Positions 1 through 64,000 of a stretch of DNA of 64,000 bases are shown here, in pieces (position 1 is the stretch's first letter; the number at the start of each line of letters is the position of its first letter). Both the position numbers and the translations under genes were made by a program. Where the stretch lies: contig JAMCPM010000015.1 of NCBI GenBank assembly GCA_023382335.1, forward strand, positions 1-64,000. Direction: 5' to 3'. The notes under the pieces were generated by a model, which was not told the DNA's origin, made no database searches, and saw nothing but the letters and a program-made list of their open reading frames with translations. Source of the DNA: Actinomycetota bacterium (lineage in GTDB: Bacteria > Actinomycetota > Thermoleophilia > BMS3ABIN01).

Positions 1-160
1 CCGCGCCCGTTACATACTGCACGGCCTACCTGTATAACTTCCCGATGCTGAAGGTGACCTCGCCTTAGGATCTGCGGGAAAGTACCTCCCGGTGAACCAG
101 GGGAGAATTTAGGCAGAGTGATTCTGCTGAGTAATGCCGTCCAGTATGTAACGGGCGCGG
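1..160. repeat. Inverted repeat pair at window start
   Basis: Bases 1-19 are the exact reverse complement of bases 142-160, giving 19-base arms around about 122 bases. The right arm runs into the terminator hairpin at 151-181. The left arm touches the window edge, so its full length is unknown. It could be one end of a small non-autonomous element or two copies of a dispersed terminator sequence. Confidence 0.55.
3..68 (+). CDS. Possible 3' end of an upstream gene (partial)
   Basis: One frame is open from the window edge to a TAG at 66-68 and would encode about 21 residues ending in LKVTSP. The terminator hairpin about 80 bases downstream would suit a gene ending here. There is no other evidence that it is coding, and part of it lies inside the inverted repeat arm, which argues against a conserved protein. 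Product unknown. Confidence 0.15.
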   Translation, partial: APVTYCTAYLYNFPMLKVTSP

Positions 161-188
161 CGCCGAAGGCGCCGCGCCCGTGCTTTTT
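151..188 (+). terminator. Rho-independent terminator
   Basis: A perfect 14-base stem (151-164 with 168-181) closes a GAA loop and is followed by a run of T at 184-188. It would end transcription arriving from the left and insulate the DUF302 gene. Confidence 0.8.
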
Positions 189-261
189 CTGAGCCGAATT
201 CGAATCCATTGGCCCTGCTTTGCGTCTAAAAACAAAATTCGACCGTAACCCAGGAGGAACC

Positions 262-678
262 ATGGAGACTTCCGCAGCACTAAGTTTTGAGATTCATGTC
301 GATGTTGATTTCGATGAGGCCATCGAGCGCCTCACCGCTGCTCTGTCGGAGGAGAAGTTCGGAATCCTCACCCGCATCGACGTCCACAAGACCCTCAAGG
401 AAAAGCTGGACAAGGATTTCCGTCAGTACGCCATCCTCGGCGTCTGCAATCCGCCGCTGGCGCACAAAGCGCTAGAGCACGAAGCCCAGGTCGGCCTGAT
501 GCTTCCCTGCAACATCACGGTAGAAGCCGACCCCGCGGGCGGGTCGATCATCCGCGTGCTTGACCCCGACGCCCTGCTTCAGGGTTTCGGCCTCCAAGAC
601 GACCCGGTCATGAGGGAAGTCGGCGCCGAGGCGCGCACCCGCCTGCGCCGCGTGGCTGAATCGCTCGAGTCGGCGTAA
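262..678 (+). CDS. DUF302 family protein
   Basis: A 138-residue soluble protein. The ATG at 262 is chosen because AGGAGG lies 7 bases upstream; an in-frame start at 220 lacks such a site. The pattern of an N-terminal FDEAIERLTAALSEEKFGI helix, a central ILGVCNPPLAHKAL segment and a LMLPCNITV strand is the signature of DUF302, a small alpha/beta fold found in bacteria and archaea. The family's function is not established; some members occur beside thioredoxin or heavy-metal genes. Here it stands alone between a terminator and a flavin reductase gene. Family assignment is confident, function is not. Confidence 0.85.
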   Translation: METSAALSFEIHVDVDFDEAIERLTAALSEEKFGILTRIDVHKTLKEKLDKDFRQYAILGVCNPPLAHKALEHEAQVGLMLPCNITVEADPAGGSIIRVLDPDALLQGFGLQDDPVMREVGAEARTRLRRVAESLESA

Positions 679-690
679 TTCCCGGATAAA

Positions 691-740
691 GCCGGCAAGG
701 CGCAAGAGTAATTACCTAATCATGCCGGCAAGGCGCAAGA
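691..740. repeat. 17-base direct repeat upstream of flavin reductase
   Basis: GCCGGCAAGGCGCAAGA occurs at 691-707 and again at 724-740, a period of 33 bases. The second copy ends 17 bases before the -10 box of the next gene, so the pair could bind a regulator, or may be a simple duplication. Confidence 0.6.
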
Positions 741-756
741 CTGCTGCAGAAAGCGG

Positions 757-762
757 TATAAT
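757..762 (+). promoter_or_regulatory. -10 box of a leaderless promoter
   Basis: TATAAT ends six bases before the ATG at 769, so transcription would begin at or next to the start codon and the message would have no ribosome binding site. No convincing -35 hexamer is seen at the usual spacing. Confidence 0.5.
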
Positions 763-768
763 AGCCGC

Positions 769-1335
769 ATGAAAAGATCAGTCGGCGCCAAGACCATAGC
801 CTTCCCGTCACCCGCCTGGGCGATCGGGACGTACGATTCTGAAGGCAAGCCCAACGTCATGACCGCGGCCTGGGCGGGTATCTGCTGCTCGCGTCCGCCG
901 GCAATGGCTGTTTCCCTGCGCAAGGCTACCTACAGTTACGGGAACATCGTCGCCCGCGGCGCCTATACGATCAGCATCCCCTCGGAAAAATACGTCCGCG
1001 AAATCGACCGCATCGGCGTCGTCTCCGGCCGCGATGTCGACAAGTTCGCCGAGCTCGGCCTCACCGCCGTGCGCGCCGAGCACGTCGACGCGCCCTACAT
1101 CGAGGAATTCCCCGTCATCATCGAGTGCAAGGTCATCCACACGATCGAGATCGGGCTGCACACGCAGTTCATCGGCGAGGTGATGGACGTGAAGGTCGAC
1201 GAGGACGTCCTCGACGAGCAGGGGCAGCCCGCCGCGGAAAAGGTCAAACCCTTCACCTTCAGCATGTCCGACCGCACCTATCACGGCATCGGCGAGCTCC
1301 TCGGCGGCGCCTTCTCCATCGGCAAGGAAAAGTAA
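769..1335 (+). CDS. Flavin reductase-like, FMN-binding split barrel protein
   Basis: A 188-residue soluble protein of the flavoredoxin/flavin reductase family. It shows the N-terminal strand with AWAIGTYDSEGKPNVMTAAW, the following PPAMAVSLRKATYSYGNI segment typical of FMN phosphate binding in split-barrel flavoproteins, and the full family length. Members bind FMN and pass electrons from NAD(P)H or act as electron carriers; the substrate cannot be read from sequence. The start codon lies just after a TATAAT box, suggesting a leaderless transcript. It is followed after about 118 bases by the GerW gene pair and is probably a separate unit. Confidence 0.88.
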   Translation: MKRSVGAKTIAFPSPAWAIGTYDSEGKPNVMTAAWAGICCSRPPAMAVSLRKATYSYGNIVARGAYTISIPSEKYVREIDRIGVVSGRDVDKFAELGLTAVRAEHVDAPYIEEFPVIIECKVIHTIEIGLHTQFIGEVMDVKVDEDVLDEQGQPAAEKVKPFTFSMSDRTYHGIGELLGGAFSIGKEK

Positions 1336-1453
1336 GACCCGGGATATCTCCCGGATTTGCCCGGCAATAATCTCCGCGTTTCATTTCCTCCGCTTGCGTC
1401 AATCATAGAAAACGGAACCACCGTAATTGCACCTGCCGTTTTCAGGAGGCGCC

Positions 1454-1735
1454 ATGAGCTTTTTTCAGAAGCAGATGAGGGCGGGGGAGGCCGTCGCCTT
1501 CGGCGGGAGGCAGATCGTGCCGCTCTCCGTTTCCCGCGAGTTGATGATCCCGGGAAAGCCGGGCGGGCTCATCGTCAACCGCCCGCACTCCGTGACCGTC
1601 ATCGAGGCGGACGGCAGCGAGCGCTCCATCCCCGTGCCCAGACCGGCGAGCAAGATCCAGTTCATCCTGCCGGGACTGATGCTGTTTATCCTCATCATCA
1701 AACTGATAACCCGCGCGAACCGGAGGCCGTCATGA
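1454..1735 (+). CDS. Small membrane-anchored protein paired with GerW-like protein
   Basis: A 93-residue protein of no family I recognise. The ATG at 1454 is chosen for the AGGAGG eight bases upstream. Residues 1-70 are polar; a single hydrophobic stretch (FILPGLMLFILIIKLI) near residues 70-86 predicts one membrane segment followed by a short basic tail. Its stop overlaps the next gene's start (ATGA at 1732-1735), so the two are translationally coupled and probably work together. The partner is GerW-like, which suggests a membrane-associated pair, but no function is assigned. Confidence 0.7.
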   Translation: MSFFQKQMRAGEAVAFGGRQIVPLSVSRELMIPGKPGGLIVNRPHSVTVIEADGSERSIPVPRPASKIQFILPGLMLFILIIKLITRANRRPS

Positions 1736-2235
1736 ATGAAGCATCACAGCAACCAGAAGCCAACGCGGAGGGATTCCCCGTCGTCTTCGATACCATCCGT
1801 GAGGTCATGCGCAGGTTCAGCGACGCCGCCAGCGTCAACGCAGTCTACGGGGAACCGGTGACTCACGGCGACAACCTGATAATCCCCTGCGCCGAGATCG
1901 TCTACGGGATGGGTTTCGGCATGGGCGGTGGAATGGGCACCGGGCCCGGAGGCAAGAAGAATGAGATGTCGACAGCCGGGGGAGAGGGCAACAAGCCCGA
2001 AGGAGAGGCCGCAGCGCATGGGGGAGAGGCCGCGCCCGAAGGCGCCGGCTCCGGCGGCGGAGGCGGGGGCAAGGCGTTCTCGCGCCCGGTCGCTGTCGTC
2101 ATTGCCTCTCCGGAAGGCGTCAGGATCGAACCGGTCGTCGACAAGACCAAGATCGTGCTCGCCGCTTTGACCGCCAGCGGATTCATGCTGGGAATGGTCA
2201 TAAAGATGGCCAAAGGAGGCCGTGCCCGAGGTTGA
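1732..2235 (+). CDS. GerW/YtfJ family sporulation-type protein
   Basis: A 167-residue protein. The first 60 residues (DTIREVMRRFSDAASVNAVYGEPVTHGDNLIIPCAEIVYG) match the GerW/YtfJ family, followed by the glycine-rich stretch GMGFGMGGGMGTG and a low-complexity Gly/Glu/Ala linker. A conserved C-terminal strand (RPVAVVIASPEGVRIEPVVD) and a final hydrophobic segment follow. In Bacillus the family is needed for spore germination, but it is also widespread in bacteria not known to sporulate, so sporulation is not implied. ATGA overlap with the preceding membrane protein gene marks a two-gene operon. Confidence 0.82.
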   Translation: MNEASQQPEANAEGFPVVFDTIREVMRRFSDAASVNAVYGEPVTHGDNLIIPCAEIVYGMGFGMGGGMGTGPGGKKNEMSTAGGEGNKPEGEAAAHGGEAAPEGAGSGGGGGGKAFSRPVAVVIASPEGVRIEPVVDKTKIVLAALTASGFMLGMVIKMAKGGRARG

Positions 2236-2267
2236 CCGCGCTTGAGCGCCCGAGGTTGACCGCGCTT
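2224..2267. repeat. Two-copy 24-base tandem repeat
   Basis: GCCCGAGGTTGACCGCGCTT is present at 2224-2243 and 2248-2267. The first copy contains the GerW-like stop codon, so this looks like a recent duplication of the gene's 3' end. No further copies were noticed. Confidence 0.7.
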
Positions 2268-2406
2268 CGCACTGCCGATATGCTCTGGCCTATGGCAGGC
2301 AGCGAAAAGAAATCCGGCAGGGCTAAAGAGTCCAGCAGCCACTCTCTTCGCTGCCGCCCAAAGAGAAAAAACCCAGGAAGAAAAAACCAACCGGAGGAAA
2401 CGCCTG

Positions 2407-2898
2407 ATGCCTTCATTCGATATCGTCAACAAGGTCGATCTGCAGGAAGTCGACAATGCCGTCAACAACACCCGCAAGATGACGCAGACCCGCTATGATT
2501 TCCGCGGCTCCAAGACCAGCATCGAACTCAACCGCAAGGACAGCAAAATCAATATCCTCACCGAGGACACGATGAAGCTAAGCGCCATCGAGAACGAGCT
2601 CATTTCCAACCTGGTCAAGCGCAAGGTCGACGCCAAGTCGGTCAAGTTCGGCGAACACGAGCGCGCCGCCGGCGACATGGTGAAGCTCGACGCTGAAGTC
2701 ATCGCCGGCATCGACACCGACACGGCGCGCAAGATCGTCAAGATGATCAAGGACATGAAGATGAAGGTGCAGGCGGCGATCCAGGAAGACCAGGTGCGCG
2801 TCACCGCCAAGAAGATCGACGATCTGCAGAAGGTGATCACCATGCTCAAGGAACAGGACCTCGGCGTGCCGCTGCAGTTCATCAACATGCGCAGCTAA
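2407..2898 (+). CDS. yajQ: YajQ family nucleotide-binding protein
   Basis: A 163-residue cytosolic protein of normal YajQ length (UPF0234). It opens with the family hallmark MPSFDIVNKVDLQEVDNAVN, then TRYDFRGSKTSIELNRKDSKI, and ends with VPLQFINMRS, which closely resembles the conserved C-terminus. YajQ proteins have two ferredoxin-like domains; some bind cyclic di-GMP and modulate a LysR-type regulator in Xanthomonas, and others bind nucleic acids. The HD-GYP protein at 8.7-10.3 kb would degrade cyclic di-GMP, so a shared signal is possible but unproven. GGAGGAAA lies just upstream of the ATG. Confidence 0.93.
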   Translation: MPSFDIVNKVDLQEVDNAVNNTRKMTQTRYDFRGSKTSIELNRKDSKINILTEDTMKLSAIENELISNLVKRKVDAKSVKFGEHERAAGDMVKLDAEVIAGIDTDTARKIVKMIKDMKMKVQAAIQEDQVRVTAKKIDDLQKVITMLKEQDLGVPLQFINMRS

Positions 2899-2971
2899 CC
2901 CGGGGGACACATTACGACGCGATTTCCCCTAATTTCACCTCCCTGAAAAGCATTGCCTAAAGATATACATG

Positions 2972-2990
2972 GATATATACTATATATATC
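2972..2990. promoter_or_regulatory. AT-rich palindrome, putative VapB operator
   Basis: GATATATA and TATATATC form an inverted repeat just before the VapB-like ATG at 2992, in an AT-rich island of an otherwise GC-rich region. Ribbon-helix-helix antitoxins usually repress their own operon through such sites. Confidence 0.45.
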
Positions 2991-2991
2991 A

Positions 2992-3288
2992 ATGAGACCC
3001 GGCTCAAAAAAGATTCTTTTCTCCCTGCCCGAGGACCTGCTCGCCGAGATCGACGCGGCGGCTGCGGCCGAGCATCGCTCCCGCAGCGAGCTCATCCGCG
3101 AAGCTACCCGCCGTTATATCGCTGACCTCCCTGAAAAGAAACGGCCTATCGATGATCCCCGGGTGCGCGAGGCGGTCAGATCCATGGACGAGATTGCCAG
3201 AAAAATCCATGGTGAATGGGACGCCGTTCAGGTTGTGAGGGATATGAGGGATTCCAGATACGGCGACAATGACGACAAGGGCAAGTGA
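2992..3288 (+). CDS. Ribbon-helix-helix antitoxin (CopG/VapB-like)
   Basis: A 98-residue protein. The N-terminal half (KKILFSLPEDLLAEIDAAAAAEHRSRSELIREATRRYI) is a ribbon-helix-helix DNA-binding domain, with the strand near residues 5-11 and the SRSELIREA helix. The tail would bind and neutralise the toxin. The ATG at 2992 is chosen because homology begins right after it; a TTG at 2953 would add 13 residues crossing the probable operator. The stop overlaps the next start (GTGA), typical of a VapBC pair. The antitoxin probably autoregulates through the palindrome at 2972-2990. Confidence 0.85.
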   Translation: MRPGSKKILFSLPEDLLAEIDAAAAAEHRSRSELIREATRRYIADLPEKKRPIDDPRVREAVRSMDEIARKIHGEWDAVQVVRDMRDSRYGDNDDKGK

Positions 3289-3722
3289 GATCCGCCGTCC
3301 TCGACACCTCGGTGCTCATCAAGTGGGTGCACCAGGGGGATGAGGAAAACTTGGGCGAGGCATTGCTGCTTCGCAAAGCCTACCTCGACGGCAAGCTCGA
3401 GATCATCATCCCCGACCTGGCGGTCTACGAATTGAGCAACTTTCTGCGATTCAGATCCGGGCTGCCGGCTGCCGTGATGCAGCGCCTGCTGGACGATTTC
3501 TGGTCTCTAGGAATTTCGATCTTTCCCGCTGACAGGGAGCTTTCCCAGCGGGCGCTTCACTTCGCATCGCTTTACAGTCTAACCGTTTATGATGGAGCGT
3601 TTGTGGCCTTGTCCTCGCTCCTGGAAACAACCCTGGTCACCGCTGACCGCAAACTTCATGCAAGCGTATCGGGCAAGGAAGCGGTCCTGCTGCTCGCGGA
3701 ACTCGGCGGCGGGTCAATTTGA
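3285..3722 (+). CDS. PIN-domain ribonuclease toxin (VapC-like)
   Basis: A 145-residue PIN-domain protein starting at GTG 3285, overlapping the antitoxin stop by four bases. The acidic residues expected for Mg-dependent RNA cleavage are visible: the first Asp in AVLDTSVLIKW, Glu in DLAVYELSNFL, Asp in YDGAFVALS and Asp in LVTADRKL. Family members cleave tRNA or rRNA when freed from the antitoxin. The gene appears intact and ends about 8 bases from the convergent polymerase gene. Confidence 0.87.
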   Translation: MRSAVLDTSVLIKWVHQGDEENLGEALLLRKAYLDGKLEIIIPDLAVYELSNFLRFRSGLPAAVMQRLLDDFWSLGISIFPADRELSQRALHFASLYSLTVYDGAFVALSSLLETTLVTADRKLHASVSGKEAVLLLAELGGGSI

Positions 3723-3729
3723 CCTTCCC

Positions 3730-5091
3730 TCACTTCACCTCCCCCATAAACATGGGTATCCCCAGCCGCTGCCGCTTGGTCTCGCCCTTGAACAGCTCAT
3801 CCTTGCGCGCCGGCACGTCGCCGCGGTCGCCCAGATGCTGGGCGAACCTGTTGGCGTAATAGCTCGAGCCCAGAAACAGCGTGTGCTTGCCGTACTTGAT
3901 GCGCACGCCGTCGACGGCGTCGTAGACACGCGCCATGCGCTCGATCTTCGCCGTCACCCCAAATAGATCCGGCTGGACGATGGTGTCCTCGGTCAGCTTC
4001 AGCAGCACCACGCCGGTTGAGCGGTATAGTTTGGACGGCTTGAACAGGCGCTCGAAGACCGGCTCCAGCGCGTGCATGACCTCGTGGGGGAAGGCGGTCG
4101 GCCGCGAGAACTTCACCTTGGCGCCGACGCCCTGGAAATCCTGCGTCTTCAGGAAGCAGACCGCCTCGCGCGCCGCCAGCTTGTAGCGCCGCGCCTTCAT
4201 GGTGGCGTTCTCGACGTTCTTGGAGAGCTGCGCGAAGACGAACTCGGGATCGCTTGAGGGCGGCGTGAAGGTTTTCACCTTCTGGATGGTGTAATAGCTG
4301 TCCTTCTCCTCGGTGTCGAGCCCGATGGCCATACGGCCGTTGAGCTCCTGCCAGGTCTCGTAAAAGGGCTTGCTGAAGCGGGCCTTGACCCATTCCTCGT
4401 CGCGCCGCGCGAACTCGAGCGCCGTGGTGATGCCGAGCTTGGCCAGATAGGCGGTCGTCTGCGGCCCGATGCCCCAGACCTTCTCCACCGGCATGTCTCT
4501 CAGGAACTCATGGATGTCACGCCCCGGGATAATCGTCAACCCTGAGGGCTTCTCCCACTTGGAGGCGATCTTGGCGATGGTCTTGTTGGGCGCCAGCCCC
4601 GTGGAGAAGGTGAAGCCGAAGGCAAGGTCGAGCTCTTCCTTCATCGTTCTGGCGATGTCCCGGTAGCCCATGCGAAGCGGCCGCTGCATGCCGGTGATGT
4701 CGGCGAAGCACTCGTCGATGCCGTATTCCTCGACGTCGGGCGTATAACGCCGCACGATCGAGAAGAAGCGTTTTGACAGCAGGCTATAGGTTTCATAGTC
4801 AGAGGGAAGGAAGACCGCGTCGGGGCAGAGCTTTTTCACCTCCGAGAGCCGCATGGCGCGGATGACGCCGCGGGCCTTGGCCTCGTAGCTCATCGAGGCG
4901 ACAATGTTGCGCTCCTTGCCGGTGATCACCGGCCGGCCACGGAGCTCCGGCCGGCGCGACTGCTCGCAGGAGGCGAAGAAGGCGTCGGCGTCGATATGGA
5001 TGATCGCCCGCGTGAACGAACGGATGGTGAGCGGAGAGCCACCCCCGCCAGCCGCTTCATCGCTGCCGTAATGTAAGCCGCGCCCTGCCAT
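3730..5091 (-). CDS. Y-family DNA polymerase (DinB/UmuC-like)
   Basis: A 453-residue translesion polymerase. The catalytic palm is complete: IHIDADAFFASCEQ with D34, then YGIDECFAD with D126 and E127, plus the family's SYEAKARGVIRAM fingers motif. Helix-hairpin-helix residues (VWGIGPQTTAYLAKLG) and the little-finger region follow. The C-terminus carries extra residues ending in IPMFMGEVK. It begins one base after the stop of the LexA-like gene, so both are surely co-transcribed, as in umuDC. Such enzymes bypass damaged bases at the cost of mutation. Expression is expected to respond to DNA damage through the operator at 5690-5705. Confidence 0.93.
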   Translation of the reverse strand: MAGRGLHYGSDEAAGGGGSPLTIRSFTRAIIHIDADAFFASCEQSRRPELRGRPVITGKERNIVASMSYEAKARGVIRAMRLSEVKKLCPDAVFLPSDYETYSLLSKRFFSIVRRYTPDVEEYGIDECFADITGMQRPLRMGYRDIARTMKEELDLAFGFTFSTGLAPNKTIAKIASKWEKPSGLTIIPGRDIHEFLRDMPVEKVWGIGPQTTAYLAKLGITTALEFARRDEEWVKARFSKPFYETWQELNGRMAIGLDTEEKDSYYTIQKVKTFTPPSSDPEFVFAQLSKNVENATMKARRYKLAAREAVCFLKTQDFQGVGAKVKFSRPTAFPHEVMHALEPVFERLFKPSKLYRSTGVVLLKLTEDTIVQPDLFGVTAKIERMARVYDAVDGVRIKYGKHTLFLGSSYYANRFAQHLGDRGDVPARKDELFKGETKRQRLGIPMFMGEVK

Positions 5092-5092
5092 C

Positions 5093-5665
5093 TCAGTACT
5101 TGCGGATGACCGCCCGCACCACGGCGGCGATGCGCAGCTCGCCGCGCGGCTCGATCGGCCCGAACCTGGGGTTGGCCGCCTCCAGCCAGACCTTGCCGCC
5201 GCGCTTGCGGTAATATTTCATGGTCCATTCGCCGTCGACCTCGGCGATGATGATGTCGCCGTCCTTCTCCTTGACGCCGCGCTCGACCAGCACCATGTCG
5301 CCGGGCATGATGCCGGCCCCGGTCATCGATTCGCCCTGGACCTTGAGCATGTAGGTCTCGTCCGGCCGCCCGATGAGGAATTCCTCCAGGCTCATCGTGT
5401 CCAGCAGCTCTTCCTCGGCGGGGGAGGGCCAGCCGGCCTCGACCGTGCCCAGCTGCCGCACGGCGCCGAAACGCCGCCCAGGCAGGAGCCTGCCCTTCTC
5501 GTCGCGCCCCAGAAAGCCCTGCTCCACCAGCCGGTTCACCAGCTTGTAGGTGGTGCCTTTTGAGCGCAGGCCGGCCGCCCGGGCGATTTCGGCATGGCTG
5601 GGCATGCGCCGGTTGGCCCGGTAAAAGGCGACGATCTTATCCAGATGTTTTGGTGTCTTGTTCAC
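5093..5665 (-). CDS. LexA-like self-cleaving repressor (S24 peptidase)
   Basis: A 190-residue protein with an N-terminal winged-helix region (residues 1-60, PSHAEIARAAGLRSKGTTYKL) and a C-terminal S24 peptidase domain. The cleavage bond Ala77-Gly78 (VEAGWP), catalytic Ser113 in GESMTGAGI and Lys150 in EWTMKYY are all present, as in LexA and UmuD. It starts at GTG 5663-5665 with no strong ribosome site. Because it keeps a DNA-binding domain it is LexA-like rather than a true UmuD. Its gene is followed one base later by a Y-family polymerase, so it probably represses this cassette itself. It may be a dedicated regulator in addition to a chromosomal LexA not seen here. Confidence 0.88.
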   Translation of the reverse strand: MNKTPKHLDKIVAFYRANRRMPSHAEIARAAGLRSKGTTYKLVNRLVEQGFLGRDEKGRLLPGRRFGAVRQLGTVEAGWPSPAEEELLDTMSLEEFLIGRPDETYMLKVQGESMTGAGIMPGDMVLVERGVKEKDGDIIIAEVDGEWTMKYYRKRGGKVWLEAANPRFGPIEPRGELRIAAVVRAVIRKY

Positions 5666-5689
5666 GGTGAGAGTGGGATAGTCAGTCTA

Positions 5690-5705
5690 GCGTACGTTCG
5701 TACGC
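5690..5705 (-). promoter_or_regulatory. Putative LexA-type operator
   Basis: A perfect inverted repeat GCGTACG-TT-CGTACGC lies 25 bases upstream of the LexA-like start codon. Its minus strand contains CGAACGTACG, resembling the GAAC/GTTC half-sites of Gram-positive and actinobacterial SOS boxes. Position and symmetry suit autorepression. Confidence 0.6.
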
Positions 5706-5850
5706 CCGTCAACTTTCCGGAGCCGCCGTTCTTTTATGAAGAAGCAAGAACCATTTTGATCTCGTCCCGGAAACAGGATTTAGTAATAATCCCGGGTAAA
5801 CCCCCGGCTCTGCCGGGGGACTCCCAGAGTTTGACGTTTACGGGAATGTA

Positions 5851-5904
5851 GGAAAGCCTCCCAGCTGTGAACCGCTCAAAGTTTACAGCCAAAGGAGGCT
5901 TTCC
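5851..5904 (+). promoter_or_regulatory. Hairpin sequestering tnpA ribosome binding site
   Basis: GGAAAGCCTCC (5851-5861) pairs perfectly with GGAGGCTTTCC (5894-5904), with an extra inner stem GCTGT/ACAGC (5864-5868 with 5885-5889). The right arm contains the GGAGG ribosome site and abuts the ATG at 5905, so the folded leader should block translation. IS200 of Salmonella uses the same device. Confidence 0.8.
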
Positions 5905-6336
5905 ATGAACGAATTATCAAACCTAAGCCACACCGCATGGGATTGCAAGTACCACGTGGTCTGGATTCCGAAATACCGGAAGAAAGTGCTGTACGGTCAC
6001 ACAAGAAAGCACCTGGGAGAGGTCTTCAGGGAGTTGGCTAGGAGAAAAGAGAGCCTGATCGTGGAGGGACACCTGATGGCGGATCATGTACACACGCTGA
6101 TCGCCATTCCTCCCAAGTACGCCGTGGCGCAAGTAGTTGGGTTCATCAAGGAGAAAAGCGCCATTCACATTGCCAGGACATACAGCGGCAGGAAGCAGAA
6201 CTTCACGGGTCAGAATTTCTGGGCCAGGGGATACTATGTTTCCACGGCGGGAAGAGACGAGGAAGTGGTAAGGGAATACATCCGCAGGCAGGAGAGAGAA
6301 GATCAAAGGCTGGACCAACTCAACATGTTCAGGTAG
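5905..6336 (+). CDS. tnpA: IS200/IS605 family transposase TnpA (Y1 HUH)
   Basis: A 143-residue Y1 transposase of full length. It has KYHVVWIPKYRKKVL near the N-terminus, the metal-binding HUH motif DHVH (H61, H63), and the catalytic tyrosine, most likely Y125 in VREYIRRQE. Such enzymes act as dimers and move single-stranded DNA by recognising hairpins at the element ends, preferentially during replication. The start is fixed by GGAGG just upstream, which is itself buried in a leader hairpin, so expression should be very low. No frameshift or stop is visible. Confidence 0.95.
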   Translation: MNELSNLSHTAWDCKYHVVWIPKYRKKVLYGHTRKHLGEVFRELARRKESLIVEGHLMADHVHTLIAIPPKYAVAQVVGFIKEKSAIHIARTYSGRKQNFTGQNFWARGYYVSTAGRDEEVVREYIRRQEREDQRLDQLNMFR

Positions 6337-6440
6337 GCGAAGTTTTTCAACCGCTTTGAGCGGTTCACGGTTTTATTCAAGCCTCCGGCTCTGCCGGAGG
6401 TCATGACTAACGGTTTGCTTTTATCCCGAACGGGAAGTAA

Positions 6441-6641
6441 ACATATTATCCAAAAGCTGGTCCAACAACCGATCTTTGCCATATTGGAGCTTGCCCGGTG
6501 TCAACCAATGGCAAGACAGGATATCTTTTCAATTTTCTCATTGACGACAGGAAATCCGCATTGTGTCTTTCCAGTATTGAGCGGTTCATCCGCGCGGTTG
6601 AGGTCGCTCCCTTGCCGTATGACCCCAAGAGGCATAATTAA
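6441..6641 (+). pseudogene. Possible gene remnant between IS200 and sensor kinase
   Basis: A frame without a convincing start codon is open from 6441 to the TAA at 6639-6641, directly abutting the kinase ATG. It encodes a protein-like tail with GKTGYLFNFLIDDRKSAL and IERFIRAVEVAPLPYDPKRHN. The polar ending resembles a genuine C-terminus, and the neighbouring IS200 could have removed the front. I do not recognise a family, and this may be chance coding. Confidence 0.25.
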
Positions 6642-8195
6642 ATGAGCGAGAATAAAAGAACAAAAGATCCACCAGACCTGGCGGAGAAGCTGCGGCGTTC
6701 AGAAAAAGAAATCACTCTCAGGGATGAGAACGTAACCAGGGACCGTGAGGCGAAATTCCGTTCCATTTTTGAACAGGCCGCCATAGGCATCGCCCGCATG
6801 GGGATCGACGGCCGCTGGCTCGAGGTGAATCAAAGGTTTAGCGATATCGTCGGCTACACCCCTGAAGAGCTGATGGAGCTGACCTTCAAGGATATTACTC
6901 ATCCGGATGATCTCAAGAATGATCTGGAATATGTGCGCCGTCTGATTTCAGGAGAGATTGATAGCTATACGATGGAGAAACGCTATATCCGCAAAGACGG
7001 CTCTGAGATCTGGATAAATGTGACGGGTTCGGGCGTGCGCAAGCCATCCGGAGAACCGGAATATTTCATTACCACCGTTGAGGATATCAGCGAAAAGAAA
7101 CGCTCGCAGACAGAGCTGATACAGATGTCCAAGGTTTTCATGGACGGCAGGAACCCCATCATCATCGAGGACCTGAACGGCAATGTCCTGAGAATAAACA
7201 AGGAGGCAGAGCGTTTCTATGGCTGGAAAAGAAACGAGCTTGTCGGCCGGCCGATCACGACCATCGTTGCGCCTGAGCACCACGAGCAGAACAGGGAGTT
7301 GCGGGAGCGGTGCATCAGGGGCGGGGCGGTCCGTAACGTGGAGGGAATCAGGTGTGACAGATCCGGCAGGAAGATCCCCGTCTTCCAGACACTGTCCCTT
7401 TTAAAGGACGAAAAGGGAAACCCGGAAGCCGTCGCTTCCATGGATCAGGACATCACCGAGCTCAAACAGGCGGAGAAACAGAAGAGGCGTGTCGCCGAGG
7501 TCGAGTCCGCCAACAGGGAGCTGGAGGCTTTTTCGTACTCGGTCTCTCACGATCTGCGGGCGCCGCTACGGGCTATTGGCGGTTTCTCACAAATCATCGT
7601 TGAAGACTACCGTGACAGGCTCGACGATGAAGGCAAGCGGCTGCTCGATGTTGTCAGTGACAACGCGCGGAAGATGGGAGAGCTGATAAATGACATCCTC
7701 GAACTCTCCCGCCTGAGCCGCCAGCAGCTCATGCCGTCGGAGATCGACATGAAGAACCTGGCGCAGTCAACCTTCGAGGAACTCAGGGCAGCCGCTCCGG
7801 AACGGAAGATTGTTTTTAAAGTGGAAAATCCTCCTCCGGCTTGCAGTGACCGGGTGCTGATCCAGCAGGTGATGTCCAATCTGCTTGCCAATGCCATCAA
7901 GTTCACCGGGAATAAAGAAACCGCGTTCATAGAGGTTGGCGGCAACCGGGAAAAAAGCGAGTGTACCTACTACGTCCGGGATAACGGCGCCGGTTTTGAC
8001 ATGCAGTTTGCAGACAAGCTGTTCGGTATTTTTCAGCGCCTGCACAGTGAGGAGGAATTTAAAGGAACCGGCATAGGGCTATCTATCGTCCAGCGCATCG
8101 TTCACCGGCATGGCGGCCGGGTCTGGGCGAAAGGAAGGGTGGGCGAGGGCGCGACGTTCTATTTTTCACTGCCGCTTGAAAGGGGACAGAAATGA
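6642..8195 (+). CDS. Cytoplasmic PAS-PAS sensor histidine kinase
   Basis: A 517-residue kinase with no membrane segments. Two PAS domains (about residues 35-155 and 160-275, each ending in a PAC-type TVEDISEKK or [11 protein letters not shown] strand) precede the HisKA domain with phospho-acceptor His303 ([13 protein letters not shown]). The ATPase domain follows with N-box [12 protein letters not shown]1 DNGAGFD and G2 [12 protein letters not shown] sensors read ligands, redox state or light; the cue is unknown. The ATGA overlap with the next gene identifies its partner response regulator. No DNA-binding output is encoded here, so signalling probably proceeds by protein contact or through the HD-GYP protein downstream. 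Confidence 0.93.
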
Positions 8196-8632
8196 TAGAG
8201 GTCAATGAAATTGATGTTTTGCTGGTCGAGGACAACCACAACGATGCCGAGCTCGCCCTCAGATCGCTGAAAAAACATAATCTTGCCAACAATGTGCTTT
8301 GGGTAAAAGACGGCGCCGAAGCTCTGGATTATGTCTTTGGCAATGGCTCAGATGCAGTGCCACACAAGAACGATAGCCCGAAACTCATTCTCCTGGACCT
8401 CAAGCTGCCCAAGGTGAATGGCAAGGAAGTGCTGCAGAAATTAAAGACCGACCAACAGGCAAGCTCGATACCGGTTGTGGTGATGACTTCGTCGAACGAT
8501 GACCGGGATATCGAGGAGTGTTACCGGCTGGGGGCCAATAGCTATGTCACCAAACCGGTGGAATTTGAAAAGTTCGCCAAGGTGGTCGCGGAACTGGGAT
8601 TTTACTGGCTGCTACTAAACGAAGTCTCTTAA
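8192..8632 (+). CDS. Single-domain response regulator (Rcp1-like)
   Basis: A 146-residue receiver domain only. It has the acidic pair E13 and D14 (LLVEDNHND), phospho-acceptor D69 (LILLDLKLP), the MTSS switch residue and K in VTKPVEF. The [11 protein letters not shown] insertion and overall length match the Rcp1 class that pairs with phytochrome-like and PAS kinases. Its start overlaps the kinase stop by four bases. Lacking an output domain, it probably relays phosphate or regulates a partner by binding. Confidence 0.92.
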
Positions 8633-8699
8633 GGATGAGGCTGGTGGAGTCTCCTCGTAATAAGGCAAGGGCGCCCGCGAAAACCCGGGATGAGTTAAA

Positions 8700-10295
8700 G
8701 TGAGTGGTTTAACCCGCATCCTGATACTCGAAGACGTTTCTGAGGACGCCGAACTTACGATGCGGGAGCTGCGCCAAACGGGAATGGAATTTGAGTCCGT
8801 TTGCGTTAGCGCGAGGGATACCTTCCTGAAAGAACTCGAGGAGTTTTCGCCCGACCTCATCCTCTCGGACTTTTCACTGCCATCATACGACGGCTTTTCG
8901 GCGCTGAAGGATCATCAGCGAGCCGGCAATGGGGCGCCATTCATTTTTGTCTCCGGCAAAATGGGCGAAGAAACCGCGATCGAGGCCATGAAAAAGGGAG
9001 CGACCGATTATGTTCTCAAGCGGCGGCTTGAGCGCCTGGGGTCAGCAGTTCAAAGGGCGCTCCACGAAGTCGATGATCACTCCGAGCGCCTGCGGGCGGA
9101 GGCCGAGAACGCTAGGCGCAACGCCGTTCTGAAGGGCGTGAACAAAATCTTGAAGGGGATTCTTATCTGTGAAAGCGTCGAGGAACTCGCCCGCCTGTGT
9201 TTAGCCGTGGTCGAAGACTCGACCCAGAGCAACTTCAGCTTTATCAGCGAGCCGGGCCGGCCGGACAGCATGAAGGTGATCGCCATGAGCGGCACGGGCC
9301 GTGATGCCAGTAGCCTGAAGGATAAGGCCGGCGCCGAGGCAGGGACGAAAGGGATGGATATCCAGGGAATATGGGCCGACTTCATCAGGGAAGACCGGTC
9401 CGTTATCAAAAACGATCTCGCTTCTCGCCCCGGCCGCCTCGGAACACCTGGGGGTTACCCGGCGCTGACTGCCTGCATGAGCGTTCCTCTCAAGAATAGT
9501 GATGAGTATTTTGGCTCGATCTGCTTGTGCAATAAACAATCGGGTTATGACCGCGAAGACCTGGAAGTTGTGTCGACCATTACTCCCGTAATTGTCGAAG
9601 CCCTGCTTCACAAGCGGGCCCAGCAAAGTGAGATACGGAAGACGCATCAACTGGCCCAGGCCGAAGAAAAACTCAAAAAAAACCTGGCGGACATACGGAA
9701 GGCAATGGGCGGCGTCATCCGGGCGTTTTCACTTACAGTTGAGTCGAGGGACCCTTATACGGCGGGTCATCAGCTGCGGGTGGCCGATCTGGCGCGTGCC
9801 ATCGCCATGGAGATGGGACTTGACCATAAGCGGATTGAAGCAATCCGTTTGGGTGGTTCAATCCATGATCTGGGCAAGATACAGGTGCCGGCCGAGATTC
9901 TCAGCAAGCCCGGCGTCTTGACCCCCCTGGAATTTGAGATGATCAAGCTTCATCCGGCGACTGGCTACGAGATCCTGAAAGATGTGGATTTTCCCTGGGA
10001 TATCGCCCGAATCGTGCTTCAACATCATGAGAGGCTGGATGGCTCCGGTTATCCAGCGGGTATTTCAGGGGAAGATATCGACGTGGAGTCGAGAGTCATG
10101 GCCGTGGCCGATGTGGTTGAGGCCATGAATTCTCACCGGCCTTACCGGCCTGCTTTGGGAATCGACGAAGCATTGGCTGAAATTGTCAGTAGAAAGGGTG
10201 TGGCCTATGATGCTGATGCAGTCGATGCCTGTCTAAGGATATTTGAAGGTGGATATCGCATTGACGCTGAGGCCGGAAAACAAAGACCAATTTAA
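8700..10295 (+). CDS. Response regulator with GAF and HD-GYP domains (RpfG-like)
   Basis: A 531-residue regulator starting at GTG 8700. Order: receiver domain with D57 (LILSDFSLP), a GAF-like region (about residues 145-305), a coiled-coil linker, then HD-GYP with H389-D390 (SIHDLGKIQVP) and HHERLDGSGYP (about 443-453). HD-GYP proteins hydrolyse cyclic di-GMP, and all the motif residues seen here suggest an active enzyme. It follows the kinase and single-domain regulator by about 68 bases and probably acts in the same pathway, controlling cyclic di-GMP in response to PAS input. Confidence 0.92.
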   Translation: MSGLTRILILEDVSEDAELTMRELRQTGMEFESVCVSARDTFLKELEEFSPDLILSDFSLPSYDGFSALKDHQRAGNGAPFIFVSGKMGEETAIEAMKKGATDYVLKRRLERLGSAVQRALHEVDDHSERLRAEAENARRNAVLKGVNKILKGILICESVEELARLCLAVVEDSTQSNFSFISEPGRPDSMKVIAMSGTGRDASSLKDKAGAEAGTKGMDIQGIWADFIREDRSVIKNDLASRPGRLGTPGGYPALTACMSVPLKNSDEYFGSICLCNKQSGYDREDLEVVSTITPVIVEALLHKRAQQSEIRKTHQLAQAEEKLKKNLADIRKAMGGVIRAFSLTVESRDPYTAGHQLRVADLARAIAMEMGLDHKRIEAIRLGGSIHDLGKIQVPAEILSKPGVLTPLEFEMIKLHPATGYEILKDVDFPWDIARIVLQHHERLDGSGYPAGISGEDIDVESRVMAVADVVEAMNSHRPYRPALGIDEALAEIVSRKGVAYDADAVDACLRIFEGGYRIDAEAGKQRPI

Positions 10296-10344
10296 CCGTA
10301 TTATTCAACCAGCGCGTTCACTTCTTCCCGGAAGGATTAAAGTA

Positions 10345-10587
10345 ATGCTGACGAAATATATTTACGAAGCCATGCGACGGGCGAAATATGAGATTTGGGC
10401 TGACGATGGCACATTCTATGGTGAGATCCCTGGTTTTGAGGGGGTTTACGCCAACGTATCCGCTCTTGAGGAATGCAAAGTGGAACTTGAAGAGGTCCTG
10501 AAGGAATGGATTTTATTCCGAGTCTCGAAAAATCTGCCGCTACCTACAGCGGGCGGCATTGAGCTCTCCATCAAAGATGTAGCTTAA
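10345..10587 (+). CDS. hicB: HicB-like antitoxin
   Basis: An 80-residue protein with the HicB partial RNase H-like fold: YEIWADDGTFYGEIPGFEGVYANVSALEECKVELEEVLKEWI is the usual DGTYYAEIPELPGVxA-type pattern. ATG 10345 begins the homology; longer in-frame versions have none. The C-terminus is short, without a clear DNA-binding domain. The toxin gene that should follow is destroyed (10587-10829), so this antitoxin is orphaned. Confidence 0.82.
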   Translation: MLTKYIYEAMRRAKYEIWADDGTFYGEIPGFEGVYANVSALEECKVELEEVLKEWILFRVSKNLPLPTAGGIELSIKDVA

Positions 10588-10829
10588 TACCGCAGTTCGG
10601 TGCGGTAAAACGCAAAGACCTAATTCGTTTTCTCAAGCAACTCGGTTTCGAAGGTCAGTTAAAGACGGAGCGGGTGTCCTGGAGAAGCTACCAGACCAGA
10701 GAGGAAGCCAAAAGAGACATCATTGATTATCTGGAGATGTTCTATAACTCAAAAAGGCTTCATTCCTATCTGGGGTATGTCAGCCCCAGACAGTTTGAGG
10801 AATTGTGGTATTTTGGGAAAGCAGCTTAG
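10587..10829 (+). pseudogene. HicA toxin start joined to IS3 transposase tail
   Basis: One frame reads IPQFGAVKRKDLIRFLKQLGF, the front of a HicA mRNA interferase, then changes without a frame break at about 10658 to LKTERVSWRSYQTREEAK and FYNSKRLHSYLGYVSPRQFE, the end of an IS3-family OrfB integrase, stopping at 10827-10829. The catalytic histidine and C-terminal half of HicA are missing, and no usual start codon is present. An IS3 insertion followed by deletion of most of the element explains the join. Neither half should be functional. Confidence 0.8.
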
Positions 10830-10955
10830 CTGAGTGACCATTTTTACCAGGCCATGTCAAGTGGACCTTACGGGATGATCACGCCGCCGTCAGCCCATTC
10901 AGCATTGATTCGTAATCTTGAAAAAAAAGTTACCGACAAGTACAATATAGTACAT

Positions 10956-10994
10956 AATAGCCAGAAGATATATTTTGGCTATTTTGGTTATAAT
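10956..10994 (+). promoter_or_regulatory. Promoter and operator of Phd/RelE-type module
   Basis: AATAGCCA (10956-10963) and TGGCTATT (10976-10983) form an inverted repeat, followed by a TATAAT -10 box at 10989-10994, 24 bases before the antitoxin ATG. The layout suits autorepression by the antitoxin. No clear -35 hexamer. Confidence 0.5.
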
Positions 10995-11017
10995 GACTAT
11001 AGTTGGAAGGATTGGAC

Positions 11018-11272
11018 ATGAACGTTATCTCAGCGACAGCTGCAAAAAAGGACATATCCGGCACATTGAGCCTGGCTGAGTACGGAAAGGAACGGGTAGT
11101 TATCACACGCCAGGGCAAAGAGGTAGCGGCAATCGTACCAATGGAAGATGTAAAGATTCTGGAAGAACTGGAGGATCGGCTAGACCTGATAGATGCACTG
11201 GAAGCCCTCAAAGAGGCAGACAAGAAGGGAACCAAGTCTTGGGTTGAGCTGAAGAAAGAGCTTGGCTTCTAG
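11018..11272 (+). CDS. Phd/YefM-type antitoxin
   Basis: An 84-residue protein. The N-terminus (MNVISATAAKKDISGTLSLAEYGKERVVITRQGKEVAAIVPMEDV) is the Phd/YefM DNA-binding fold, and the acidic C-terminal helices would wrap the toxin. ATG 11018 has GGAAGGA seven bases upstream. The toxin starts three bases after its stop. The inverted repeat at 10956-10983 is a likely self-regulation site. Confidence 0.87.
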   Translation: MNVISATAAKKDISGTLSLAEYGKERVVITRQGKEVAAIVPMEDVKILEELEDRLDLIDALEALKEADKKGTKSWVELKKELGF

Positions 11273-11275
11273 CCA

Positions 11276-11590
11276 TTGAAATACCGCGTCGAATTTTCCC
11301 CCGCAGCCGAACGTGAACTGAGAAAATTAAGCCAGAAGCTGGGCAAGCGTGACAAAAAACGGCTGGCTCAATGCATTGAGAGTTTGGCGGACGATCCATA
11401 TGCCGAAGGTTCCAAGAAACTTATTGGCGCCGATATTTATCGGATAAGAAGCGGCAATTATCGAATTGCCTATACTGTGAGAGCCCGGAAATTGCTTGTG
11501 TTGGTTTTGAAGGTGGGCAACAGAAAAGAATTTTACGACCGGATCAAGGATGTAGAAAAACGGGCCAAGGCTTTATTTGATGAAGACTAA
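11276..11590 (+). CDS. RelE/ParE-superfamily toxin
   Basis: A 104-residue protein of usual RelE size starting at TTG 11276, three bases after the antitoxin stop. It shows KYRVEFSPAAERELRKL at the N-terminus, DIYRIRSGNYRIAYTV in the central sheet and a VGNRKEFYDRI C-terminus, the pattern of RelE-type ribosome-dependent mRNA endonucleases with Arg and Tyr in the active site. It seems intact. ParE-like gyrase inhibition is the alternative, but the GNYRIAY and NRKEFY signature fits RelE better. Confidence 0.88.
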   Translation: MKYRVEFSPAAERELRKLSQKLGKRDKKRLAQCIESLADDPYAEGSKKLIGADIYRIRSGNYRIAYTVRARKLLVLVLKVGNRKEFYDRIKDVEKRAKALFDED

Positions 11591-11665
11591 AGTGCCGTTT
11601 CAGGTTCTCTCCAAGATGCGGCGTGACCGAAGACGACACCTAAACGACAGGGAGGTCCGGAGAAC

Positions 11666-12109
11666 ATGAGCGCCATCGACGAAATCAGGAAGATCGCGGA
11701 GGGCATGAGCGCAGAGTTCAAGGAGAAGAAAGGCGTCTGGACCATTAAGGCCGTCATCGCCGAGCGCAAGGCCTTCCTCTCGAAAAAGAAACTGGAGTAC
11801 ATCGCCAAGTTCCGCATCGACGACGCAACCAAAACCATCCGCTTCAGCGAGATGCTCAAGGAATCGGGCTCGGGGCTCTCCAGCAGCGGCGGCTTCGACA
11901 GCGGCATGTCGCCCGGCTTCGGCTTCAAGAAAGAAACCTACAGGACCGGAGCCGGCCCGCGCGAGGGCACGATCGAGGAGCAGTCGAGCCTCTTCGGCAA
12001 GGACTACGACTACAAATTTGACTTCAAGGAAATACGTGGCAGCATCGAAGCGGCCGCGGCCGCTGACGGCTACTCGTTCGACTACAAGATCACTCCCGCT
12101 GGGCTCTAG
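11666..12109 (+). CDS. Conserved-looking hypothetical protein
   Basis: A 147-residue soluble protein I do not recognise. GGGAGGTCC lies upstream of ATG 11666. It is rich in Lys, Phe and Tyr, with an N-terminal helix (IDEIRKIAEGMSAEFKEKKG), a region describing pairs of strands (LEYIAKFRIDDATKTIRFSEML), a Ser/Gly-rich linker (SGSGLSSSGGFDSGM) and an aromatic C-terminal part (KDYDYKFDFKEIR). No signal peptide, membrane segment or cysteine. It faces the ferritin-like gene convergently across a short GC-rich inverted repeat (12113-12144). Confidence 0.6.
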   Translation: MSAIDEIRKIAEGMSAEFKEKKGVWTIKAVIAERKAFLSKKKLEYIAKFRIDDATKTIRFSEMLKESGSGLSSSGGFDSGMSPGFGFKKETYRTGAGPREGTIEEQSSLFGKDYDYKFDFKEIRGSIEAAAAADGYSFDYKITPAGL

Positions 12110-12159
12110 TCACCGGCGCGGCATCGCGCATGCATTAGCGCCGGCACGTCCGCACTGCC

Positions 12160-12594
12160 CTACGCATACGGGTAAAGCTTCTTCTTGAAATCGTTCAGCT
12201 GCCGCAGCAGCAGGAAGTGCTTCTTCTCATCCTCGAGCAGATAAGAGACCAGATGGTCGACGACGAAATTGCGGCTGCGCTCGAGCTGCTCGGAAGCCAG
12301 CGTTACCGTGTTCATCTCCAGGTCGAGATGTTTTTCCAGCAGCTCTGACATCTCGCCGAGCTCCTCAGGCTGCAGCGAGATGGTGCCGGTGAGCGCCTGG
12401 GTGATGACGCCGAGCACTTCCTTGTGCTTCTGGGAATCAGCCTTGATGATGTCGGCGACCGTCCTCACCAGGACATTGCTGGTGGAGCCCAGGATCTTGT
12501 CGCAGGAAGCTATGGTCTCATCCTCGATCTCCTGCCAGTCCTTGATTCCCTGCTCGAAAGTCTCCTGTTGATCGACTATGTGCTCGGTTGCCAT
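12160..12594 (-). CDS. All-helical protein, ferritin-like superfamily candidate
   Basis: A 144-residue, wholly helical acidic protein preceded by AAAGGAGG. The repeated Glu/His pattern (SQKHKEVLGVITQAL, MSELLEKHLDLEMNTVTLA, LLEDEKKHFLLLRQLNDFKK) resembles the four-helix bundle of ferritin-like and rubrerythrin-related proteins, whose Glu and His residues bind a di-metal centre. The classic EXXH pairs are only partly present (EDEKKH, DSQKHKE), so metal binding is uncertain. No neighbour gives a clear functional clue. Confidence 0.55.
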   Translation of the reverse strand: MATEHIVDQQETFEQGIKDWQEIEDETIASCDKILGSTSNVLVRTVADIIKADSQKHKEVLGVITQALTGTISLQPEELGEMSELLEKHLDLEMNTVTLASEQLERSRNFVVDHLVSYLLEDEKKHFLLLRQLNDFKKKLYPYA

Positions 12595-12765
12595 CTCGTG
12601 TCCTCCTTTGTCGTGCCTTTGTATGTATTCATGTCTCTGATTTCGCGTTCTCGCGAGGAATCCCGCAAAGTTCTTATACCCGCCGCATGTTTATATACAC
12701 CTTGCATAATTAGTCTCTTTTTGGGGAAAATAAAGAACACCCATCCATGTCAGCCAGGACCTAAC

Positions 12766-13374
12766 ATGAGCAGGAAACGCGAAGATGCAAGTTGGGAAAG
12801 GCTCTACGAGGAACGGGACGTCGAGACGCTGCCCTGGTTCTATCCCGGGCTCGACCCCGATTTTGCCGCGGCGATCGAGCGCTACCACATTGCCTCCGGT
12901 GAGATGCTCGACCTGTGCACGGGGCCGGGCACACAGGCCATCGCCATGGCCGAGCGCGGCTTTAGGGTTACCGCCATGGACATCGCCGGCACCGCGGTCA
13001 AAAAAGCCTGCCTGCGGGCCAAAGACGAAGGCCTAGATATCGACTTCCATCAGGACAACATTCTCGAAAGCCGCCTGATGCGCGCCTTCGACGTCATCTT
13101 CGACCGCGGCTGTTTTCACGTTTTCCCACCGAAGCGCCGCCGCGAGTATATACCCGCCGTCAGCCGCCTGATCAAGCACGGCGGCTATCTCTTCCTCAAA
13201 TGCTTCAGCAATCTCGAGAAGATGAGGGAAGGTCCGTACCGCATCGCGCCCGATGAGATCAAGAGCCTGTTCGATCCCGCTTTTGAGATCCTCGCCATCG
13301 ACCACACCTATTTCAGGGGCAAGAATCTGGAGGAGTCGCCCAAGGCGCTCTTCTGCGTCATGCGCAAGCGCTGA
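12766..13374 (+). CDS. Class I SAM-dependent methyltransferase
   Basis: A 202-residue methyltransferase. Motif I is LDLCTGPGTQAIAMAERG, followed by the acidic strand end VTAMDIAGTAVKKA and a FDVIFDRGCFHVFPPKRRREYI segment typical of the TehB/thiopurine-methyltransferase-like group. ATG 12766 is chosen because homology starts there; the frame is open further upstream but runs into the promoter region of the divergent gene. The substrate is unknown. Another methyltransferase follows, but the two are only distantly alike. Confidence 0.85.
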   Translation: MSRKREDASWERLYEERDVETLPWFYPGLDPDFAAAIERYHIASGEMLDLCTGPGTQAIAMAERGFRVTAMDIAGTAVKKACLRAKDEGLDIDFHQDNILESRLMRAFDVIFDRGCFHVFPPKRRREYIPAVSRLIKHGGYLFLKCFSNLEKMREGPYRIAPDEIKSLFDPAFEILAIDHTYFRGKNLEESPKALFCVMRKR

Positions 13375-13433
13375 TACCGGCGTCACATTTTACGTCATGC
13401 GCCTGATCTGTGACGCGCCTGGCGATACAGGCT

Positions 13434-13439
13434 AAAATA
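13434..13439 (+). promoter_or_regulatory. -10 box of a second leaderless promoter
   Basis: TAAAAT ends six bases before the ATG at 13445, the same spacing as at 757-769. No ribosome site lies between. Confidence 0.4.
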
Positions 13440-13444
13440 AGCGC

Positions 13445-14125
13445 ATGAAGCGAATCCCCGAACCCGAGTTGATGGAAGAGGAAGCCCAGGCGCGCGCTTA
13501 CGCCGGCGCTGACTTCCGCCAGCCGCATAACCGTTTCATCGAACTTTTTAGCGAAGCGTTCTCTGACATCGCCGTCGAAGGCTACGTCCTCGACCTGGGT
13601 TGCGGTCCCGGTGACATCGCCATGCGCTTTGCCCGCTCGCACACGGCTTGCACGGTTCACGGCATCGACGGCTCGCAGGCGATGCTTGCCTGCGGGGAAG
13701 AACTCCTGGCGGCCGCCCCCGATCTCGTGGGGCGAGTCGAGCTCCACCGCGGGCTGCTTCCCGATTATTCCGCCATTCCCCGCGCCGGCTACGATGCCGT
13801 CATCAGCAACAGCCTCTTGCACCATCTTGCCGACGCCTCAATAATCTGGCAGGCGGCCAAGGATCTCTCCCTGCCGCCGGCGCCGGTGTTCATCATGGAC
13901 CTGATGAGGCCGCAGGACGGGACCGAGGCGCGCCGCCTCACAGAAGTTTATATGGCCGGCGAACCGGAGATATTGAAGCGCGACTTTTATAACTCGCTGC
14001 TTGCCGCGTACACTTTGGAAGAGGTCTGCGGGCAGCTGGAGTCGGCGGGGCTCGGCCATTTCCACCTCGAGCCGGTGAGCGACCGGCATCTGGCGGCGTG
14101 GGGCTCGGCGGCAGGCGCGCGCTGA
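13445..14125 (+). CDS. SAM-dependent methyltransferase
   Basis: A 226-residue class I methyltransferase with motif I VLDLGCGPGDIAMRFA, adenosine-binding GIDGSQAML, and motif IV region YDAVISNSLLHHLAD, resembling UbiE/COQ5-type or trans-aconitate-type enzymes. Length is normal. The transcript is probably leaderless (TAAAAT at 13434). The substrate cannot be deduced. The FKBP gene follows about 70 bases later. Confidence 0.87.
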   Translation: MKRIPEPELMEEEAQARAYAGADFRQPHNRFIELFSEAFSDIAVEGYVLDLGCGPGDIAMRFARSHTACTVHGIDGSQAMLACGEELLAAAPDLVGRVELHRGLLPDYSAIPRAGYDAVISNSLLHHLADASIIWQAAKDLSLPPAPVFIMDLMRPQDGTEARRLTEVYMAGEPEILKRDFYNSLLAAYTLEEVCGQLESAGLGHFHLEPVSDRHLAAWGSAAGAR

Positions 14126-14196
14126 ACCGGCAGGCCCGTCGACGTATTCGACAGGCCGCAGACAATTTTGGAAATCCACCTGGAAAGGGGAGCAAG

Positions 14197-14631
14197 ATGG
14201 CGCAGGCCAAAGCGGGCGATACAGTCAGGGTTCATTACACCGGCAGGCTGGATGACGGCACCGAGTTCGACAGCTCCCGCGAGAGCGGCGAGCCGTTACA
14301 GTTCAAGCTCGACGGCTGTTCGGTGATACCGGGCTTTGAGAAGGCGGTTCTGGGGATGAGCCCGGGCGAATCAGCCGTCGCCAGGATCCCCGCCGGTGAA
14401 GCCTACGGACATCGCAATGAGGACCTGGTCCTGACCGTGGACCGCGGGGAGATGCCGCCGCGCCTCGATCCGCAGGTGGGCCAGCGCCTTCATTCCCATC
14501 AGGAAGACGGCACACCGGTGTCGATGACGATAACCGAGGTCGACGACAAGTCGGTCACGCTCGACGCCAACCATCCGCTGGCCGGCAAGGACCTCACCTT
14601 CGACATCGAGCTCGTGGAGATCGTCGGGTAG
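14197..14631 (+). CDS. FKBP-type peptidyl-prolyl isomerase (SlyD-like)
   Basis: A 144-residue cytosolic protein. The isomerase domain starts with AKAGDTVRVHYTGRLDDGTEFDSS, and an IF (insert-in-flap) domain of about 60 residues interrupts it (GEAYGHRNEDLVLTV through MTITEVDD), which is the SlyD arrangement. The C-terminus NHPLAGKDLTFDIELVEI is the SlyD family ending. The His-rich metal-binding tail of E. coli SlyD is missing. It speeds proline isomerisation during folding and acts as a chaperone. ATG 14197 is preceded by AAGGGGAG. Confidence 0.93.
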   Translation: MAQAKAGDTVRVHYTGRLDDGTEFDSSRESGEPLQFKLDGCSVIPGFEKAVLGMSPGESAVARIPAGEAYGHRNEDLVLTVDRGEMPPRLDPQVGQRLHSHQEDGTPVSMTITEVDDKSVTLDANHPLAGKDLTFDIELVEIVG

Positions 14632-14699
14632 CGATTCCCCGGCAGGGACGCCACGGCCGAATCCGGCGCGCTGCTCAGTTAACGCTCACTTGCCGCCCG

Positions 14700-16388
14700 C
14701 TACTCCGTATACCGCGCCGACAGCTGCCCGTCCTCCAGCCTCATCCGGTGGACGCAGTTGTATGTGCGCCAGCCTCCTGAAAGGTTATAGATGTCGCTGA
14801 AGCCGGCGGCCTTGAGGATTCGGTAGGCCATGTAGCTGCGGATGCCGGTGTAGCAGTAAATGTAGAAAGGTTCCGGCAGCTTCCGGATCTCCTCGATCCT
14901 TGACCTCACTTCATCCACGGGAACAAGCACGGCGCCGCTGACATGCCCCTGTTTATATTCCTTGGGAGTGCGCACGTCGAGCACGGTTCCCGCCGCGGTC
15001 TTTTCCGGATGGTCTTCGGCGTACCAGAAACGGACGATGCCGTCCATGACGTTGGCGCCGACGAAACCGGCCATGTTGACCGCGTCCTTGGCCGAGCCGT
15101 AGGGCGGGGCGTAGGCGAGTTCCTGCTGTTCGAGGTCGTGCACCGTGAGCCCGGCGCGGATCGCCACGGCGAAGACGTCGATGCGCTTGTCGACGCCGTC
15201 GCGCCCGACGATCTGGGCGCCCAGCACCTTGCCGTCTTCGGGGTCGAAGAGCATCTTCAGATGCATGTGGCCGGTGCCGGGATAATACGACGCATGTCCG
15301 AACGGATGGATGTGGATCTTTTCATAGGCGCGCCCCAGAGGCCGCAGGGTCTGCTCGGAAGCGCCGGTGATCGCGGCCGTCTGGCCGAACACCTTGACGA
15401 TGGCGGTCCCCTGCGTGGTCGTGTAGGAACTCTTGCGTCCGCCGAGGTGGTCCGCGGCGATGCGTCCCTGCCGGTTGGCCGGTCCCGCCAGCGGTATGTT
15501 CACCCGCTCGCCGGTAACGGTCTCTTCGACCTCGACCATGTCGCCGACGGCGTAGATGTCGGGGTCGGAGGTCAACATGCGGCCGTCCACCCTGACACCG
15601 CCGCTGGTGCCCAGTTCCAGTCCAGCCGCCGCGGCCAGGCCGGTCTCGGGGCGCACGCCCACCGCCAGCAGCGCCAGGTCGGCAGTGAGGGTCCCGCCGC
15701 CGCCGAGTTCCACGGCGACACGCCCGCCGCCGGCTTCGGCAAAGCTTTTGACTCCGGCGCCCAGATGCACCCGCACACCCTTTTCCTCCAGGTGGTTCTG
15801 CAGCTCGCAGACCATCTCCGGATCGAGGATGGGCAGTACCCGGTCCTGCATCTCCACCAGGTCGACCTCGAGGCCACGCTGCACCAGCGCTTCGGTCATC
15901 TCGAGGCCGATGTAGCCGGCTCCGATGACCACGGCGTGCCCGGCGTCGGCGCTGACGACCCGCTCGATCGTGTCCATGTCGGAGATGTCGCGCAGCACCA
16001 GCACGCGCTCATGATCGATGCCCGGCAGCGGCGGCCTGAGCGGCGCCGCGCCCTGGCTCAGGATCAGCTTGTCGTATGGCTGGTCGTACTCCCGGCCGCT
16101 GGCGCGCTCTCTTACCCGCACCGATTTGCCGGCGCGGTCTATGGTCGTCGCCTCGTGGCCGGTCCTCACGTCGATATTGAATTGCTCGCGGAAGTGCTCC
16201 GGAGTCGCGATCAGCAGGTCGCCGCGTTTTTTGATGTCGCCGCCGATGTGATAGGGAAGGCCGCAGTTGGCGAACGACACGTAGTCGCCGCGCTCCAGCA
16301 TCACGATCTCCACTTCCTCGTCGAGCCGGCGCAGGCGCGCCGCCGCCGAGGCCCCGCCGGCGACCCCGCCGACAATGACAACCTTCAT
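14700..16388 (-). CDS. CoA-disulfide reductase fused to rhodanese domain
   Basis: A 562-residue flavoprotein. Residues 1-450 are a pyridine nucleotide-disulfide oxidoreductase with FAD motif IVGGVAGGASAAARLR, the single redox Cys42 (YVSFANCGLPYHIGG) of CoA-disulfide reductases, NAD motif VIGAGYIGLEM and a dimerisation domain. A C-terminal rhodanese domain follows with Cys512 in YCYTGIRS. Such fusions reduce CoA disulfide, CoA persulfide or polysulfide with NAD(P)H, and some support sulfur respiration. The rhodanese domain could deliver sulfane sulfur. It stands alone; functional ties to the sulfur operon at 42-52 kb are inference. Confidence 0.92.
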   Translation of the reverse strand: MKVVIVGGVAGGASAAARLRRLDEEVEIVMLERGDYVSFANCGLPYHIGGDIKKRGDLLIATPEHFREQFNIDVRTGHEATTIDRAGKSVRVRERASGREYDQPYDKLILSQGAAPLRPPLPGIDHERVLVLRDISDMDTIERVVSADAGHAVVIGAGYIGLEMTEALVQRGLEVDLVEMQDRVLPILDPEMVCELQNHLEEKGVRVHLGAGVKSFAEAGGGRVAVELGGGGTLTADLALLAVGVRPETGLAAAAGLELGTSGGVRVDGRMLTSDPDIYAVGDMVEVEETVTGERVNIPLAGPANRQGRIAADHLGGRKSSYTTTQGTAIVKVFGQTAAITGASEQTLRPLGRAYEKIHIHPFGHASYYPGTGHMHLKMLFDPEDGKVLGAQIVGRDGVDKRIDVFAVAIRAGLTVHDLEQQELAYAPPYGSAKDAVNMAGFVGANVMDGIVRFWYAEDHPEKTAAGTVLDVRTPKEYKQGHVSGAVLVPVDEVRSRIEEIRKLPEPFYIYCYTGIRSYMAYRILKAAGFSDIYNLSGGWRTYNCVHRMRLEDGQLSARYTE

Positions 16389-16476
16389 CTGAAGTTCCTT
16401 TCATCCGCTGGTTAGCTACGCAAACGGATGTTACCCGATTTCCGGGCGGCAAAAAACAGGAGGGAGGAAGGTTGCC

Positions 16477-17586
16477 TCAGATTGCGGTCGGCGCGGCGGC
16501 GCCGAATCTGCGGCTGCCGGCTTTCCATGCCCGGTCGCGCAGCCAGCGCCCGCCCCGCTCGGAATAGCCGCACAGCCATACAAGCAGGAGGAAGAAAACC
16601 AGCGCGATCATCAGTCCGGCAGGAAAGCGGATATTGAAGAGGTTGACCAGGATCAATACCTGAAACATGAGCGTATGGAAAAGGTAGATCGAATATGAGT
16701 CACGCCCCATGCGGGCGATCACCCCCGGCAGCGGCAGCTTCGGCTTCTGGGCGATCGCCGACCAGGTGAAGAAAAATATGCTGGACAGGTAGCCTGTGGC
16801 GATCAGCACTTGATATTTGCGCAGAACGTTGAGGTCATATCTCAACAGGATCGCCAGCCCCAGAAAGGAGTAGCCGGATATTATGAACACCGCCGAGTGC
16901 TTCATCCTCTCGCCATAGGCGCCAAGCAGCCATGGCAGCATCAGGCCGAGAGAGAACAGGAATACGTTGCCCAGGAATATTCCCTCGAACAGCGTCTCGT
17001 TGGGCACCGGGACAGTTATCGAGGTGATGTCATGAAACTTCTTTATAACTTCCCCGTACTTCCAGCTGACCAGCAGCAAAGCGGCCATGAGAGCCAGATT
17101 GAAGAACATGTAATTGCGGCCGCCCAGTTTTTTGCGAAGCAGATACAGAAACGGCGATAAGAAATAGCACATCACGATCGAGCTGATGAACCAGAAAGGC
17201 GAAGTGAGGAATGGGGATCCTGCGTAGACCCCGATTATCCCGGCGACGCCCATCTGCCTCACCGGAAACAGATCGGGCTGGAGTATCGCCGTCAGGGTAA
17301 GCGCGGCCCAGAATAGCGGATAGATCCTCAGCAGCCGGTCGAGATAGTAACGCCAGATCACCTGATAGCTTCCGCCGCCGCCGGCAAACCTCTTTTCGAA
17401 CGAATGGAAGGCGCCGTAGCCGGCCAGGATGAAAAAGACCGACATGAAGCCGTAGCCATAGCCGTTGAGATACTGATCGTAGAAATCGGGATCGTACATG
17501 CCGGCGTAGTGGGTGATCACGACGGCGATGATGCCCAGTCCGCGAAGATAGCTGGTTACATCCCTGGTATTGTTGGTTTCATCCAA
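16477..17586 (-). CDS. Acyltransferase 3 family membrane protein (paralogue A)
   Basis: A 369-residue integral membrane protein with about ten hydrophobic segments and the family opening YLRGLGIIAVVITHYAGMY, which includes the essential His. FSVFFILAGYGAFHSFEKR-like and RDSYSIYLFHTLMFQ motifs are further family marks. Members O-acylate cell-surface sugars, lipids or peptidoglycan. It is a close paralogue of the next gene upstream, 12 bases away, so the pair arose by tandem duplication and is co-transcribed. The acyl acceptor is unknown. Confidence 0.88.
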   Translation of the reverse strand: MDETNNTRDVTSYLRGLGIIAVVITHYAGMYDPDFYDQYLNGYGYGFMSVFFILAGYGAFHSFEKRFAGGGGSYQVIWRYYLDRLLRIYPLFWAALTLTAILQPDLFPVRQMGVAGIIGVYAGSPFLTSPFWFISSIVMCYFLSPFLYLLRKKLGGRNYMFFNLALMAALLLVSWKYGEVIKKFHDITSITVPVPNETLFEGIFLGNVFLFSLGLMLPWLLGAYGERMKHSAVFIISGYSFLGLAILLRYDLNVLRKYQVLIATGYLSSIFFFTWSAIAQKPKLPLPGVIARMGRDSYSIYLFHTLMFQVLILVNLFNIRFPAGLMIALVFFLLLVWLCGYSERGGRWLRDRAWKAGSRRFGAAAPTAI

Positions 17587-17598
17587 AAGGGCGCCCGG

Positions 17599-18720
17599 TC
17601 AGGAGGCGATGGGCTCACTGCCGGCTTCGGCCGGTGCGATCTTCCTTCTGGCGAAACGCCAGACCCGGTTGCGAAAAGCGCGCGCACCTTTCTCGGAAAC
17701 GATGCAGAACCAGATGAGAGGCGGGAACAGCAGGAACACGATGGCCAGGCTGAGCGGCAGCCGTTTCTGGAACAGGTTGACCATGATCAGGATCTGGAAT
17801 AGAAGTGCGTGGAAAAGATAGAGCGAATAGGAATATCGGCCCATCAGGCCGATGAGGCCTTTCATGGGCAGCATCGGTTTCACCACTACCGTCGACCAGC
17901 AGAAGAAGAATACGCTGGAGTAGTAGCCCACCTCGGCGATCAGCTGGCCGCGCTGAAGCACCAGCACGTCGTACCTGAGAATGAACGACAGACCCAGCAG
18001 CGAACCGGCTGAAACAAGAAATACCACCCAGCTTCTCATCCTCTCTCCGTACTCACGGATCAGCCCCGGTGTCATCAACCCCAGCGAGAACAGCAGGACG
18101 TTCCCCAGGAAGATGCCACGGTAGAGGATCACATTCGGGTCAGGAATCGTCCACGATGTCAATCGCTGGAGGCGCCCCACAAACTCCATGTAATCCTGGC
18201 TTACCAGCAGCAGCACGGCGCCCAGGGCCAGATTGAACAGGATGAATTTTCGCACGCGGATCTTCTTGAGGATCATGTAGAGGAACGGCGCAAATATGTA
18301 GCACTGGATTATCGAGCTGATGAACCACAGGGGAGTGGTGACGACAGGCAGGGCGGCGACGACGGCCAGCAGTTGCGCGATGCTCATGTCGCCGACGGGA
18401 AAGTACTGGGGCTCGATGAACGCCGTCAGCAGCAGTGCCACCCAGTAGAGAGGGTAGATCCTCAGGACCCTGTCCAGGAGATACTTGGCGATGACGCGGA
18501 AGCTGGTATTGTGGGCGGCGAAGCGCTTCTCAAAGGAGAAAAAACCGCCATAGCCGGCCAGGATGAAGAAGATCGCCATGAAGGCGTTGCCGTAGTTGCT
18601 GAGGTAATGCGAATAGAAGTCAGAGTCGTACATGCCCGAATAGTGCGTGATCAGAACGGCGATGACGCCCAGACCGCGTAGGTAGTCGGTAATGTCCCTG
18701 CTGCTCTTGGATTCTGTCAT
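17599..18720 (-). CDS. Acyltransferase 3 family membrane protein (paralogue B)
   Basis: A 373-residue multi-pass membrane acyltransferase. The ATG at 18720 is chosen because MTESKSSRDITDYLRGLGVIAV aligns with the start of the neighbouring paralogue; an ATG at 18744 would add eight residues. It has the catalytic His in AVLITHYSGMYD and RYSYSLYLFHALLFQ. It is first in a two-gene operon. Having two similar enzymes suggests related but distinct acceptors or acyl positions. Confidence 0.86.
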   Translation of the reverse strand: MTESKSSRDITDYLRGLGVIAVLITHYSGMYDSDFYSHYLSNYGNAFMAIFFILAGYGGFFSFEKRFAAHNTSFRVIAKYLLDRVLRIYPLYWVALLLTAFIEPQYFPVGDMSIAQLLAVVAALPVVTTPLWFISSIIQCYIFAPFLYMILKKIRVRKFILFNLALGAVLLLVSQDYMEFVGRLQRLTSWTIPDPNVILYRGIFLGNVLLFSLGLMTPGLIREYGERMRSWVVFLVSAGSLLGLSFILRYDVLVLQRGQLIAEVGYYSSVFFFCWSTVVVKPMLPMKGLIGLMGRYSYSLYLFHALLFQILIMVNLFQKRLPLSLAIVFLLFPPLIWFCIVSEKGARAFRNRVWRFARRKIAPAEAGSEPIAS

Positions 18721-18801
18721 TATTGCGGGCAAGACTTCAGGCATATAAATAAAAATTCCTAACTAATTATACTATCTCGATTAGGTAAGTAAAGATGGAG
18801 G

Positions 18802-18840
18802 GGCCGATCCGGCCATATGAGGCTGATAATCTGGCCTCAT
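18802..18840. other. Two small hairpins in intergenic region
   Basis: GGCCG-ATC-CGGCC (18802-18814) is followed by ATGAGGC...GCCTCAT (18817-18840). They lie between divergent genes, with no T run, so they are not terminators of the usual type. Role unknown. Confidence 0.35.
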
Positions 18841-18989
18841 TGGGTCAGTCTGGGGCCAGGCGGGGAGTTTTCCCAGAGATGGTGGACCTTGGGTGACCCG
18901 TGGAAGAGCCCCGCGCCTGTTTAACCGGCCCGTATTTTATGTTACCATCACATCCCAAATAGTTATCAATATCAACTTGTGGAGGGGCA

Positions 18990-19523
18990 ATGGGGAGCTT
19001 GAGGCTGGGCGTCAGCCTTTCATTTCTGATAGTTCTTGTGTCGCTGCTCGGCGCAGTGGCAGCCGGAACCGCAATGGCGGCCGCAGGTGAAGCCAGGGTC
19101 ACAAGCGAAGTGACAGCCGCGGGCCAAGCTACGGCTACAGGCCAGGCTACGGCTGCGATCACCCCGGTCTGCGGGCAACCGCAGCTCGGCTTCAGCCAGA
19201 TCCGGGCCTACTGGCCCAGTTATGCCGACTACATTTCCGGAAATCTGTCGGTGGACGACAGGATCACCAATCACGGACCCGGTGAGGCCCAGAACGTATA
19301 TGTCATGGGCACGGTCAACACTAATGGCGTGACCGCTACGAATATCCCGATCAACGTCGGCAACATCGCCGGATACGGAATTGCGGAGCTTACCGTTCAG
19401 TACTCCCTGCCGCAAGCCCTGCTGGCGGGCGGCAGCTTCAGATCGACCGTGTATGTCTTTGCCGGCGATGGCTGCGGAAACTACTTCAGCTATCCGGGGC
19501 CATTGCCAGGGGACTGCACCTGA
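18990..19523 (+). CDS. Secreted hypothetical protein
   Basis: A 177-residue protein with a signal peptide (GVSLSFLIVLVSLLGAVAAGTAMAAA) and a short Ala/Thr/Gln-rich repeat (TAAGQATATGQATA). The mature part contains ITNHGPGEAQNVYVMGTVNTN and IAELTVQYSLPQALLAGGSF, resembling a CARDB/DUF11-like beta-sandwich domain often found on cell surfaces. It carries two cysteines near the C-terminus. GGAGGGG precedes the ATG. No cell-wall anchor is seen, so it is probably released or loosely bound. Confidence 0.7.
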   Translation: MGSLRLGVSLSFLIVLVSLLGAVAAGTAMAAAGEARVTSEVTAAGQATATGQATAAITPVCGQPQLGFSQIRAYWPSYADYISGNLSVDDRITNHGPGEAQNVYVMGTVNTNGVTATNIPINVGNIAGYGIAELTVQYSLPQALLAGGSFRSTVYVFAGDGCGNYFSYPGPLPGDCT

Positions 19524-19559
19524 GGCGCCTGATGCCGGTGGGTTCCACCGGCCACCAGC

Positions 19560-20423
19560 CTAGCCGGCTCCGGCTACGTCCCTGCGGCGCAGGATATACG
19601 CCGAGACTCCCAGGAAAAGCACAACATAGGCAGTCATCACCAGGGCCGCCTGTAATGTAGGCACGGACGGCCCGGCAAAGCCTCCGCCGCCTCCGCCGCC
19701 GCCCCCGCCTCCCGACTGCATGGAAACCCCCAGAGCCGAGATCAGCGCGGTGCCGTTAGTCCGCAACAAGCCCTTGGATATCTGCAGCAGGAAATCGATC
19801 TGGCTGCTGAAACCGGCGATGACGTTCTCGACGACCAGGCTGTAGATGATGCCCAGGCCGATAGCCAGCGCGGTACCACTAGACAGGATCGATATCAAAA
19901 TGCCAAAAGCGCTCCACGCAGCCATGATCAACCAGGCTGCGCCCAGCGCCCGCACGACGTCCCATAGCGGCGGCAGCAGCACGGTCTGTCCTTCACGCCA
20001 GGCGACATACAGGCTGAACAGGAGCCCGATAAAAAAGACGAGGACCACGAACGGCACCAGCGCTATGGCGAGGGCGCCTGTCTTGGAGAAGAATATCCTG
20101 GTGCGGCTGGCCTTCTGCGTGAAGACCGGCGTCAGCGTTCCCCAGGAGAATTCACTTCCCATCGAAAGCACCGCCAGGATGAGCACGAACACGACGCCGA
20201 AGAACGAGACCGAGTTAAGCGCGTTGGAGATGATGTTCTGCGGCAATATCAACTGCAAGAGGACCAGGCCCGAAATGTTCCGGTGAAAGGCGAGGCCCCT
20301 GAGAAAGGCGACGTAAGGCAGTATATATGTGAACAGCAGTGACGCACCCAGCCAGAATCCGAGCAGGACCCATACGGCGGCGCGCTTTCTCAGCAGCAAC
20401 AGCTCCGCGATCAGGCTATTCAT
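19560..20423 (-). CDS. ABC-2 type transporter permease
   Basis: A 287-residue membrane protein with about six hydrophobic segments (for example VWVLLGFWLGASLLFTYIL and ALVPFVVLVFFIGLLFSL). A run of ten glycines lies in a loop near residue 245. Start chosen at MNSLIAELLL because GAGAGGAGCGGG lies just upstream inside the end of the ATPase gene; the two overlap by eight bases. With the upstream ATPase it forms a two-component exporter of the BcrA/NatA type. Substrate unknown. Confidence 0.85.
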   Translation of the reverse strand: MNSLIAELLLLRKRAAVWVLLGFWLGASLLFTYILPYVAFLRGLAFHRNISGLVLLQLILPQNIISNALNSVSFFGVVFVLILAVLSMGSEFSWGTLTPVFTQKASRTRIFFSKTGALAIALVPFVVLVFFIGLLFSLYVAWREGQTVLLPPLWDVVRALGAAWLIMAAWSAFGILISILSSGTALAIGLGIIYSLVVENVIAGFSSQIDFLLQISKGLLRTNGTALISALGVSMQSGGGGGGGGGGGFAGPSVPTLQAALVMTAYVVLFLGVSAYILRRRDVAGAG

Positions 20424-21309
20424 TCCCGCTCCTCTCCAGGGCAGCAAGAGGCTCCGAATGTCTTGCGTCCGGCGCCTCGGTCAGGTCCAGGAAGACGCTC
20501 TCCAGTGAAAGCTGGATGGTGCTGATCTCGCTGACCTCGATGCCCGAGGTCACCAGCAGACGGTTGATCTCGGCGGCGCGCGACGGGTCGGCCTCTACAA
20601 TGAGCACGTTTGTGTCCATCGATTCCATCTTGCCGATTCCCGACATCGAAGCCAGAAGCAGGCGCGCCTTGTCTATGGGATCGGCCTGCAGGCGCAGCCT
20701 CTGCCCGCTGCGCAGATCGTCCATCGTCCCTTCGGTGACGACTTTTCCCGCCTTGACGACGCCAACGCGGTCACATATCTGCTCCAGCTCGCCCATCAGG
20801 TGGCTGGAGAGCAGCACCGTGCGGTTGTCCCTGCCCAGCTGGCGGATCAGCCGCCGCATCTCGGCCATGCCGGCCGGGTCTAGACCGTTTGTGGGCTCGT
20901 CCAGGATGAGCAGTTCGGGGTCCTTGAGCAGCGCCGCGGCCATTCCCAGCCGCTGCTTCATTCCCAGTGAGTAAGTTTTAAAGCGGCTGCCTGCCCGCTT
21001 GGAAAGTTCGACTTCTTCGAGGACCGGCCCGATGCGGGAGTAATCGACGTCCGCATGGCGCGCCATCACCCGAAGGTTGTCGCGCCCGGAAAGGAAAGGA
21101 TAGAAAGCCGGCGTTTCCACCAGAGAGCCCAAGCGCGCCAGCGCCTCGGGGCTGCCGGGTTTCCTGCCCAGCACGGTGCAGGAACCCGAGGTCGGGCGCA
21201 CCAGCCCCAGCAGCATCCGCAGAGTGGTCGTCTTGCCGGCGCCGTTGGGGCCGACAAAGCCGTAGACTTCGCCGCGTTTTACCTTCATCGAGAGACCGTC
21301 CACGGCCAT
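20416..21309 (-). CDS. ABC-2 exporter ATP-binding protein
   Basis: An ATPase of the BcrA/NatA class: Walker A GPNGAGKTT, signature YSLGMKQRL, Walker B LLILDEPTNGLD and H-loop SSH are all present. From ATG 21309 the protein is 297 residues, but the usual first strand is encoded just upstream in the same frame (VIETTDLSKAYG, ending at 21354) with no ATG, GTG or TTG before the in-frame stop near 21405. The true start may be ATC at 21364-21366 or ATA, or a base may be missing from the sequence. The permease gene follows with an eight-base overlap. Confidence 0.87.
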   Translation of the reverse strand: MAVDGLSMKVKRGEVYGFVGPNGAGKTTTLRMLLGLVRPTSGSCTVLGRKPGSPEALARLGSLVETPAFYPFLSGRDNLRVMARHADVDYSRIGPVLEEVELSKRAGSRFKTYSLGMKQRLGMAAALLKDPELLILDEPTNGLDPAGMAEMRRLIRQLGRDNRTVLLSSHLMGELEQICDRVGVVKAGKVVTEGTMDDLRSGQRLRLQADPIDKARLLLASMSGIGKMESMDTNVLIVEADPSRAAEINRLLVTSGIEVSEISTIQLSLESVFLDLTEAPDARHSEPLAALERSGNE

Positions 21310-21510
21310 GATGTTCTCGCCGTAGGCTTTGCTTAAGTCCGTGGTCTCTATTACATATTCGTTGATGTCCCGCTCCTGTTCATGTGACCGGGCAACCCCT
21401 CATTGCGTGTGACCGGGCAACCGCCCACAGCATTATATATACCCGTCGCCCGCAGAATAAAAAAACAGGTTGCCTGTAGTAATGCAGGCGGGGTGATCTG
21501 CTCAGAGAAA

Positions 21511-21533
21511 GGGGCGGCCCGAAGGGCCGCCCC
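21511..21533 (-). terminator. Rho-independent terminator
   Basis: A perfect ten-base stem (21511-21520 with 21524-21533), read on the minus strand, is capped by a UUCG loop and followed by TTTCTCT. It lies 28 bases past the stop of the lipoprotein-like gene and should end that transcript. Confidence 0.75.
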
Positions 21534-21560
21534 GATCATATATACCAGCTAGTGCCTTGA

Positions 21561-22658
21561 TTACCCGTTAGTAGACGTACCGGTCCCGCGTCCGCGATGT
21601 TCGCCCGGCTGTCCGGAGTCGCTGCTGCCTTTGTGGACGCCGAACGGGCCGATCAGGCCCTTGAGCGGCGTGATGGTGCCGTCAGGCCTGGTGATCTGGA
21701 ATGACTCGCCGAAGTGCGAGAACTTGACGGTCGCGTCCAGCTTGACCGAGGTGATTCCCTTGAGGACGGAATCGATCCTGGCGGAGTCAGTGCTGCCAGC
21801 TTTCTGCGGCACCAGCCCTGCCAGTGAAGACGGGTTGATCTCGATCGCTGCCTTGGCCTGGACCAGGTTGCCGCTGCCGTCGATCCACCAGTCAAGGTTG
21901 ACCTGCTTGACGGCGCTTTCGATCTGGGCCCTGGCGGCGTCGAGGCGGTCGGCCTCGGCCGTCTTGCCGGCGTTCCTGGCGGCGGTCGATGCTTCCGCGA
22001 GCGCCTTGTCGACGTCAACGGTGGCGGAAGTATGGGTCGCGGTCACGCCGTCGATGTCTTCCTGCCCCACGGTCTTGACGTCTTTCAGCAGCGCCTTGGG
22101 TCCACCCGGGAAGGCTGCCGCGATGGCGGCCTTGTCGGGCTTGGCCGCGCCGCCGGAATTCTCGGCGTCAGGCTTCTGGCCGTGGTGTCCCTCGAGGCTG
22201 CCGGTGTCGTACCAGGCGCCGCCGAGCTTGACGTAGATGTCCTTGTCGATGGCGACGAACTGCAGGTCTGACAGGGCGCCGTTGACCAGGCCGCCCAGGG
22301 CCGCGTTGCCACCGCCGCCGTTACCGGCGGTCAGCTTCTGCACGATGGCGTCGACGCCGCTCAGCTGCAGGTTGCCCTGCACCTGGGGGCCATTGTCGCC
22401 CTTCTGCACATCGGCGCTGCCGGTCGCCTCGAGATTCAGCGGCAGGATGCCCTGCAGTTTGGGATTGACCGCGGAAAGGTCACCGGTCACCTGCAGGTTG
22501 ACGTCGTAATCGACGTGCCTGGAAGTGCCGTCACTTTGTGTTGCCGGCGCCTGTCCGGAGTCCCCGGATTGCGCCAGTGCATAGCTTCCCAGCCCGGCTA
22601 TCACGACGATAACGGCGACCAGGACGCCAAACAATGGAAATTTATGTCTTTTGAGCAT
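21561..22658 (-). CDS. Secreted/membrane-anchored LppX/LprG-like protein
   Basis: A 365-residue protein starting at ATG 22658 behind GAGGAGG; longer in-frame starts lack a ribosome site. An N-terminal hydrophobic segment (FPLFGVLVAVIVVIAGLGSYALA) is a signal or anchor, but no lipobox cysteine follows, unlike true LppX. The body (VNLQVTGDLSAVNPKLQGILPLNLEATGSADV, IYVKLGGAWYDTG, VDWWIDGSGNLVQAKAAIEI) resembles the LppX/LprAFG/LolA-type half-barrel that carries lipids between membrane and envelope. A Gly/Ser/His-rich C-terminal tail ends it. Confidence 0.7.
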   Translation of the reverse strand: MLKRHKFPLFGVLVAVIVVIAGLGSYALAQSGDSGQAPATQSDGTSRHVDYDVNLQVTGDLSAVNPKLQGILPLNLEATGSADVQKGDNGPQVQGNLQLSGVDAIVQKLTAGNGGGGNAALGGLVNGALSDLQFVAIDKDIYVKLGGAWYDTGSLEGHHGQKPDAENSGGAAKPDKAAIAAAFPGGPKALLKDVKTVGQEDIDGVTATHTSATVDVDKALAEASTAARNAGKTAEADRLDAARAQIESAVKQVNLDWWIDGSGNLVQAKAAIEINPSSLAGLVPQKAGSTDSARIDSVLKGITSVKLDATVKFSHFGESFQITRPDGTITPLKGLIGPFGVHKGSSDSGQPGEHRGRGTGTSTNG

Positions 22659-22896
22659 ACTGCTTACCTCCTCGAGGGCAGCGGCAGCGGCCGAGCCTTC
22701 ATAGTTAAAAACAAGATAAATTCTAGCACCGTCCACCCGCCCGGTTATTAAGTTCATGTAAAGTCTCTGTAAATAATTGCCGCATTTACAGGCTTATCCT
22801 CACTGGTGGGGACATGCGAAAAAAGGCAATTTAGTGGTATCATGATTTTCAGCAAGTCACTGCCCGACAACCAATTGTCTTTCCAAGGCCATCAGT

Positions 22897-24663
22897 ATGG
22901 AACTTTCCCAGGGGAAAACAATTCAGGAACTGTTCGGCCGCTCCCCTCAGGGTGGCCATTTCTGCCTTTTCTACCAGACCGCCGAGGACCTTTTCGACGC
23001 CCTGGTCCCGTATTTCCAGGCGGGGCTTGAGAATAACGAGTTCTGCGTCTGGGTCACCTCCGAGCCGATCAGCGTCGACGAAGCCCTTGCCGCCATGCGC
23101 GCCAGGGTGCCGGACTTCGATGAATATCTGGAAAAGGGCAGCATGGAGATATTCTCTTGCACGGACTGGTACATGAAGGACGGCTACTTCGACGCCGATC
23201 GTGTTCTGGCCGGATGGGTGGAGAAATTCGAGCAGGCCATCGGCAGGGGTTTCGCCGGCATGCGCGTCACCGGCAACACCGCCTGGCTCGAGGATTCCCA
23301 GTGGTGCGACTTCGCCGATTACGAGGCCGCCATCAACGGCGTCATGCAGGACCGGCTCAAGGTGCTTTGCACCTACTCGCTCGAGAAGTGTGGCGGTGTC
23401 GAAATAATGGACGTGGTGGCCAACCATGAGTTCGCCATCGTCAGGCGCGATGGCGAGTGGCAGACCCTGGAGACTTCAGAGAACCGGCTGGCGCGGCAGG
23501 CCATCCTCGAGCGCGAGGAAGAGCTGTCGGCGATCTACGACAACGCCCCCCTGATCATGATGCTGGTGGACAGCGAACGCCGCGTCCGCAAGGTCAACCG
23601 CTTCGCCGAAAGCTTTGCCGGAGCCGAATCCACCGAACTGCTCAGCAGGAGGGCCGGCGAGGCGCTGGGTTGCCTCAACTCGCTCGACGAACCTGAGGGT
23701 TGCGGTTTCGGCTCCCATTGCCAGAAGTGCCCCGTGCGTCTGACCATCGCCGAGACATTCGAGGATGGTTTAAGCCGCAGCCAGCTGGAGGCGAGCCGGC
23801 CGCTGGTGGTTGACGGCAAGACCGAGGAAGTCACTTTTCTGCTCTCCACTTCGAAGCTCGATGTCCGCGGTGTGCCCGAGGTCCTGGTCACGATCCAGGA
23901 CATCACCGACCGCAAGCAGGCCGAGGAATCGCTGCGCCAGACGAGCGATTACCTCGAAAGCCTGTTCAACAATGCCAACGCCCCCATAATCGTCTGGAAT
24001 TTCGCTCTGCGCATCACGCGGTTCAATAACGCCTTTGAGCGGTTGACCGGTTATGCGGCCGGTGAAGTGATCGGTCAGGACCTGCGGATGCTATTCCCGG
24101 AAGACTCACGCGAGGAATCGCTGGCCCGCATCGCCCGGACGCTAAGCGGCGAGTTCTGGGAATCGGTCGAGATCCCCATCAGGCGCAAGGACGGCAAGGT
24201 GAGGATCGCCCTGTGGAATTCGGCCAACGTTTACGCCCCCGATGGTTCCACCCTGCAGGCGACGATCGCCCAGGGGCAGGACATCACCAGCCGCAAGATG
24301 GCTGAAGAGGCGCTGAAGCAGAGCGTGGAGCTGACCCGGGTGCTGCTCGACGCCAGCGTCGACTCGGCAATGCTGGTTGATACGGACGGCACGCTTCTGG
24401 GTATGAATGAGAAAGGCGCCAGGTTGCTGGGAGGCGCTACTGCGGATCCGCTGGAAAAGAACCTGTACGAACTGTTGCCGCCGGAAGCAGCCGGGGAGTT
24501 GACCGCAAGCGTTAAAAAGGTTTTTCGAACCGGGCATCCTAGCGACTTTGAGGCCGTGCATGGGGGAACCCGCCGCCGCTATTCCGTTCATCCGCTGTTC
24601 GACACCCGTGGCAAGATAAACAGCATGGCCATATATTCGCGCGACATCAGCTCAGAAGAATAG
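22897..24663 (+). CDS. MEDS-domain, triple PAS sensory protein without kinase
   Basis: A 588-residue cytosolic protein. Residues 15-190 are a MEDS (DcmR-like) sensory domain: GGHFCLFYQTAEDLFDALVPYFQAGLENNEFCVWV and GFAGMRVTGNTAWLED. Three PAS domains follow (about 205-345, 350-470, 475-585), separated by QAEESLRQ and MAEEALKQ linkers. It ends without a kinase or output domain. MEDS domains are proposed to sense hydrocarbon derivatives or C1 compounds. It likely hands its signal to the PAS protein and histidine kinase encoded directly downstream. Confidence 0.85.
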   Translation: MELSQGKTIQELFGRSPQGGHFCLFYQTAEDLFDALVPYFQAGLENNEFCVWVTSEPISVDEALAAMRARVPDFDEYLEKGSMEIFSCTDWYMKDGYFDADRVLAGWVEKFEQAIGRGFAGMRVTGNTAWLEDSQWCDFADYEAAINGVMQDRLKVLCTYSLEKCGGVEIMDVVANHEFAIVRRDGEWQTLETSENRLARQAILEREEELSAIYDNAPLIMMLVDSERRVRKVNRFAESFAGAESTELLSRRAGEALGCLNSLDEPEGCGFGSHCQKCPVRLTIAETFEDGLSRSQLEASRPLVVDGKTEEVTFLLSTSKLDVRGVPEVLVTIQDITDRKQAEESLRQTSDYLESLFNNANAPIIVWNFALRITRFNNAFERLTGYAAGEVIGQDLRMLFPEDSREESLARIARTLSGEFWESVEIPIRRKDGKVRIALWNSANVYAPDGSTLQATIAQGQDITSRKMAEEALKQSVELTRVLLDASVDSAMLVDTDGTLLGMNEKGARLLGGATADPLEKNLYELLPPEAAGELTASVKKVFRTGHPSDFEAVHGGTRRRYSVHPLFDTRGKINSMAIYSRDISSEE

Positions 24664-24683
24664 ATGTGAACTGAAGGATCGCC

Positions 24684-25586
24684 ATGACTGAAACCAATGA
24701 AGTCAAACAGGAAGAGATCTATCTTCTGGCCGCAATCGTCCAGTCCTCGGACGACGCCATCATCGGCAAGACCCTTGACGGCATCATAACCAGCTGGAAC
24801 AAAGGGGCTGAGAAGCTTTACGGTTACTCCGAGAAGGAGGTCGTCGGCAAGTCGATCGGCATCCTTGTCCCTCCGGGGCACGAAGACGAGCTTCCAGCTT
24901 TTGTCGAGGAGGTGAAGGATGGGAAGAGCCTTCATCATTACGAGACTGAACGGAAGAAGAAAGACGGCACCATCATCGACGTCTCCCTGGCGCTCTCGGC
25001 GATCAGGAACGCCGATGGCGAGATAGCCGGCATCTCCACGATAGCGCGGGGGATCACCCCCCTGAAGCAGGCCGCCCAGTACGCCCGCAGCCTGATCGAA
25101 GCCAGCCTCGACCCGCTGGTGACCATCAGCCCCGAGGGCAAGATCACCGACGTCAACGAGGCCACGATCAAGGTCACGGGCGTGCCGCGCGAGGAACTGA
25201 TCGGCACCGACTTCTCCAACTATTTCACCGAGCCTGACAAGGCCAGGGAGGGGTACATGCGGGTCTTCTCCGAGGGCTCTGTCACCGACTATCCGTTGAC
25301 CATCCGCCATATCTCCGGTAACCTTGCGGATGTTCTTTATAACGCCTCCGTCTTCAAGGACGTCCAGGGCAACGTGCTGGGCGTCTTCGCCGCCGCCCGC
25401 GACGTCACCGCCCAGAAGCGGCAGGCCGAGGCCCAGGTCGCGGCGCAGCGAAAGAAAGAGCTCGACCGGCTGGCCGAGCTGGAGCGCTTCCAGAAGCTCA
25501 CCGTGGGGCGCGAGCTGAAGATGATCGAGCTCAAGAAGGAGCTCGAAGAGCTCAAACGGCAATCGCGTGAGCGGGGACAGGTTTAA
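24684..25586 (+). CDS. Tandem PAS protein with C-terminal coiled coil
   Basis: A 300-residue cytosolic protein: PAS 1 (about residues 10-135, AIVQSSDDAIIGKTLDGIITSWNKGAEKLYGYSE) and PAS 2 (about 140-255, SLIEASLDPLVTISPEGKITDVNEATIKVTG), then a charged coiled coil (RKKELDRLAELERFQKLTVGRELKMIELKKELEELKRQ shown here in part: KKELDRLAELERFQKL). No kinase domain. The kinase gene begins one base after its stop, so one ancestral PAS-kinase may have been split, or the pair associates through the coiled coils. Confidence 0.83.
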   Translation: MTETNEVKQEEIYLLAAIVQSSDDAIIGKTLDGIITSWNKGAEKLYGYSEKEVVGKSIGILVPPGHEDELPAFVEEVKDGKSLHHYETERKKKDGTIIDVSLALSAIRNADGEIAGISTIARGITPLKQAAQYARSLIEASLDPLVTISPEGKITDVNEATIKVTGVPREELIGTDFSNYFTEPDKAREGYMRVFSEGSVTDYPLTIRHISGNLADVLYNASVFKDVQGNVLGVFAAARDVTAQKRQAEAQVAAQRKKELDRLAELERFQKLTVGRELKMIELKKELEELKRQSRERGQV

Positions 25587-25587
25587 G

Positions 25588-26529
25588 ATGGCCATCGAAG
25601 CGACAAGCGATTGCCTTCCCGAGGAAAGCCCCGAGGAAAAAGAGCAGGCCGTCCTCGATGTCCAGAGGGCGATGACGAACATCCTCGAGGACATGGAAGA
25701 CGAGAAGCTTCGCCTCGAAGATACCCAGAAAGCCACCCTCAACATCCTCGAGGACATCAAGCAGACCGAAGAGGAGCTGCGTGCGACGATGGGCAAGCTG
25801 GAGCGCTCCAACGACGAGCTGCAGCAGTTCGCCTACGTGGCTTCGCACGACCTTCAGGAGCCGCTGCGGATGATCGCCAGCTTCCTGCAGCTGCTTTACA
25901 GCCGCTACTCCGGAAAGCTGGACAGCGACGCCAAGGAATTCATCGATTTCGCGGTCGACGGCGCCAATCGCATGCAGGCAATGATCAACGATCTTCTGCT
26001 CTATTCGCGCGTGGGCACGCGGGGCAAGGACTTCAGTTCGGTTGACTGCGAGCAGATCCTTCATAAGGTTCTCGATACGCTGCAGATAACGATACGGGAA
26101 ACAGGCGCGAGGGTCACTTATGGCACGCTGCCGGTGATCGAGGGCGATCAGTCGCAGATGAACCAGCTGTTTCAGAATCTGATCAGCAACGCCATCAAGT
26201 TCCGGGGAGAGCGGCCGCCGCAGATCCACGTCCAGGCGGAGCGCGCCGGCGGCGAATGGCGGTTCTCGGTCAGCGACAACGGCATCGGCATCGACCCGGA
26301 ATTCCGGGACCGCATATTCATCATCTTCCAGAGGCTTCACGGCAATACCGAATATCCGGGAACCGGCATAGGCCTGGCTGTCTGCAAGCGTATCATCGAG
26401 CGGCACGGCGGGCGATTGTGGGTAGAATCGAAGCCCGGTGAGGGGTCGACCTTTTATTTCACCATACGGGACGATGCCGGCCAGCTTGAAAAATCAACCA
26501 TGTCAACGCGGGAAAAGGATCGAACATGA
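25588..26529 (+). CDS. Histidine kinase without sensory domain
   Basis: A 313-residue cytosolic kinase starting at ATG 25588. An acidic coiled coil (residues 15-75, two NILEDM/NILEDI repeats) precedes HisKA with H87 (AYVASHDLQEPLR) and an ATPase domain with NLISNAIKF, DNGIGID and GTGIGLAVCKR. The DLQEPLR version belongs to the phytochrome-like kinase group that works with Rcp1-type regulators. It has no sensor of its own, and presumably takes input from the two PAS proteins just upstream. The Rcp1-like gene begins 15 bases later. Confidence 0.9.
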   Translation: MAIEATSDCLPEESPEEKEQAVLDVQRAMTNILEDMEDEKLRLEDTQKATLNILEDIKQTEEELRATMGKLERSNDELQQFAYVASHDLQEPLRMIASFLQLLYSRYSGKLDSDAKEFIDFAVDGANRMQAMINDLLLYSRVGTRGKDFSSVDCEQILHKVLDTLQITIRETGARVTYGTLPVIEGDQSQMNQLFQNLISNAIKFRGERPPQIHVQAERAGGEWRFSVSDNGIGIDPEFRDRIFIIFQRLHGNTEYPGTGIGLAVCKRIIERHGGRLWVESKPGEGSTFYFTIRDDAGQLEKSTMSTREKDRT

Positions 26530-26544
26530 ATGAAGGGATAGGAA

Positions 26545-27018
26545 ATGATGCCCAAGCTTATTGAGATATTGCTGGTCGAGGATAATCCCGGCGACGTCCG
26601 CCTGACCCAGGAGGCCCTCAAGGAAACCAAGGTGCTCAATAATCTCGAGGTGGTCAACGACGGCGTGGAGGCGATGGCCTACCTGCATCGCGAGGGCGAA
26701 TTCGCGGAAGCGAAGCGGCCCGACCTGATCCTGCTGGACCTGAACCTGCCGCGCAAGGACGGACGCGAGGTTCTGGAGGAGATCAAGCAGGATCCCGAGC
26801 TCCGGCAGATTCCGGTGGTCGTCCTTACCGTCTCGCAGGCGGAGCAGGACATCTACAGGACCTACGATCTCCATTGCAACTGCTACATCACCAAACCCAT
26901 AAACCTGGATCAGTTCATCGAAGTGATCAAGGCGATCGAGAACTTCTGGCTCTCTATAGTGAAGCTGCCCCCGAATGGAGAAAATGAACAACCAGCCGCT
27001 CAAAGTCCTTCTGATTGA
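26545..27018 (+). CDS. Single-domain response regulator (Rcp1-like)
   Basis: A 157-residue receiver domain with E12/D13 (LLVEDNPGD), phospho-acceptor D65 (LILLDLNLP), a Thr switch and K in YITKPINL. It is similar to the regulator at 8192-8632 and likewise has no output domain. It lies directly after a phytochrome-type kinase, its probable phosphodonor, and its last 35 bases overlap the next gene. Confidence 0.9.
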
Positions 27019-29881
27019 AGATAACCCCGGCGACGCGCGCCTGGCCAAGGAGCTGCTGGCGGAAATCCCCGGGAGTCCTTTCGTCCTCGACTGGGCGGAT
27101 GGGCTTGCCGCCGGCCGGAAGAAGCTCAGCCAGGGCGAGTTTGATGTTATCCTGCTCGACCTGAACCTGCCCGACAGCCACGGCCTGAAAACGTTTTCCC
27201 GGATCCAGGAAGCTGCCCCGTCGGTGCCGATCATCATCAAGACCGGCCTCAACGATGAAGAAGTAGCCATCGCCGCGGTTCATCAGGGAGCCCAGGATTA
27301 TCTGGTCAAGGGGGAGACCGATCCCCTCACGCTTTCGCGCACGATCTATTACGCCATCGAGCGCAAGCGCTCCGAGCAGGCGCTGCGCGAGAGCGAAGAG
27401 CGTTACCGTTCGCTGTTCGAGAACATGCTGGACGGATTCGCCTATTGCCAGATGCTCTATGATGACGAAGGCCGGCCCGATGATTTCATTTACCTCGCCG
27501 CAAACAACGCTTTCACCAGACTGACCGGCCTGGAAAACGTGGTCGGGCGCAAGGTTACCGAAGTTATTCCTCAGATCAAGAAGACGAATCCGGAGCTTTT
27601 CGAGATTTATGGCCGGGTGGCGATCACCGGTATAGCCGAAACCATCGAGGTAGATTTTAAACCTCTGGAGATGCACCTGTTTATCTCGGTCTCAAGTCCG
27701 AAAAAGGGCTATTTTGCGGCCGTTTTTGAAGACATCGGCGCTCGCAAGAAAGCGGAAGAAGCTTTGACCGCCGAGCGGGACCGCATGGAGATCGTCATGG
27801 AGAACTCGCCCGAGGCCAATCTGGTTCTGCTGGACCGCGATTTCAATTTCATCTCGGTCAATTCGACTTATGCTGAAAGCTGCCGCATGACCAAGAAAGA
27901 GATGATCGGAAAAAACCATTTTGACCTCTTCCCCGATAAAGAAAACGAAGTTATCTTCAGGCGGGTGCGCGATACCGGCGTACCGGTCAAGCTCAAGGAA
28001 AAGCCTTTCGAGTTTCCCGGCCAGCCCTGGCGCGGCCTCACTTACTGGGACTGGTCGCTGACACCGGTCAAGGATGCCTCGGGGACGGTGCGGGCGCTGG
28101 TCTTCTCACTTGTCGACGTCACCGAGAAAGTGCGTTCGCGCCAGTTGAACGAGGCGCTCAACGACATCAACCTGGTGCTTGGCTCGTCGCTGGATTTTGA
28201 TGAGATCATGCGGGACGTCATGGAAGCTGCGGCCGCCGCGCTGCATGCCGAATCGGACTTCCTGGCGACGGCGAAGGATGGCGAAGGATGGGTGTTTCGC
28301 TACGCCTACGGCGCGGCAGCCGATACGCCCGTAGGAGGGCCGCTTACCGCTGACAACGCGCCGGTTGCGGCCGAGATACTGAAAACCGGCGAGACCCTGG
28401 CCGTTACCGACGCCTTCGCCGACGACAGGTTCGATAACAGGGTTCTGGAAAGACTCAGTATCTATTCCTCGATCGCATCGCCGCTGGTCGCCAAGGAAGA
28501 GACGATCGGCGTCATTGCTTTTCGTTATCATAGCGGCAAGGTCGAGTTCGGCCAGTCGGAGATCGATTTTGTCGAGAAGCTGGGCGCTTCGATCTCGATG
28601 GCCCTGGAGAATGCCAAACTCTACCGCCGCGCACAGGCAAGCAGAACCCAGATCCAGGCATACGCCACCGACCTGGCGGTCCTTCACCGCATTGGACTTT
28701 CACTCAATCGCGAGACCGACAAAACCAAACTCCTGAAGACAATGCTTGACGGCGCCGCCGAGATCACGTCCGCCGGCGTCGGCGCCATCATCTTCGTGGG
28801 GAAGGGAAAGGTCGACCTGGTCTCCATGTATTACGCGCCCTGGTATGAGCAGCGCTGCGACATCATCGCTGATTCGGCCATGGTGCATAAGCGCATCGAG
28901 CGCCTGACCGACTTCGACGAACGGGATTCAGCCCGCATCAGCTTCGACGATCTGGAAAAGCCGCTGGAGCTTCCCGACGGGCATATTGAATTGAACGGGT
29001 TGCTGATCGGGGTCCTGCGTGGCATTCGCGGCCGCATGGTCGGGTATTTCATGATGAGCCATAAGGCCGGCGGCGTTGAGTTCACCGTCGAGGACGAGGA
29101 AATGATCTCCCTGCTGGCGGCGCAGAGCTCGGTGGCGCTGATCAGCACCGAGAATTTCGAGCGGGAACACGAAGTAGCCGATACTCTCCAGAACGCTCTT
29201 TTGCCCGATATCCCCGTCAGGGATGATCTCGAGGTGGGTCTCATCTACCGCTCGGCCAGTTCCTACAGCCGGCTCGGCGGCGATTTCTACGATTTCATCG
29301 AACTGGATGACGGCAGGATCGCCGTCGCCGTCGGGGATGTATGCGGCAAGGGCCTGGAAGCAGCCACGGCCACCGCCATGGTCAAGTACATGTTGCGGGC
29401 CTATATCGGTGACGGCCGTTCCGCCGGCAACTGCCTGACGCTGCTCAACCGGGCCGTAGCCAGGTACATCAAGATGGAGAAATTCGTCACCATGGGCCTG
29501 GCGATGATGAATCCGGTTGACGAGAGCGTCGAATATTCTTCCGCCGGGCATCCGCCGCCGATCATCTACCGCCGCGGCACAGCCATGCTGCTTGAATTCG
29601 AGCAGGCCGTGCCTCTGGGGGTCCTCTCCGACTACAGTTTCAAGACCACCAGACTGGTGGCCGCCCCCGATAACTCGCTGCTGATGTACACCGACGGCCT
29701 CATCGAAGCCAGGCCGCCCGGCGGCGAACCTTTTGGCGAGGGCAAGGTAATAGAAGTACTGGGTTCCTTCAACGGTTACCCGGTACAGCGGGTCGTCGAG
29801 CGTCTGATGGAAGCAGCGGTCGAATATTCCAGCGGCAACCTGAGGGATGACATGGCGATGGTGGCGGTAAAGTTCAGATAA
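26984..29881 (+). CDS. Receiver-PAS-GAF-SpoIIE phosphatase
   Basis: A 965-residue multidomain regulator. Order: receiver (residues 5-120, D in VILLDLNLP), PAS 1 (about 140-255), PAS 2 (about 260-385), GAF 1 (about 390-540), GAF 2 (about 560-720) and a PP2C/SpoIIE phosphatase (about 745-965) with [21 protein letters not shown] and the MYTDGLIEA metal site. ATG 26984 is chosen for the GGAG just before it; ATG 26975 is an alternative. Such proteins dephosphorylate anti-anti-sigma factors in partner-switching stress responses. No anti-sigma or anti-anti-sigma gene is in this window, so its target lies elsewhere. It ends the PAS/kinase cluster. Confidence 0.9.
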
Positions 29882-29907
29882 CCGCTTTAAGCTGTTATCC
29901 TTTGCGG

Positions 29908-31584
29908 ATGCAAACAGACGCTCATCACAAATCAAAGGCCATCGCCATGGTCGGGGTCCTGCTGGCGATATTCCTGGCGGCGCTCGACCAGACGATCGTC
30001 GCCACGGCCATGCCCGAGATCGTCAGGGAATTCCAGGGGCTCGAGCACTTAAGCTGGGTGTTTTCCGCCTACATGCTGGCCTCCACTGTCACCATTCCCA
30101 TCTACGGCAAGCTCTCTGACATCTACGGGCGCCGGCTTTTCTACGTGGCCGGCATCATCATCTTCATGCTCGGCTCCATCCTCAGCGGCCAGTCGCACTC
30201 GATGCTGCAGCTGATCATCTTCCGGGCATTCCAGGGAATCGGGGGCGGCGCCATCATGGTCAATTCGATCGCAATCATCGGCGACCTCTTCTCTCCCGCC
30301 GAACGGGGACGCTGGCAGGGCCTCATCGGCGGCGTCTTCGGCATCGCCAGCGTTGTCGGGCCGCTGGTGGGCGGCTGGCTCACCGACAGCTTCAGCTGGC
30401 GCTGGATCTTCTACATCAACGTCCCCTTCGGCATCGCCGCGCTCGTGGTGCTCATCGCCGCGCTGCCGAAGATCACTCCGGAAAAGCTCAGGCATTCGAT
30501 CGATTACCTCGGGGCGCTGACCCTGGGCCTGGCGCTGGTGTCGCTGCTGCTCGCCTTCCTCTGGGGAGGAAGCCAGTACCCCTGGGGCTCGCGGGAGATC
30601 ATCACCCTCTTCGCGCTGACGCCGCTACTGCTGGGGATCTTCGCCGTGATCGAGACCAGGGCCAGCGAGCCCATCCTGCCGCTCGACCTCTTTGCCAACA
30701 GGGGACTGAGCACTTCTGTGGCGGTCACCTTCCTGACATCGTTCGCGCTCTTTGGCGCCCTGGCTTTCATCCCCCTTTACGCCCAGAGCGTCGTGGGCTT
30801 TTCCGCGACCAACTCAGGGCTGGTGCTGGCCCCGATGAGCGCCGGCATCATCGTCTCCAGCGCCATCGCCGGCCAGATCATCAGCCGCACCGGCAAGTAC
30901 AAGGTCTCCTCGATCGTCGGCATGGTCATATCGCTCCTGGGAATGGCGCTCTTCTCGCGCCTGGCGGTCGATACCTCCAAGCTCGTCCTGATCAGCGACA
31001 TGGTCATCCTCGGCCTCGGAATCGGGGTCTCCTTCCCGATCTACACGATCGTGGTCCAGAGCGCCTTCGACCGCAGCCGGCTGGGGGTCGCGACCGCGAG
31101 CATCCAGCTCTTCCGCAGCATCGGCGCCACCGTGGGCGTGGCCATAATGGGCAGCCTGCTCAACAACGCCCTGGCCAACCAGCTGGTGAACCTCGGCTCG
31201 GAACCGTTCGTGCAGACCGTCAACCAGATCAGCCCCGAGCATGCCATCACCGGCATCGACGTCAACTCGCTTCAGGGCTTTCTCTCACCCGGCGGGCAGC
31301 AGGCGATGGCCGGGCTGATCGAGAAGGCGCCGGCGGCGCAGCAGCCCCAGCTGCAGGACAGCTTTTCCCATTTCATCGAGATCCTCAAGGAAGCCCTGGC
31401 CGGATCGATCGGTCACGTCTATGTGCTTGGGATCTTCGTCATGCTGGCGGCGCTCATCATCACGCTGTTCCTGCCGGTGATCGATCTTCATCGCGGTGAG
31501 AAGAGGCCGCCGGCTGAGGAGATCGGCGTCGAGCTCGAGGCCGAGCTGGGCCAGGCCGAGCCCAGGGACGAGCCGGCCCTGTAG
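29908..31584 (+). CDS. MFS drug exporter, 14-TM DHA2 family (EmrB/QacA-like)
   Basis: A 558-residue membrane transporter. It has [19 protein letters not shown] in the first helix, the [14 protein letters not shown] motif A loop, and [25 protein letters not shown], the antiporter motif C region. About 14 segments are visible, with a large periplasmic-type loop near residues 430-490. DHA2 members export drugs, dyes or metabolites in exchange for protons. ATG 29908 is chosen over the TTG six bases upstream. No regulator lies adjacent. Confidence 0.92.
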
Positions 31585-31712
31585 GTTTCCGGCCCCCGGG
31601 TCTCGCTCCCCCAGAGGCTCCCGCAGGGTTTTAATCTCCCTCCCGGTGGAATCATTCCCTTACAGGGAAGAAATCCCTTGACGCAGCCATGCCTTGGAGA
31701 GGGAGGACGAAA

Positions 31713-32129
31713 ATGTGTCCCATGCCGATGGAACATCGGGAGCATTACGAAGTCGACGAGCATACGGAGCGGCAGTTCGAAGAGGACCGGGTGGCCGAGC
31801 GTGAGAACCAGATCGGCCGCATCAATGGCATCATCTGGCTGGCCTTCGGCATCCTCGAGGCGCTCATCGGCCTCAGGGTGATACTGAAACTTATTGGCGC
31901 CAACCCGGAAAACGCCTTCGCCAATTTCATCTACACGGTCTCGCACCTGTTCCTGGCCCCGTTCTTCGGCCTCGTGGGCGAGCCGACGTCAGACGGAAGC
32001 GTGCTCGAGGTGACTTCACTGGTTGCCATGATCTTCTATCTGCTGGTCGGCCTGGGGATCACGCGCCTGATCTACCTGTTGATGATGCCGACGCAGGTGA
32101 GGCACGAAAGAACCATCCAGCGGCATTAA
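31713..32129 (+). CDS. YggT family membrane protein
   Basis: A 138-residue protein starting at ATG 31713, which has GGGAGGAC close upstream. A charged, His- and Glu-rich N-terminus (residues 1-40) is followed by three hydrophobic segments near 43-62, 75-92 and 105-125. The LEALIGLRVILKLIGANPENAFANFIYTVSHLFLAPFFGL stretch is the YggT hallmark, here in one copy rather than two. YggT is linked with cell division or osmotic tolerance in other bacteria. It begins a three-gene operon of small membrane proteins. Confidence 0.8.
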   Translation: MCPMPMEHREHYEVDEHTERQFEEDRVAERENQIGRINGIIWLAFGILEALIGLRVILKLIGANPENAFANFIYTVSHLFLAPFFGLVGEPTSDGSVLEVTSLVAMIFYLLVGLGITRLIYLLMMPTQVRHERTIQRH

Positions 32130-32141
32130 AGGAGCCAATAG

Positions 32142-32597
32142 ATGCCATTACTCGAGCCGCCGAAACACGAGCGCCACCAGCCGGAGAACATCAACCAGAA
32201 GCACGAGCAGCAGCTGGGGGCGCAGGACAAGGTCGCCCTGATCATAACGACCGCCATCGGCACCATGTACGCGGTCTATTTCTTTGCCTTGTTCATGGCC
32301 GGCTGGATGCTCTGGCAAACATTTTTCAACAATGCGCCTTTCGATCCATATCCATTTGCATTCCTGCTGTTTCTTGGCAATATCGTCCAGCTGCTGCTGA
32401 TGCCGCTGATCATGGTGGGCCAGAACATCCAGGGCCGGCGCGCGGCCATCCGCGCCGACGAAAGTTACAAGACCACGATGACCAGCTATCACGACATCGA
32501 GCACATCCTCAAACATCTCGACGCCCAGGATGAGGAGCTGCTCAAACACACGGGCATGCTGGAAAAACTTATCAAGGCTCAAGGAGTGGAGGACTGA
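32142..32597 (+). CDS. DUF1003-like membrane protein
   Basis: A 151-residue protein with two hydrophobic segments (about residues 30-57 and 70-92) between a charged N-terminus and a helical C-terminal tail. The arrangement AFLLFLGNIVQLLLMPLIMVGQNIQGRRAAIRADESYKTT closely resembles DUF1003, whose members end similarly. The function of DUF1003 is unknown. It is 12 bases after the YggT-like gene, and its TGA overlaps the next ATG, so the three form an operon. Confidence 0.75.
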   Translation: MPLLEPPKHERHQPENINQKHEQQLGAQDKVALIITTAIGTMYAVYFFALFMAGWMLWQTFFNNAPFDPYPFAFLLFLGNIVQLLLMPLIMVGQNIQGRRAAIRADESYKTTMTSYHDIEHILKHLDAQDEELLKHTGMLEKLIKAQGVED

Positions 32598-32833
32598 TGG
32601 ACACCAGTGTGCTGGACAACAGTTATCTCGGACTCAACATCGCACAGTATGTTTTCGCCTTTGTCATCCTGCTGTTTTTTATTGGCTTCGCCGTCTGGGG
32701 TTACAGGACCAGGCAGCGGATTCAGCGGCTGGAAGAGGCGCTGAGGGACTTCAGGGAGCTCGAGCCCGAAGGCTACGAAGAGGAAGATACCAGGGGATTC
32801 TTTTTCCGAGGGGGCCCGGCTGCAGGCCGATGA
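32597..32833 (+). CDS. Small single-pass membrane protein
   Basis: A 78-residue protein with one hydrophobic helix (ISYVFAFVILLFFIGFAVWGY-like, residues 16-36) and an acidic C-terminal tail predicted to be cytoplasmic (IQRLEEALRDFRELEPEGYEEED). Its ATG overlaps the previous stop (TGATG). I recognise no family. It probably works with the two membrane proteins before it. Confidence 0.65.
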   Translation: MDTSVLDNSYLGLNIAQYVFAFVILLFFIGFAVWGYRTRQRIQRLEEALRDFRELEPEGYEEEDTRGFFFRGGPAAGR

Positions 32834-33147
32834 GGAGGCATCCCTCCAGAACGAGGCGCTCAAGCACCAGGGCTGAGCCGTTATAAGAAATCCTGGCTGG
32901 TTTGCATCATCGCTCACAGGGTGGTACTCTCGTTGAGGACGTGATCGAGGAACGTTCCGCGTCCTGGAATCGGACCACTAGCCGCCAGCCCTCTGTGCCG
33001 CGGCACAGCGTTTTACTCCCACCGTAATTTCCAAGTGGACCCTTCCTGCGTGTATAAGCGCGCATCAAACTGTTCTGCCTCAATAATTCAAAAACCCACC
33101 TGTTTCCAATTGTTGCAGGCCCCTTTCCTCCACAAGGAGCTAATTTC
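32834..33147. other. Intergenic region, no gene seen
   Basis: About 314 bases between the small membrane protein operon and the GH25 gene. No convincing open frame, RNA or strong terminator was found. AAGGAGC near the right end is the ribosome site of the GH25 gene. Confidence 0.5.
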
Positions 33148-34389
33148 ATGAGGAAAATCGCAATAGCAATCCTGCTGTCGTTTACCATGGTGCTCGTGGT
33201 CGCCAGCCAGGCGCAGGCCGCAACCATGGGCATCGACATCTCCAAAGCCCAGGGTTCGATCGACTGGGACACGCTGCTGACCTCGACCGACTTCGTCATA
33301 ATGAAGGCAGGCGGCGGCAATATCGGCCTTTATCCGGATCCGCAGTTCGGCCGCAACCAGCTGGAGGCACGCAGGGTGGGAATCGCACGGGGATACTATT
33401 ATTTTGCCGGCGGCAGCGACCCGGTCGCTGAAGCTGACTACTTTTACGGCCTGGTCGGGAAACTGCAGCCGGGCGAAGTCGTGGCACTGGATTTCGAGGT
33501 CGACCATCCGGATCCGGTCGGATATTCACTGGCTTTTTTGCAGCGGGCGGAACAGCTGTTCGGAGTCAAACCGCTCTTGTATACGAACATGAACCGCATC
33601 TGGACTCACGACTGGCGCGCGGTTTCCACCAACGGCTATCCGCTCTGGGGCGCGATCTATGACGACGATCACAATGTCATGCCGCTGGCCGGCGCCTGGT
33701 CGGTGCCGGCGATCAAGCAGTTTTCCGACGCCGGGGCCCTCCCCGGGATCGGTGAGAACCCCGTCGACCTGGACGTCCTCAACACCGACGTCGTGGCGGA
33801 TTTCAAGTCGCTGGGCATGTCGGGCGTGGCGGTCAAGCCCGACTACATGGGCGGCATCGACAACAAGCCGGCGGCGCCCAAGCCGGCAGAGGTCACTCCG
33901 CCGCCGGCAGAAGCTCCGACGCCGCCGGCCGAGCCCAAGGTTGAGAGCCCGCCGGCAGACTCGGATAAGATGAAGACCCAGCCGGCCGAGACGCCGGCGG
34001 CCCTGGAGACCGCTCCGGTTGCGGCTCCGGCTCAGCAGGAAGAAAACAAGCCCTTCGGCTGGGTAATCAATCCGATCGCCATTCCCACAGCGGTCGCCGA
34101 CAGCAACGAGGTCACCGGTTTCGACCCCGGCACGCCTTCCAGCGCCTTCGGCTCCAGCATCTGCTCGTTCATCAGCGGTCTCTTCGGAGGCGGCTCGTCA
34201 TCTGACGGCGGCGACCAGGTCCAGGCCGATTCTCCGGACAAGGCGCTTGACGCCGCGCCGGATTCGGGGCAGCCTCCGGATGGCCCGCAGGCTTCCCTCG
34301 ACGGGCCGGGGGCACAGAGGGCGCCGTTGTTCGATGCCGGCCAGGCCCTTGATGCTCTCGCCGACACCAGCGCCGCCAACGTGCGCTAA
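33148..34389 (+). CDS. Secreted GH25 lysozyme-like glycosidase
   Basis: A 413-residue exported protein. The signal peptide (residues 1-25, ILLSFTMVLVVASQAQA) leads directly into a GH25 barrel: MGIDISKAQGSIDWDTL with the catalytic Asp30, GYYYFAG, and VVALDFEVD near 115-117 with the paired acidic residues. The barrel ends about residue 225. The rest is a Pro/Ala/Glu-rich linker (KPAEVTPPPAEAPTPPAEPK) and a Ser/Gly/Asp-rich tail with no binding domain recognised. GH25 enzymes cleave the MurNAc-GlcNAc bond of peptidoglycan. AAGGAGC precedes the start. Confidence 0.87.
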   Translation: MRKIAIAILLSFTMVLVVASQAQAATMGIDISKAQGSIDWDTLLTSTDFVIMKAGGGNIGLYPDPQFGRNQLEARRVGIARGYYYFAGGSDPVAEADYFYGLVGKLQPGEVVALDFEVDHPDPVGYSLAFLQRAEQLFGVKPLLYTNMNRIWTHDWRAVSTNGYPLWGAIYDDDHNVMPLAGAWSVPAIKQFSDAGALPGIGENPVDLDVLNTDVVADFKSLGMSGVAVKPDYMGGIDNKPAAPKPAEVTPPPAEAPTPPAEPKVESPPADSDKMKTQPAETPAALETAPVAAPAQQEENKPFGWVINPIAIPTAVADSNEVTGFDPGTPSSAFGSSICSFISGLFGGGSSSDGGDQVQADSPDKALDAAPDSGQPPDGPQASLDGPGAQRAPLFDAGQALDALADTSAANVR

Positions 34390-34484
34390 GGGTAAAATGC
34401 GGTAGCAGGAAACGCGGTGCGTCCGGAAAAAATGCCGCGGGAAGTAACACAGTGCGCCAGGCGCACAAGATAAATTTTTATGGA

Positions 34485-34513
34485 AGGCCTGATATTTTCA
34501 GGCCTTTTTTCTT
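34485..34513 (+). terminator. Rho-independent terminator
   Basis: AGGCCTGA (34485-34492) pairs with TCAGGCCT (34498-34505) and is followed by a run of T, about 95 bases past the GH25 stop. Confidence 0.85.
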
Positions 34514-34553
34514 TGCGGGGTATTGATGGAGGGGAAGGGAAGTCTACCGGGGA

Positions 34554-34607
34554 GGAAGAGAAGGTTAATTAGGGAGAAGAGAAGGGTTAATTAGAACGAA
34601 GAGAAGG
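34554..34607. repeat. Imperfect purine-rich tandem repeat
   Basis: The unit GAAGAGAAGGTTAATTAG occurs about two and a half times with small changes, ending about 40 bases before the next start codon. It resembles simple replication slippage; a regulatory role is possible but unsupported. Confidence 0.55.
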
Positions 34608-34648
34608 AACTCATGTAAATTTCAGCGAAGCTTTATCCGGGCACGGAG

Positions 34649-35011
34649 ATGTCCGCGGATCACACGACAGGCAAAAACACGCTGAAAGGAATTGGCTTGG
34701 ACGCTATAACTCTGGGTCTGATATGCGGTCTGGTCTTTGGCCTTATAGATATAGGCGTCATGCTGCCTATGAAATTTGAGACCCCCCGGAAGAAGAAGGA
34801 GGCCATCACGAGCGCTTTCGTCGACCGGTTCATGCTCGGATTCCTGATTCCCAATGTCAGCATCGACCTCCATCCAGCCGTCATCGGCGCGTTTCTCGGC
34901 CTGGGCCTCAGCGTTCCATCGGCGATCATCAGCAGGGCTTTCGCGCCGATAATCGGCATCGGCGTCGCCGGCGGCGTCCTCATCGGCTTCATAACCCACG
35001 CTGTAATCTGA
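34649..35011 (+). CDS. Small multi-pass membrane protein
   Basis: A 120-residue protein with three to four hydrophobic stretches (LDAITLGLICGLVFGLIDIGVML, AVIGAFLGLGLSVPSAIISRA, IGIGVAGGVLIGFITHAVI). The PMKFETPRKKKEAITSAFVDRFMLGFLIPN loop is polar. Glycine spacing resembles small transport-like or scaffold proteins, but I recognise no family. It is followed four bases later by the GAP-family gene, so they are probably co-transcribed. Confidence 0.65.
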   Translation: MSADHTTGKNTLKGIGLDAITLGLICGLVFGLIDIGVMLPMKFETPRKKKEAITSAFVDRFMLGFLIPNVSIDLHPAVIGAFLGLGLSVPSAIISRAFAPIIGIGVAGGVLIGFITHAVI

Positions 35012-35015
35012 CGCC

Positions 35016-35660
35016 TTGCTGACCACTTTCGCAAAAATACTGCCGCTCGCCCTCACCGCCGCCATCAGTCCCACCGGCCTGCTGCTGGTGATGTCGATTT
35101 TAAGCGGCAAGGAAAGCCCCGTGAAGAAGACGCGCGCCTTCATCCTGGGCGCGTTCGTGTTCCTCATCGCTCTCGGCCTGCTGATCTCGCTCACCTTCCA
35201 TCCGGCGGTTCAGCAGACGAGCAATCCGGGGAAGACCTCGGCTGTGATCGATATCGTGCTGGGCCTGCTGATACTGGGCGTCCTGGTGGTATCGGTATTT
35301 CACAAGAAGAAAGAGGAGCCCGCAAAGAAGAAAAAGCGCAAGCGCCCGTACACGCTGCTGGGCTTCGGGTACATGCTGGTCAATTACTCGACGCTGATCC
35401 CTTACATCGCCGCCGCCAAGATCATCAACGACGGCGATCTTGGATTCTGGGAAAAGCTGCCGCTCTTCGCCGTCCTCATCATCATCACGATGTCGCTGGT
35501 ATCGCTGCCGCTCCTGGTCACCACACTGTTTCCCGAGCAGTCCGACCGCATCCTGGGACCGGTCAAGACGTTCATGAGCCGCCACGGCAAGACGATCGCC
35601 AATGTCTTTTTCCTGGCAATGGCGATCTACTTGCTTGTTTATGGCATCCGCAGGATCTGA
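35016..35660 (+). CDS. GAP/Sap family membrane protein (LysE-like fold)
   Basis: A 214-residue protein with six hydrophobic segments, beginning at TTG 35016. The first helix LPLALTAAISPTGLLLVMSIL and central basic loop (HKKKEEPAKKKKRKRPYTLLGFGYMLVNYS) resemble the GAP/Sap family of actinobacteria, named after a protein that helps move sulfolipid-1 to the mycobacterial surface. These belong to the LysE superfamily of exporters. Substrate unknown. It follows the small membrane protein gene by four bases. Confidence 0.7.
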   Translation: MLTTFAKILPLALTAAISPTGLLLVMSILSGKESPVKKTRAFILGAFVFLIALGLLISLTFHPAVQQTSNPGKTSAVIDIVLGLLILGVLVVSVFHKKKEEPAKKKKRKRPYTLLGFGYMLVNYSTLIPYIAAAKIINDGDLGFWEKLPLFAVLIIITMSLVSLPLLVTTLFPEQSDRILGPVKTFMSRHGKTIANVFFLAMAIYLLVYGIRRI

Positions 35661-35662
35661 GA

Positions 35663-35668
35663 TATAAT
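35663..35668 (+). promoter_or_regulatory. -10 box upstream of AICAR transformylase-like gene
   Basis: TATAAT lies 35 bases before the ATG at 35704, with GGGGAG as ribosome site between them. A -35 box at ideal spacing is not evident. Confidence 0.45.
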
Positions 35669-35703
35669 CGTGCCTTCAAGGAAACGGCACGGGGAGAATC
35701 GAC

Positions 35704-36744
35704 ATGACCATCTCAGACCTGATCAACCAGAAGCCCAGGCTCGAGTGTAAATACGGCGAGAACGGCTACCAGACGCCGGCCGCGCTCTACAGCAGCGATA
35801 CCGGTGACGAGCTGGCTCTCGACCGCTTTAAAGTAGTGCAGGGGGCGGCCCCCAGCTACAACAACCTCTGCGACCTCGACCGCCTGCTGCAGACCTCCAC
35901 TCACATCGCCGCCGGCTTCGACGCCAACCGGGGCAACGTGCCGCTGATTGCCGTCGCCGGCAAGCACGGCAATCCCTGCGGCGCCGCCGTCGGCCGCGAC
36001 CGGGCCGAGGTGGTTCAGCGAGCGCTGGAGGGCGACCTGCGCGCCGTCTTCGGCGGGCTGATCCTGCTCAATTTCGAGATCGATGAGGAGATGGCCGAGG
36101 TGCTGATGACGCACAGGATGGGGGAGGGGATGCGGCGGCTGCTCGACGGCATCATCTCTCCGGGATTCACTCCCGAGGCCATGGCGATGCTACAGCGCAA
36201 GGGCGACAAGTGCCGCCTGCTGGCCAATCCGGCGCTCGCCGGGCTGGATGGCGGCTCGCTCGACGCCGCCCGCCGGTTCCGCTACGTGCGCGGCGGCTTC
36301 CTGGCGCAGCCGAACTACACTTTTGTTCCCAACCTGGTTGACGGCACGGTAGAGAAGGTCGGTAAAGCCAGCGAGGATCAGGTCGACGACATGCTCCTGG
36401 CCTGGGCCATCGGCTCGACCTCCAACAGCAACACTGTCTGCCTGGTGCGCGAGGGCATGCTGATCGGCAACGGCGTCGGCCAGCAGGACCGCGTCGGCGG
36501 CTGCAAGCTGGCGGTCATGCGCGCGACCGACGCCGGCCACAGCACCGAGGCGACGGTAGCCTACAGCGACAGCTTCTTCCCCTTCGTTGACGGGCCGGCC
36601 GAACTGGCGGGAGCCGGCGTCGGCGCCATCCTGGCCACCAGCGGCTCGGTCAGGGATGAAGAAGTAAAGGCCTACTGCAAGGACGAAGGCGTGGCGCTAT
36701 ACCTTTATCCCGATTCTGAGGGGCGCGGGTTCTTCGGGCACTAG
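35704..36744 (+). CDS. Stand-alone AICAR transformylase-type enzyme (PurH C-terminal-like)
   Basis: A 346-residue cytosolic enzyme matching only the AICARFT part of PurH. Motifs include RLECKYGENGYQTPAALY at the start, AGKHGNPCGAAVGRD (the active-site Lys-His pair), SNSNTVCLVREG, IGNGVGQQDRVG and SDSFFPFVDG. The N-terminal IMP cyclohydrolase (MGS-like) domain of normal 520-residue PurH is absent. The expected reaction is transfer of a formyl group from 10-formyl-THF to AICAR in purine synthesis. The cyclisation step must be done elsewhere, or this is a paralogue with another substrate. No purine genes adjoin it. Confidence 0.88.
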   Translation: MTISDLINQKPRLECKYGENGYQTPAALYSSDTGDELALDRFKVVQGAAPSYNNLCDLDRLLQTSTHIAAGFDANRGNVPLIAVAGKHGNPCGAAVGRDRAEVVQRALEGDLRAVFGGLILLNFEIDEEMAEVLMTHRMGEGMRRLLDGIISPGFTPEAMAMLQRKGDKCRLLANPALAGLDGGSLDAARRFRYVRGGFLAQPNYTFVPNLVDGTVEKVGKASEDQVDDMLLAWAIGSTSNSNTVCLVREGMLIGNGVGQQDRVGGCKLAVMRATDAGHSTEATVAYSDSFFPFVDGPAELAGAGVGAILATSGSVRDEEVKAYCKDEGVALYLYPDSEGRGFFGH

Positions 36745-36822
36745 GACGGTAAATGGGTGTCAGGAAGAGATGACCGATCGATTCAAAGAGAAAATATAGC
36801 CGTTCGGTCCGCAGAAAGGTGC

Positions 36823-37173
36823 CTAGGAATCGATCGGTGGTAAAAAAGGTTCGATGGCAGTGATTGGTTCGGGGATATCTTTCACCGCTGTCTGAAAGAG
36901 CATTTCATAGTCGATTTGCCCGTACTCGTGGACGATGATGTTTCTCTGCCCGATAATCTGACGCCATGATATTTGGGGGTGTGTTTCTTTGAAGGGGCCG
37001 GAAACGCGGGCAGCCGCCTCACCGATTATCTCAATGCTCCTCTCGGTGGCGCGCCGGAGAACCCTGTTCTCAAGGAAGTCCGTCAGAGAAACGCCGGACA
37101 CCATCTCGCTTACTTCCTTTGCCGCTTCGACCATATCCCATAAATAGGCTGCGTCGCGTTCTTCAGGCAGCAT
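36823..37173 (-). CDS. hepT: HepT-like RNase toxin (DUF86)
   Basis: A 116-residue all-helical HEPN protein. The RX4HXY motif that forms the RNase site is intact: R77, H82 and Y84 in QRNIIVHEY. It overlaps the nucleotidyltransferase gene by 11 bases at its 5' end. In studied systems MntA adds AMP to the tyrosine of this motif and so silences the toxin. All required residues are present, so the module appears functional. Confidence 0.9.
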   Translation of the reverse strand: MLPEERDAAYLWDMVEAAKEVSEMVSGVSLTDFLENRVLRRATERSIEIIGEAAARVSGPFKETHPQISWRQIIGQRNIIVHEYGQIDYEMLFQTAVKDIPEPITAIEPFLPPIDS

Positions 37174-37465
37174 AAAGTTCCTTCACATCCTTCTCAATTT
37201 CGCGCTTTCGATAAGGATTGTTCATGATGGAGACAGTGGTGGCCTCGACCTTCCTCCCTAAGAAATCGGATAGCTCATCCTGTAGATCCACAAACTTTCC
37301 CAGCGATGGCGATTTACCAGGACGGAACTCTACCAGGACGTCAATATCGCTATCAACACCAAAGTCAGCGCGGGCAGCCGAACCGAAGACGGACAGCTTC
37401 CTGATAGAGAACTTTTCGCATATCTTCTCAAGTTCTCTCTTATTTATTGTGTCCAAAAAATTCAT
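37163..37465 (-). CDS. mntA: MntA-like nucleotidyltransferase antitoxin
   Basis: A 100-residue minimal nucleotidyltransferase. The GSX10DXD motif is complete (G28, S29, D40, D42 in FGSAARADFGVDSDIDVLVEF), which binds Mg-ATP. Start set at ATG 37465, giving MNFLDTINKREL; ATG 37474 would add three residues. It inactivates HepT by attaching AMP to its active-site tyrosine. The antitoxin-first order and the overlap with HepT are typical. Confidence 0.9.
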   Translation of the reverse strand: MNFLDTINKRELEKICEKFSIRKLSVFGSAARADFGVDSDIDVLVEFRPGKSPSLGKFVDLQDELSDFLGRKVEATTVSIMNNPYRKREIEKDVKELYAA

Positions 37466-37795
37466 GGCATACATTTCCTGAGCGAGATATTATTGCGAAT
37501 GACGGATTTTTCTATTATAAGCCATTGAGTCCTTCATATAGGAAATCATCAGTTCCGGGTTGCACTGTTTTTCGAAGGACGCCGTCGGCACCAATCTCTA
37601 TGCCTTGTGCAGGAAAATGATCTAGCCCGCCTTTTCTGGATACATTTCACAAAACGTATAGAGTTCCTATTCATTATTCAAGCTACCGCAAAATGATGGT
37701 TATGCGGTTTGTCATCTCGAACCTCTGGTTTTCCCTCTCTCAATGGTTGAGTGGTTGGCTTGGATTCCAGGATAAGGATATGGAATTATTGCAAA
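37466..37795. other. Intergenic region between divergent TA modules
   Basis: About 330 AT-richer bases separate the HepT/MntA and HigBA modules and must hold both promoters. No open frame with family resemblance was seen. The lower GC content fits horizontally acquired DNA. Confidence 0.45.
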
Positions 37796-37813
37796 TATGT
37801 CGTATATGACATA
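37796..37813. promoter_or_regulatory. Putative HigA operator
   Basis: TATGTC-GTATAT-GACATA is an inverted repeat ending ten bases before the HigB-like start, the usual place for antitoxin autorepression. Confidence 0.5.
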
Positions 37814-37823
37814 AAATAACGAT

Positions 37824-38153
37824 GTGGCCGAAACAGATAAACCTCTAATCTGGTTTCACGGAGAAATAAGGACGCCGCCTTTTTCGAAGGAGGCTCGGCT
37901 TGAAGCAGGTTATTATCTGCGGGCATTGCAGAAGGGCGTGAAATTATCGATGCCCATTTCCAGGCCAATGCCTGAAATCGGTGCCAGATGCCATGAACTG
38001 AGAGTCAACGATGAAGACGTAACCTGAAGGATCATTTATCGATTCGATGAAGATGGAATCATAATCCTCGAGATATTTACGAAGAAATCAAAGCAAACTC
38101 CAAAGAAGGTAATTGATATCTGCAAGAAAAGAATCGCTTATTACGATTCGTGA
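37824..38153 (+). pseudogene. HigB/Gp49-like toxin interrupted by a stop codon
   Basis: The frame begins at GTG 37824 with DKPLIWFHGEIRTPPFSKEARLEAGYYLRALQKG, the Gp49/HigB-like RelE-superfamily pattern, and reaches ELRVNDEDVT. There it meets TGA at 38025-38027 and continues in the same frame as RIIYRFDEDGIIILEIFTKK and IDICKKRIAYYDS to a stop at 38151-38153. The family normally has Trp at the stop position (VTWRIIYR), so one TGG to TGA change explains it. The C-terminal strand with the catalytic residues is lost. The antitoxin gene downstream remains intact. Confidence 0.85.
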
Positions 38154-38171
38154 AGCTGGGAGTATTTCGTT

Positions 38172-38522
38172 ATGAAGCAGTTAAAAAGAAAAAACCTGGA
38201 ATCAAGGGGATGGAAGATTGGGAGCACCCAAGAATTTCTCGAGCTTACGGATGAAGAAATGTCATATATTGAGCTTAAATTTTCGCTTAGTCAAACTTTG
38301 AAAGATAGAAGGCAGAAGAAAAATATTACTCAAATGGAGCTGGCCAAGTTACTGAAATCAAGTCAATCAAGAGTGGCTAAAATGGAAGCCGGCGATGCTT
38401 CTGTTTCCATTGATCTTCTGGTACGAGCGTTATTTTTGCTTGGGGCATCGAAACGCGATATTGCAAAAGGCTTAGTGAGATCAGACAGGGGACAGGACAC
38501 CAAAACTAAACTGGCATCCTGA
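38172..38522 (+). CDS. HTH antitoxin (HigA/XRE-like)
   Basis: A 116-residue DNA-binding protein. A helix-turn-helix domain of the XRE type occupies about residues 38-95 (LSQTLKDRRQKKNITQMELAKLLKSSQSRVAKMEAG). The N-terminus (residues 1-37) includes TQEFLELTDEEMSYIELKF, common in antitoxins of Gp49-like toxins. It sits 18 bases after the broken toxin gene and probably still represses the operon through the site at 37796-37813. Confidence 0.85.
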   Translation: MKQLKRKNLESRGWKIGSTQEFLELTDEEMSYIELKFSLSQTLKDRRQKKNITQMELAKLLKSSQSRVAKMEAGDASVSIDLLVRALFLLGASKRDIAKGLVRSDRGQDTKTKLAS

Positions 38523-38625
38523 AAAGACTGAGACCCGCTTGCCAGGCACCACCTTTTGTTTTGCATCACCCCCTCCTGGATAGAATCAAGCATCAATCGA
38601 TTTTTATTCCGGAGGGCCTGTCCAT

Positions 38626-39624
38626 TTGAGCATGGATCAGCAAACCGCGGGGCGGCAGCAATCAACCATGCCCGTGTCCTCGCCGGCCGCCATCGACGCC
38701 AAAAGCATCTGCAAAAAGTTCGGCGACGTCGAGGCGCTCGAGGACGTCACTCTCTCGATCGCCAGGGGGAAGGTCTATTCGCTGCTGGGCCCCAACGGCG
38801 CCGGCAAGACCACTTTCATCAAGATCCTGACGACGCTGCTCAAGCCCGATGCCGGCACCGCCACCGTCGGCGGCTTCGATGTCCTCCGGCAGCCGGAGCG
38901 GGTTCGTGAGGTCATCGGGCTGGCAGGCCAGTACGCCGCCGTTGACGAGAACCTCACCGGCCGCGAGAACCTGGAGATGGTCGGCCGCCTCTATCACATC
39001 GGCCGCAAGCGCTCCCGCGAGCTGACGACCGGGATACTCGAGCGCCTGGAGCTGACCGAAGCGGCAGACCGACGCAGCAAGACCTACTCCGGCGGCATGC
39101 GCCGGCGCCTCGATCTCGGCGCCAGCTTTATCACTTCCCCGGAGATCCTTTTCCTCGACGAGCCCACGACCGGGCTCGACCCTTACGGGCGCAGCGAGCT
39201 CTGGGGCGTCATCCGCGAGCTGGTCAAGGGCGGCACCACCCTGCTGCTCACCACCCAGGACCTGGAAGAGGCCGAGGAGCTGGCCGACATCATCGCCATC
39301 ATCGACCGCGGCCGCATTATCGCCGAGGGCACCGGCAGCGAGCTCAAGGACAAGATCGGCGGCAGCGTTCTGGAGTACCGGCTCAGATCCGTGCAGGACC
39401 TGGAGCCGGCGGTGGCCGCGACCGGCGAGCTGTTCGACGGCGAGCCCTCGGTGGAGCCGGCGATCCTGCGCGTTTCGGGAAAGGTGGAGCACAGCTCCGA
39501 CGCGCTCATCGAGGTGGTGCGGCGGCTGGACCAGCGGAAGATCGACATCGCCGACATCCGCCTGCGGCGGCCTTCCCTCAACGAAGTCTTCCTGACCCTC
39601 ACCCACAAGGACAGGGGTGCGTGA
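38626..39624 (+). CDS. DrrA-like ABC exporter ATP-binding protein
   Basis: A 332-residue ATPase with Walker A GPNGAGKTT, signature YSGGMRRRL, Walker B ILFLDEPTTGLD and the DrrA-type Q-loop region LAGQYAAVDENLTGRENL. The C-terminal 90 residues after the H-loop region (TTQDLEEAEELAD) form the regulatory tail of daunorubicin-resistance-type ATPases. TTG 38626 is chosen because GGAGGG lies at good spacing; ATG 38632 is the alternative. It overlaps the permease start by one base. Likely exports a hydrophobic drug or lipid. Confidence 0.9.
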   Translation: MSMDQQTAGRQQSTMPVSSPAAIDAKSICKKFGDVEALEDVTLSIARGKVYSLLGPNGAGKTTFIKILTTLLKPDAGTATVGGFDVLRQPERVREVIGLAGQYAAVDENLTGRENLEMVGRLYHIGRKRSRELTTGILERLELTEAADRRSKTYSGGMRRRLDLGASFITSPEILFLDEPTTGLDPYGRSELWGVIRELVKGGTTLLLTTQDLEEAEELADIIAIIDRGRIIAEGTGSELKDKIGGSVLEYRLRSVQDLEPAVAATGELFDGEPSVEPAILRVSGKVEHSSDALIEVVRRLDQRKIDIADIRLRRPSLNEVFLTLTHKDRGA

Positions 39625-40391
39625 TGCCGGCTCTGCGGAACGCCGCCACCGACATCTCCATGCTCACCAAGCGCAACCTGCTGCGTTACGTGCGCATCCC
39701 GGCGCTGCTGGTGTTCTCATCTTTCCAGCCGATCATGTTCCTGCTGCTGTTCAATTATGTCTTCGGGGGCGCCATCGGCGCCCAGTCGGGCGGCAGCTAC
39801 ATCAGCTTCCTGCTGCCCGGGATCGTGGTGCAGACGGTGCTCTTCGGCACCACGGCGACAGCGGTAGGGCTTTCGGAAGATTTCTCCAGGGGCATGGTCG
39901 ACCGCTTCCGCTCGCTGCCGATCACGCGCTCGGCGGTGCTGGCCGGCCGGACCCTGGCCGACGTCTGCCGCAATTTCCTGGTGGTGATACTGATCAACAT
40001 CGTCGGCTACATGCTGGGGTTCAGGTACAGCGGCGGCCTGCAGCACGGCCTGGCCGCGCTGGTGCTGCTGCTGATGTTCGGCTTTGCCTTTTCCTGGATC
40101 TCCGCCGTCATCGGGATGATGGTGAAGGATCCCGAGACAGTCCAGGTCGCCGGTTTTATCTGGATCTTCCCGCTGGTCTTCGCCAGTGGCGTCTTCGTGC
40201 CGACGCAGACGATGCCCAGCTGGCTACGAGTCTTCGCCGAGCACCAGCCGGTGACGATCACGGTGAACGCCCTGCGATCGCTGCTGCTCGAGGGCACAAC
40301 CACTGACGTGGGCAAGACTCTTCTGTGGACGGGGGGGATTCTCGCCGTCTTCGTGCCACTGTCCGTCTGGGCCTACAAGAGAATCGCCTGA
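39624..40391 (+). CDS. DrrB-like ABC-2 permease
   Basis: A 255-residue membrane protein with six segments: LVFSSFQPIMFLLLFNYVFGG, LLPGIVVQTVLFGTTATAVG, then LVVILINIVGYMLGFRY and FIWIFPLVFASGVFVPTQTMP. The last is the ABC-2 family loop of DrrB-type permeases, here with the EHQPVTITVNALRSLL ending. The ATG overlaps the ATPase stop (TGATG), so both make one exporter. An MFS gene follows 42 bases later, perhaps in the same transcript. Confidence 0.9.
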   Translation: MPALRNAATDISMLTKRNLLRYVRIPALLVFSSFQPIMFLLLFNYVFGGAIGAQSGGSYISFLLPGIVVQTVLFGTTATAVGLSEDFSRGMVDRFRSLPITRSAVLAGRTLADVCRNFLVVILINIVGYMLGFRYSGGLQHGLAALVLLLMFGFAFSWISAVIGMMVKDPETVQVAGFIWIFPLVFASGVFVPTQTMPSWLRVFAEHQPVTITVNALRSLLLEGTTTDVGKTLLWTGGILAVFVPLSVWAYKRIA

Positions 40392-40433
40392 GCTGGATTT
40401 CCAGGGGCGGGAACAATAAACTGTCATGCGGCC

Positions 40434-41864
40434 ATGGAAAAAAACGTAACCATAGAATCCAGCGCGGCTGACAAACGCATAGCGCTGATCGTCGCCTCGC
40501 TCAGTTCTTTCCTGGCGCCGTTCATGATATCGGCGGTCAATATCGCCCTCCCGGATATCGCCCGTGACTTCCACGCCAGCGCCGTCCAGGTCAGCTGGTT
40601 CGCCACCGCCTATCTGCTGACGACCTCGATGTTCCTGGTTCCCTTCGGCCGCATCGCCGACATCCACGGCCGCAAGAAAGTCTTCACTTACGGGATGGTC
40701 GTGTACACGTCGTCGTCGCTGCTCGCGGCGCTGTCGAACTCGGCGATGATGCTGATCGGCGCCCGGCTGGTGGAAGGGGTAGGCGCCGCCATGATCATGG
40801 GCACCGGCGTCGCCATCCTCACCTCGATCTTCCCGCCACAGGAGCGGGGGAGGGTCCTGGGCATCAACGTCGCGGCGGTCTACCTGGGGCTCTCGCTGGG
40901 TCCTGGCATCGGCGGCTTCTTCACCGATTTCGTCGGCTGGCGCAGCGTCTTTCTGCTCAACGTGCCCCTGGGGATGACGGCTCTCGCCATGATCGTCTGG
41001 GGCCTCAAGGGGGAATGGGCCGGCGCCCGCGGCGAGCGCTTCGATTTCCGCGGCTCGCTGATCTATATCATCAGCCTGCCGGCGCTGATATACGGCCTGC
41101 CGAACCTGCCCGAGCAGTATGCCGTCGGCGCCGCTTTTGTTACGGCCGGTGTGCTGGGATCGATCATCTTCATCTGGTGGGAGTCGCGCGTCGAACACCC
41201 CATCCTGGATGTCAACCTCTTCCGCCACAACACCGTCTTCGCCTTCTCGAACCTGGCGGCGCTCATCAACTACAGCGCCACCTTCGCGGTCAGTTTCCTG
41301 CTGAGCCTCTACCTGCAATACACGAAAGGCTACAGTCCCTTCGTGGCCGGACTGCTGCTGGTGCCCCAGCCGGCGGTGATGACGCTGCTCTCGCCCTTCG
41401 CCGGCCGCCTTTCCGACCGCATCGAGCCGATCGTGGTGGCTTCGGTGGGAATGGCTGTGACGACCGTGGGCCTGCTCTTTTTCATCTTTCTCGGGGAAGG
41501 GACCAGCATGGCTCTGATAATTGTCAACCTGGTGATCCTGGGCATCGGTTTCGCGCTGTTTTCTTCCCCCAACACCAACGCCATCATGAGCTCGGTCGAG
41601 AAGCGCTCGCTGGGCGTCGCCGCCGGGACCATGGGGACGATGAGGACGATCGGCCAGAGTTTCAGCATGGGCGCGGTGATGCTGATATTCGCCGTCTACA
41701 TCGGCAGCGCCCAGATCACACAGAAAGTCTTCCCGCAGTTCCTCACAAGCGTGCGTGTAGCTTTCATCTTCTTCACCTGCCTGTGTTTCCTGGGCATCTT
41801 CGCTTCGCTGGCCCGGGGAAACGTGCGGCGGCCTGAGCAGGCGGCGAGCAGCCGGGAAGGCTGA
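40434..41864 (+). CDS. MFS exporter, 14-TM DHA2 family
   Basis: A 476-residue transporter with VNIALPDIARDFHASAVQVSWFATAYLL in the first two helices, motif A FGRIADIHGRKKVF, and antiporter motif C GPGIGGFFTDFVGWRSVFLLNVPLG. It is shorter than the 558-residue relative at 29.9 kb because it lacks the long extracytoplasmic loop. It probably exports drugs or small metabolites. It faces the sulfur operon convergently (35 bases apart). Confidence 0.92.
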   Translation: MEKNVTIESSAADKRIALIVASLSSFLAPFMISAVNIALPDIARDFHASAVQVSWFATAYLLTTSMFLVPFGRIADIHGRKKVFTYGMVVYTSSSLLAALSNSAMMLIGARLVEGVGAAMIMGTGVAILTSIFPPQERGRVLGINVAAVYLGLSLGPGIGGFFTDFVGWRSVFLLNVPLGMTALAMIVWGLKGEWAGARGERFDFRGSLIYIISLPALIYGLPNLPEQYAVGAAFVTAGVLGSIIFIWWESRVEHPILDVNLFRHNTVFAFSNLAALINYSATFAVSFLLSLYLQYTKGYSPFVAGLLLVPQPAVMTLLSPFAGRLSDRIEPIVVASVGMAVTTVGLLFFIFLGEGTSMALIIVNLVILGIGFALFSSPNTNAIMSSVEKRSLGVAAGTMGTMRTIGQSFSMGAVMLIFAVYIGSAQITQKVFPQFLTSVRVAFIFFTCLCFLGIFASLARGNVRRPEQAASSREG

Positions 41865-41899
41865 GCTCGCGGGTCAGGACTGAAGCCGGCGGCCAACGC

Positions 41900-42256
41900 T
41901 CAGGAGAGCAGCTTGCGGATCTTCTCCGGGTCGATCAGCCGCACCGGCTTTAAGCCCCACATCTCGCGGATGGTGTTGATCTCCTCAACGGGAAAGCTGT
42001 AGCCGGTGCCGCAGATGCTGTCGTAAGACTTGCGGTAGGCGGTGGGAGCCTCCTCCTGCCGGCGGCGCTCCATCATGTAGCTGTAGACGTCGACCCCCTC
42101 GGGGCATGCTTCATCACACTTGCCGCAGTTGGAGCAGTTCCAGGCGCCGGTCCGGGACCTGCCGCTGAGGATGGTCGTGACCGACTCGCCGCCAGCCCTG
42201 ACAGCGACGCAGTACTCGCTGCAGATGCCGCAGTTGTTGCACTCTGGTTCATTCAT
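41900..42256 (-). CDS. hdrC: HdrC-like 4Fe-4S protein
   Basis: A 118-residue iron-sulfur protein. Two 4Fe-4S motifs are complete: C6, C9, C12, C16 and C41, C44, C47, C51 (followed by Pro), as in HdrC of heterodisulfide reductase. Its ATG overlaps the HdrB stop (ATGA). Start 42256 is fixed by that overlap and by homology starting there. HdrC passes electrons between the HdrB catalytic subunit and partners. Here no HdrA flavin subunit accompanies it, so electrons likely go to or from the membrane DsrMK-like protein encoded next to HdrB. It is the last gene of the twelve-gene operon. Confidence 0.9.
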   Translation of the reverse strand: MNEPECNNCGICSEYCVAVRAGGESVTTILSGRSRTGAWNCSNCGKCDEACPEGVDVYSYMMERRRQEEAPTAYRKSYDSICGTGYSFPVEEINTIREMWGLKPVRLIDPEKIRKLLS

Positions 42257-43101
42257 TTTTCGAATACCTCTTCCAGGATCTCCGGCTTCAGGCCAAGCTC
42301 GTGCGCCGGGATGCCGAACGACAGGCCCAGCAGCTGCGGCAGGAACATCAGCGGCAGCGATATCTCCGGAGTGGTCTTTCGCACCTTGTCCTGCATGCCC
42401 TGCAGCAGCAGGTAGCAGTTGCCGCAGGAAACAATAAGAAACCGTGCTCCGGCGGAGATTGCCGAGCCCAGCTTGGCTTGCGCCGCCTCGAGCGCCGCCG
42501 GCTCGTCCGACATCATCAGCGTCGAGCCGCAGCATTCATATTCCATGTCATAATCGACGACGGTGGCGCCCGTAAGTACGGCGATCTCACGCATCTTCCC
42601 TGGCTTCCAGGGATCGTCGAACCGGGCGACGGCGCTGGGCCTGATGACGTTGCAAGGATGAGACAGGGCCACGCTCAGATCAAGCCTGCCGGTGACCGCC
42701 GCGGCCACCTCTTCCATTTTAGCGGACAGCGCTTCGAGGATGTGGCTGACCTTGACCGTGCCGCTGTAGTTAAGGCCGAACTCCGCCAGCTTCCCGTTCA
42801 CTTGGGCCAGCAGTTGCTCGTCTTCGGCCAGCATGGCCTGCGCCTGCTTCAGGGTCCGGGTGCAGCTGCCGCAGAGGGTCAGGACGTCGAGCCCCTTCGA
42901 TTCGGCGAGAGCCAGATTGTAGGCGGGAAGGTTGATCCACTTGTCGGAGAATGATGGCACGATCGAGGAGCCACAACATGAGAATTCATCCATGTCGACA
43001 AGCTCGATTCCCAGACGCTCCAGCACCGTCCGGGCCGAGAGCTCGTAAGCCTGGTAGTGCGTGAATATCAGGCACCCCGGGAAGAGCAGCATTCGTTCCA
43101 C
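42253..43101 (-). CDS. hdrB: HdrB-like heterodisulfide reductase subunit
   Basis: A 282-residue protein with two full CCG domains: C10, C42-C43, C77, C80 and C150, C190-C191, C226, C229. In methanogen HdrB these residues bind two unusual noncubane 4Fe-4S clusters that split a disulfide. In the sulfur-oxidising sHdr complexes HdrB is thought to act on a lipoate-bound substrate. Because a lipoyl carrier gene is in the same operon, lipoamide-linked sulfur is the most likely substrate here; this is inference. It begins one base after the DsrMK-like stop and overlaps hdrC by four bases. Confidence 0.92.
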   Translation of the reverse strand: MERMLLFPGCLIFTHYQAYELSARTVLERLGIELVDMDEFSCCGSSIVPSFSDKWINLPAYNLALAESKGLDVLTLCGSCTRTLKQAQAMLAEDEQLLAQVNGKLAEFGLNYSGTVKVSHILEALSAKMEEVAAAVTGRLDLSVALSHPCNVIRPSAVARFDDPWKPGKMREIAVLTGATVVDYDMEYECCGSTLMMSDEPAALEAAQAKLGSAISAGARFLIVSCGNCYLLLQGMQDKVRKTTPEISLPLMFLPQLLGLSFGIPAHELGLKPEILEEVFEK

Positions 43102-43102
43102 T

Positions 43103-45193
43103 TTAAGCCTCTTTCTCTTCCTCTTCCTTCTCGCCCATCGCCTGCAGCACGACCTCGGCGATGTCCATCACCTTGGGCTTGGACTCCGAGCGGTTGGAGG
43201 CTCCCTTGAGCACGCGCTTGCACTGCTGGCAGGCGGTGATGATAGCGCCGGCGTCGATCGCCGCCGCTTCTTCGATGAGGTCCATCGAGACATAGTTGGC
43301 CAGGTCGGGATCGAGTATCTCGATGTCGCCGCCGCCGCCGCAGCAGAGGGCCATCTCACGGTTGTCGGGGAACTCGCGATTGTCGAGCCCGGGAACGGCT
43401 CCCAGCACCTGCCGCGGCTCCTCGTAGACGCCGCTGTTCCTGGCCAGGTCGCAGGGGTCGTGATAGGCGGCCTGCAGATCGACGCTCGCCTTGAGCACGA
43501 GCTTGCCCTCGTCGATCAGGCGCTTCAAGTACTGCGTGTGATGCAGCATCTCGATCCCCCCGAGGTCGAGGTAGTCATCCTTGAAAGTGTGATAACAGGA
43601 AGGGCAGGAGAACACCATCGTCTTGGCGCCGATCTTCCTGATTGCCTCGATGTTGTGGGCCATCAGCTCCTCGGTCTCGTCGCGCATGCCGCCCACGATC
43701 AAGGGATAGCCACAGCACCATTCCTCTTCTCCCATGACCGTGAAGTCGACGCCGGCGCGGTCGAGGATCTCGACCATGGTCGCCGGTATGTCCTGAACGG
43801 CCGGCGAGAATGAGGCGATGCAGCCGACGAAATAGATGACCTCGGCGTGTTCCTTCTGGTAGAGGTCCTCGGGTGGCTCGGGCATGAAGTCAACCCACAT
43901 GGCCCGGTCGGCGTTGGGGAAGCTGGCGACGTTGTGCTCGGTATGCTCGGCCTCGATGACCGGGTCGAGCTTCTTGGAATAGCGGCCGGCCCGGTACATG
44001 TTCTCCCGGTTGGTGATGCCGATCTGCCTGGTCTCGATATAGGCGGGGCAGACCTCGCGGCAGCGTCCGCAGAGCAGGCAGTTGAAGACCTCGAACTGGA
44101 AGTCGTCCCATTGCTCCTCGGTCGGCTCGCCGCCGCCGGCCAGGCGGTTGGGGCCGTGCTGGCCGCGGATCATCTCCTTGAGCTGCTTGTGGACCCCGGC
44201 ATAGGAATAGTAGTAACGGAAATCAGGGTTCTTCTGCGAAGCCGTCGTGATCTGGCAGGCGTCGGAACACAGCTGGCACTTCATGCAGGCGTCGATCTCG
44301 ATCAGCTGGCGCGCGTTGAAGGGAATCGTCGAGGGCCTGCCCGCCAGGGCCCGCGGATTGTGCGGCACGGCGTTGATCATCGTGTTCAGCGGCGTCAGGA
44401 AGATGTGCCAAAGCTTGGTCACATAGGGAATCGAACCAAATAGCGTTGCCAGCAGGATCGATGAGAGCACCCACATGACCGTGGCGCCGGTCTCTGAATG
44501 AAGGCCGAACAGCTCCAGCGGCTTGGACAGGGTCCAGGCCACGAACCAGTAGCCGGCGATATGGTTGGGAACGTCATAGGCCAGAATGGTGACCGCCTCG
44601 GCCAGGAACCGGAAGAAGAACCAGCCTCCCAGCAGCATCACCGCGAAGATCTCAAAGGCGGTCGTCTTCAGGAAGAAGCTCTTGGCGATAAACCGGCGGT
44701 AGATGGCGATGATCTCGCCGGTCAGCACCATGCCCGCGAACATGTCGTTGAGGAAACCGTAGAGCGCATCGACGTTGGTGAAGGTGGCGGTGCCCTGGCC
44801 GACCGCCTTGAGGTAATAGGCGTCCGAGAAGGGCGAGACGAAGAATTCCAGCAGGTGCGAGCCGCCGGTGATGTCATGGATCTCCGGCACGCGGGTGCTG
44901 GTCTTGATCTCGTTGACGGTGATGACGCCGACGTAGCCGATGATGATGAACTCCTTCATGATCCAGCGCAGCTTGTCAGCCTTCCATAAACGTGGTTGCA
45001 GGAAGATATCCACCACGAAAGCCCGGATCAAAGTCAGGATGTTGAGTGAGAAGATGTTCCTGAAGATGCCCTTGATGCCGGCGCCGAAATCGTGCCGGCC
45101 CTTGAGCCAGATGGAAATGTTCCAGATGACGCCGGCGATCATGACGACGGCGCCGGCGATGAAGATCAGGGAAAAGACCGGTGGTCTTGTCAT
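43103..45193 (-). CDS. Membrane DsrM-DsrK/HdrD-type fusion reductase
   Basis: A 696-residue fusion. Residues 1-280 hold about six hydrophobic segments with His residues (for example H105, H112, H211, H232, H263) able to bind haem b, like the NarI/DsrM quinone-reactive subunit. Then come two 4Fe-4S motifs (C303, C306, C309, C313; C372, C375, C378, C382) and two CCG domains (C458, C493-C494, C530, C533; C581, C617-C618, C655, C658), the complete HdrD/DsrK set. This architecture joins a quinone pool to a cytoplasmic disulfide-type reaction. It overlaps lipS2 by four bases. The direction of electron flow is unknown. Confidence 0.9.
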   Translation of the reverse strand: MTRPPVFSLIFIAGAVVMIAGVIWNISIWLKGRHDFGAGIKGIFRNIFSLNILTLIRAFVVDIFLQPRLWKADKLRWIMKEFIIIGYVGVITVNEIKTSTRVPEIHDITGGSHLLEFFVSPFSDAYYLKAVGQGTATFTNVDALYGFLNDMFAGMVLTGEIIAIYRRFIAKSFFLKTTAFEIFAVMLLGGWFFFRFLAEAVTILAYDVPNHIAGYWFVAWTLSKPLELFGLHSETGATVMWVLSSILLATLFGSIPYVTKLWHIFLTPLNTMINAVPHNPRALAGRPSTIPFNARQLIEIDACMKCQLCSDACQITTASQKNPDFRYYYSYAGVHKQLKEMIRGQHGPNRLAGGGEPTEEQWDDFQFEVFNCLLCGRCREVCPAYIETRQIGITNRENMYRAGRYSKKLDPVIEAEHTEHNVASFPNADRAMWVDFMPEPPEDLYQKEHAEVIYFVGCIASFSPAVQDIPATMVEILDRAGVDFTVMGEEEWCCGYPLIVGGMRDETEELMAHNIEAIRKIGAKTMVFSCPSCYHTFKDDYLDLGGIEMLHHTQYLKRLIDEGKLVLKASVDLQAAYHDPCDLARNSGVYEEPRQVLGAVPGLDNREFPDNREMALCCGGGGDIEILDPDLANYVSMDLIEEAAAIDAGAIITACQQCKRVLKGASNRSESKPKVMDIAEVVLQAMGEKEEEEKEA

Positions 45194-46344
45194 CGGTTAT
45201 CCTCCATGTTCAGGTATTCCCCGGGAGTGGGGCCCATATCGGCCAGTTCCATACGAATCTTGGCTATGTCTTCCATGTTGGGGGTGAAGGGATAGCTGCG
45301 GATGTCTCCCGGCGGCCCGTCGCCGTAGGGCCTGGTGCAGGAAACGAGTTTGTCCTTCCCGGGGCAGCCGCTGGTCATGAAGGGGATGCCCGAGTCGATG
45401 ACGATCTTCACTTCCTCCGGGTCGACGCCGAAATCGCTGATCCGGCCCGAGTCGTCATAAGAGATGCCCTCGCTGCTGGTGAAGCCGTTCTGTATCAGGT
45501 AGCTGGCCAGCTGCAGGCGCCGGTACTGACCCGGCGGGCAAGGCTGGCGCTCCGCCAGCGCCGAGCCTTCTTCCGGATAGAAGGAAAACAGATGCACGTT
45601 GGCGCCGAGGCCATATACCTTCTGGATGGTCCTTGCCATATCCCGCTCCGTTTCGCCCAGCCCCACGATCAGATGGCAGCCCGCCTTCCTCTCGCCGAAG
45701 ACCTCGACGGCGTCTGCCAGGCATTGCCAGTATCTTTCCCATTTGTGGGGCCCTTTAACGGCCGAGCCGCGATAGCGGTCGAACAGCTCTTCAGTGGCGG
45801 CATCGATGGCGACGCTGCCGATCTCGGCGCCGGCGTCCCTCAGCGCTACGATATCATCGCGGTCCAGGACGGTGGGTGCCATCAGGATCGACACCGCCGC
45901 GTCCAGCGGCCGCAGGCTGCGGGCGACCGCCAGCGTGTCATCGACGGCCTTGCCGTGGGTGACCATGGAGATGCAAACGCGGTCAACTCGCTCCGGATGC
46001 CCGCCGATCCGGCCAATGATCTCTTCCAGGGGGAAGGAGGGCCATTCCACCCTGATGAAACTCTTTTCGCTGAAGCGGCCGCCCCTCTGCCGCTGCAGGC
46101 CGCAGTAGGCGCAGCTGCCGGCGCAGCCGCTCTCGTAGGTGAGCAGCAGGTTGATGCAGGAAAGGGTGGCGCCGCGGTAGAAGATGCCGGACCTGAGGCC
46201 GAGCGTCATCGCCGCCGCCAGGCTCATCTGCAGCCGCGCCGGACTGTTGCTGATCGGGGCGTCTCTCGCCGGGGTATCTTTTTCCGTGGCGGCGCTTGCC
46301 GCGCTAACGACTTTGTTGCTATCTGTCAATTTGCCCTCTTTCAT
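45190..46344 (-). CDS. lipS2: Radical SAM protein, LipS2-like lipoyl synthase component
   Basis: A 384-residue radical SAM enzyme. The cluster motif CX3CX2C is C74, C78, C81 (GCAGSCAYCGLQ). Other marks are LFSFYPEEGSAL and a Cys-rich C-terminus (TSGCPGKDKLVSCTRPYGDG). In the LipS1/LipS2 pathway two such enzymes insert the two sulfur atoms into a protein-bound octanoyl group. The N-terminal 35 residues are low-complexity and probably unstructured. Assignment as LipS2 rests on C-terminal motif, gene context and presence of the second radical SAM gene; biotin synthase-like alternatives are less likely. It overlaps lipT by four bases. Confidence 0.8.
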   Translation of the reverse strand: MKEGKLTDSNKVVSAASAATEKDTPARDAPISNSPARLQMSLAAAMTLGLRSGIFYRGATLSCINLLLTYESGCAGSCAYCGLQRQRGGRFSEKSFIRVEWPSFPLEEIIGRIGGHPERVDRVCISMVTHGKAVDDTLAVARSLRPLDAAVSILMAPTVLDRDDIVALRDAGAEIGSVAIDAATEELFDRYRGSAVKGPHKWERYWQCLADAVEVFGERKAGCHLIVGLGETERDMARTIQKVYGLGANVHLFSFYPEEGSALAERQPCPPGQYRRLQLASYLIQNGFTSSEGISYDDSGRISDFGVDPEEVKIVIDSGIPFMTSGCPGKDKLVSCTRPYGDGPPGDIRSYPFTPNMEDIAKIRMELADMGPTPGEYLNMEDNR

Positions 46345-47468
46345 TTCTCGTAATATTCGTCAAAGGCGATCCAGCTCTTTCTGATTGCCGCGCTCAAGTC
46401 GCCGGCATCTCCGGCCCAGAACGGCAGCAGCCGTCTGCGGCGCTCCACCGCCCGGTCGAGAGTGTCGCCGAGAAACAGCCGGCAGGACTCATCGTATTCT
46501 CCCAGCATTTCCAGGTCACGACCGGCCGCCGCTCTCGCGGCGGCCTCGCCCGCCAGTTCGCCGGCAAAGATGGCGTTGGCGACGCCGGCTCCGGTGATCG
46601 GATGGCAATGCCCGGCCGCGTCCCCGGCCAGGATCATGTTCTTATGCCACAGCTTCGACTGGCCGCCGACCGGTATCAGGCCGCCGGTCCTGGCCAGCGG
46701 CTCGGCGCTTCTAATGATTCCCATCTCCAGCAGCTCGCGGATAAACACCTCGAGCGCCTCCCCGGGCCTGACGGCGCCTCCAGGGTCCTCGCCGATGCCG
46801 GTCGTGTCCGCGCCGGTCGTGCCGGCGCCTGTCATGCCCATGAGGCCCGGCTCCACGCCGATGCCGACGTTGGCCACGCCATCCTTGGGGAAGACCCAGC
46901 CGTATCCCCCCGGGATCGCCTTGCGGAAAAAAATCTCGGTCGTATCGAGTTCGCCGCTCAGCGGCAGCAGATATTGCCTGGCGTGGACGAAGCCGTTGCT
47001 ACCAAGTCCCATCCAGCTTCTGACCGCCGATGCCGGGCCGTCGGCGCCGACAATGACCCCGGCCTCGATGGCCTGCTGACGGCCCGATTCGATTACCGTC
47101 ACCACGTCGCCATCCACCCCGGTTGCCCTAGCTCCACAGATGATGTCAGCCCCCGCCTCACTGGCAAGCCCGGCCAGGTGACGGTCCAGCCCGTCCCTGT
47201 TGCAGATGATGCCCCGGAAGGGCGTCCGGGTGACGCTGCCGTCCGGCAGGTGAGTATTCATCGCGGCCACCATCTGGACAAGTGTCTCGCGTCCCAGGCC
47301 GAAGCGGGTGGCGATCTGCATGGGGATGAACTCGGCGCACTGCACAGGCAGACCGACCTGTGGCTTGCGCTCCAGCAGGATCACAGAGGCGCCTTCAGCG
47401 GCCGCCGTCATCGCCGCCATGCTGCCGGCGGGACCGGCTCCGATGACCAGTACGTCACACCGCCGCAC
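46341..47468 (-). CDS. lipT: FAD oxidoreductase, LipT-like (geranylgeranyl reductase family)
   Basis: A 375-residue flavoprotein. It shows FAD motif VIGAGPAGSMAAMTAA, VIGADGPASAVR-like second motif (VIVGADGPASAVRSWMG) and AGDAAGHCHPITGAGVANAI, the pattern of geranylgeranyl reductase/p-hydroxybenzoate hydroxylase-type enzymes. LipT of sHdr clusters is such a protein and is thought to serve lipoate assembly, perhaps as electron source. A Gly/Thr-rich insertion (MTGAGTTGADTTGIGEDPGG, near residues 215-235) is unusual. It overlaps the ligase gene by 14 bases. Confidence 0.8.
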   Translation of the reverse strand: MRRCDVLVIGAGPAGSMAAMTAAAEGASVILLERKPQVGLPVQCAEFIPMQIATRFGLGRETLVQMVAAMNTHLPDGSVTRTPFRGIICNRDGLDRHLAGLASEAGADIICGARATGVDGDVVTVIESGRQQAIEAGVIVGADGPASAVRSWMGLGSNGFVHARQYLLPLSGELDTTEIFFRKAIPGGYGWVFPKDGVANVGIGVEPGLMGMTGAGTTGADTTGIGEDPGGAVRPGEALEVFIRELLEMGIIRSAEPLARTGGLIPVGGQSKLWHKNMILAGDAAGHCHPITGAGVANAIFAGELAGEAAARAAAGRDLEMLGEYDESCRLFLGDTLDRAVERRRRLLPFWAGDAGDLSAAIRKSWIAFDEYYEK

Positions 47469-49026
47469 TGTTTTTCCTTACGTTCCCCAGCACCTTTTCC
47501 AGCAGCTCCAGCTTGAGCTCCGTCTGGTTCTCGAACTGCCCGGTGTAGGCCTGCTCTTCCACCTCGAGCTGATAACAGGTGTCCTTTTCGATGTCGATGA
47601 GCGCCGCCGGCAATCCCGCTTCCCGGAAAGTCTCCTGATGTTTGACGAAAAATGCCTCGCAGCAGCAACCCACATAAGACCTGGTGCCATTATCGCGGCA
47701 TGCCGCCAGGGTGTCCCTGAGGTGCTCGTAGTTATGGATGGTGATCACATCAAGCCCTAGGCCTTCGGCCATGGCGTAAGCGTCGCCGACGCTGCACTCG
47801 CCGCACTGGTCGCAGCCGTCTACTTCGCGAAACTCGCAGTCGATCTTCTTGGCGCAGTACGGAAGCAGCAGCAGCGAACACGTTTCTACCGCGTCCTCAA
47901 AGGAGCCGTTGACGGTGAAGACCGAGTTGGCGTCGGCCAGGCCGATGCCGCGATCTGCCAGGCCGATCTTGGCGGTCGCGCTTTCGACGGCCTCGCGGAA
48001 ATCGGCGGGGGAGAGGCCCATCATGTCCGGCGCGCAGCCGGCGAAGAAGTCATCGATGGCGGCCCCGGCATCGGCTATGGAGATGTTCTTGAGCGCTGCC
48101 TCGAGGTCGAATATGGTGCGGGCCGGGTTGACGAAAAAGTCGCCGGTGATAAGAGCATACTTGAGCCGCCCGCGCCTGGCGTCGACGCTGACCGCCGTGC
48201 GGATCAGCCCGGCGCCGGTCTTCAGAGCCGACCTCAGGATCAGGTGTTCTTCGGGCGGGTCCTCGATCAGGTTAATCCAGTTATTCTGCCCGTGCTCTTC
48301 CAGGAAGCGCTCGAACAGCTTCATCTCCTCGCCGTTCATCCCACCTTCGGTAAAACTCACGCCCAGGGTCTGCTCGAATCCCTGCCTGAGGGCCGATTTC
48401 ACTTCCTCCAGGGCCGGCAGGCGCCCCAGCTCGTCCTTGAGGGAAGTCACCCGCTCCCGCGCCGAGGACAGGCCCTTGGCGGAAAGCTTTTCCGTGGGGA
48501 TCCTCAGCGCCTTGATCATGCTCTCCACGTCGAGGTCCACCAGCAGTGTGCCCTGGAAGAGCAGGGCGTCGCCGTCAAAGACGCCGCCGGTGCCGGAGAT
48601 TTTGCGGCCGTTGACCTCGATATCGTTTCGTGGCCTGAAAGCGGCCTTGACGCCGAGTAGCTCGAGCCCGGCGATCACTCCCTGGGAGATCTTGAGGCTG
48701 ATGTCATCGGCGCGGAAACCGATATCGGCCTTGCGGGCGATGATCTCCCAGCCGAGGTGGGTGGAGTCGAAGTAAAGGGCGCCGCCGCCGGTGATGCGCC
48801 GCTGGATCTCGATGCCGCGGCTGCGGCAGAAGTCTTCCCTGGCCTCCTGGCCGACGCTCTGGAAGTAACCGACCAGGACGGCGGCGGGGGAGTACTGAAG
48901 CAGATGCAGGGTATCGGGGGAAGCATCCCGGCTCCTGGCTTTCAGGAGCGCGGAGTCGATGGCGACGTTATCAGTCGCCGGCCGTGCTCCCGTGTCCAGC
49001 AGACGCCATTTTTTCATCAAAGCCAT
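47455..49026 (-). CDS. Lipoate-protein ligase fused to DUF116 domain
   Basis: A 523-residue fusion. Residues 1-260 are a lipoate-protein ligase with RRITGGGALYFDSTHLGWEI and the catalytic Lys142 (GRKISGTGGVF); residues 261-345 resemble the accessory domain. Residues 380-490 are a DUF116-like cysteine-rich domain with C405, C408, C411 (DGCDQCGECSVGDA), C454-C456 (VGCCCEAFF) and C484. The ligase should attach octanoate or lipoate to the LbpA-like carrier. The DUF116 part may bind a cluster and could supply sulfur or electrons to the radical SAM steps (inference). It overlaps LipS1 by 56 bases. Confidence 0.85.
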   Translation of the reverse strand: MALMKKWRLLDTGARPATDNVAIDSALLKARSRDASPDTLHLLQYSPAAVLVGYFQSVGQEAREDFCRSRGIEIQRRITGGGALYFDSTHLGWEIIARKADIGFRADDISLKISQGVIAGLELLGVKAAFRPRNDIEVNGRKISGTGGVFDGDALLFQGTLLVDLDVESMIKALRIPTEKLSAKGLSSARERVTSLKDELGRLPALEEVKSALRQGFEQTLGVSFTEGGMNGEEMKLFERFLEEHGQNNWINLIEDPPEEHLILRSALKTGAGLIRTAVSVDARRGRLKYALITGDFFVNPARTIFDLEAALKNISIADAGAAIDDFFAGCAPDMMGLSPADFREAVESATAKIGLADRGIGLADANSVFTVNGSFEDAVETCSLLLLPYCAKKIDCEFREVDGCDQCGECSVGDAYAMAEGLGLDVITIHNYEHLRDTLAACRDNGTRSYVGCCCEAFFVKHQETFREAGLPAALIDIEKDTCYQLEVEEQAYTGQFENQTELKLELLEKVLGNVRKNSAAV

Positions 49027-49834
49027 CTTTCGTTTCTTCCTGATAGATCAGGGCGCAGCATTGCTCGGAAAATCCGGGCTCCAGACCGAGGTCCGCCGCC
49101 AGCTCCACGATTCCCTCGGCCGGATAGGCGATGCCGTTGAGTCCGGCCTTGAGCGCCAATGAGTCTGTCCGCAGTTTATGTTCACCGTACGGCCGGGCGC
49201 AGCCCAGCAGGATCGGCAGCCGCGGAAACTGCAGCCGCGCCTTTAAAAAGATTTCACCAAGTTCTTCCGGGGAAGGCGGGGCGACGTCCTGCATCGGCGT
49301 TCCCTGTTGCGAGGTCAGCGCCACCAGCACCAGGGACGTGACCTCGTGCCGGGAGATCATCTCCAGCGCCGACGCTTCCCCTTTTATCTCTCCGAAGTGA
49401 AGCCCGATGACCACGTGCGGCGCCGTCCTGACGCCGCTCTGGCACAGGTAGCGCAGCGAATCTTCGAAGTCGGCCGTGGTCGCGTCGAGATGGTAGACAT
49501 CCCTGATGGTGCCGTCGTCGCCGATGATGTCGATCATGGCGATGTCGATGCCCGCCCGGGCCAGGCCTTCCGCCAGGCGCTCGTCCACCAGGCCGGTGTG
49601 GACGGCGATACTCAGCCCCTGTTGCTTGAGCTCGCCGATGGCTTCCAGAAAATCATGAAGGGGAACGGTGCCGTCGGCCAGCGAGCCGCCGCTGATCAAA
49701 AGGCCGCGGCCGCCCCTGGCCTGGAGCTTGCGGCCCACCTCCAGCAGCTCGGCGGGCGAACGGGCTTCGTACATGCTCTCGAGGATCCTGGCGCGGCAAT
49801 GCTCGCATTTGAGCCTGCAGGAGCTGCCGGTCAC
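48971..49834 (-). CDS. lipS1: Radical SAM protein, LipS1-like lipoyl synthase component
   Basis: A radical SAM enzyme with CX3CX2C (CRLKCEHC) and LLGCARPYGEHK near the C-terminus, in the usual order before a lipoate ligase. From GTG 49834 it is 287 residues, with the cluster motif only six residues from the start. The same frame upstream encodes conserved-looking sequence (WELARANFGRRINFYAPSLK and ETSGFKNSSQPFFIPVS) up to the lbpA stop, with no ATG, GTG or TTG. ATT at 49973-49975 is the best candidate start, giving 334 residues. With LipS2 it should build lipoyl groups on the carrier protein. Confidence 0.8.
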   Translation of the reverse strand: MTGSSCRLKCEHCRARILESMYEARSPAELLEVGRKLQARGGRGLLISGGSLADGTVPLHDFLEAIGELKQQGLSIAVHTGLVDERLAEGLARAGIDIAMIDIIGDDGTIRDVYHLDATTADFEDSLRYLCQSGVRTAPHVVIGLHFGEIKGEASALEMISRHEVTSLVLVALTSQQGTPMQDVAPPSPEELGEIFLKARLQFPRLPILLGCARPYGEHKLRTDSLALKAGLNGIAYPAEGIVELAADLGLEPGFSEQCCALIYQEETKDGFDEKMASAGHGSTAGD

Positions 49835-49992
49835 CGAGACCGGGATGAAAAAGGGCTGGGAACTGTTTTTAAAGCCGCTGGTTTCGTAGCGCTTCAGCGA
49901 CGGCGCGTAGAAATTTATGCGCCGGCCGAAATTGGCGCGCGCCAGTTCCCACCCGGGGCGGAGTGAGTCGGGAATGACAGGGTCTACGCTGT

Positions 49993-50460
49993 CTAGTCGC
50001 AGTTGAGCAGGTCCTTACTCTTGAAGTCCTCGAGCTCGGCTTCCATCCAGGCCTTGATGGCCTCTTCGCCGTGGGGCAGATCGGCCAGGTCCTCTTCCGC
50101 GTTTGACGGCTCGACCAGGACGATCCAGTTGTTGTAGTTGTCATCATTCACCATCGAAGGATTGGAAACAACCGCGTCGTTGACCTCGAGGATCTTGCCC
50201 GATACCGGCGACCGCATCGGGCCGATGAACTTGCCGCTCTCGATGTTGCCGAAGGCGTGGTCTTTCCTGATCGCGCGGCCGGTGGGGAAGGTCCGCATCT
50301 GGGCGAGGTCGCCCGCCGCCCATACGCCGAAGGCGTCAAGGCCCATGCGTATCCTGTCGCCTTCGACTTTTGCCCAGACGTGATCTTTTTTGTGGTAATA
50401 GAAATCGTCGGGCAGTTCCCAGTTACACTCTTCCTTGGTGCCAGCGGAAATCAAAGCCAT
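49993..50460 (-). CDS. lbpA: GcvH-like lipoate-binding protein (LbpA-type)
   Basis: A 155-residue lipoyl carrier. The modified lysine is K77 in GNIESGKFIGPMRSPVSGKI, matching the GcvH lipoylation loop, and EVNDAVVSNPSMVND is the GcvH-like follow-on. It has an N-terminal HVWAKVEGDRIRMGLDAFG domain strand and an acidic C-terminus. No glycine cleavage genes lie near; instead the gene is among sulfur-relay and Hdr genes, as for LbpA of sHdr sulfur oxidisers, where lipoate carries sulfur intermediates. It is ten bases before tusA in genome order, after it in transcription. Confidence 0.9.
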   Translation of the reverse strand: MALISAGTKEECNWELPDDFYYHKKDHVWAKVEGDRIRMGLDAFGVWAAGDLAQMRTFPTGRAIRKDHAFGNIESGKFIGPMRSPVSGKILEVNDAVVSNPSMVNDDNYNNWIVLVEPSNAEEDLADLPHGEEAIKAWMEAELEDFKSKDLLNCD

Positions 50461-50469
50461 AGTCGCCCC

Positions 50470-50715
50470 TTACTTTTTGATATAGAAGTGCCAGTAGGTG
50501 CCGCTCGGGTCTTCTTCCACCTCGCATTCCCAGCCGCCGGCGTCGCAAAGCGTCGGCAGGCTTTCCCTGACTGCCGGCTCATAATCCACCAGGAACTCAA
50601 CCACGTCGCCTTCTTCGGCGGCCTTCATGCCCTTCTTGGCCATGAGGTTGGGATAGGGGCATTTCTGACCCCGGCAGTCCTCGGTTTTTGCAAGTGTCTT
50701 GTCTTTTAGCGCCAT
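50470..50715 (-). CDS. tusA: TusA-like sulfurtransferase
   Basis: An 81-residue protein with the active CPxP motif (C19 in GQKCPYPNLMAKKGM) and the TusA two-layer fold pattern. TusA-type proteins carry sulfane sulfur as a persulfide on that cysteine. Its C-terminal third (ECEVEEDPSGTYWHFYIKK) fits the usual last strand. Between DsrEFH and the lipoyl carrier, it likely relays sulfur from the former to the latter. Confidence 0.93.
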   Translation of the reverse strand: MALKDKTLAKTEDCRGQKCPYPNLMAKKGMKAAEEGDVVEFLVDYEPAVRESLPTLCDAGGWECEVEEDPSGTYWHFYIKK

Positions 50716-50727
50716 TGTTTCTTCCTC

Positions 50728-50979
50728 TCAGGCAAAGTTGACTACCTTGTTTTCGACGATGAGATCGACCAGCTCTTCGTAATCGATCAGCTTGGCGCCG
50801 CCCAGCCGTGAGGCCACGCCTCTTTTTTCCACGTCCTCCTTGACGGCATAGACGTCGCTCAGACCGGAAGCGTCCGCATAGACGCCGTCCTGGATGAGGA
50901 CGACCTTGGCGTCGCTGTCGCGCCTGGCGGTGTCCAGTCCTATCTTGGCAAAGGGAAGATCAATCAGGTAAAGTGCCAT
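50728..50979 (-). CDS. dsrH: DsrH/TusB-like protein
   Basis: An 83-residue protein of the DsrE superfamily, smallest of the three neighbours, matching the size and LYLIDLPFAKIGLDTARRDSDAKVVLIQDGVY pattern of DsrH. It contains no cysteine, whereas many DsrH proteins have one. It probably forms a DsrEFH-type hexamer with the two proteins encoded just upstream. Confidence 0.8.
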   Translation of the reverse strand: MALYLIDLPFAKIGLDTARRDSDAKVVLIQDGVYADASGLSDVYAVKEDVEKRGVASRLGGAKLIDYEELVDLIVENKVVNFA

Positions 50980-50989
50980 TTTTTATCTC

Positions 50990-51340
50990 CTAGAAGTCGT
51001 AGACGACGTCGTTTTCAGCGATCATTTTTGCCAGGTCGTCCCGGCTGATCACCTTGTACATATCATCGAGATCGCCTTCCGATATTCCTCTCTCATCCAG
51101 CGATTCCTTCTCGACATAGTAGTGGGTCTCGCTGATGTCGCCTATCGTTTTGACATAACCGGCGGACTCGCTCTTGTCCGAGCCCTTGAGGCAGTAGAAA
51201 GCGCCGTCACCGGCGTAGACGCAGGTAACCTTGTGCTCGTCCATGCCGCTCATCATTCCGACGACGGCCCGCATGCCTTCGGTGTAATAGATCGAGCCGA
51301 AGGGGGCCCGGAGGAACATGAAGAGAATATTCTTTTCCAT
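50990..51340 (-). CDS. dsrF: DsrF/TusC-like protein
   Basis: A 116-residue DsrE-superfamily protein with ILFMFLRAPFGSIYYTEGMRAVVGM at the N-terminus, which resembles DsrF. Cysteines are C40 and C50. The core fold suggests an alpha/beta subunit of a DsrEFH complex rather than the sulfur-binding one. It lies 10 bases before dsrH in transcription and 17 after dsrE. Confidence 0.82.
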   Translation of the reverse strand: MEKNILFMFLRAPFGSIYYTEGMRAVVGMMSGMDEHKVTCVYAGDGAFYCLKGSDKSESAGYVKTIGDISETHYYVEKESLDERGISEGDLDDMYKVISRDDLAKMIAENDVVYDF

Positions 51341-51357
51341 TTTCTTACCCCTTTATC

Positions 51358-51711
51358 CTATAGAGTGATTACGCGGTCGGCCCGGCCTACAAAGGCGGCC
51401 CAGTCGGGAATGCCTCCGACCTTGATGCCTTCGAAGAAGTACTTGCCCTTCTGCTGGCCACGGGCGTTGACGCAGATGCCGCAACAGACGATCTCGGCGC
51501 CCTTGTCGACCAGTTCCTTAAAGTAATCGCCGGGGACTTTTTCCCAGTCGGCGAATTCCTGGGTGCTGAGGCCGTTGTAGATGCCGTCCAGATAGCAGAA
51601 CATGGTCACCTCGTGCCCCTTGTCCAGGGCTGCCGCGGCCAGCTTCGACACGGTGGACCATTTTTCTGTCTGGAACGGCCCTTCGGTTAACAAGAAGTTT
51701 ATATTAGCCAT
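51358..51711 (-). CDS. dsrE: DsrE/TusD-like sulfur-binding protein
   Basis: A 117-residue protein with the DsrE sulfur-binding segment IVCCGICVNARGQQKGK (C76, C77, C80). The conserved cysteine in this segment carries sulfur in Allochromatium DsrE. ATG 51711 is chosen because AGAGGA sits seven bases upstream; ATG 51717 has no space for it. It is the first gene of the twelve-gene operon and would be the entry point for sulfur. Confidence 0.9.
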   Translation of the reverse strand: MANINFLLTEGPFQTEKWSTVSKLAAAALDKGHEVTMFCYLDGIYNGLSTQEFADWEKVPGDYFKELVDKGAEIVCCGICVNARGQQKGKYFFEGIKVGGIPDWAAFVGRADRVITL

Positions 51712-51998
51712 TTTCATTCCTCTCTTCGTTTATGACGCCATTACTAAAAAATTGTCGGATTCAAAGACCACCCCCCGGCATCAGTCCGATCATACGTTTT
51801 CCGATATTCGGCAGCAGAACCGTTACCCTTCAATTATTCCCTCCAATTGTTATTTCTATTCGCAGATAAAATTAGCCAAAGTTAAGCGAGATTCCTTGTT
51901 ATTTTTGTAGCCATACCCTTTTTGACATGGTTTGAAAATACCCGTCGGGTCAAATAATGACGGCAAGGTGGGATAAACAACTGCACGGAGGTGACCAG
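51712..51998. other. Divergent promoter region, sulfur operon and cytochrome
   Basis: About 287 AT-rich bases between dsrE (minus) and the cytochrome gene (plus). A TTGACA hexamer lies at 51922-51927 on the plus strand; no well-spaced -10 box was found. Shared regulation of both units is possible. Confidence 0.4.
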
Positions 51999-53144
51999 AT
52001 GGGAAGAGGTACATACATTGTGCTTATTGTTATATTGACGCTGGCCATGATGTTCGCGTTCGGGGCCATTGCCCTGGCGGACGCAGGCAGCCTGACGGCA
52101 GAGGATGCCGGCAGCCTGGCGCTCAAGCAAGCAGGCACCGGGGCGGCCGGGCCCTCGAGCCCCAGCCTGGCCAATAACATCAACCCGGCGCCGGGCGATA
52201 CGACTACCGGCGGCGCTGCAGGCGGAACCACTGCGGGCGGAGATCCGGCAGGTGGCGATACCGCCGGCAGCGGCTCTCCCGGCACTCTGTCGGGCTTTAT
52301 CCTTGCCAGCAACGGCAATCCATCAGCCACGGTTCCCAGCAGCGGCAATACGACTACCGGCGCTGCTGCCGGCATGTTCGGAGATCCTGTGCACGGCCTA
52401 TCCGTTTATTCCATGGCCTGCATGGGCTGTCATGGGGCCGCCGGCCAGCCGACGCTGGCGTTTCCGGGGCTAGCCGACGTGCAGAACCCCAACCCCAGTT
52501 TCTCGATAGACCCTGAACTGTTCGATGTCAATCCGGCCTGGTTTGCGCACAACATCGATCCGTTCCTGCAGCATGGATCAAACCCGGTGGGTTCGCCGCA
52601 ACCGATGCCGGCCTTCGGCGACAACAATATCCTGACCCAGTCCGACATAGCTGACGGCGAAGCCTACATCATGAGCCTAAGCAACGTGAACTGGCCCAGC
52701 CTCGCGCTGAGCGGCTCGGTTCTGACCGGCAGCGGTTTCTGGCCGCAGTCGACAGTCCAGCTCTATGTCAACGGCGTTGCTTTCGGCGCTCCGATAGTGA
52801 TCGATGGCAGCGGTCGCTTCATGCAAACAATGCTGGACCTGGTCCCCGGCGGTGTCGTTACGGCCAATTACGCGATTCTCAATGTCCCGGGAATATTCCC
52901 TAACGGGAATCCCGAAGGCGGGGAGCTTGGCCTGGACGCTGACAGGGGAGCGGCCCTCACGGTAGCCAGAGCAATTCAGCCCGCGCCCGCAGCCCCGGCT
53001 GTTGTGCTGGCGGCGGCGCTGCCTTCCACCGGTGCCAACCTGATGGAAACCGGGCAGCTGGCGCTGCTGCTGGTTTTGTCTGGGGCAGCGATGTTGGCGT
53101 CGGCATCGGTAAGAGACCGGAAGTACGACAGGCGTCATCAGTAG
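51999..53144 (+). CDS. Cell-wall-anchored monohaem cytochrome c
   Basis: A 381-residue exported protein starting at ATG 51999 behind GGAGGTGA. A signal peptide (YIVLIVILTLAMMFAFGAIALA) is followed by a Gly/Thr/Ala-rich linker (45-125), one CXXCH haem site (C141, C144, H145 in MACMGCHG), a probable axial M203 (PQPMPAFGDNN) and a beta-rich region (235-320). The C-terminus has LPSTG (341-345), a hydrophobic stretch and basic RDRKYDRRH tail, the complete sortase signal. It likely carries electrons at the cell wall. It faces the multicopper oxidase gene convergently. Confidence 0.85.
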   Translation: MGRGTYIVLIVILTLAMMFAFGAIALADAGSLTAEDAGSLALKQAGTGAAGPSSPSLANNINPAPGDTTTGGAAGGTTAGGDPAGGDTAGSGSPGTLSGFILASNGNPSATVPSSGNTTTGAAAGMFGDPVHGLSVYSMACMGCHGAAGQPTLAFPGLADVQNPNPSFSIDPELFDVNPAWFAHNIDPFLQHGSNPVGSPQPMPAFGDNNILTQSDIADGEAYIMSLSNVNWPSLALSGSVLTGSGFWPQSTVQLYVNGVAFGAPIVIDGSGRFMQTMLDLVPGGVVTANYAILNVPGIFPNGNPEGGELGLDADRGAALTVARAIQPAPAAPAVVLAAALPSTGANLMETGQLALLLVLSGAAMLASASVRDRKYDRRHQ

Positions 53145-53171
53145 CTGAAGCGTGATATAGCGTAAACGCGA

Positions 53172-53208
53172 GGCGGCCCCGTTCGAAGAACGGGGCCGCC
53201 GGTTTTTT
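53172..53208 (+). terminator. Rho-independent terminator
   Basis: A perfect 13-base stem (53172-53184 with 53188-53200) and a T run at 53203-53208 follow the cytochrome gene. Confidence 0.9.
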
Positions 53209-53271
53209 CCTATTGCCGTCCGCTGCCTTTTACGTAAGGCGCCGCTATCATCTTAAGGCGCCACCACCATC

Positions 53272-56200
53272 TTACGGCACCACTATCGGTCCGGCGACGT
53301 TCGACCAGGCGGAGAAGCTCACCGAGTTTTCAGCCCGCACCCGGTAATAGTAGGTGCCTGCAGCCAACCCCGTGTCTGTGTATGCGGCCGGAACCGGGAA
53401 TCCACTAACCTCGATTGAGGCAACGCTAGTGGTGAAGCTGGCGTCGGTAGCCCTCTGGACAATGAATCTGGCAGCGCCGGGCACCACTGGGTTATTCGTC
53501 CAGGCCAGGGCTGCAGTACCCGCCGATGGCGTGGCGTTCAGTGCGCTCGGCGCGTCGAGACCAGAGCCTCGCACCATAATAGGCCGCATCATGTCATTTT
53601 CCTCATGACCCAGCAGGTGGCAATGCCAGACATATTCCCAACCGAAGTTGAATAGCTGGTTGGTAACCGTAATCGGGTTGCCGTTCTGGTCTACGTTAGT
53701 GAACTGCATCCCCGAACCGGTAGGCATAGTCACGTCGTATTTCCGTATGGAGTCAGGAACCGCGAAGGGAACGTTTGCAGGCATATGAGGCCTGAAGGCG
53801 ACAACGATGTCTTCCAACGGATTCATGCGAACAGTTTCCTTCCATCCCAACTCGTTGGCGTCGGGAGGCTTGACGGCGCCGTCCCAGCCTACTCGGTTGA
53901 TTACCTGTACGTCGAACAGGTGCACGTGCACGGCATGGGTGTCGACGCCGTTGTGAGTGATCTTCCAGATCTGGGTGCCGTCGGCCTCGGTTCCGATTGG
54001 TGTCGCCAGGTCGGCGATGTTCTTTACTTCCTCTGTGGGCGGATCTATGTACTTCTGGATGATTGACGTTTGGTTAGTCACATTAGTATGTGGTATTTCC
54101 ACGCCCAGCAACGCGTTCATCCTGCCATAGTTCGTTTCGAAGTCTTCTATAATCGACTTCGGACGCATGCCCATCGTCAGGCCTGCGGCAGTTGCAGTCG
54201 CGGTGGCGCCGCCGCCACCGGGAGCCGCGATGGTAACGGTAGGTGCAGATGTAAATCCGGTGCCACGATTGGTCATGGTGATGCCGGTAACCCCGGAAAT
54301 GAGGGCGGAGGCCGCCGCATCTGCGCCTCCACCGCCGGAGAATGACACAGTCGGGGCTGATGTGTAACCGCTGCCCCTGTTCGTGATCGTGATACCGGTT
54401 ACGATGCCGCTGGATATAGTTGCCGTGGCTGTCGCCGTGGTGCCGCCTCCCCCCGGGGCGGAGATGGTCACGTTCGGCGCCGTGACATAACCGTGGCCGG
54501 CATTGGTAAGCGATATCCAGGTTACGCCGCCGATGTCGATTGTCGACGTGGCTGTGGCGCCGGAGCCGTCGCCACCGGTGATCGAGACCGCCGGCGGGCT
54601 GCTATATCCGGAACCACTGTTGGTTACCTTGATCGCTGAAGCCAGGCTGGCGGTTACACTAGCTCCTGAGCCGGTGGGATCGACTATCATTACATCCGGC
54701 GCGGAAGTGTAACCGCTGCCGGGATCCACGATCATTACCCCGGTAATCGCACCCCCGGCAACGGTAGCTGTTGCGTAAGCGCCCGTTCCGCCGCCACCGG
54801 TGATCTCAACGGAAGGGGTGGCGCTGTAGCCGCTGCCGCCGTTGTTGACAGTGAAACCATTGAGCGAATCGTACAGCGGTCCGTTGAAGAACGTCATCGA
54901 CGTATCCTGGATGCGCGAGTAAGCGTCGGTCGGATACGCCTTACCGAAGGCAGCATTATACGAAGCCTGCGGCACGATAGGCGCAGGTTGTGTCTGTCCG
55001 TAGGCAATTGGCAGCGCCGTCTGTAGTGCCGCCACGTCGAACGGTGCCGAGGCCGGCCCTGCGACCTGGAACTGCATCATGGTGCGGGTATTGGGGCCAT
55101 AGCCCGAAACCGTTGTGGGCGCGCCGCCGGTTGAGATCATGTCGGGATTGCCCGTGTAGTAATCATTGCGCGGGTCGAAGCCTGGAACCGGAGCCGGCGC
55201 GTCGTTGTAGAGTATTATCTTGGAGCCATCAGGCACCTGCGAGAAGTCGACGATGACGTCGGCCCGCTCGGCCGGTCCCAGGAACAGACTCTTGTTTGCT
55301 ACATTGAGCACGGTGATGTCGCGCCGGTTGTAGATGTATCCAACCGGCGTGTTATCGATGACCGAGACGCCAGGCAGAAAGCCGCCCTCATTGCCGATCT
55401 GGATGAATTTCGGGCCTGCCGCGTTTGGATCGGGCGCGCCGCCGTCCCTGCTGTCTGTCGGCCAGCTTGCCGGCAGGCCGAAATTAGGATCCGCGGGAAC
55501 CATGTTGACTTCACCAGAGGCTTTTTGCAGCGAGGGTCCTCCGGTCGCCGGGTTGACAACATCAACGCTGTTCGACTTGGCGTAATACATCTGCAGGTTG
55601 ATGAACCGGTCATTGCTGGCATTTAGGATCCGGAACCTGTATGCCTTGCGTCCTACCTGCATGTAGGGATAAGCAGTGCCGTTCACCAGCGGCGTATCCA
55701 TGAATGCCTCAGGAACCGCCGATGGATTGGGAGTGCCCGGGTTCTGCGGCGGCTCTCCGGACTGACCGTATAATGGATTGGCTACCGGGCCGTTGATCAG
55801 TCCTGTGAAAGGCGGCCAGAACCAGGGTCCGTAATCCCATCTTCCCATGGCGTTTGCTCCCGACGAGTCGAAGGGGTTCTGGTTGGGCATGTATACATGC
55901 GGGAACCAGAGGTTGCCTTTTCCTCCCCATTTACTGATATCCCAGGTCGGGTCCTCCTGCTCTAGCTGGGCCGTGTCTGGCACGAACGTCTTGTCCTGGA
56001 TTACCAAAGGAACCTGATCCGAGGGGATGATCCCGTTGCTGACCAGGGACTGTTCCACGGCGTCGTTTACGACATAAGGCGCCGCTGCCCCCGAGTAGAC
56101 GTTCAGACGTGTGATGCCATAATCATGGTCGTGATAGAACATGAGTCTGGCGCTATGTTCGTTGGAATAGAAGAAGGTTCTGGTGCCATCTCCGGGAGTT

Positions 56201-58500
56201 GGCGCCGGCATGTCAGGAACGTTGACGACCTGGACGCCTTCAGGATATGGCGTCGTCTCTCCGGCCGGGGTGATCCACTGATTGGGCGTGCCGTCACTGA
56301 TCCAGACCGTATCGCCGCCATGCAAATGGATGTTGGCCCGGTTTTCCGTATAGCTGGCGCAGTTCTCCACCGACTGATCGCAGGCGCTGCCATCGGCATG
56401 CTTATCGCCTTCGCCGGCGCCCATGATCGTTGAATCAACCGGCAGAAACAGGTCGCCGCCAGTACCTGTGGGCAGGAAGTTGTAGAATTTGACGCGCACC
56501 GGTTTGTCCTGCTGGGCCACAATTGCAGGCCCCATGTAGCTGGGCTTGTCAACTGCGTAGACCTGATTACCGCCTTGAAGGATCGGGCTGCCGTCGGGAT
56601 ATGTCAGTGCGATATGGTGGCTGACTCCCGCGTTGGCTGGCGTCTCGATCTGGACGTAGCCGCGCAGGGTCGTCGCCGGCAAATCTGCGTGCAGTTTCTG
56701 CGTATACTGCACTTCGGCGATCTCGTAATAGTCGGACGCAGGTGGCGTCGGGCCGGGATAGGTGGTCGTGTCCGGAACCGCCGTAGGCGTATATTGCCCC
56801 AGATCGTTGGCTGTCGCAGCCGACAGTCCCGGCAGCGAGTCGACGAATTTCCTGATGCCGGTCCCCTGCAATACGCGGCCGGTGCCGAGGACCTCGTTGA
56901 AGTAGCCGTTCCAGACGACGCGCTGCGAGGCCATGACCTTGCCTGAGGCTGAAACCTCGACCGGCCCGTTGATCTCCCCCGGGAAGGTCGGTATCACGCG
57001 GCTGTTCGGCGGGATGACGCAGCCTCCGCTTGGGCATGCCTGATCGACGCCGCCGATCTTGATGGAATAACCAACCGCGTTGACCGGGTCGGGATTGGAG
57101 ATCAGCACCCAGTTCGCCGTGCCGGGGTTCTTCATGTCGTACCAGGTCCAGGCGTAGGACATGCTCAGCTGGGACTGCGGCTTCCCGGGAACCTCCTCGA
57201 AGGAAGGCCCGATGATCGAGCGCTGGGAAGCGATGACGTTTCCGGTGGCCGTCACCTCGACCGGCCCGTTCATCCGGCCCGGGAAGGTAGGCGTGATGAT
57301 GGTATTGGCGGGGATGCTGCCGGCGTCCACCAGTGTGCCGCCTATCTTGATCTCGTAATTGACCGCATTCGATTGATCCGGGTTGGCGATCAGAATCCAG
57401 TCACGGAAGCCCGGGCTCTGCATGTCATACCAGGTCCAGAAGTAATCACCGGAAAGATCGCCGGCGGGAATGCCGGGCACTTCGTTGAAAGTGGTCCCGA
57501 AGTTCGTCGTCACGCGCTGTGAGGCCATCGCGGGCCTGCGGTCGGCGGTGTTATTCCAGTCGCCGCCCTGCACTGCTACCTTGACCTCGACCGGGCCGCC
57601 GATCTTTCCCGGGAATTCCGGGTTCCAGTTCTGGCCGGCCGCTATGTCGCTTTCAGCCAGCGTCTCGGGCGTCGTGCTTCCCATGGGTGTGTAGGAGATG
57701 ATCGCGTGGACCGTCTCCGTGGCGGAAGGATTGTTCACCAGGACCCAGTTGCGGTATCCCGGCGTGCTGCCGTCGATCCAGGTCCAGTAGAAATGATCGG
57801 AGAGCTTGCTGGATTCCGTGCCGGGCACCTCCTCAAAGGAGCTTCCCAGCAGCGACCTCTGGCTGACGACGTTGTCGCCCCAGGTGCTGGGCGTCGCCTT
57901 GACCGGGCCGCCGATAAGGCCTGGAGACATATATGGCAGCGTCTTTCCTCCCGGGATAACGCCCGTACCAAACCCGAACGGATTCCCGAGAGGCTGATCC
58001 TGCCCCGCGATTGACAAGTTGAAAGAAGTGTAGTTTGCGCCGGAAGTATTGGCTATAAGAACCCAGTTACGCATGTTCTGGGAATCGTACCAGGGCCAGT
58101 TGAAGTCGGGTCCCTCGCCATTTTGCGTGGGCAACGGGCTGTTGGCGTAATTCGGAATAGCGCCGAAATAATCGGGCGTCCCCAGAGGGTCCATGGCGGC
58201 CGTCTGGGGAGTCTGTACACCCGCGACCTTGGCCCGGTCAGCCGCGGCCTGCCTGTCGGCGGCCGTCGTGCTCCTCATTTTAGGCATGTCGGCGGTCGTG
58301 CCCGCAGCCGCTTGCGTCATTCCGCTCATCGAGTCGATCCCCGTGGACGACCCGCCTGTGCCGGATGCTGTCATTCCGGCCGCCAGCTGAGGGGCCGTTT
58401 GGCTGGCCTGGGCCCCGAGCCCTATACCACCCCCCTGCAAAATAGCAACAAATATAACCAGCGCCACTGCCATGCATGCGAGAATAAACCGACGGTCCAT
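53272..58500 (-). CDS. Giant secreted multicopper oxidase with two repeat types
   Basis: A 1742-residue exported protein. A signal peptide (residues 5-30) and a low-complexity linker precede four tryptophan-rich repeats starting near 136, 241, 353 and 450. The oxidase begins near 570. All copper ligand sets are visible: HLHGGD (about 726), FYHDHDYG (about 791), HAVHVHLFDV (about 1524) and WHCHLLGHEENDMM (about 1629). About 230 residues of GSGY-type glycine-rich repeats (1212-1440) interrupt the oxidase before the last copper domain. A fibronectin type III domain ends it (1645-1742). Expected to oxidise metal ions or phenols outside the cell using oxygen. Confidence 0.87.
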   Translation of the reverse strand: MDRRFILACMAVALVIFVAILQGGGIGLGAQASQTAPQLAAGMTASGTGGSSTGIDSMSGMTQAAAGTTADMPKMRSTTAADRQAAADRAKVAGVQTPQTAAMDPLGTPDYFGAIPNYANSPLPTQNGEGPDFNWPWYDSQNMRNWVLIANTSGANYTSFNLSIAGQDQPLGNPFGFGTGVIPGGKTLPYMSPGLIGGPVKATPSTWGDNVVSQRSLLGSSFEEVPGTESSKLSDHFYWTWIDGSTPGYRNWVLVNNPSATETVHAIISYTPMGSTTPETLAESDIAAGQNWNPEFPGKIGGPVEVKVAVQGGDWNNTADRRPAMASQRVTTNFGTTFNEVPGIPAGDLSGDYFWTWYDMQSPGFRDWILIANPDQSNAVNYEIKIGGTLVDAGSIPANTIITPTFPGRMNGPVEVTATGNVIASQRSIIGPSFEEVPGKPQSQLSMSYAWTWYDMKNPGTANWVLISNPDPVNAVGYSIKIGGVDQACPSGGCVIPPNSRVIPTFPGEINGPVEVSASGKVMASQRVVWNGYFNEVLGTGRVLQGTGIRKFVDSLPGLSAATANDLGQYTPTAVPDTTTYPGPTPPASDYYEIAEVQYTQKLHADLPATTLRGYVQIETPANAGVSHHIALTYPDGSPILQGGNQVYAVDKPSYMGPAIVAQQDKPVRVKFYNFLPTGTGGDLFLPVDSTIMGAGEGDKHADGSACDQSVENCASYTENRANIHLHGGDTVWISDGTPNQWITPAGETTPYPEGVQVVNVPDMPAPTPGDGTRTFFYSNEHSARLMFYHDHDYGITRLNVYSGAAAPYVVNDAVEQSLVSNGIIPSDQVPLVIQDKTFVPDTAQLEQEDPTWDISKWGGKGNLWFPHVYMPNQNPFDSSGANAMGRWDYGPWFWPPFTGLINGPVANPLYGQSGEPPQNPGTPNPSAVPEAFMDTPLVNGTAYPYMQVGRKAYRFRILNASNDRFINLQMYYAKSNSVDVVNPATGGPSLQKASGEVNMVPADPNFGLPASWPTDSRDGGAPDPNAAGPKFIQIGNEGGFLPGVSVIDNTPVGYIYNRRDITVLNVANKSLFLGPAERADVIVDFSQVPDGSKIILYNDAPAPVPGFDPRNDYYTGNPDMISTGGAPTTVSGYGPNTRTMMQFQVAGPASAPFDVAALQTALPIAYGQTQPAPIVPQASYNAAFGKAYPTDAYSRIQDTSMTFFNGPLYDSLNGFTVNNGGSGYSATPSVEITGGGGTGAYATATVAGGAITGVMIVDPGSGYTSAPDVMIVDPTGSGASVTASLASAIKVTNSGSGYSSPPAVSITGGDGSGATATSTIDIGGVTWISLTNAGHGYVTAPNVTISAPGGGGTTATATATISSGIVTGITITNRGSGYTSAPTVSFSGGGGADAAASALISGVTGITMTNRGTGFTSAPTVTIAAPGGGGATATATAAGLTMGMRPKSIIEDFETNYGRMNALLGVEIPHTNVTNQTSIIQKYIDPPTEEVKNIADLATPIGTEADGTQIWKITHNGVDTHAVHVHLFDVQVINRVGWDGAVKPPDANELGWKETVRMNPLEDIVVAFRPHMPANVPFAVPDSIRKYDVTMPTGSGMQFTNVDQNGNPITVTNQLFNFGWEYVWHCHLLGHEENDMMRPIMVRGSGLDAPSALNATPSAGTAALAWTNNPVVPGAARFIVQRATDASFTTSVASIEVSGFPVPAAYTDTGLAAGTYYYRVRAENSVSFSAWSNVAGPIVVP
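54180..54865 (-). repeat. Six GSGY glycine-rich repeats within the oxidase
   Basis: Six units of about 35-40 residues share the pattern GSGYTSAPTVSFSGGGG, then small residues alternating with Ala/Thr and a GITITNRG ending. They lie inside the multicopper oxidase, between its second and third cupredoxin regions. The regular spacing suggests a beta-solenoid or stacked-strand insert. Confidence 0.8.
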
Positions 58501-58802
58501 GATTCCTCCAAACTCAAGCCGAATTGAAAGACCCCAGAAAACCGGTGAAGCCCAAGGAAGTCAGTCCTGGTACCCGCGCAGCCCGCACCAGCGCCATATA
58601 ACAAGAGTTCAGAAACGAATGGGCTCACCTTGCATGGGATTATTCCACGAGCAGCGAAGATTAAACTCCCAGCAAACAAGATAATTTTAGTCCTGATTTG
58701 CCGCAATTTGGACGTACTATTTGCTGATTCCCGACAGGAAATAAAAACGGGACCGGCATTTGCCGGGAGCGAGATTTGATATCCGGGGGAAACGAAAATA
58801 GT
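58501..58802. other. Divergent promoter region of oxidase and M23 peptidase
   Basis: About 300 bases between two divergent genes whose products share the same repeat. No gene or riboswitch was identified. A TTG at 58776 could start the peptidase nine codons earlier, with GGGAG before it. Confidence 0.45.
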
Positions 58803-60935
58803 ATGGCCTTCATGACGCCGGTAAAAAGCAAAACCGGAAAGTTTCGCGGCCCGGGCTTTCGTCTGGCCTGCGTGAAGATGCTGCTCTTCACAGGCCTGCC
58901 GGCCTTCGTGCCGCTGTTCTCAATTCAGCTTGCGGCCGCCCAGAGCGCCGCCACGCCATCGGCGCCGGCTCCCGCAGCCGCCCAGCCCGCGTCGTCAGTC
59001 AAATCGCTATCCAACCCGGAGGGAGCTTCCCAGCCCGCAACTGCAGGTCTGGACGCGGCGATCCTGCGGCAGTCACAGGCGATCCCGGCCGACGGCGTGC
59101 CCCTCTCATCCGGATTTGATTATCCGGTTGGCGACCCCTCGTATCATGCGGGCTATGACATGAACAACTGTTTCGGCTGCGACTATCTCGATCTCTGGGG
59201 GCACACCGGTGAGGACTTCGACAGCGGCGCCGAAGGCGGCCCGGTCTATTCCGCTTCCGAAGGCGTCGTCGTCTGGACCGGTGTCGGGCCGGGCGCCTGG
59301 GGCAACGTCATCATAATCAGGCATATCGTCCACGGCGAGAGCATCTACACGCAGTACGCGCACGTCAGGGACATCTTCGTGGCGCCGGGACAGGCTGTCG
59401 GCCGCCGGCAGCAGATCGCCACGGTGGGCACGACCGGAACCACGGCGCCGCACCTTCACTTCGAGATCAAGACACAGCCGATGATCGGCCACGGTTACAC
59501 CGGCTACGGATTCTCCGGACTGACCATCGACGACGCCGGCATGACCTACTGGGCGCCCTCCTGGTGGATCGACACGCATAGATATTTTTGGGATGACATG
59601 CCCTCGACCCAACCGCCGGCGGGGCTGCATTACTACTGGACCTGGTACGACAATATGGGCAGCAAGAACTGGGTGTTGATGGCCAATCCCAGGGAAAGCG
59701 GCAGTCTCGGCTTCGATGTCAACATACGGGGCAAGGCCCCGAATCTTTCCATGTTCGGCGGCGGATCCAGCCTGGCTCCGGGGCAGGTGGCGACGCCGAT
59801 GTTCCCCGGCCTTATCGGCGGGCCGGTGGTCGCAACGTCGCTTACCGGCGACAGCGGCCTCGTGAGCCAGCGCGTCATCTGGGGCGCCAGCTCGATGGAG
59901 GAGGTCCCCGGCATCGAGGAGGGCGATCTCTCCAGCCATTACTACTGGCCCTGGTACGACCAGAAAAGCCCTGGCTTCAAGGACTGGGTGCTGGTGGCCA
60001 ACCCTTCAGCCGGCGAAACCGTCACGGCTTCGGTTGCGTTCACAAACCAGACGGACGGACAGATGGTGGTCGCCGCCTTCGACGTGGCTCCCGGCCAGAA
60101 CGCCACGCCTACGTTTCCGGGAAGGATGGGCGGGCCCGTGGAAGTCAGGGCCTGGGTCAAGGGAGGCAGCTGGGACAACCTGCCCGACCGCAGGAAGGTG
60201 ATGGCCTCGCAACGCGTGCTGATCAACAATGACGCCGCCTTCAACGAGGTGCCGGGAATCGCCGCCGAGAGACTCACCGATCATTATCTCTGGACCTGGT
60301 ACGACCAGGCGAGCTACGGAGTCAGAAACTGGGTGCTGGCAGCAAACCCGTCGGCGACAGAAGCGGTCACCGTCCGCGTGTCATTCACAAACATGATAGA
60401 TGGTCAACCGGTGAGCGGCTCATGGGATGTCGCCCCGGGCCAGAACGTGACGCCGATGTTCCCCGGCAAGATCGGCGGGCCGGTCGAGATCAAGTCCTGG
60501 GTCCAGGGCGGCAGCTGGGACAACCCGGCCGACCGCCGTCCGGTGATGGCCTCGCAGCGCGTGCTCTGGGGGCCGTCGTTCGAGGAAGTCCCGGGGTACA
60601 GCGCCGCCGATCTGTCCTCCGACTATCGCTGGACCTGGTACGACCAGCTCTCGGGCGGCATGACCAACTGGGTGCTGGTGGCCAACCTCAATGACTTCCC
60701 GGTCTATTACGAGATAAGCATTCCCGGCGTCGACGTCAACACGGCTGCGGGCGCCAGGGGGATCATCCAGCCCGGCCAGAGCGTGACTCCCAAGTTTCCG
60801 GGGAAGATGGGCGGGCCCATATCGGTCAAGGCCTGGACGGACTCCGAAAAGACGTCGGCGGCGCCGGTCATGGCTTCACAGCGCGTCCTTTATAACACCT
60901 TCTTCAACGAGGTCACGGGAACGGTGCTGCACTAA
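58803..60935 (+). CDS. Secreted M23 peptidase with four tryptophan-rich repeats
   Basis: A 710-residue exported protein. Signal segment about residues 15-45, Ala/Pro-rich linker, then an M23 (LytM-type) zinc metallopeptidase domain with HTGEDFDSG (H and D near 132-136) and HLHFEI (about 217), the four ligands expected. Four repeats of about 110 residues follow near 280, 380, 495 and 610, each with WTWYD, NWVLVANP, FPGKMGGPVEV and VMASQRVL. They match those of the oxidase encoded divergently. M23 enzymes cut peptidoglycan cross-links. The repeats may bind the cell surface. Confidence 0.88.
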   Translation: MAFMTPVKSKTGKFRGPGFRLACVKMLLFTGLPAFVPLFSIQLAAAQSAATPSAPAPAAAQPASSVKSLSNPEGASQPATAGLDAAILRQSQAIPADGVPLSSGFDYPVGDPSYHAGYDMNNCFGCDYLDLWGHTGEDFDSGAEGGPVYSASEGVVVWTGVGPGAWGNVIIIRHIVHGESIYTQYAHVRDIFVAPGQAVGRRQQIATVGTTGTTAPHLHFEIKTQPMIGHGYTGYGFSGLTIDDAGMTYWAPSWWIDTHRYFWDDMPSTQPPAGLHYYWTWYDNMGSKNWVLMANPRESGSLGFDVNIRGKAPNLSMFGGGSSLAPGQVATPMFPGLIGGPVVATSLTGDSGLVSQRVIWGASSMEEVPGIEEGDLSSHYYWPWYDQKSPGFKDWVLVANPSAGETVTASVAFTNQTDGQMVVAAFDVAPGQNATPTFPGRMGGPVEVRAWVKGGSWDNLPDRRKVMASQRVLINNDAAFNEVPGIAAERLTDHYLWTWYDQASYGVRNWVLAANPSATEAVTVRVSFTNMIDGQPVSGSWDVAPGQNVTPMFPGKIGGPVEIKSWVQGGSWDNPADRRPVMASQRVLWGPSFEEVPGYSAADLSSDYRWTWYDQLSGGMTNWVLVANLNDFPVYYEISIPGVDVNTAAGARGIIQPGQSVTPKFPGKMGGPISVKAWTDSEKTSAAPVMASQRVLYNTFFNEVTGTVLH

Positions 60936-61080
60936 CGATCCGGGGCCTCTCGTTGGCAAAGAGCATGCCGTAGAATTCCCGCAGCTTCTCCTTTCCTGAT
61001 AGATCCAGGGTCCGCCGGCCGGCTCGTGCGCGGCTGTCTTCTCCCATGATGTATTTGAAGAAATCCTCGAGTCCGCTCAT
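60913..61080 (-). CDS. Possible small hypothetical protein
   Basis: A 55-residue frame, MSGLEDFFKYIMGEDSRARA onward, overlapping the end of the M23 peptidase gene by 23 bases on the other strand. The composition is protein-like with one amphipathic helix, but no ribosome site or family is evident. It may be real or chance. Confidence 0.3.
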   Translation of the reverse strand: MSGLEDFFKYIMGEDSRARAGRRTLDLSGKEKLREFYGMLFANERPRIVSAAPFP

Positions 61081-61205
61081 GAATGCGACTATACCCGCCG
61101 CCGCATTCCGTGAATCAGGTTTTCGCAATCGTGGGTTATAATGTATCCTGGCCGTGCTCTGTTGCGGCCGGACCTGAAAGTTGAGGAAAGGAAACCGGAG
61201 AAACC

Positions 61206-62060
61206 ATGGATGCCGAAGAGCTGCTGGCGCAGGCGAAGAAGACGCTGAAGTCGTCCAACGAGCGTTTTGGTTTTAAGGGGGAAGAGGAAGACCAGGCCTG
61301 GGAGCTGCTGGTTCACGCGCTGGGAGGGGAAGAGCCCGAATACGAAGACGAGATTCCCGCCGGCGTCAAACGGCGCTTCGACCGTTTTATCGCGCGCAGG
61401 GCTACCGGTGAGCCGATCGCTTATATCGTCGGCGAGGTGGAGTTCCGGGATCTCCAGCTCGGCATCAAACCCGGCATGTTCATTCCGCGTTATACCAGCG
61501 AATTTCTGGCGCATCAGGCTATCAGGCGCCTGCACGGCCGTAAGCGGCCGGTGCATGTCGATCTTGCCACGGGCATCGGCCCGGTGGCGCTTTCATCGGC
61601 CCAGGCGGTGCCCGCCGCCCAGGTCTGGGGGCTGGACATATCGCAAAAAGCGCTCAACCAGGCAACCGCCAACGCCGCCAGCCTCGGCCTGCGAAACGTC
61701 CGTTTCAAGCGTAGCGACCTGTTCTCGGCCCTTTCGCCCGGACTTCGCGGCAAGGCCGATGTCGTCACCATCCACCCGCCGTATGTGCCCCGCAAGGAAG
61801 TGGCCGACCTGCCCGACGAGATCAAGAAATTCGAGCCCGGCCATACTCTCTCTGATGGCTCCCATGACGGTCTGGGACTGGTGAGGCGGGTCGTCGCCGA
61901 GGGCCGCGACTGGATCCGGCCGGGAGGCTGGCTGCTGATCGAGATCGTGCCCAGCGAGTTCAGGACGATCCGTCCGCTGCTGCGCGATGCCGGTTACCGG
62001 GATATCCGCAGCACTCACGGCCAGCTGCGCCATACCCGGGTGATTACGGGGCGGGTCTGA
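61206..62060 (+). CDS. PrmC/HemK-like methyltransferase with HPPY motif
   Basis: A 284-residue methyltransferase with a PrmC-like layout: N-terminal helical domain, ATGEPIAYIVGEVEFRDLQL linker, FIPRYTSEFL in place of the usual PRPETE, and SAM motif VDLATGIGPVALS. The catalytic NPPY of glutamine methyltransferases is HPPYVP (H190). The Asn normally holds the glutamine amide, so a different substrate or lost activity is likely. It is preceded by a TATAAT at 61137 and has AGGAAAC and GGAG upstream of the ATG. Confidence 0.85.
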   Translation: MDAEELLAQAKKTLKSSNERFGFKGEEEDQAWELLVHALGGEEPEYEDEIPAGVKRRFDRFIARRATGEPIAYIVGEVEFRDLQLGIKPGMFIPRYTSEFLAHQAIRRLHGRKRPVHVDLATGIGPVALSSAQAVPAAQVWGLDISQKALNQATANAASLGLRNVRFKRSDLFSALSPGLRGKADVVTIHPPYVPRKEVADLPDEIKKFEPGHTLSDGSHDGLGLVRRVVAEGRDWIRPGGWLLIEIVPSEFRTIRPLLRDAGYRDIRSTHGQLRHTRVITGRV

Positions 62061-62148
62061 GCAGGGGGCATATAAGACCAAGATTGATTAATTTGCAATA
62101 TTATGTCAATATTGACACTCCACATTTTCACGAACTAGGGTGTTTGAC

Positions 62149-64000
62149 GTGGGTCGCAAAACAGTCCGAGTCTTCATAAGACACGCATTTCCCCGCAGGT
62201 GTTTTAACCGGATAACGGTTGCGGCATTTGTCAGCGCGGCCATGTTGTCACTGATGGTAATGGCGGCGCCCGCCATGACCGTAGGCACAGCCACAGGCGA
62301 CGGCAGCTGGCTCTGGCTGAATCCTTCCCCGCAGGGGAATCCCCTCAAGGCAGTATCCTTCATCGACGCCAATACCGGCTGGGCAGCCGGGGTAGCGGGA
62401 ACAATCCTGAAGACGACTGATGGCGGAGCCACCTGGAGCACATCGGTGCCCTCGACAAACTGTCTTGGCATCGTCACCAGCGGCTGCAACCTGACCAGTA
62501 TTTCTTTTATCGACTCTACCCACGGCGTAGCAGTCGGCGAATATGGAACCATATGGAAGACGGCAGACGGCGGATCGACCTGGGCCGCGCGGACATTACC
62601 CTCCACCGGCTGCAGCGCTTTGCCGGGAGGTTCATGTGCGACCGTGCTGCTGGCCAGCGTGCAGTTCATCGACGCCTCTAACGTCGTGGCGGTTGGCGCC
62701 GGCTACGGATTTTATTCCGCTGACGGCGGCACGACCTGGAACGTGGCCAGCGGTATCGATCCGACGGTCACCATCGATTCGGTATCCATGACCGGAACCA
62801 ACGGCTATGCCGTGGGTTCCTTCGGAGCTATCTATCAGACAACCGACTCCGGCCACACCTGGCCGGTGAAGATGGTTTCGCCGGTGGCGCTCAATGAGAT
62901 CCGGGCCGTTTACACGGCTGACGCTACCCACGCCTTTGCCATCTCGGGTAGCCAGCTGCTGAGGACGACCGACGGCCTGACCTGGACCGCCAGCAGCGGC
63001 CTTTCCGCCCAACTCTACGGGCTGACGGTCTCCGGCAACGATCTTGTAGTCACCGGAACCAGCGGCACCATCCTCAAGAGGACATCGGCAACCAACTGGA
63101 CAGACCCTATCGCCACCGTGGCGTCGGGCATGACCGCATCCGTTTCCGGAACTACCAGCCTGCTGTTTGACGTCGTTTACGCCGGGGGCTCAGCGTATGC
63201 CAGCGGCGACGCCGGCGCTGTCGTCAAATCCATCGACTCCGGCGCCACCTGGACTCTCAAGGCCGGTGGAAACTCCAAGAGCTTCATGAGTTCCAGCTTC
63301 GTCAATGACTCCACTGGCTGGGTGACCGGCCGCGACGGCACGGTTTTGAAAACAACCGACTCCGGCGCCACCTGGACCAGCGACAGGGCGGGCATCGCCA
63401 CCGGAACGACGCTGCAGGCGGTACAGTTCCTTGACGCCAGCACCGGTTTCACCGCCGGCTATTATGGCGCCAGCGGCGTCATCTACAAATATTCAGCTGG
63501 GACCTGGGCGCCAATGACCATGCCTGCGGGAGTCTCGCAGATATGGGGATTGCACATGGTCGATCCTACCCATGGCTGGGCAGTCGGCTTCCCCGGCACG
63601 GGCGCCACTACGGGAGTAGCCCTGAAGACCGTTGACGGCCAGAACTGGGTTTTTGACGCAGCCGGCCTGGGCGCCAATATCCAGCTCTACAGCGTCGACT
63701 CTACCTCAGCGGCCAACGCCTGGGCTGTCGGCCAGAACACGATCACCCGCAAGGGCGTTGTCGCCAGATACAGCGGCGGCGTCTGGACTGTCACGGAAAA
63801 GACCGAGCTCAACGGTATGCAATCGATCGACATGGTCAACGACCTCACCGGCTTCTTTGCCGCATATGGGCCGCCCTCAGGCACCAATTACGGCGACGGT
63901 AAGGTATACAAGACCACCGATGGCGGGCTCACATGGAATAACACAGCCCTGAGCACTACACATGTAATGGCCGCGACGGCTTTCATTGACGCCAACACCG
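62149..64000 (+). CDS. Secreted Ycf48/BNR-repeat beta-propeller protein (partial)
   Basis: The frame is open from GTG 62149 to the window end (617 codons) and continues beyond. A signal peptide (ITVAAFVSAAMLSLMVMAAPAMT) is followed by repeats such as SFIDANTGWAAGVAGTILKT with TDGGATWS, returning about every 50-70 residues. This is the Ycf48/BNR-like pattern of seven-bladed propellers; over ten units are visible, so more than one propeller or other domains may follow. GTG 62149 has AGGG at suitable spacing; GTG 62140 is possible. Function unknown; surface binding is typical. Confidence 0.82.
   Translation, partial: MGRKTVRVFIRHAFPRRCFNRITVAAFVSAAMLSLMVMAAPAMTVGTATGDGSWLWLNPSPQGNPLKAVSFIDANTGWAAGVAGTILKTTDGGATWSTSVPSTNCLGIVTSGCNLTSISFIDSTHGVAVGEYGTIWKTADGGSTWAARTLPSTGCSALPGGSCATVLLASVQFIDASNVVAVGAGYGFYSADGGTTWNVASGIDPTVTIDSVSMTGTNGYAVGSFGAIYQTTDSGHTWPVKMVSPVALNEIRAVYTADATHAFAISGSQLLRTTDGLTWTASSGLSAQLYGLTVSGNDLVVTGTSGTILKRTSATNWTDPIATVASGMTASVSGTTSLLFDVVYAGGSAYASGDAGAVVKSIDSGATWTLKAGGNSKSFMSSSFVNDSTGWVTGRDGTVLKTTDSGATWTSDRAGIATGTTLQAVQFLDASTGFTAGYYGASGVIYKYSAGTWAPMTMPAGVSQIWGLHMVDPTHGWAVGFPGTGATTGVALKTVDGQNWVFDAAGLGANIQLYSVDSTSAANAWAVGQNTITRKGVVARYSGGVWTVTEKTELNGMQSIDMVNDLTGFFAAYGPPSGTNYGDGKVYKTTDGGLTWNNTALSTTHVMAATAFIDANT

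Follow-up and report, generated by a model that had tools for sequence, protein, structure and literature searches.

What kind of enzyme is a multicopper oxidase of 1742 residues that carries repeats both in front of and inside its catalytic fold, and what might the additional parts do for it? Such a protein is encoded in the stretch of DNA analysed here (64,000 nucleotides of an Actinomycetota contig, referred to as the window), and its features are collected in Table 1. The gene is a single open reading frame with an ATG start, preceded by a GGAGG-like ribosome-binding sequence; its GC content is 0.60, and the gene and its parts are close to the window in GC. An independent, near-identical assembly encodes the same 1742-aa oxidase with 6 differences. 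Inspected by eye, the translated N-terminus is signal-like, which together with the surface modules that the protein shares with others may point to export to the cell surface. Pfam recognised Cu-oxidase_2 alone in the oxidase, NCBIfam matches to multicopper oxidase models were sub-threshold only, and the GSGY repeats and tryptophan (W)-rich repeats each scored as a family in HMM searches.

Table 1. Coordinates of the oxidase gene, its parts and its two neighbours in the window
Feature	Position	Strand	Evidence
OmpB/MofA-family multicopper oxidase gene, 1742 aa	53272..58500	(-)	ORF; Cu-oxidase_2 E 5.8e-8; tree; AF2 model
N-terminal Sec-type signal sequence, ~residues 1-32	58405..58500	(-)	translation inspected: MDRRFILACMAVALVIFVAILQ...AQA
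Four W-rich repeats, residues 132-545	56866..58107	(-)	HMM matches
Cupredoxin domains 1 and 2 and start of domain 3, residues 546-1213	54862..56865	(-)	alignment, model, Foldseek CotA
Copper motif I, HLHG, residues 725-728	56317..56328	(-)	motif search and alignment
Copper motif II, HDH, residues 790-792	56125..56133	(-)	motif search and alignment
Six-unit GSGY repeat array at the start of domain 3, residues 1214-1439	54184..54861	(-)	
Remainder of cupredoxin domain 3, residues 1440-1645	53566..54183	(-)	alignment and model
Copper motif III, HxxHxH, residues 1522-1527	53920..53937	(-)	motif search and alignment
Copper motif IV, HCHLLGHEENDM, residues 1626-1637; Met 1637 at the type 1 axial position	53590..53625	(-)	
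C-terminal FN3-like domain, residues 1646-1742	53275..53565	(-)	all-beta in model; weak PDB match
Convergent neighbour: exported single-haem cytochrome c with LPxTG sorting signal	51957..53144	(+)	Cytochrom_C E 2.2e-6; one CxxCH
Divergent neighbour: M23 peptidase followed by four W-rich repeats	58776..60935	(+)	Peptidase_M23 E 3e-21

An earlier note on this DNA had stated that all copper ligand motifs are present and that four W-rich repeats and a fibronectin (FN3) domain flank the enzyme. Both statements hold: the motifs are found at residues 725, 790, 1522 and 1626, the repeats occupy residues 132–545 and an FN3-like domain lies at ∼1650–1735, where the sequence match to an Fn3-like chain is weak (E 0.05) and the AF2 model is all-beta. 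Two further statements need adjustment. The ∼230 residues of GSGY repeats, described as lying between cupredoxin regions, correspond to an array of 226 aa, but one that sits inside the first stretch of domain 3. Likewise, at 1742 aa the protein is indeed more than twice the usual length, but much of the excess is the enlarged core of its own family, in which ∼930 residues can be aligned compared with the ∼510 common to CotA-type enzymes.

An AF2 model of residues 543–1742 (pLDDT 82.7, pTM 0.79) was used in Foldseek searches, which returned the CotA/bilirubin oxidase fold with target TM values of 0.79–0.84; by sequence, CotA, bilirubin oxidase and phenoxazinone synthase come nearest among proteins of solved structure. 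All ten His ligands of the copper sites, and also the Cys ligand, are invariant in an alignment of 54 relatives. As judged from model and alignment, the oxidase is a protein of three-cupredoxin, CotA-type fold with a complete predicted set of type 1 and type 2/3 copper ligands. It shares the fold, the copper ligands and an axial Met with CotA laccase and bilirubin oxidase; CotA, unlike the query, has ∼513 aa, is without the GSGY array, the flanking modules and the insertions typical of the family, and stands apart in the tree described below. The type 1 axial residue varies within the family, being Met in the query and 54 other rows of the family tree and Phe in 20, among them the MofA-type proteins and those of Geobacteraceae; on the tree it changes five times. 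In laccases, an axial Phe usually raises the potential of the type 1 site. Since Met is also the axial residue of the MnxG/McoA-type proteins of L. discophora, this position does not decide the substrate. EXXE motifs, which have been proposed for iron binding by OmpB, are not enriched in the oxidase (2 versus 1.3 expected from shuffles).

Relatives of the oxidase, taken from a scan of a genome collection, span many phyla and include proteins from Leptothrix discophora (L028), Rubrivivax sp. A210 (L021), Sphaerotilus, Geobacteraceae (L077 and L079), Geothrix, Neobacillus and Methanoperedens. A tree places the query inside a clade of 75 rows with an SH-aLRT support of 100, and CotA-like proteins and other shorter multicopper oxidases, including two read in the query's own genome, fall outside it; the large HCHMYPHF-type proteins of L. 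discophora were left out of this tree. Core identity is 51% to the A210 MofA, 51% to the L. discophora protein and 56% to the Geobacteraceae homologues, and across the aligned 54 relatives, which range from archaea to actinobacteria, conservation of the MofA/OmpB core is 48–64%. We conclude that, by sequence, the oxidase core belongs to the OmpB/MofA family and is neither of the MnxG type nor an ordinary laccase; the names OmpB, MnxG and MoxA are used here on the strength of homologues and published papers rather than of verified reference sequences.

This placement bears on the suggestion of the earlier note that a large extracellular oxidase of unusual layout might oxidise metals in the manner of MnxG or MoxA. 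A place among large extracellular oxidases linked to possible metal oxidation gains support, through MofA and OmpB, which the note had not named, and not through MnxG or MoxA. MnxG as the nearest kin was rejected because its motifs differ: the MnxG/McoA-type proteins of L. discophora, a type assigned in this analysis, resemble the query in being large multicopper oxidases, but have HCHMYPHF..GMW as motif IV, no HLHG and another domain plan. The phylogeny that the note had proposed as a check sets the oxidase apart from CotA-like and other multicopper oxidases, so that it does not lie among ordinary laccases even though the fold is common to both. L. discophora itself encodes two multicopper oxidases of ∼1600 aa with the HCHMYPHF motif (L155 and L156), which are of the MnxG/McoA type and differ strongly from the MofA family.

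In Leptothrix, MofA is a putative Mn oxidase, and genetic evidence, the only such evidence for the family, ties OmpB of Geobacter sulfurreducens to Fe(III) oxide reduction; for OmpB, an FN3 domain at the C-terminus has been reported and a location on the outer surface proposed (PMC5566968). The protein is no longer a vague 'odd laccase' but a member of a definite family with physiological evidence. Compared to the MofA-type proteins of L. discophora and A210, the query has a homologous core, all copper motifs, putative export, an FN3-like C-terminal region and a GSGY-type array in the matching slot of domain 3 (residues 834–1086 in L. discophora and 790–1036 in A210), but differs in its axial Met (Phe in the MofA type), its W-rich repeats and the lack of a mofB/mofC-type operon. 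The A210 homologue sits in a mof-like operon (PMC8218464), and directly downstream of it we found a MofC-like gene combining cytochrome c with Peripla_BP_6, in agreement with the published accounts (PMC8218464, PMC5566968). Genes of the mofB, mofC or SCO1 type were not found beside the query oxidase, and the adjacent cytochrome c is a different, single-haem protein. This cluster is typical of the family but not universal, and was not used as a core criterion; no cytochrome c gene lies near the L. discophora gene or near most other family members fetched. The two Geobacteraceae homologues of OmpB (L077 and L079) share with the query an FN3-like domain C-terminal to the oxidase, but have no GSGY insert and an axial Phe; OmpB is tied to Fe(III) reduction, and the host of the query is a monoderm-type actinobacterium. 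No earlier description of the query's architecture was found in the literature on MofA in actinobacteria or on Methanoperedens multicopper oxidases.

The GSGY insert is not unique to the query. An array between motifs II and III is present in 32 of the 74 full-length relatives, from nine phyla, including all 12 proteobacterial relatives (mostly of the MofA clade) and the MofA-type proteins of Leptothrix and Rubrivivax A210. Where checked, the slot is identical, immediately before a conserved K-A/S-I..E.F..YGRMN stretch at the start of domain 3. Parsimony requires at least nine changes between presence and absence on the tree, indicating that the array was repeatedly gained, lost or exchanged; other family members carry GSGY units at the N-terminus, and one (L199) in a different core loop. 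From this distribution, the array would be an accessory insert in a tolerant loop, with no part in catalysis. The earlier note had counted an insert common in known laccases against its reading; this objection holds by half, as the insert is widespread, but within the MofA/OmpB family and not in laccases. An extreme of repeat number was seen in a Dehalococcoidia family member (L015), a 4049-aa frame with 41 GSGY repeat matches.

The W-rich repeats, of ∼100 aa each (consensus WTWYD...NWVL.aNP...FPG.mgGPV.V...ASQRvl...FnEv.G), are not confined to the oxidase. The query's genome contains 91 of them in ∼24 ORFs (e.g. C6, C7, C11, C13 and C15), and exactly four were found in 20 of the 22 ORFs extracted as well as in both window proteins. 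Their partners include an M23 peptidase, an amidase with SpoIID, two glucosaminidases, CAP, GH26, NosD/beta-helix, PD40 propellers and rhodanese. No Pfam model matched the repeats in the repeat-bearing proteins scanned, and an AF2 prediction from a two-row alignment (pLDDT 45) gave no usable fold. In 432 of 924 comparisons, the best match of a repeat was the repeat with the same rank in a second protein, compared with 231 expected without a position effect, suggesting that the repeats were inherited partly as a four-unit block. The repeats of the oxidase and of the divergently encoded M23 protein (TTG start at 58776, with an ATG at 58803) are 48% identical in register. The module occurs in 14 of 60 genomes (the query's own and its relatives), all from one family and with 11–77 copies each; outside that family, 296 genomes of the phylum gave weak and distant matches only.

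The best indication of what the module does comes from the cytochrome c encoded next to the oxidase, which ends in LPSTG and a membrane tail. Its homologue in a sister genus (G015, L204; 60% identity) has four W-rich repeats instead of the LPxTG signal, so that the four-repeat module (W4) is probably an alternative surface anchor. Like LPxTG/sortase, SLH and CWB2 systems, W4 is common to many exported proteins, favours wall hydrolases and can stand in for an LPxTG signal; unlike them, it has no Pfam match, nearly always comes as four ∼100-aa copies and, apart from weak distant matches, is found in one GTDB family. The module appears to be an undescribed surface anchor of ∼24 proteins in one genome, which also encodes three sortases, and is a testable candidate for a new wall-attachment domain. 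A competing view is that the repeats form a secreted module binding carbohydrate or mineral rather than an anchor. Their presence on GH26 and NosD/beta-helix proteins as well and their aromatic residues, which fit sugar binding, speak for this view, but the preference for peptidoglycan hydrolases as partners and the exchange with an LPxTG signal speak against it, and we regard it as rather unlikely. Somewhat more tentatively than an even balance would allow, we propose that in one family of sediment actinobacteria W4 serves as a general, sortase-independent anchor that displays a MofA/OmpB oxidase and, in the sister genus, a cytochrome c. If true, a surface redox layer would be built on a monoderm cell by module exchange and not by porin-cytochrome complexes.

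Evidence for such exchange was seen in the same genus. The oxidase cores of G010, G011 and G012 are closely related (clade 100/99) and none has a GSGY insert, but at the N-terminus G011 carries four W repeats where G010 and G012 carry FG-GAP-like propeller repeats. The W module of the query is 58% identical to that of G011, yet an AU test rejected a grouping of the query and G011 cores (p 0.0005, for a group named after the tree was seen), so that one N-terminal module is joined to two core lineages. The MofA/OmpB core thus seems to be displayed through interchangeable modules. In the nearest core relative, from Actinomycetota fen_680 (L013), the W repeats are replaced at residues ∼95–430 by three copies of another repeat of ∼110 aa (FAEGT.RP.FD...QNPG...ERPMYFNY). 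The oxidase gene is accessory: it is absent from three genomes of the same genus, and in a related genus (G014; L196, 6399–7304) a C-terminal fragment of it adjoins an M23/W-repeat gene and lies near a PrmC-like gene that the window has too, an apparent decay of the oxidase gene at a partly syntenic site.

What, then, might the enzyme do? We favour, with confidence that is evenly balanced, an extracellular oxidase of the Fe(II)/Mn(II) type from the OmpB/MofA family, exported and anchored to the wall, whose substrate and anchoring we infer. The electron donor would be a small reductant outside the cell, Fe(II) or Mn(II) being the most likely. Its electrons would enter at the type 1 copper (His, Cys, His and axial Met) and travel via the HCH motif into the trinuclear cluster, where O2 would be reduced to water. 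The four W-rich repeats would tie the enzyme to the cell wall, serving as an anchor that is specific to the lineage and independent of sortase. The GSGY array may act as a stiff, exchangeable spacer or as an adhesive insert, placed where the surface of domain 3 tolerates one, and together with the FN3 domain may add contact to mineral or matrix; the adjacent LPxTG cytochrome c is a possible redox partner. The genome encodes a haem-copper oxidase, which makes the use of O2 plausible. Several points count against this explanation. The predicted axial residue is Met where MofA and the Geobacteraceae proteins have Phe, EXXE motifs are not enriched, the W-rich module gave no usable fold, and mof-type neighbours are lacking. 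Nor does the cytochrome c gene accompany the oxidase gene in relatives: it is missing beside the same-genus oxidases, and only one of 19 other relatives has one, so that we rejected it as a conserved operon partner.

The family also has anaerobic members (Geobacteraceae, Methanoperedens and Geothrix), and for OmpB the link is to Fe(III) reduction, so that the function common to the family may be something other than O2-dependent oxidation. The query could accordingly be an extracellular redox protein that exchanges electrons with insoluble Fe(III) or Mn(IV) oxides, O2 not being the physiological acceptor, a reading favoured by the G. sulfurreducens precedent (PMC5566968), by the many family members from metal-reducing or anaerobic taxa and by the surface cytochrome c gene adjoining the oxidase. 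The predicted trinuclear O2 site is complete, however, a terminal oxidase gene is present, and multihaem cytochromes are few (four CXXCH-pair matches in two ORFs, with one family searched), which led us to reject EET by many such cytochromes and to consider the reading as a whole unlikely. We think it quite unlikely that the protein is a CotA-type laccase or phenol oxidase whose substrates are humics, dyes or cell-wall phenolics and whose repeats serve attachment only: the solved structures nearest to it, the axial Met as in CotA and the ∼40–45% identity of CotA-like enzymes over ∼510 aligned residues would fit, but the tree splits the query from CotA-like proteins, the two from its own genome included, and the family core is nearly twice as long and conserved throughout. 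Copper detoxification by a CueO/CopA-like cuprous oxidase is very improbable, as the match to the CueO model (64 bits) is far under the cut-off of 525, the protein bears surface repeats and the neighbouring genes are not copper genes. Across the family, natural variants in insert, anchor and type 1 axial ligand make it testable whether MofA/OmpB proteins oxidise or reduce metals.

Elsewhere in the window, the minus-strand genes at positions 43103–51717 encode two DsrE-like proteins, a lipoate-binding GcvH-like protein, a lipoyl ligase fused to DUF116, radical SAM proteins, an FAD enzyme and a CCG/4Fe-4S HdrBC-like protein, and this region looks like an sHdr/lipoate-binding-protein sulfur oxidation locus.
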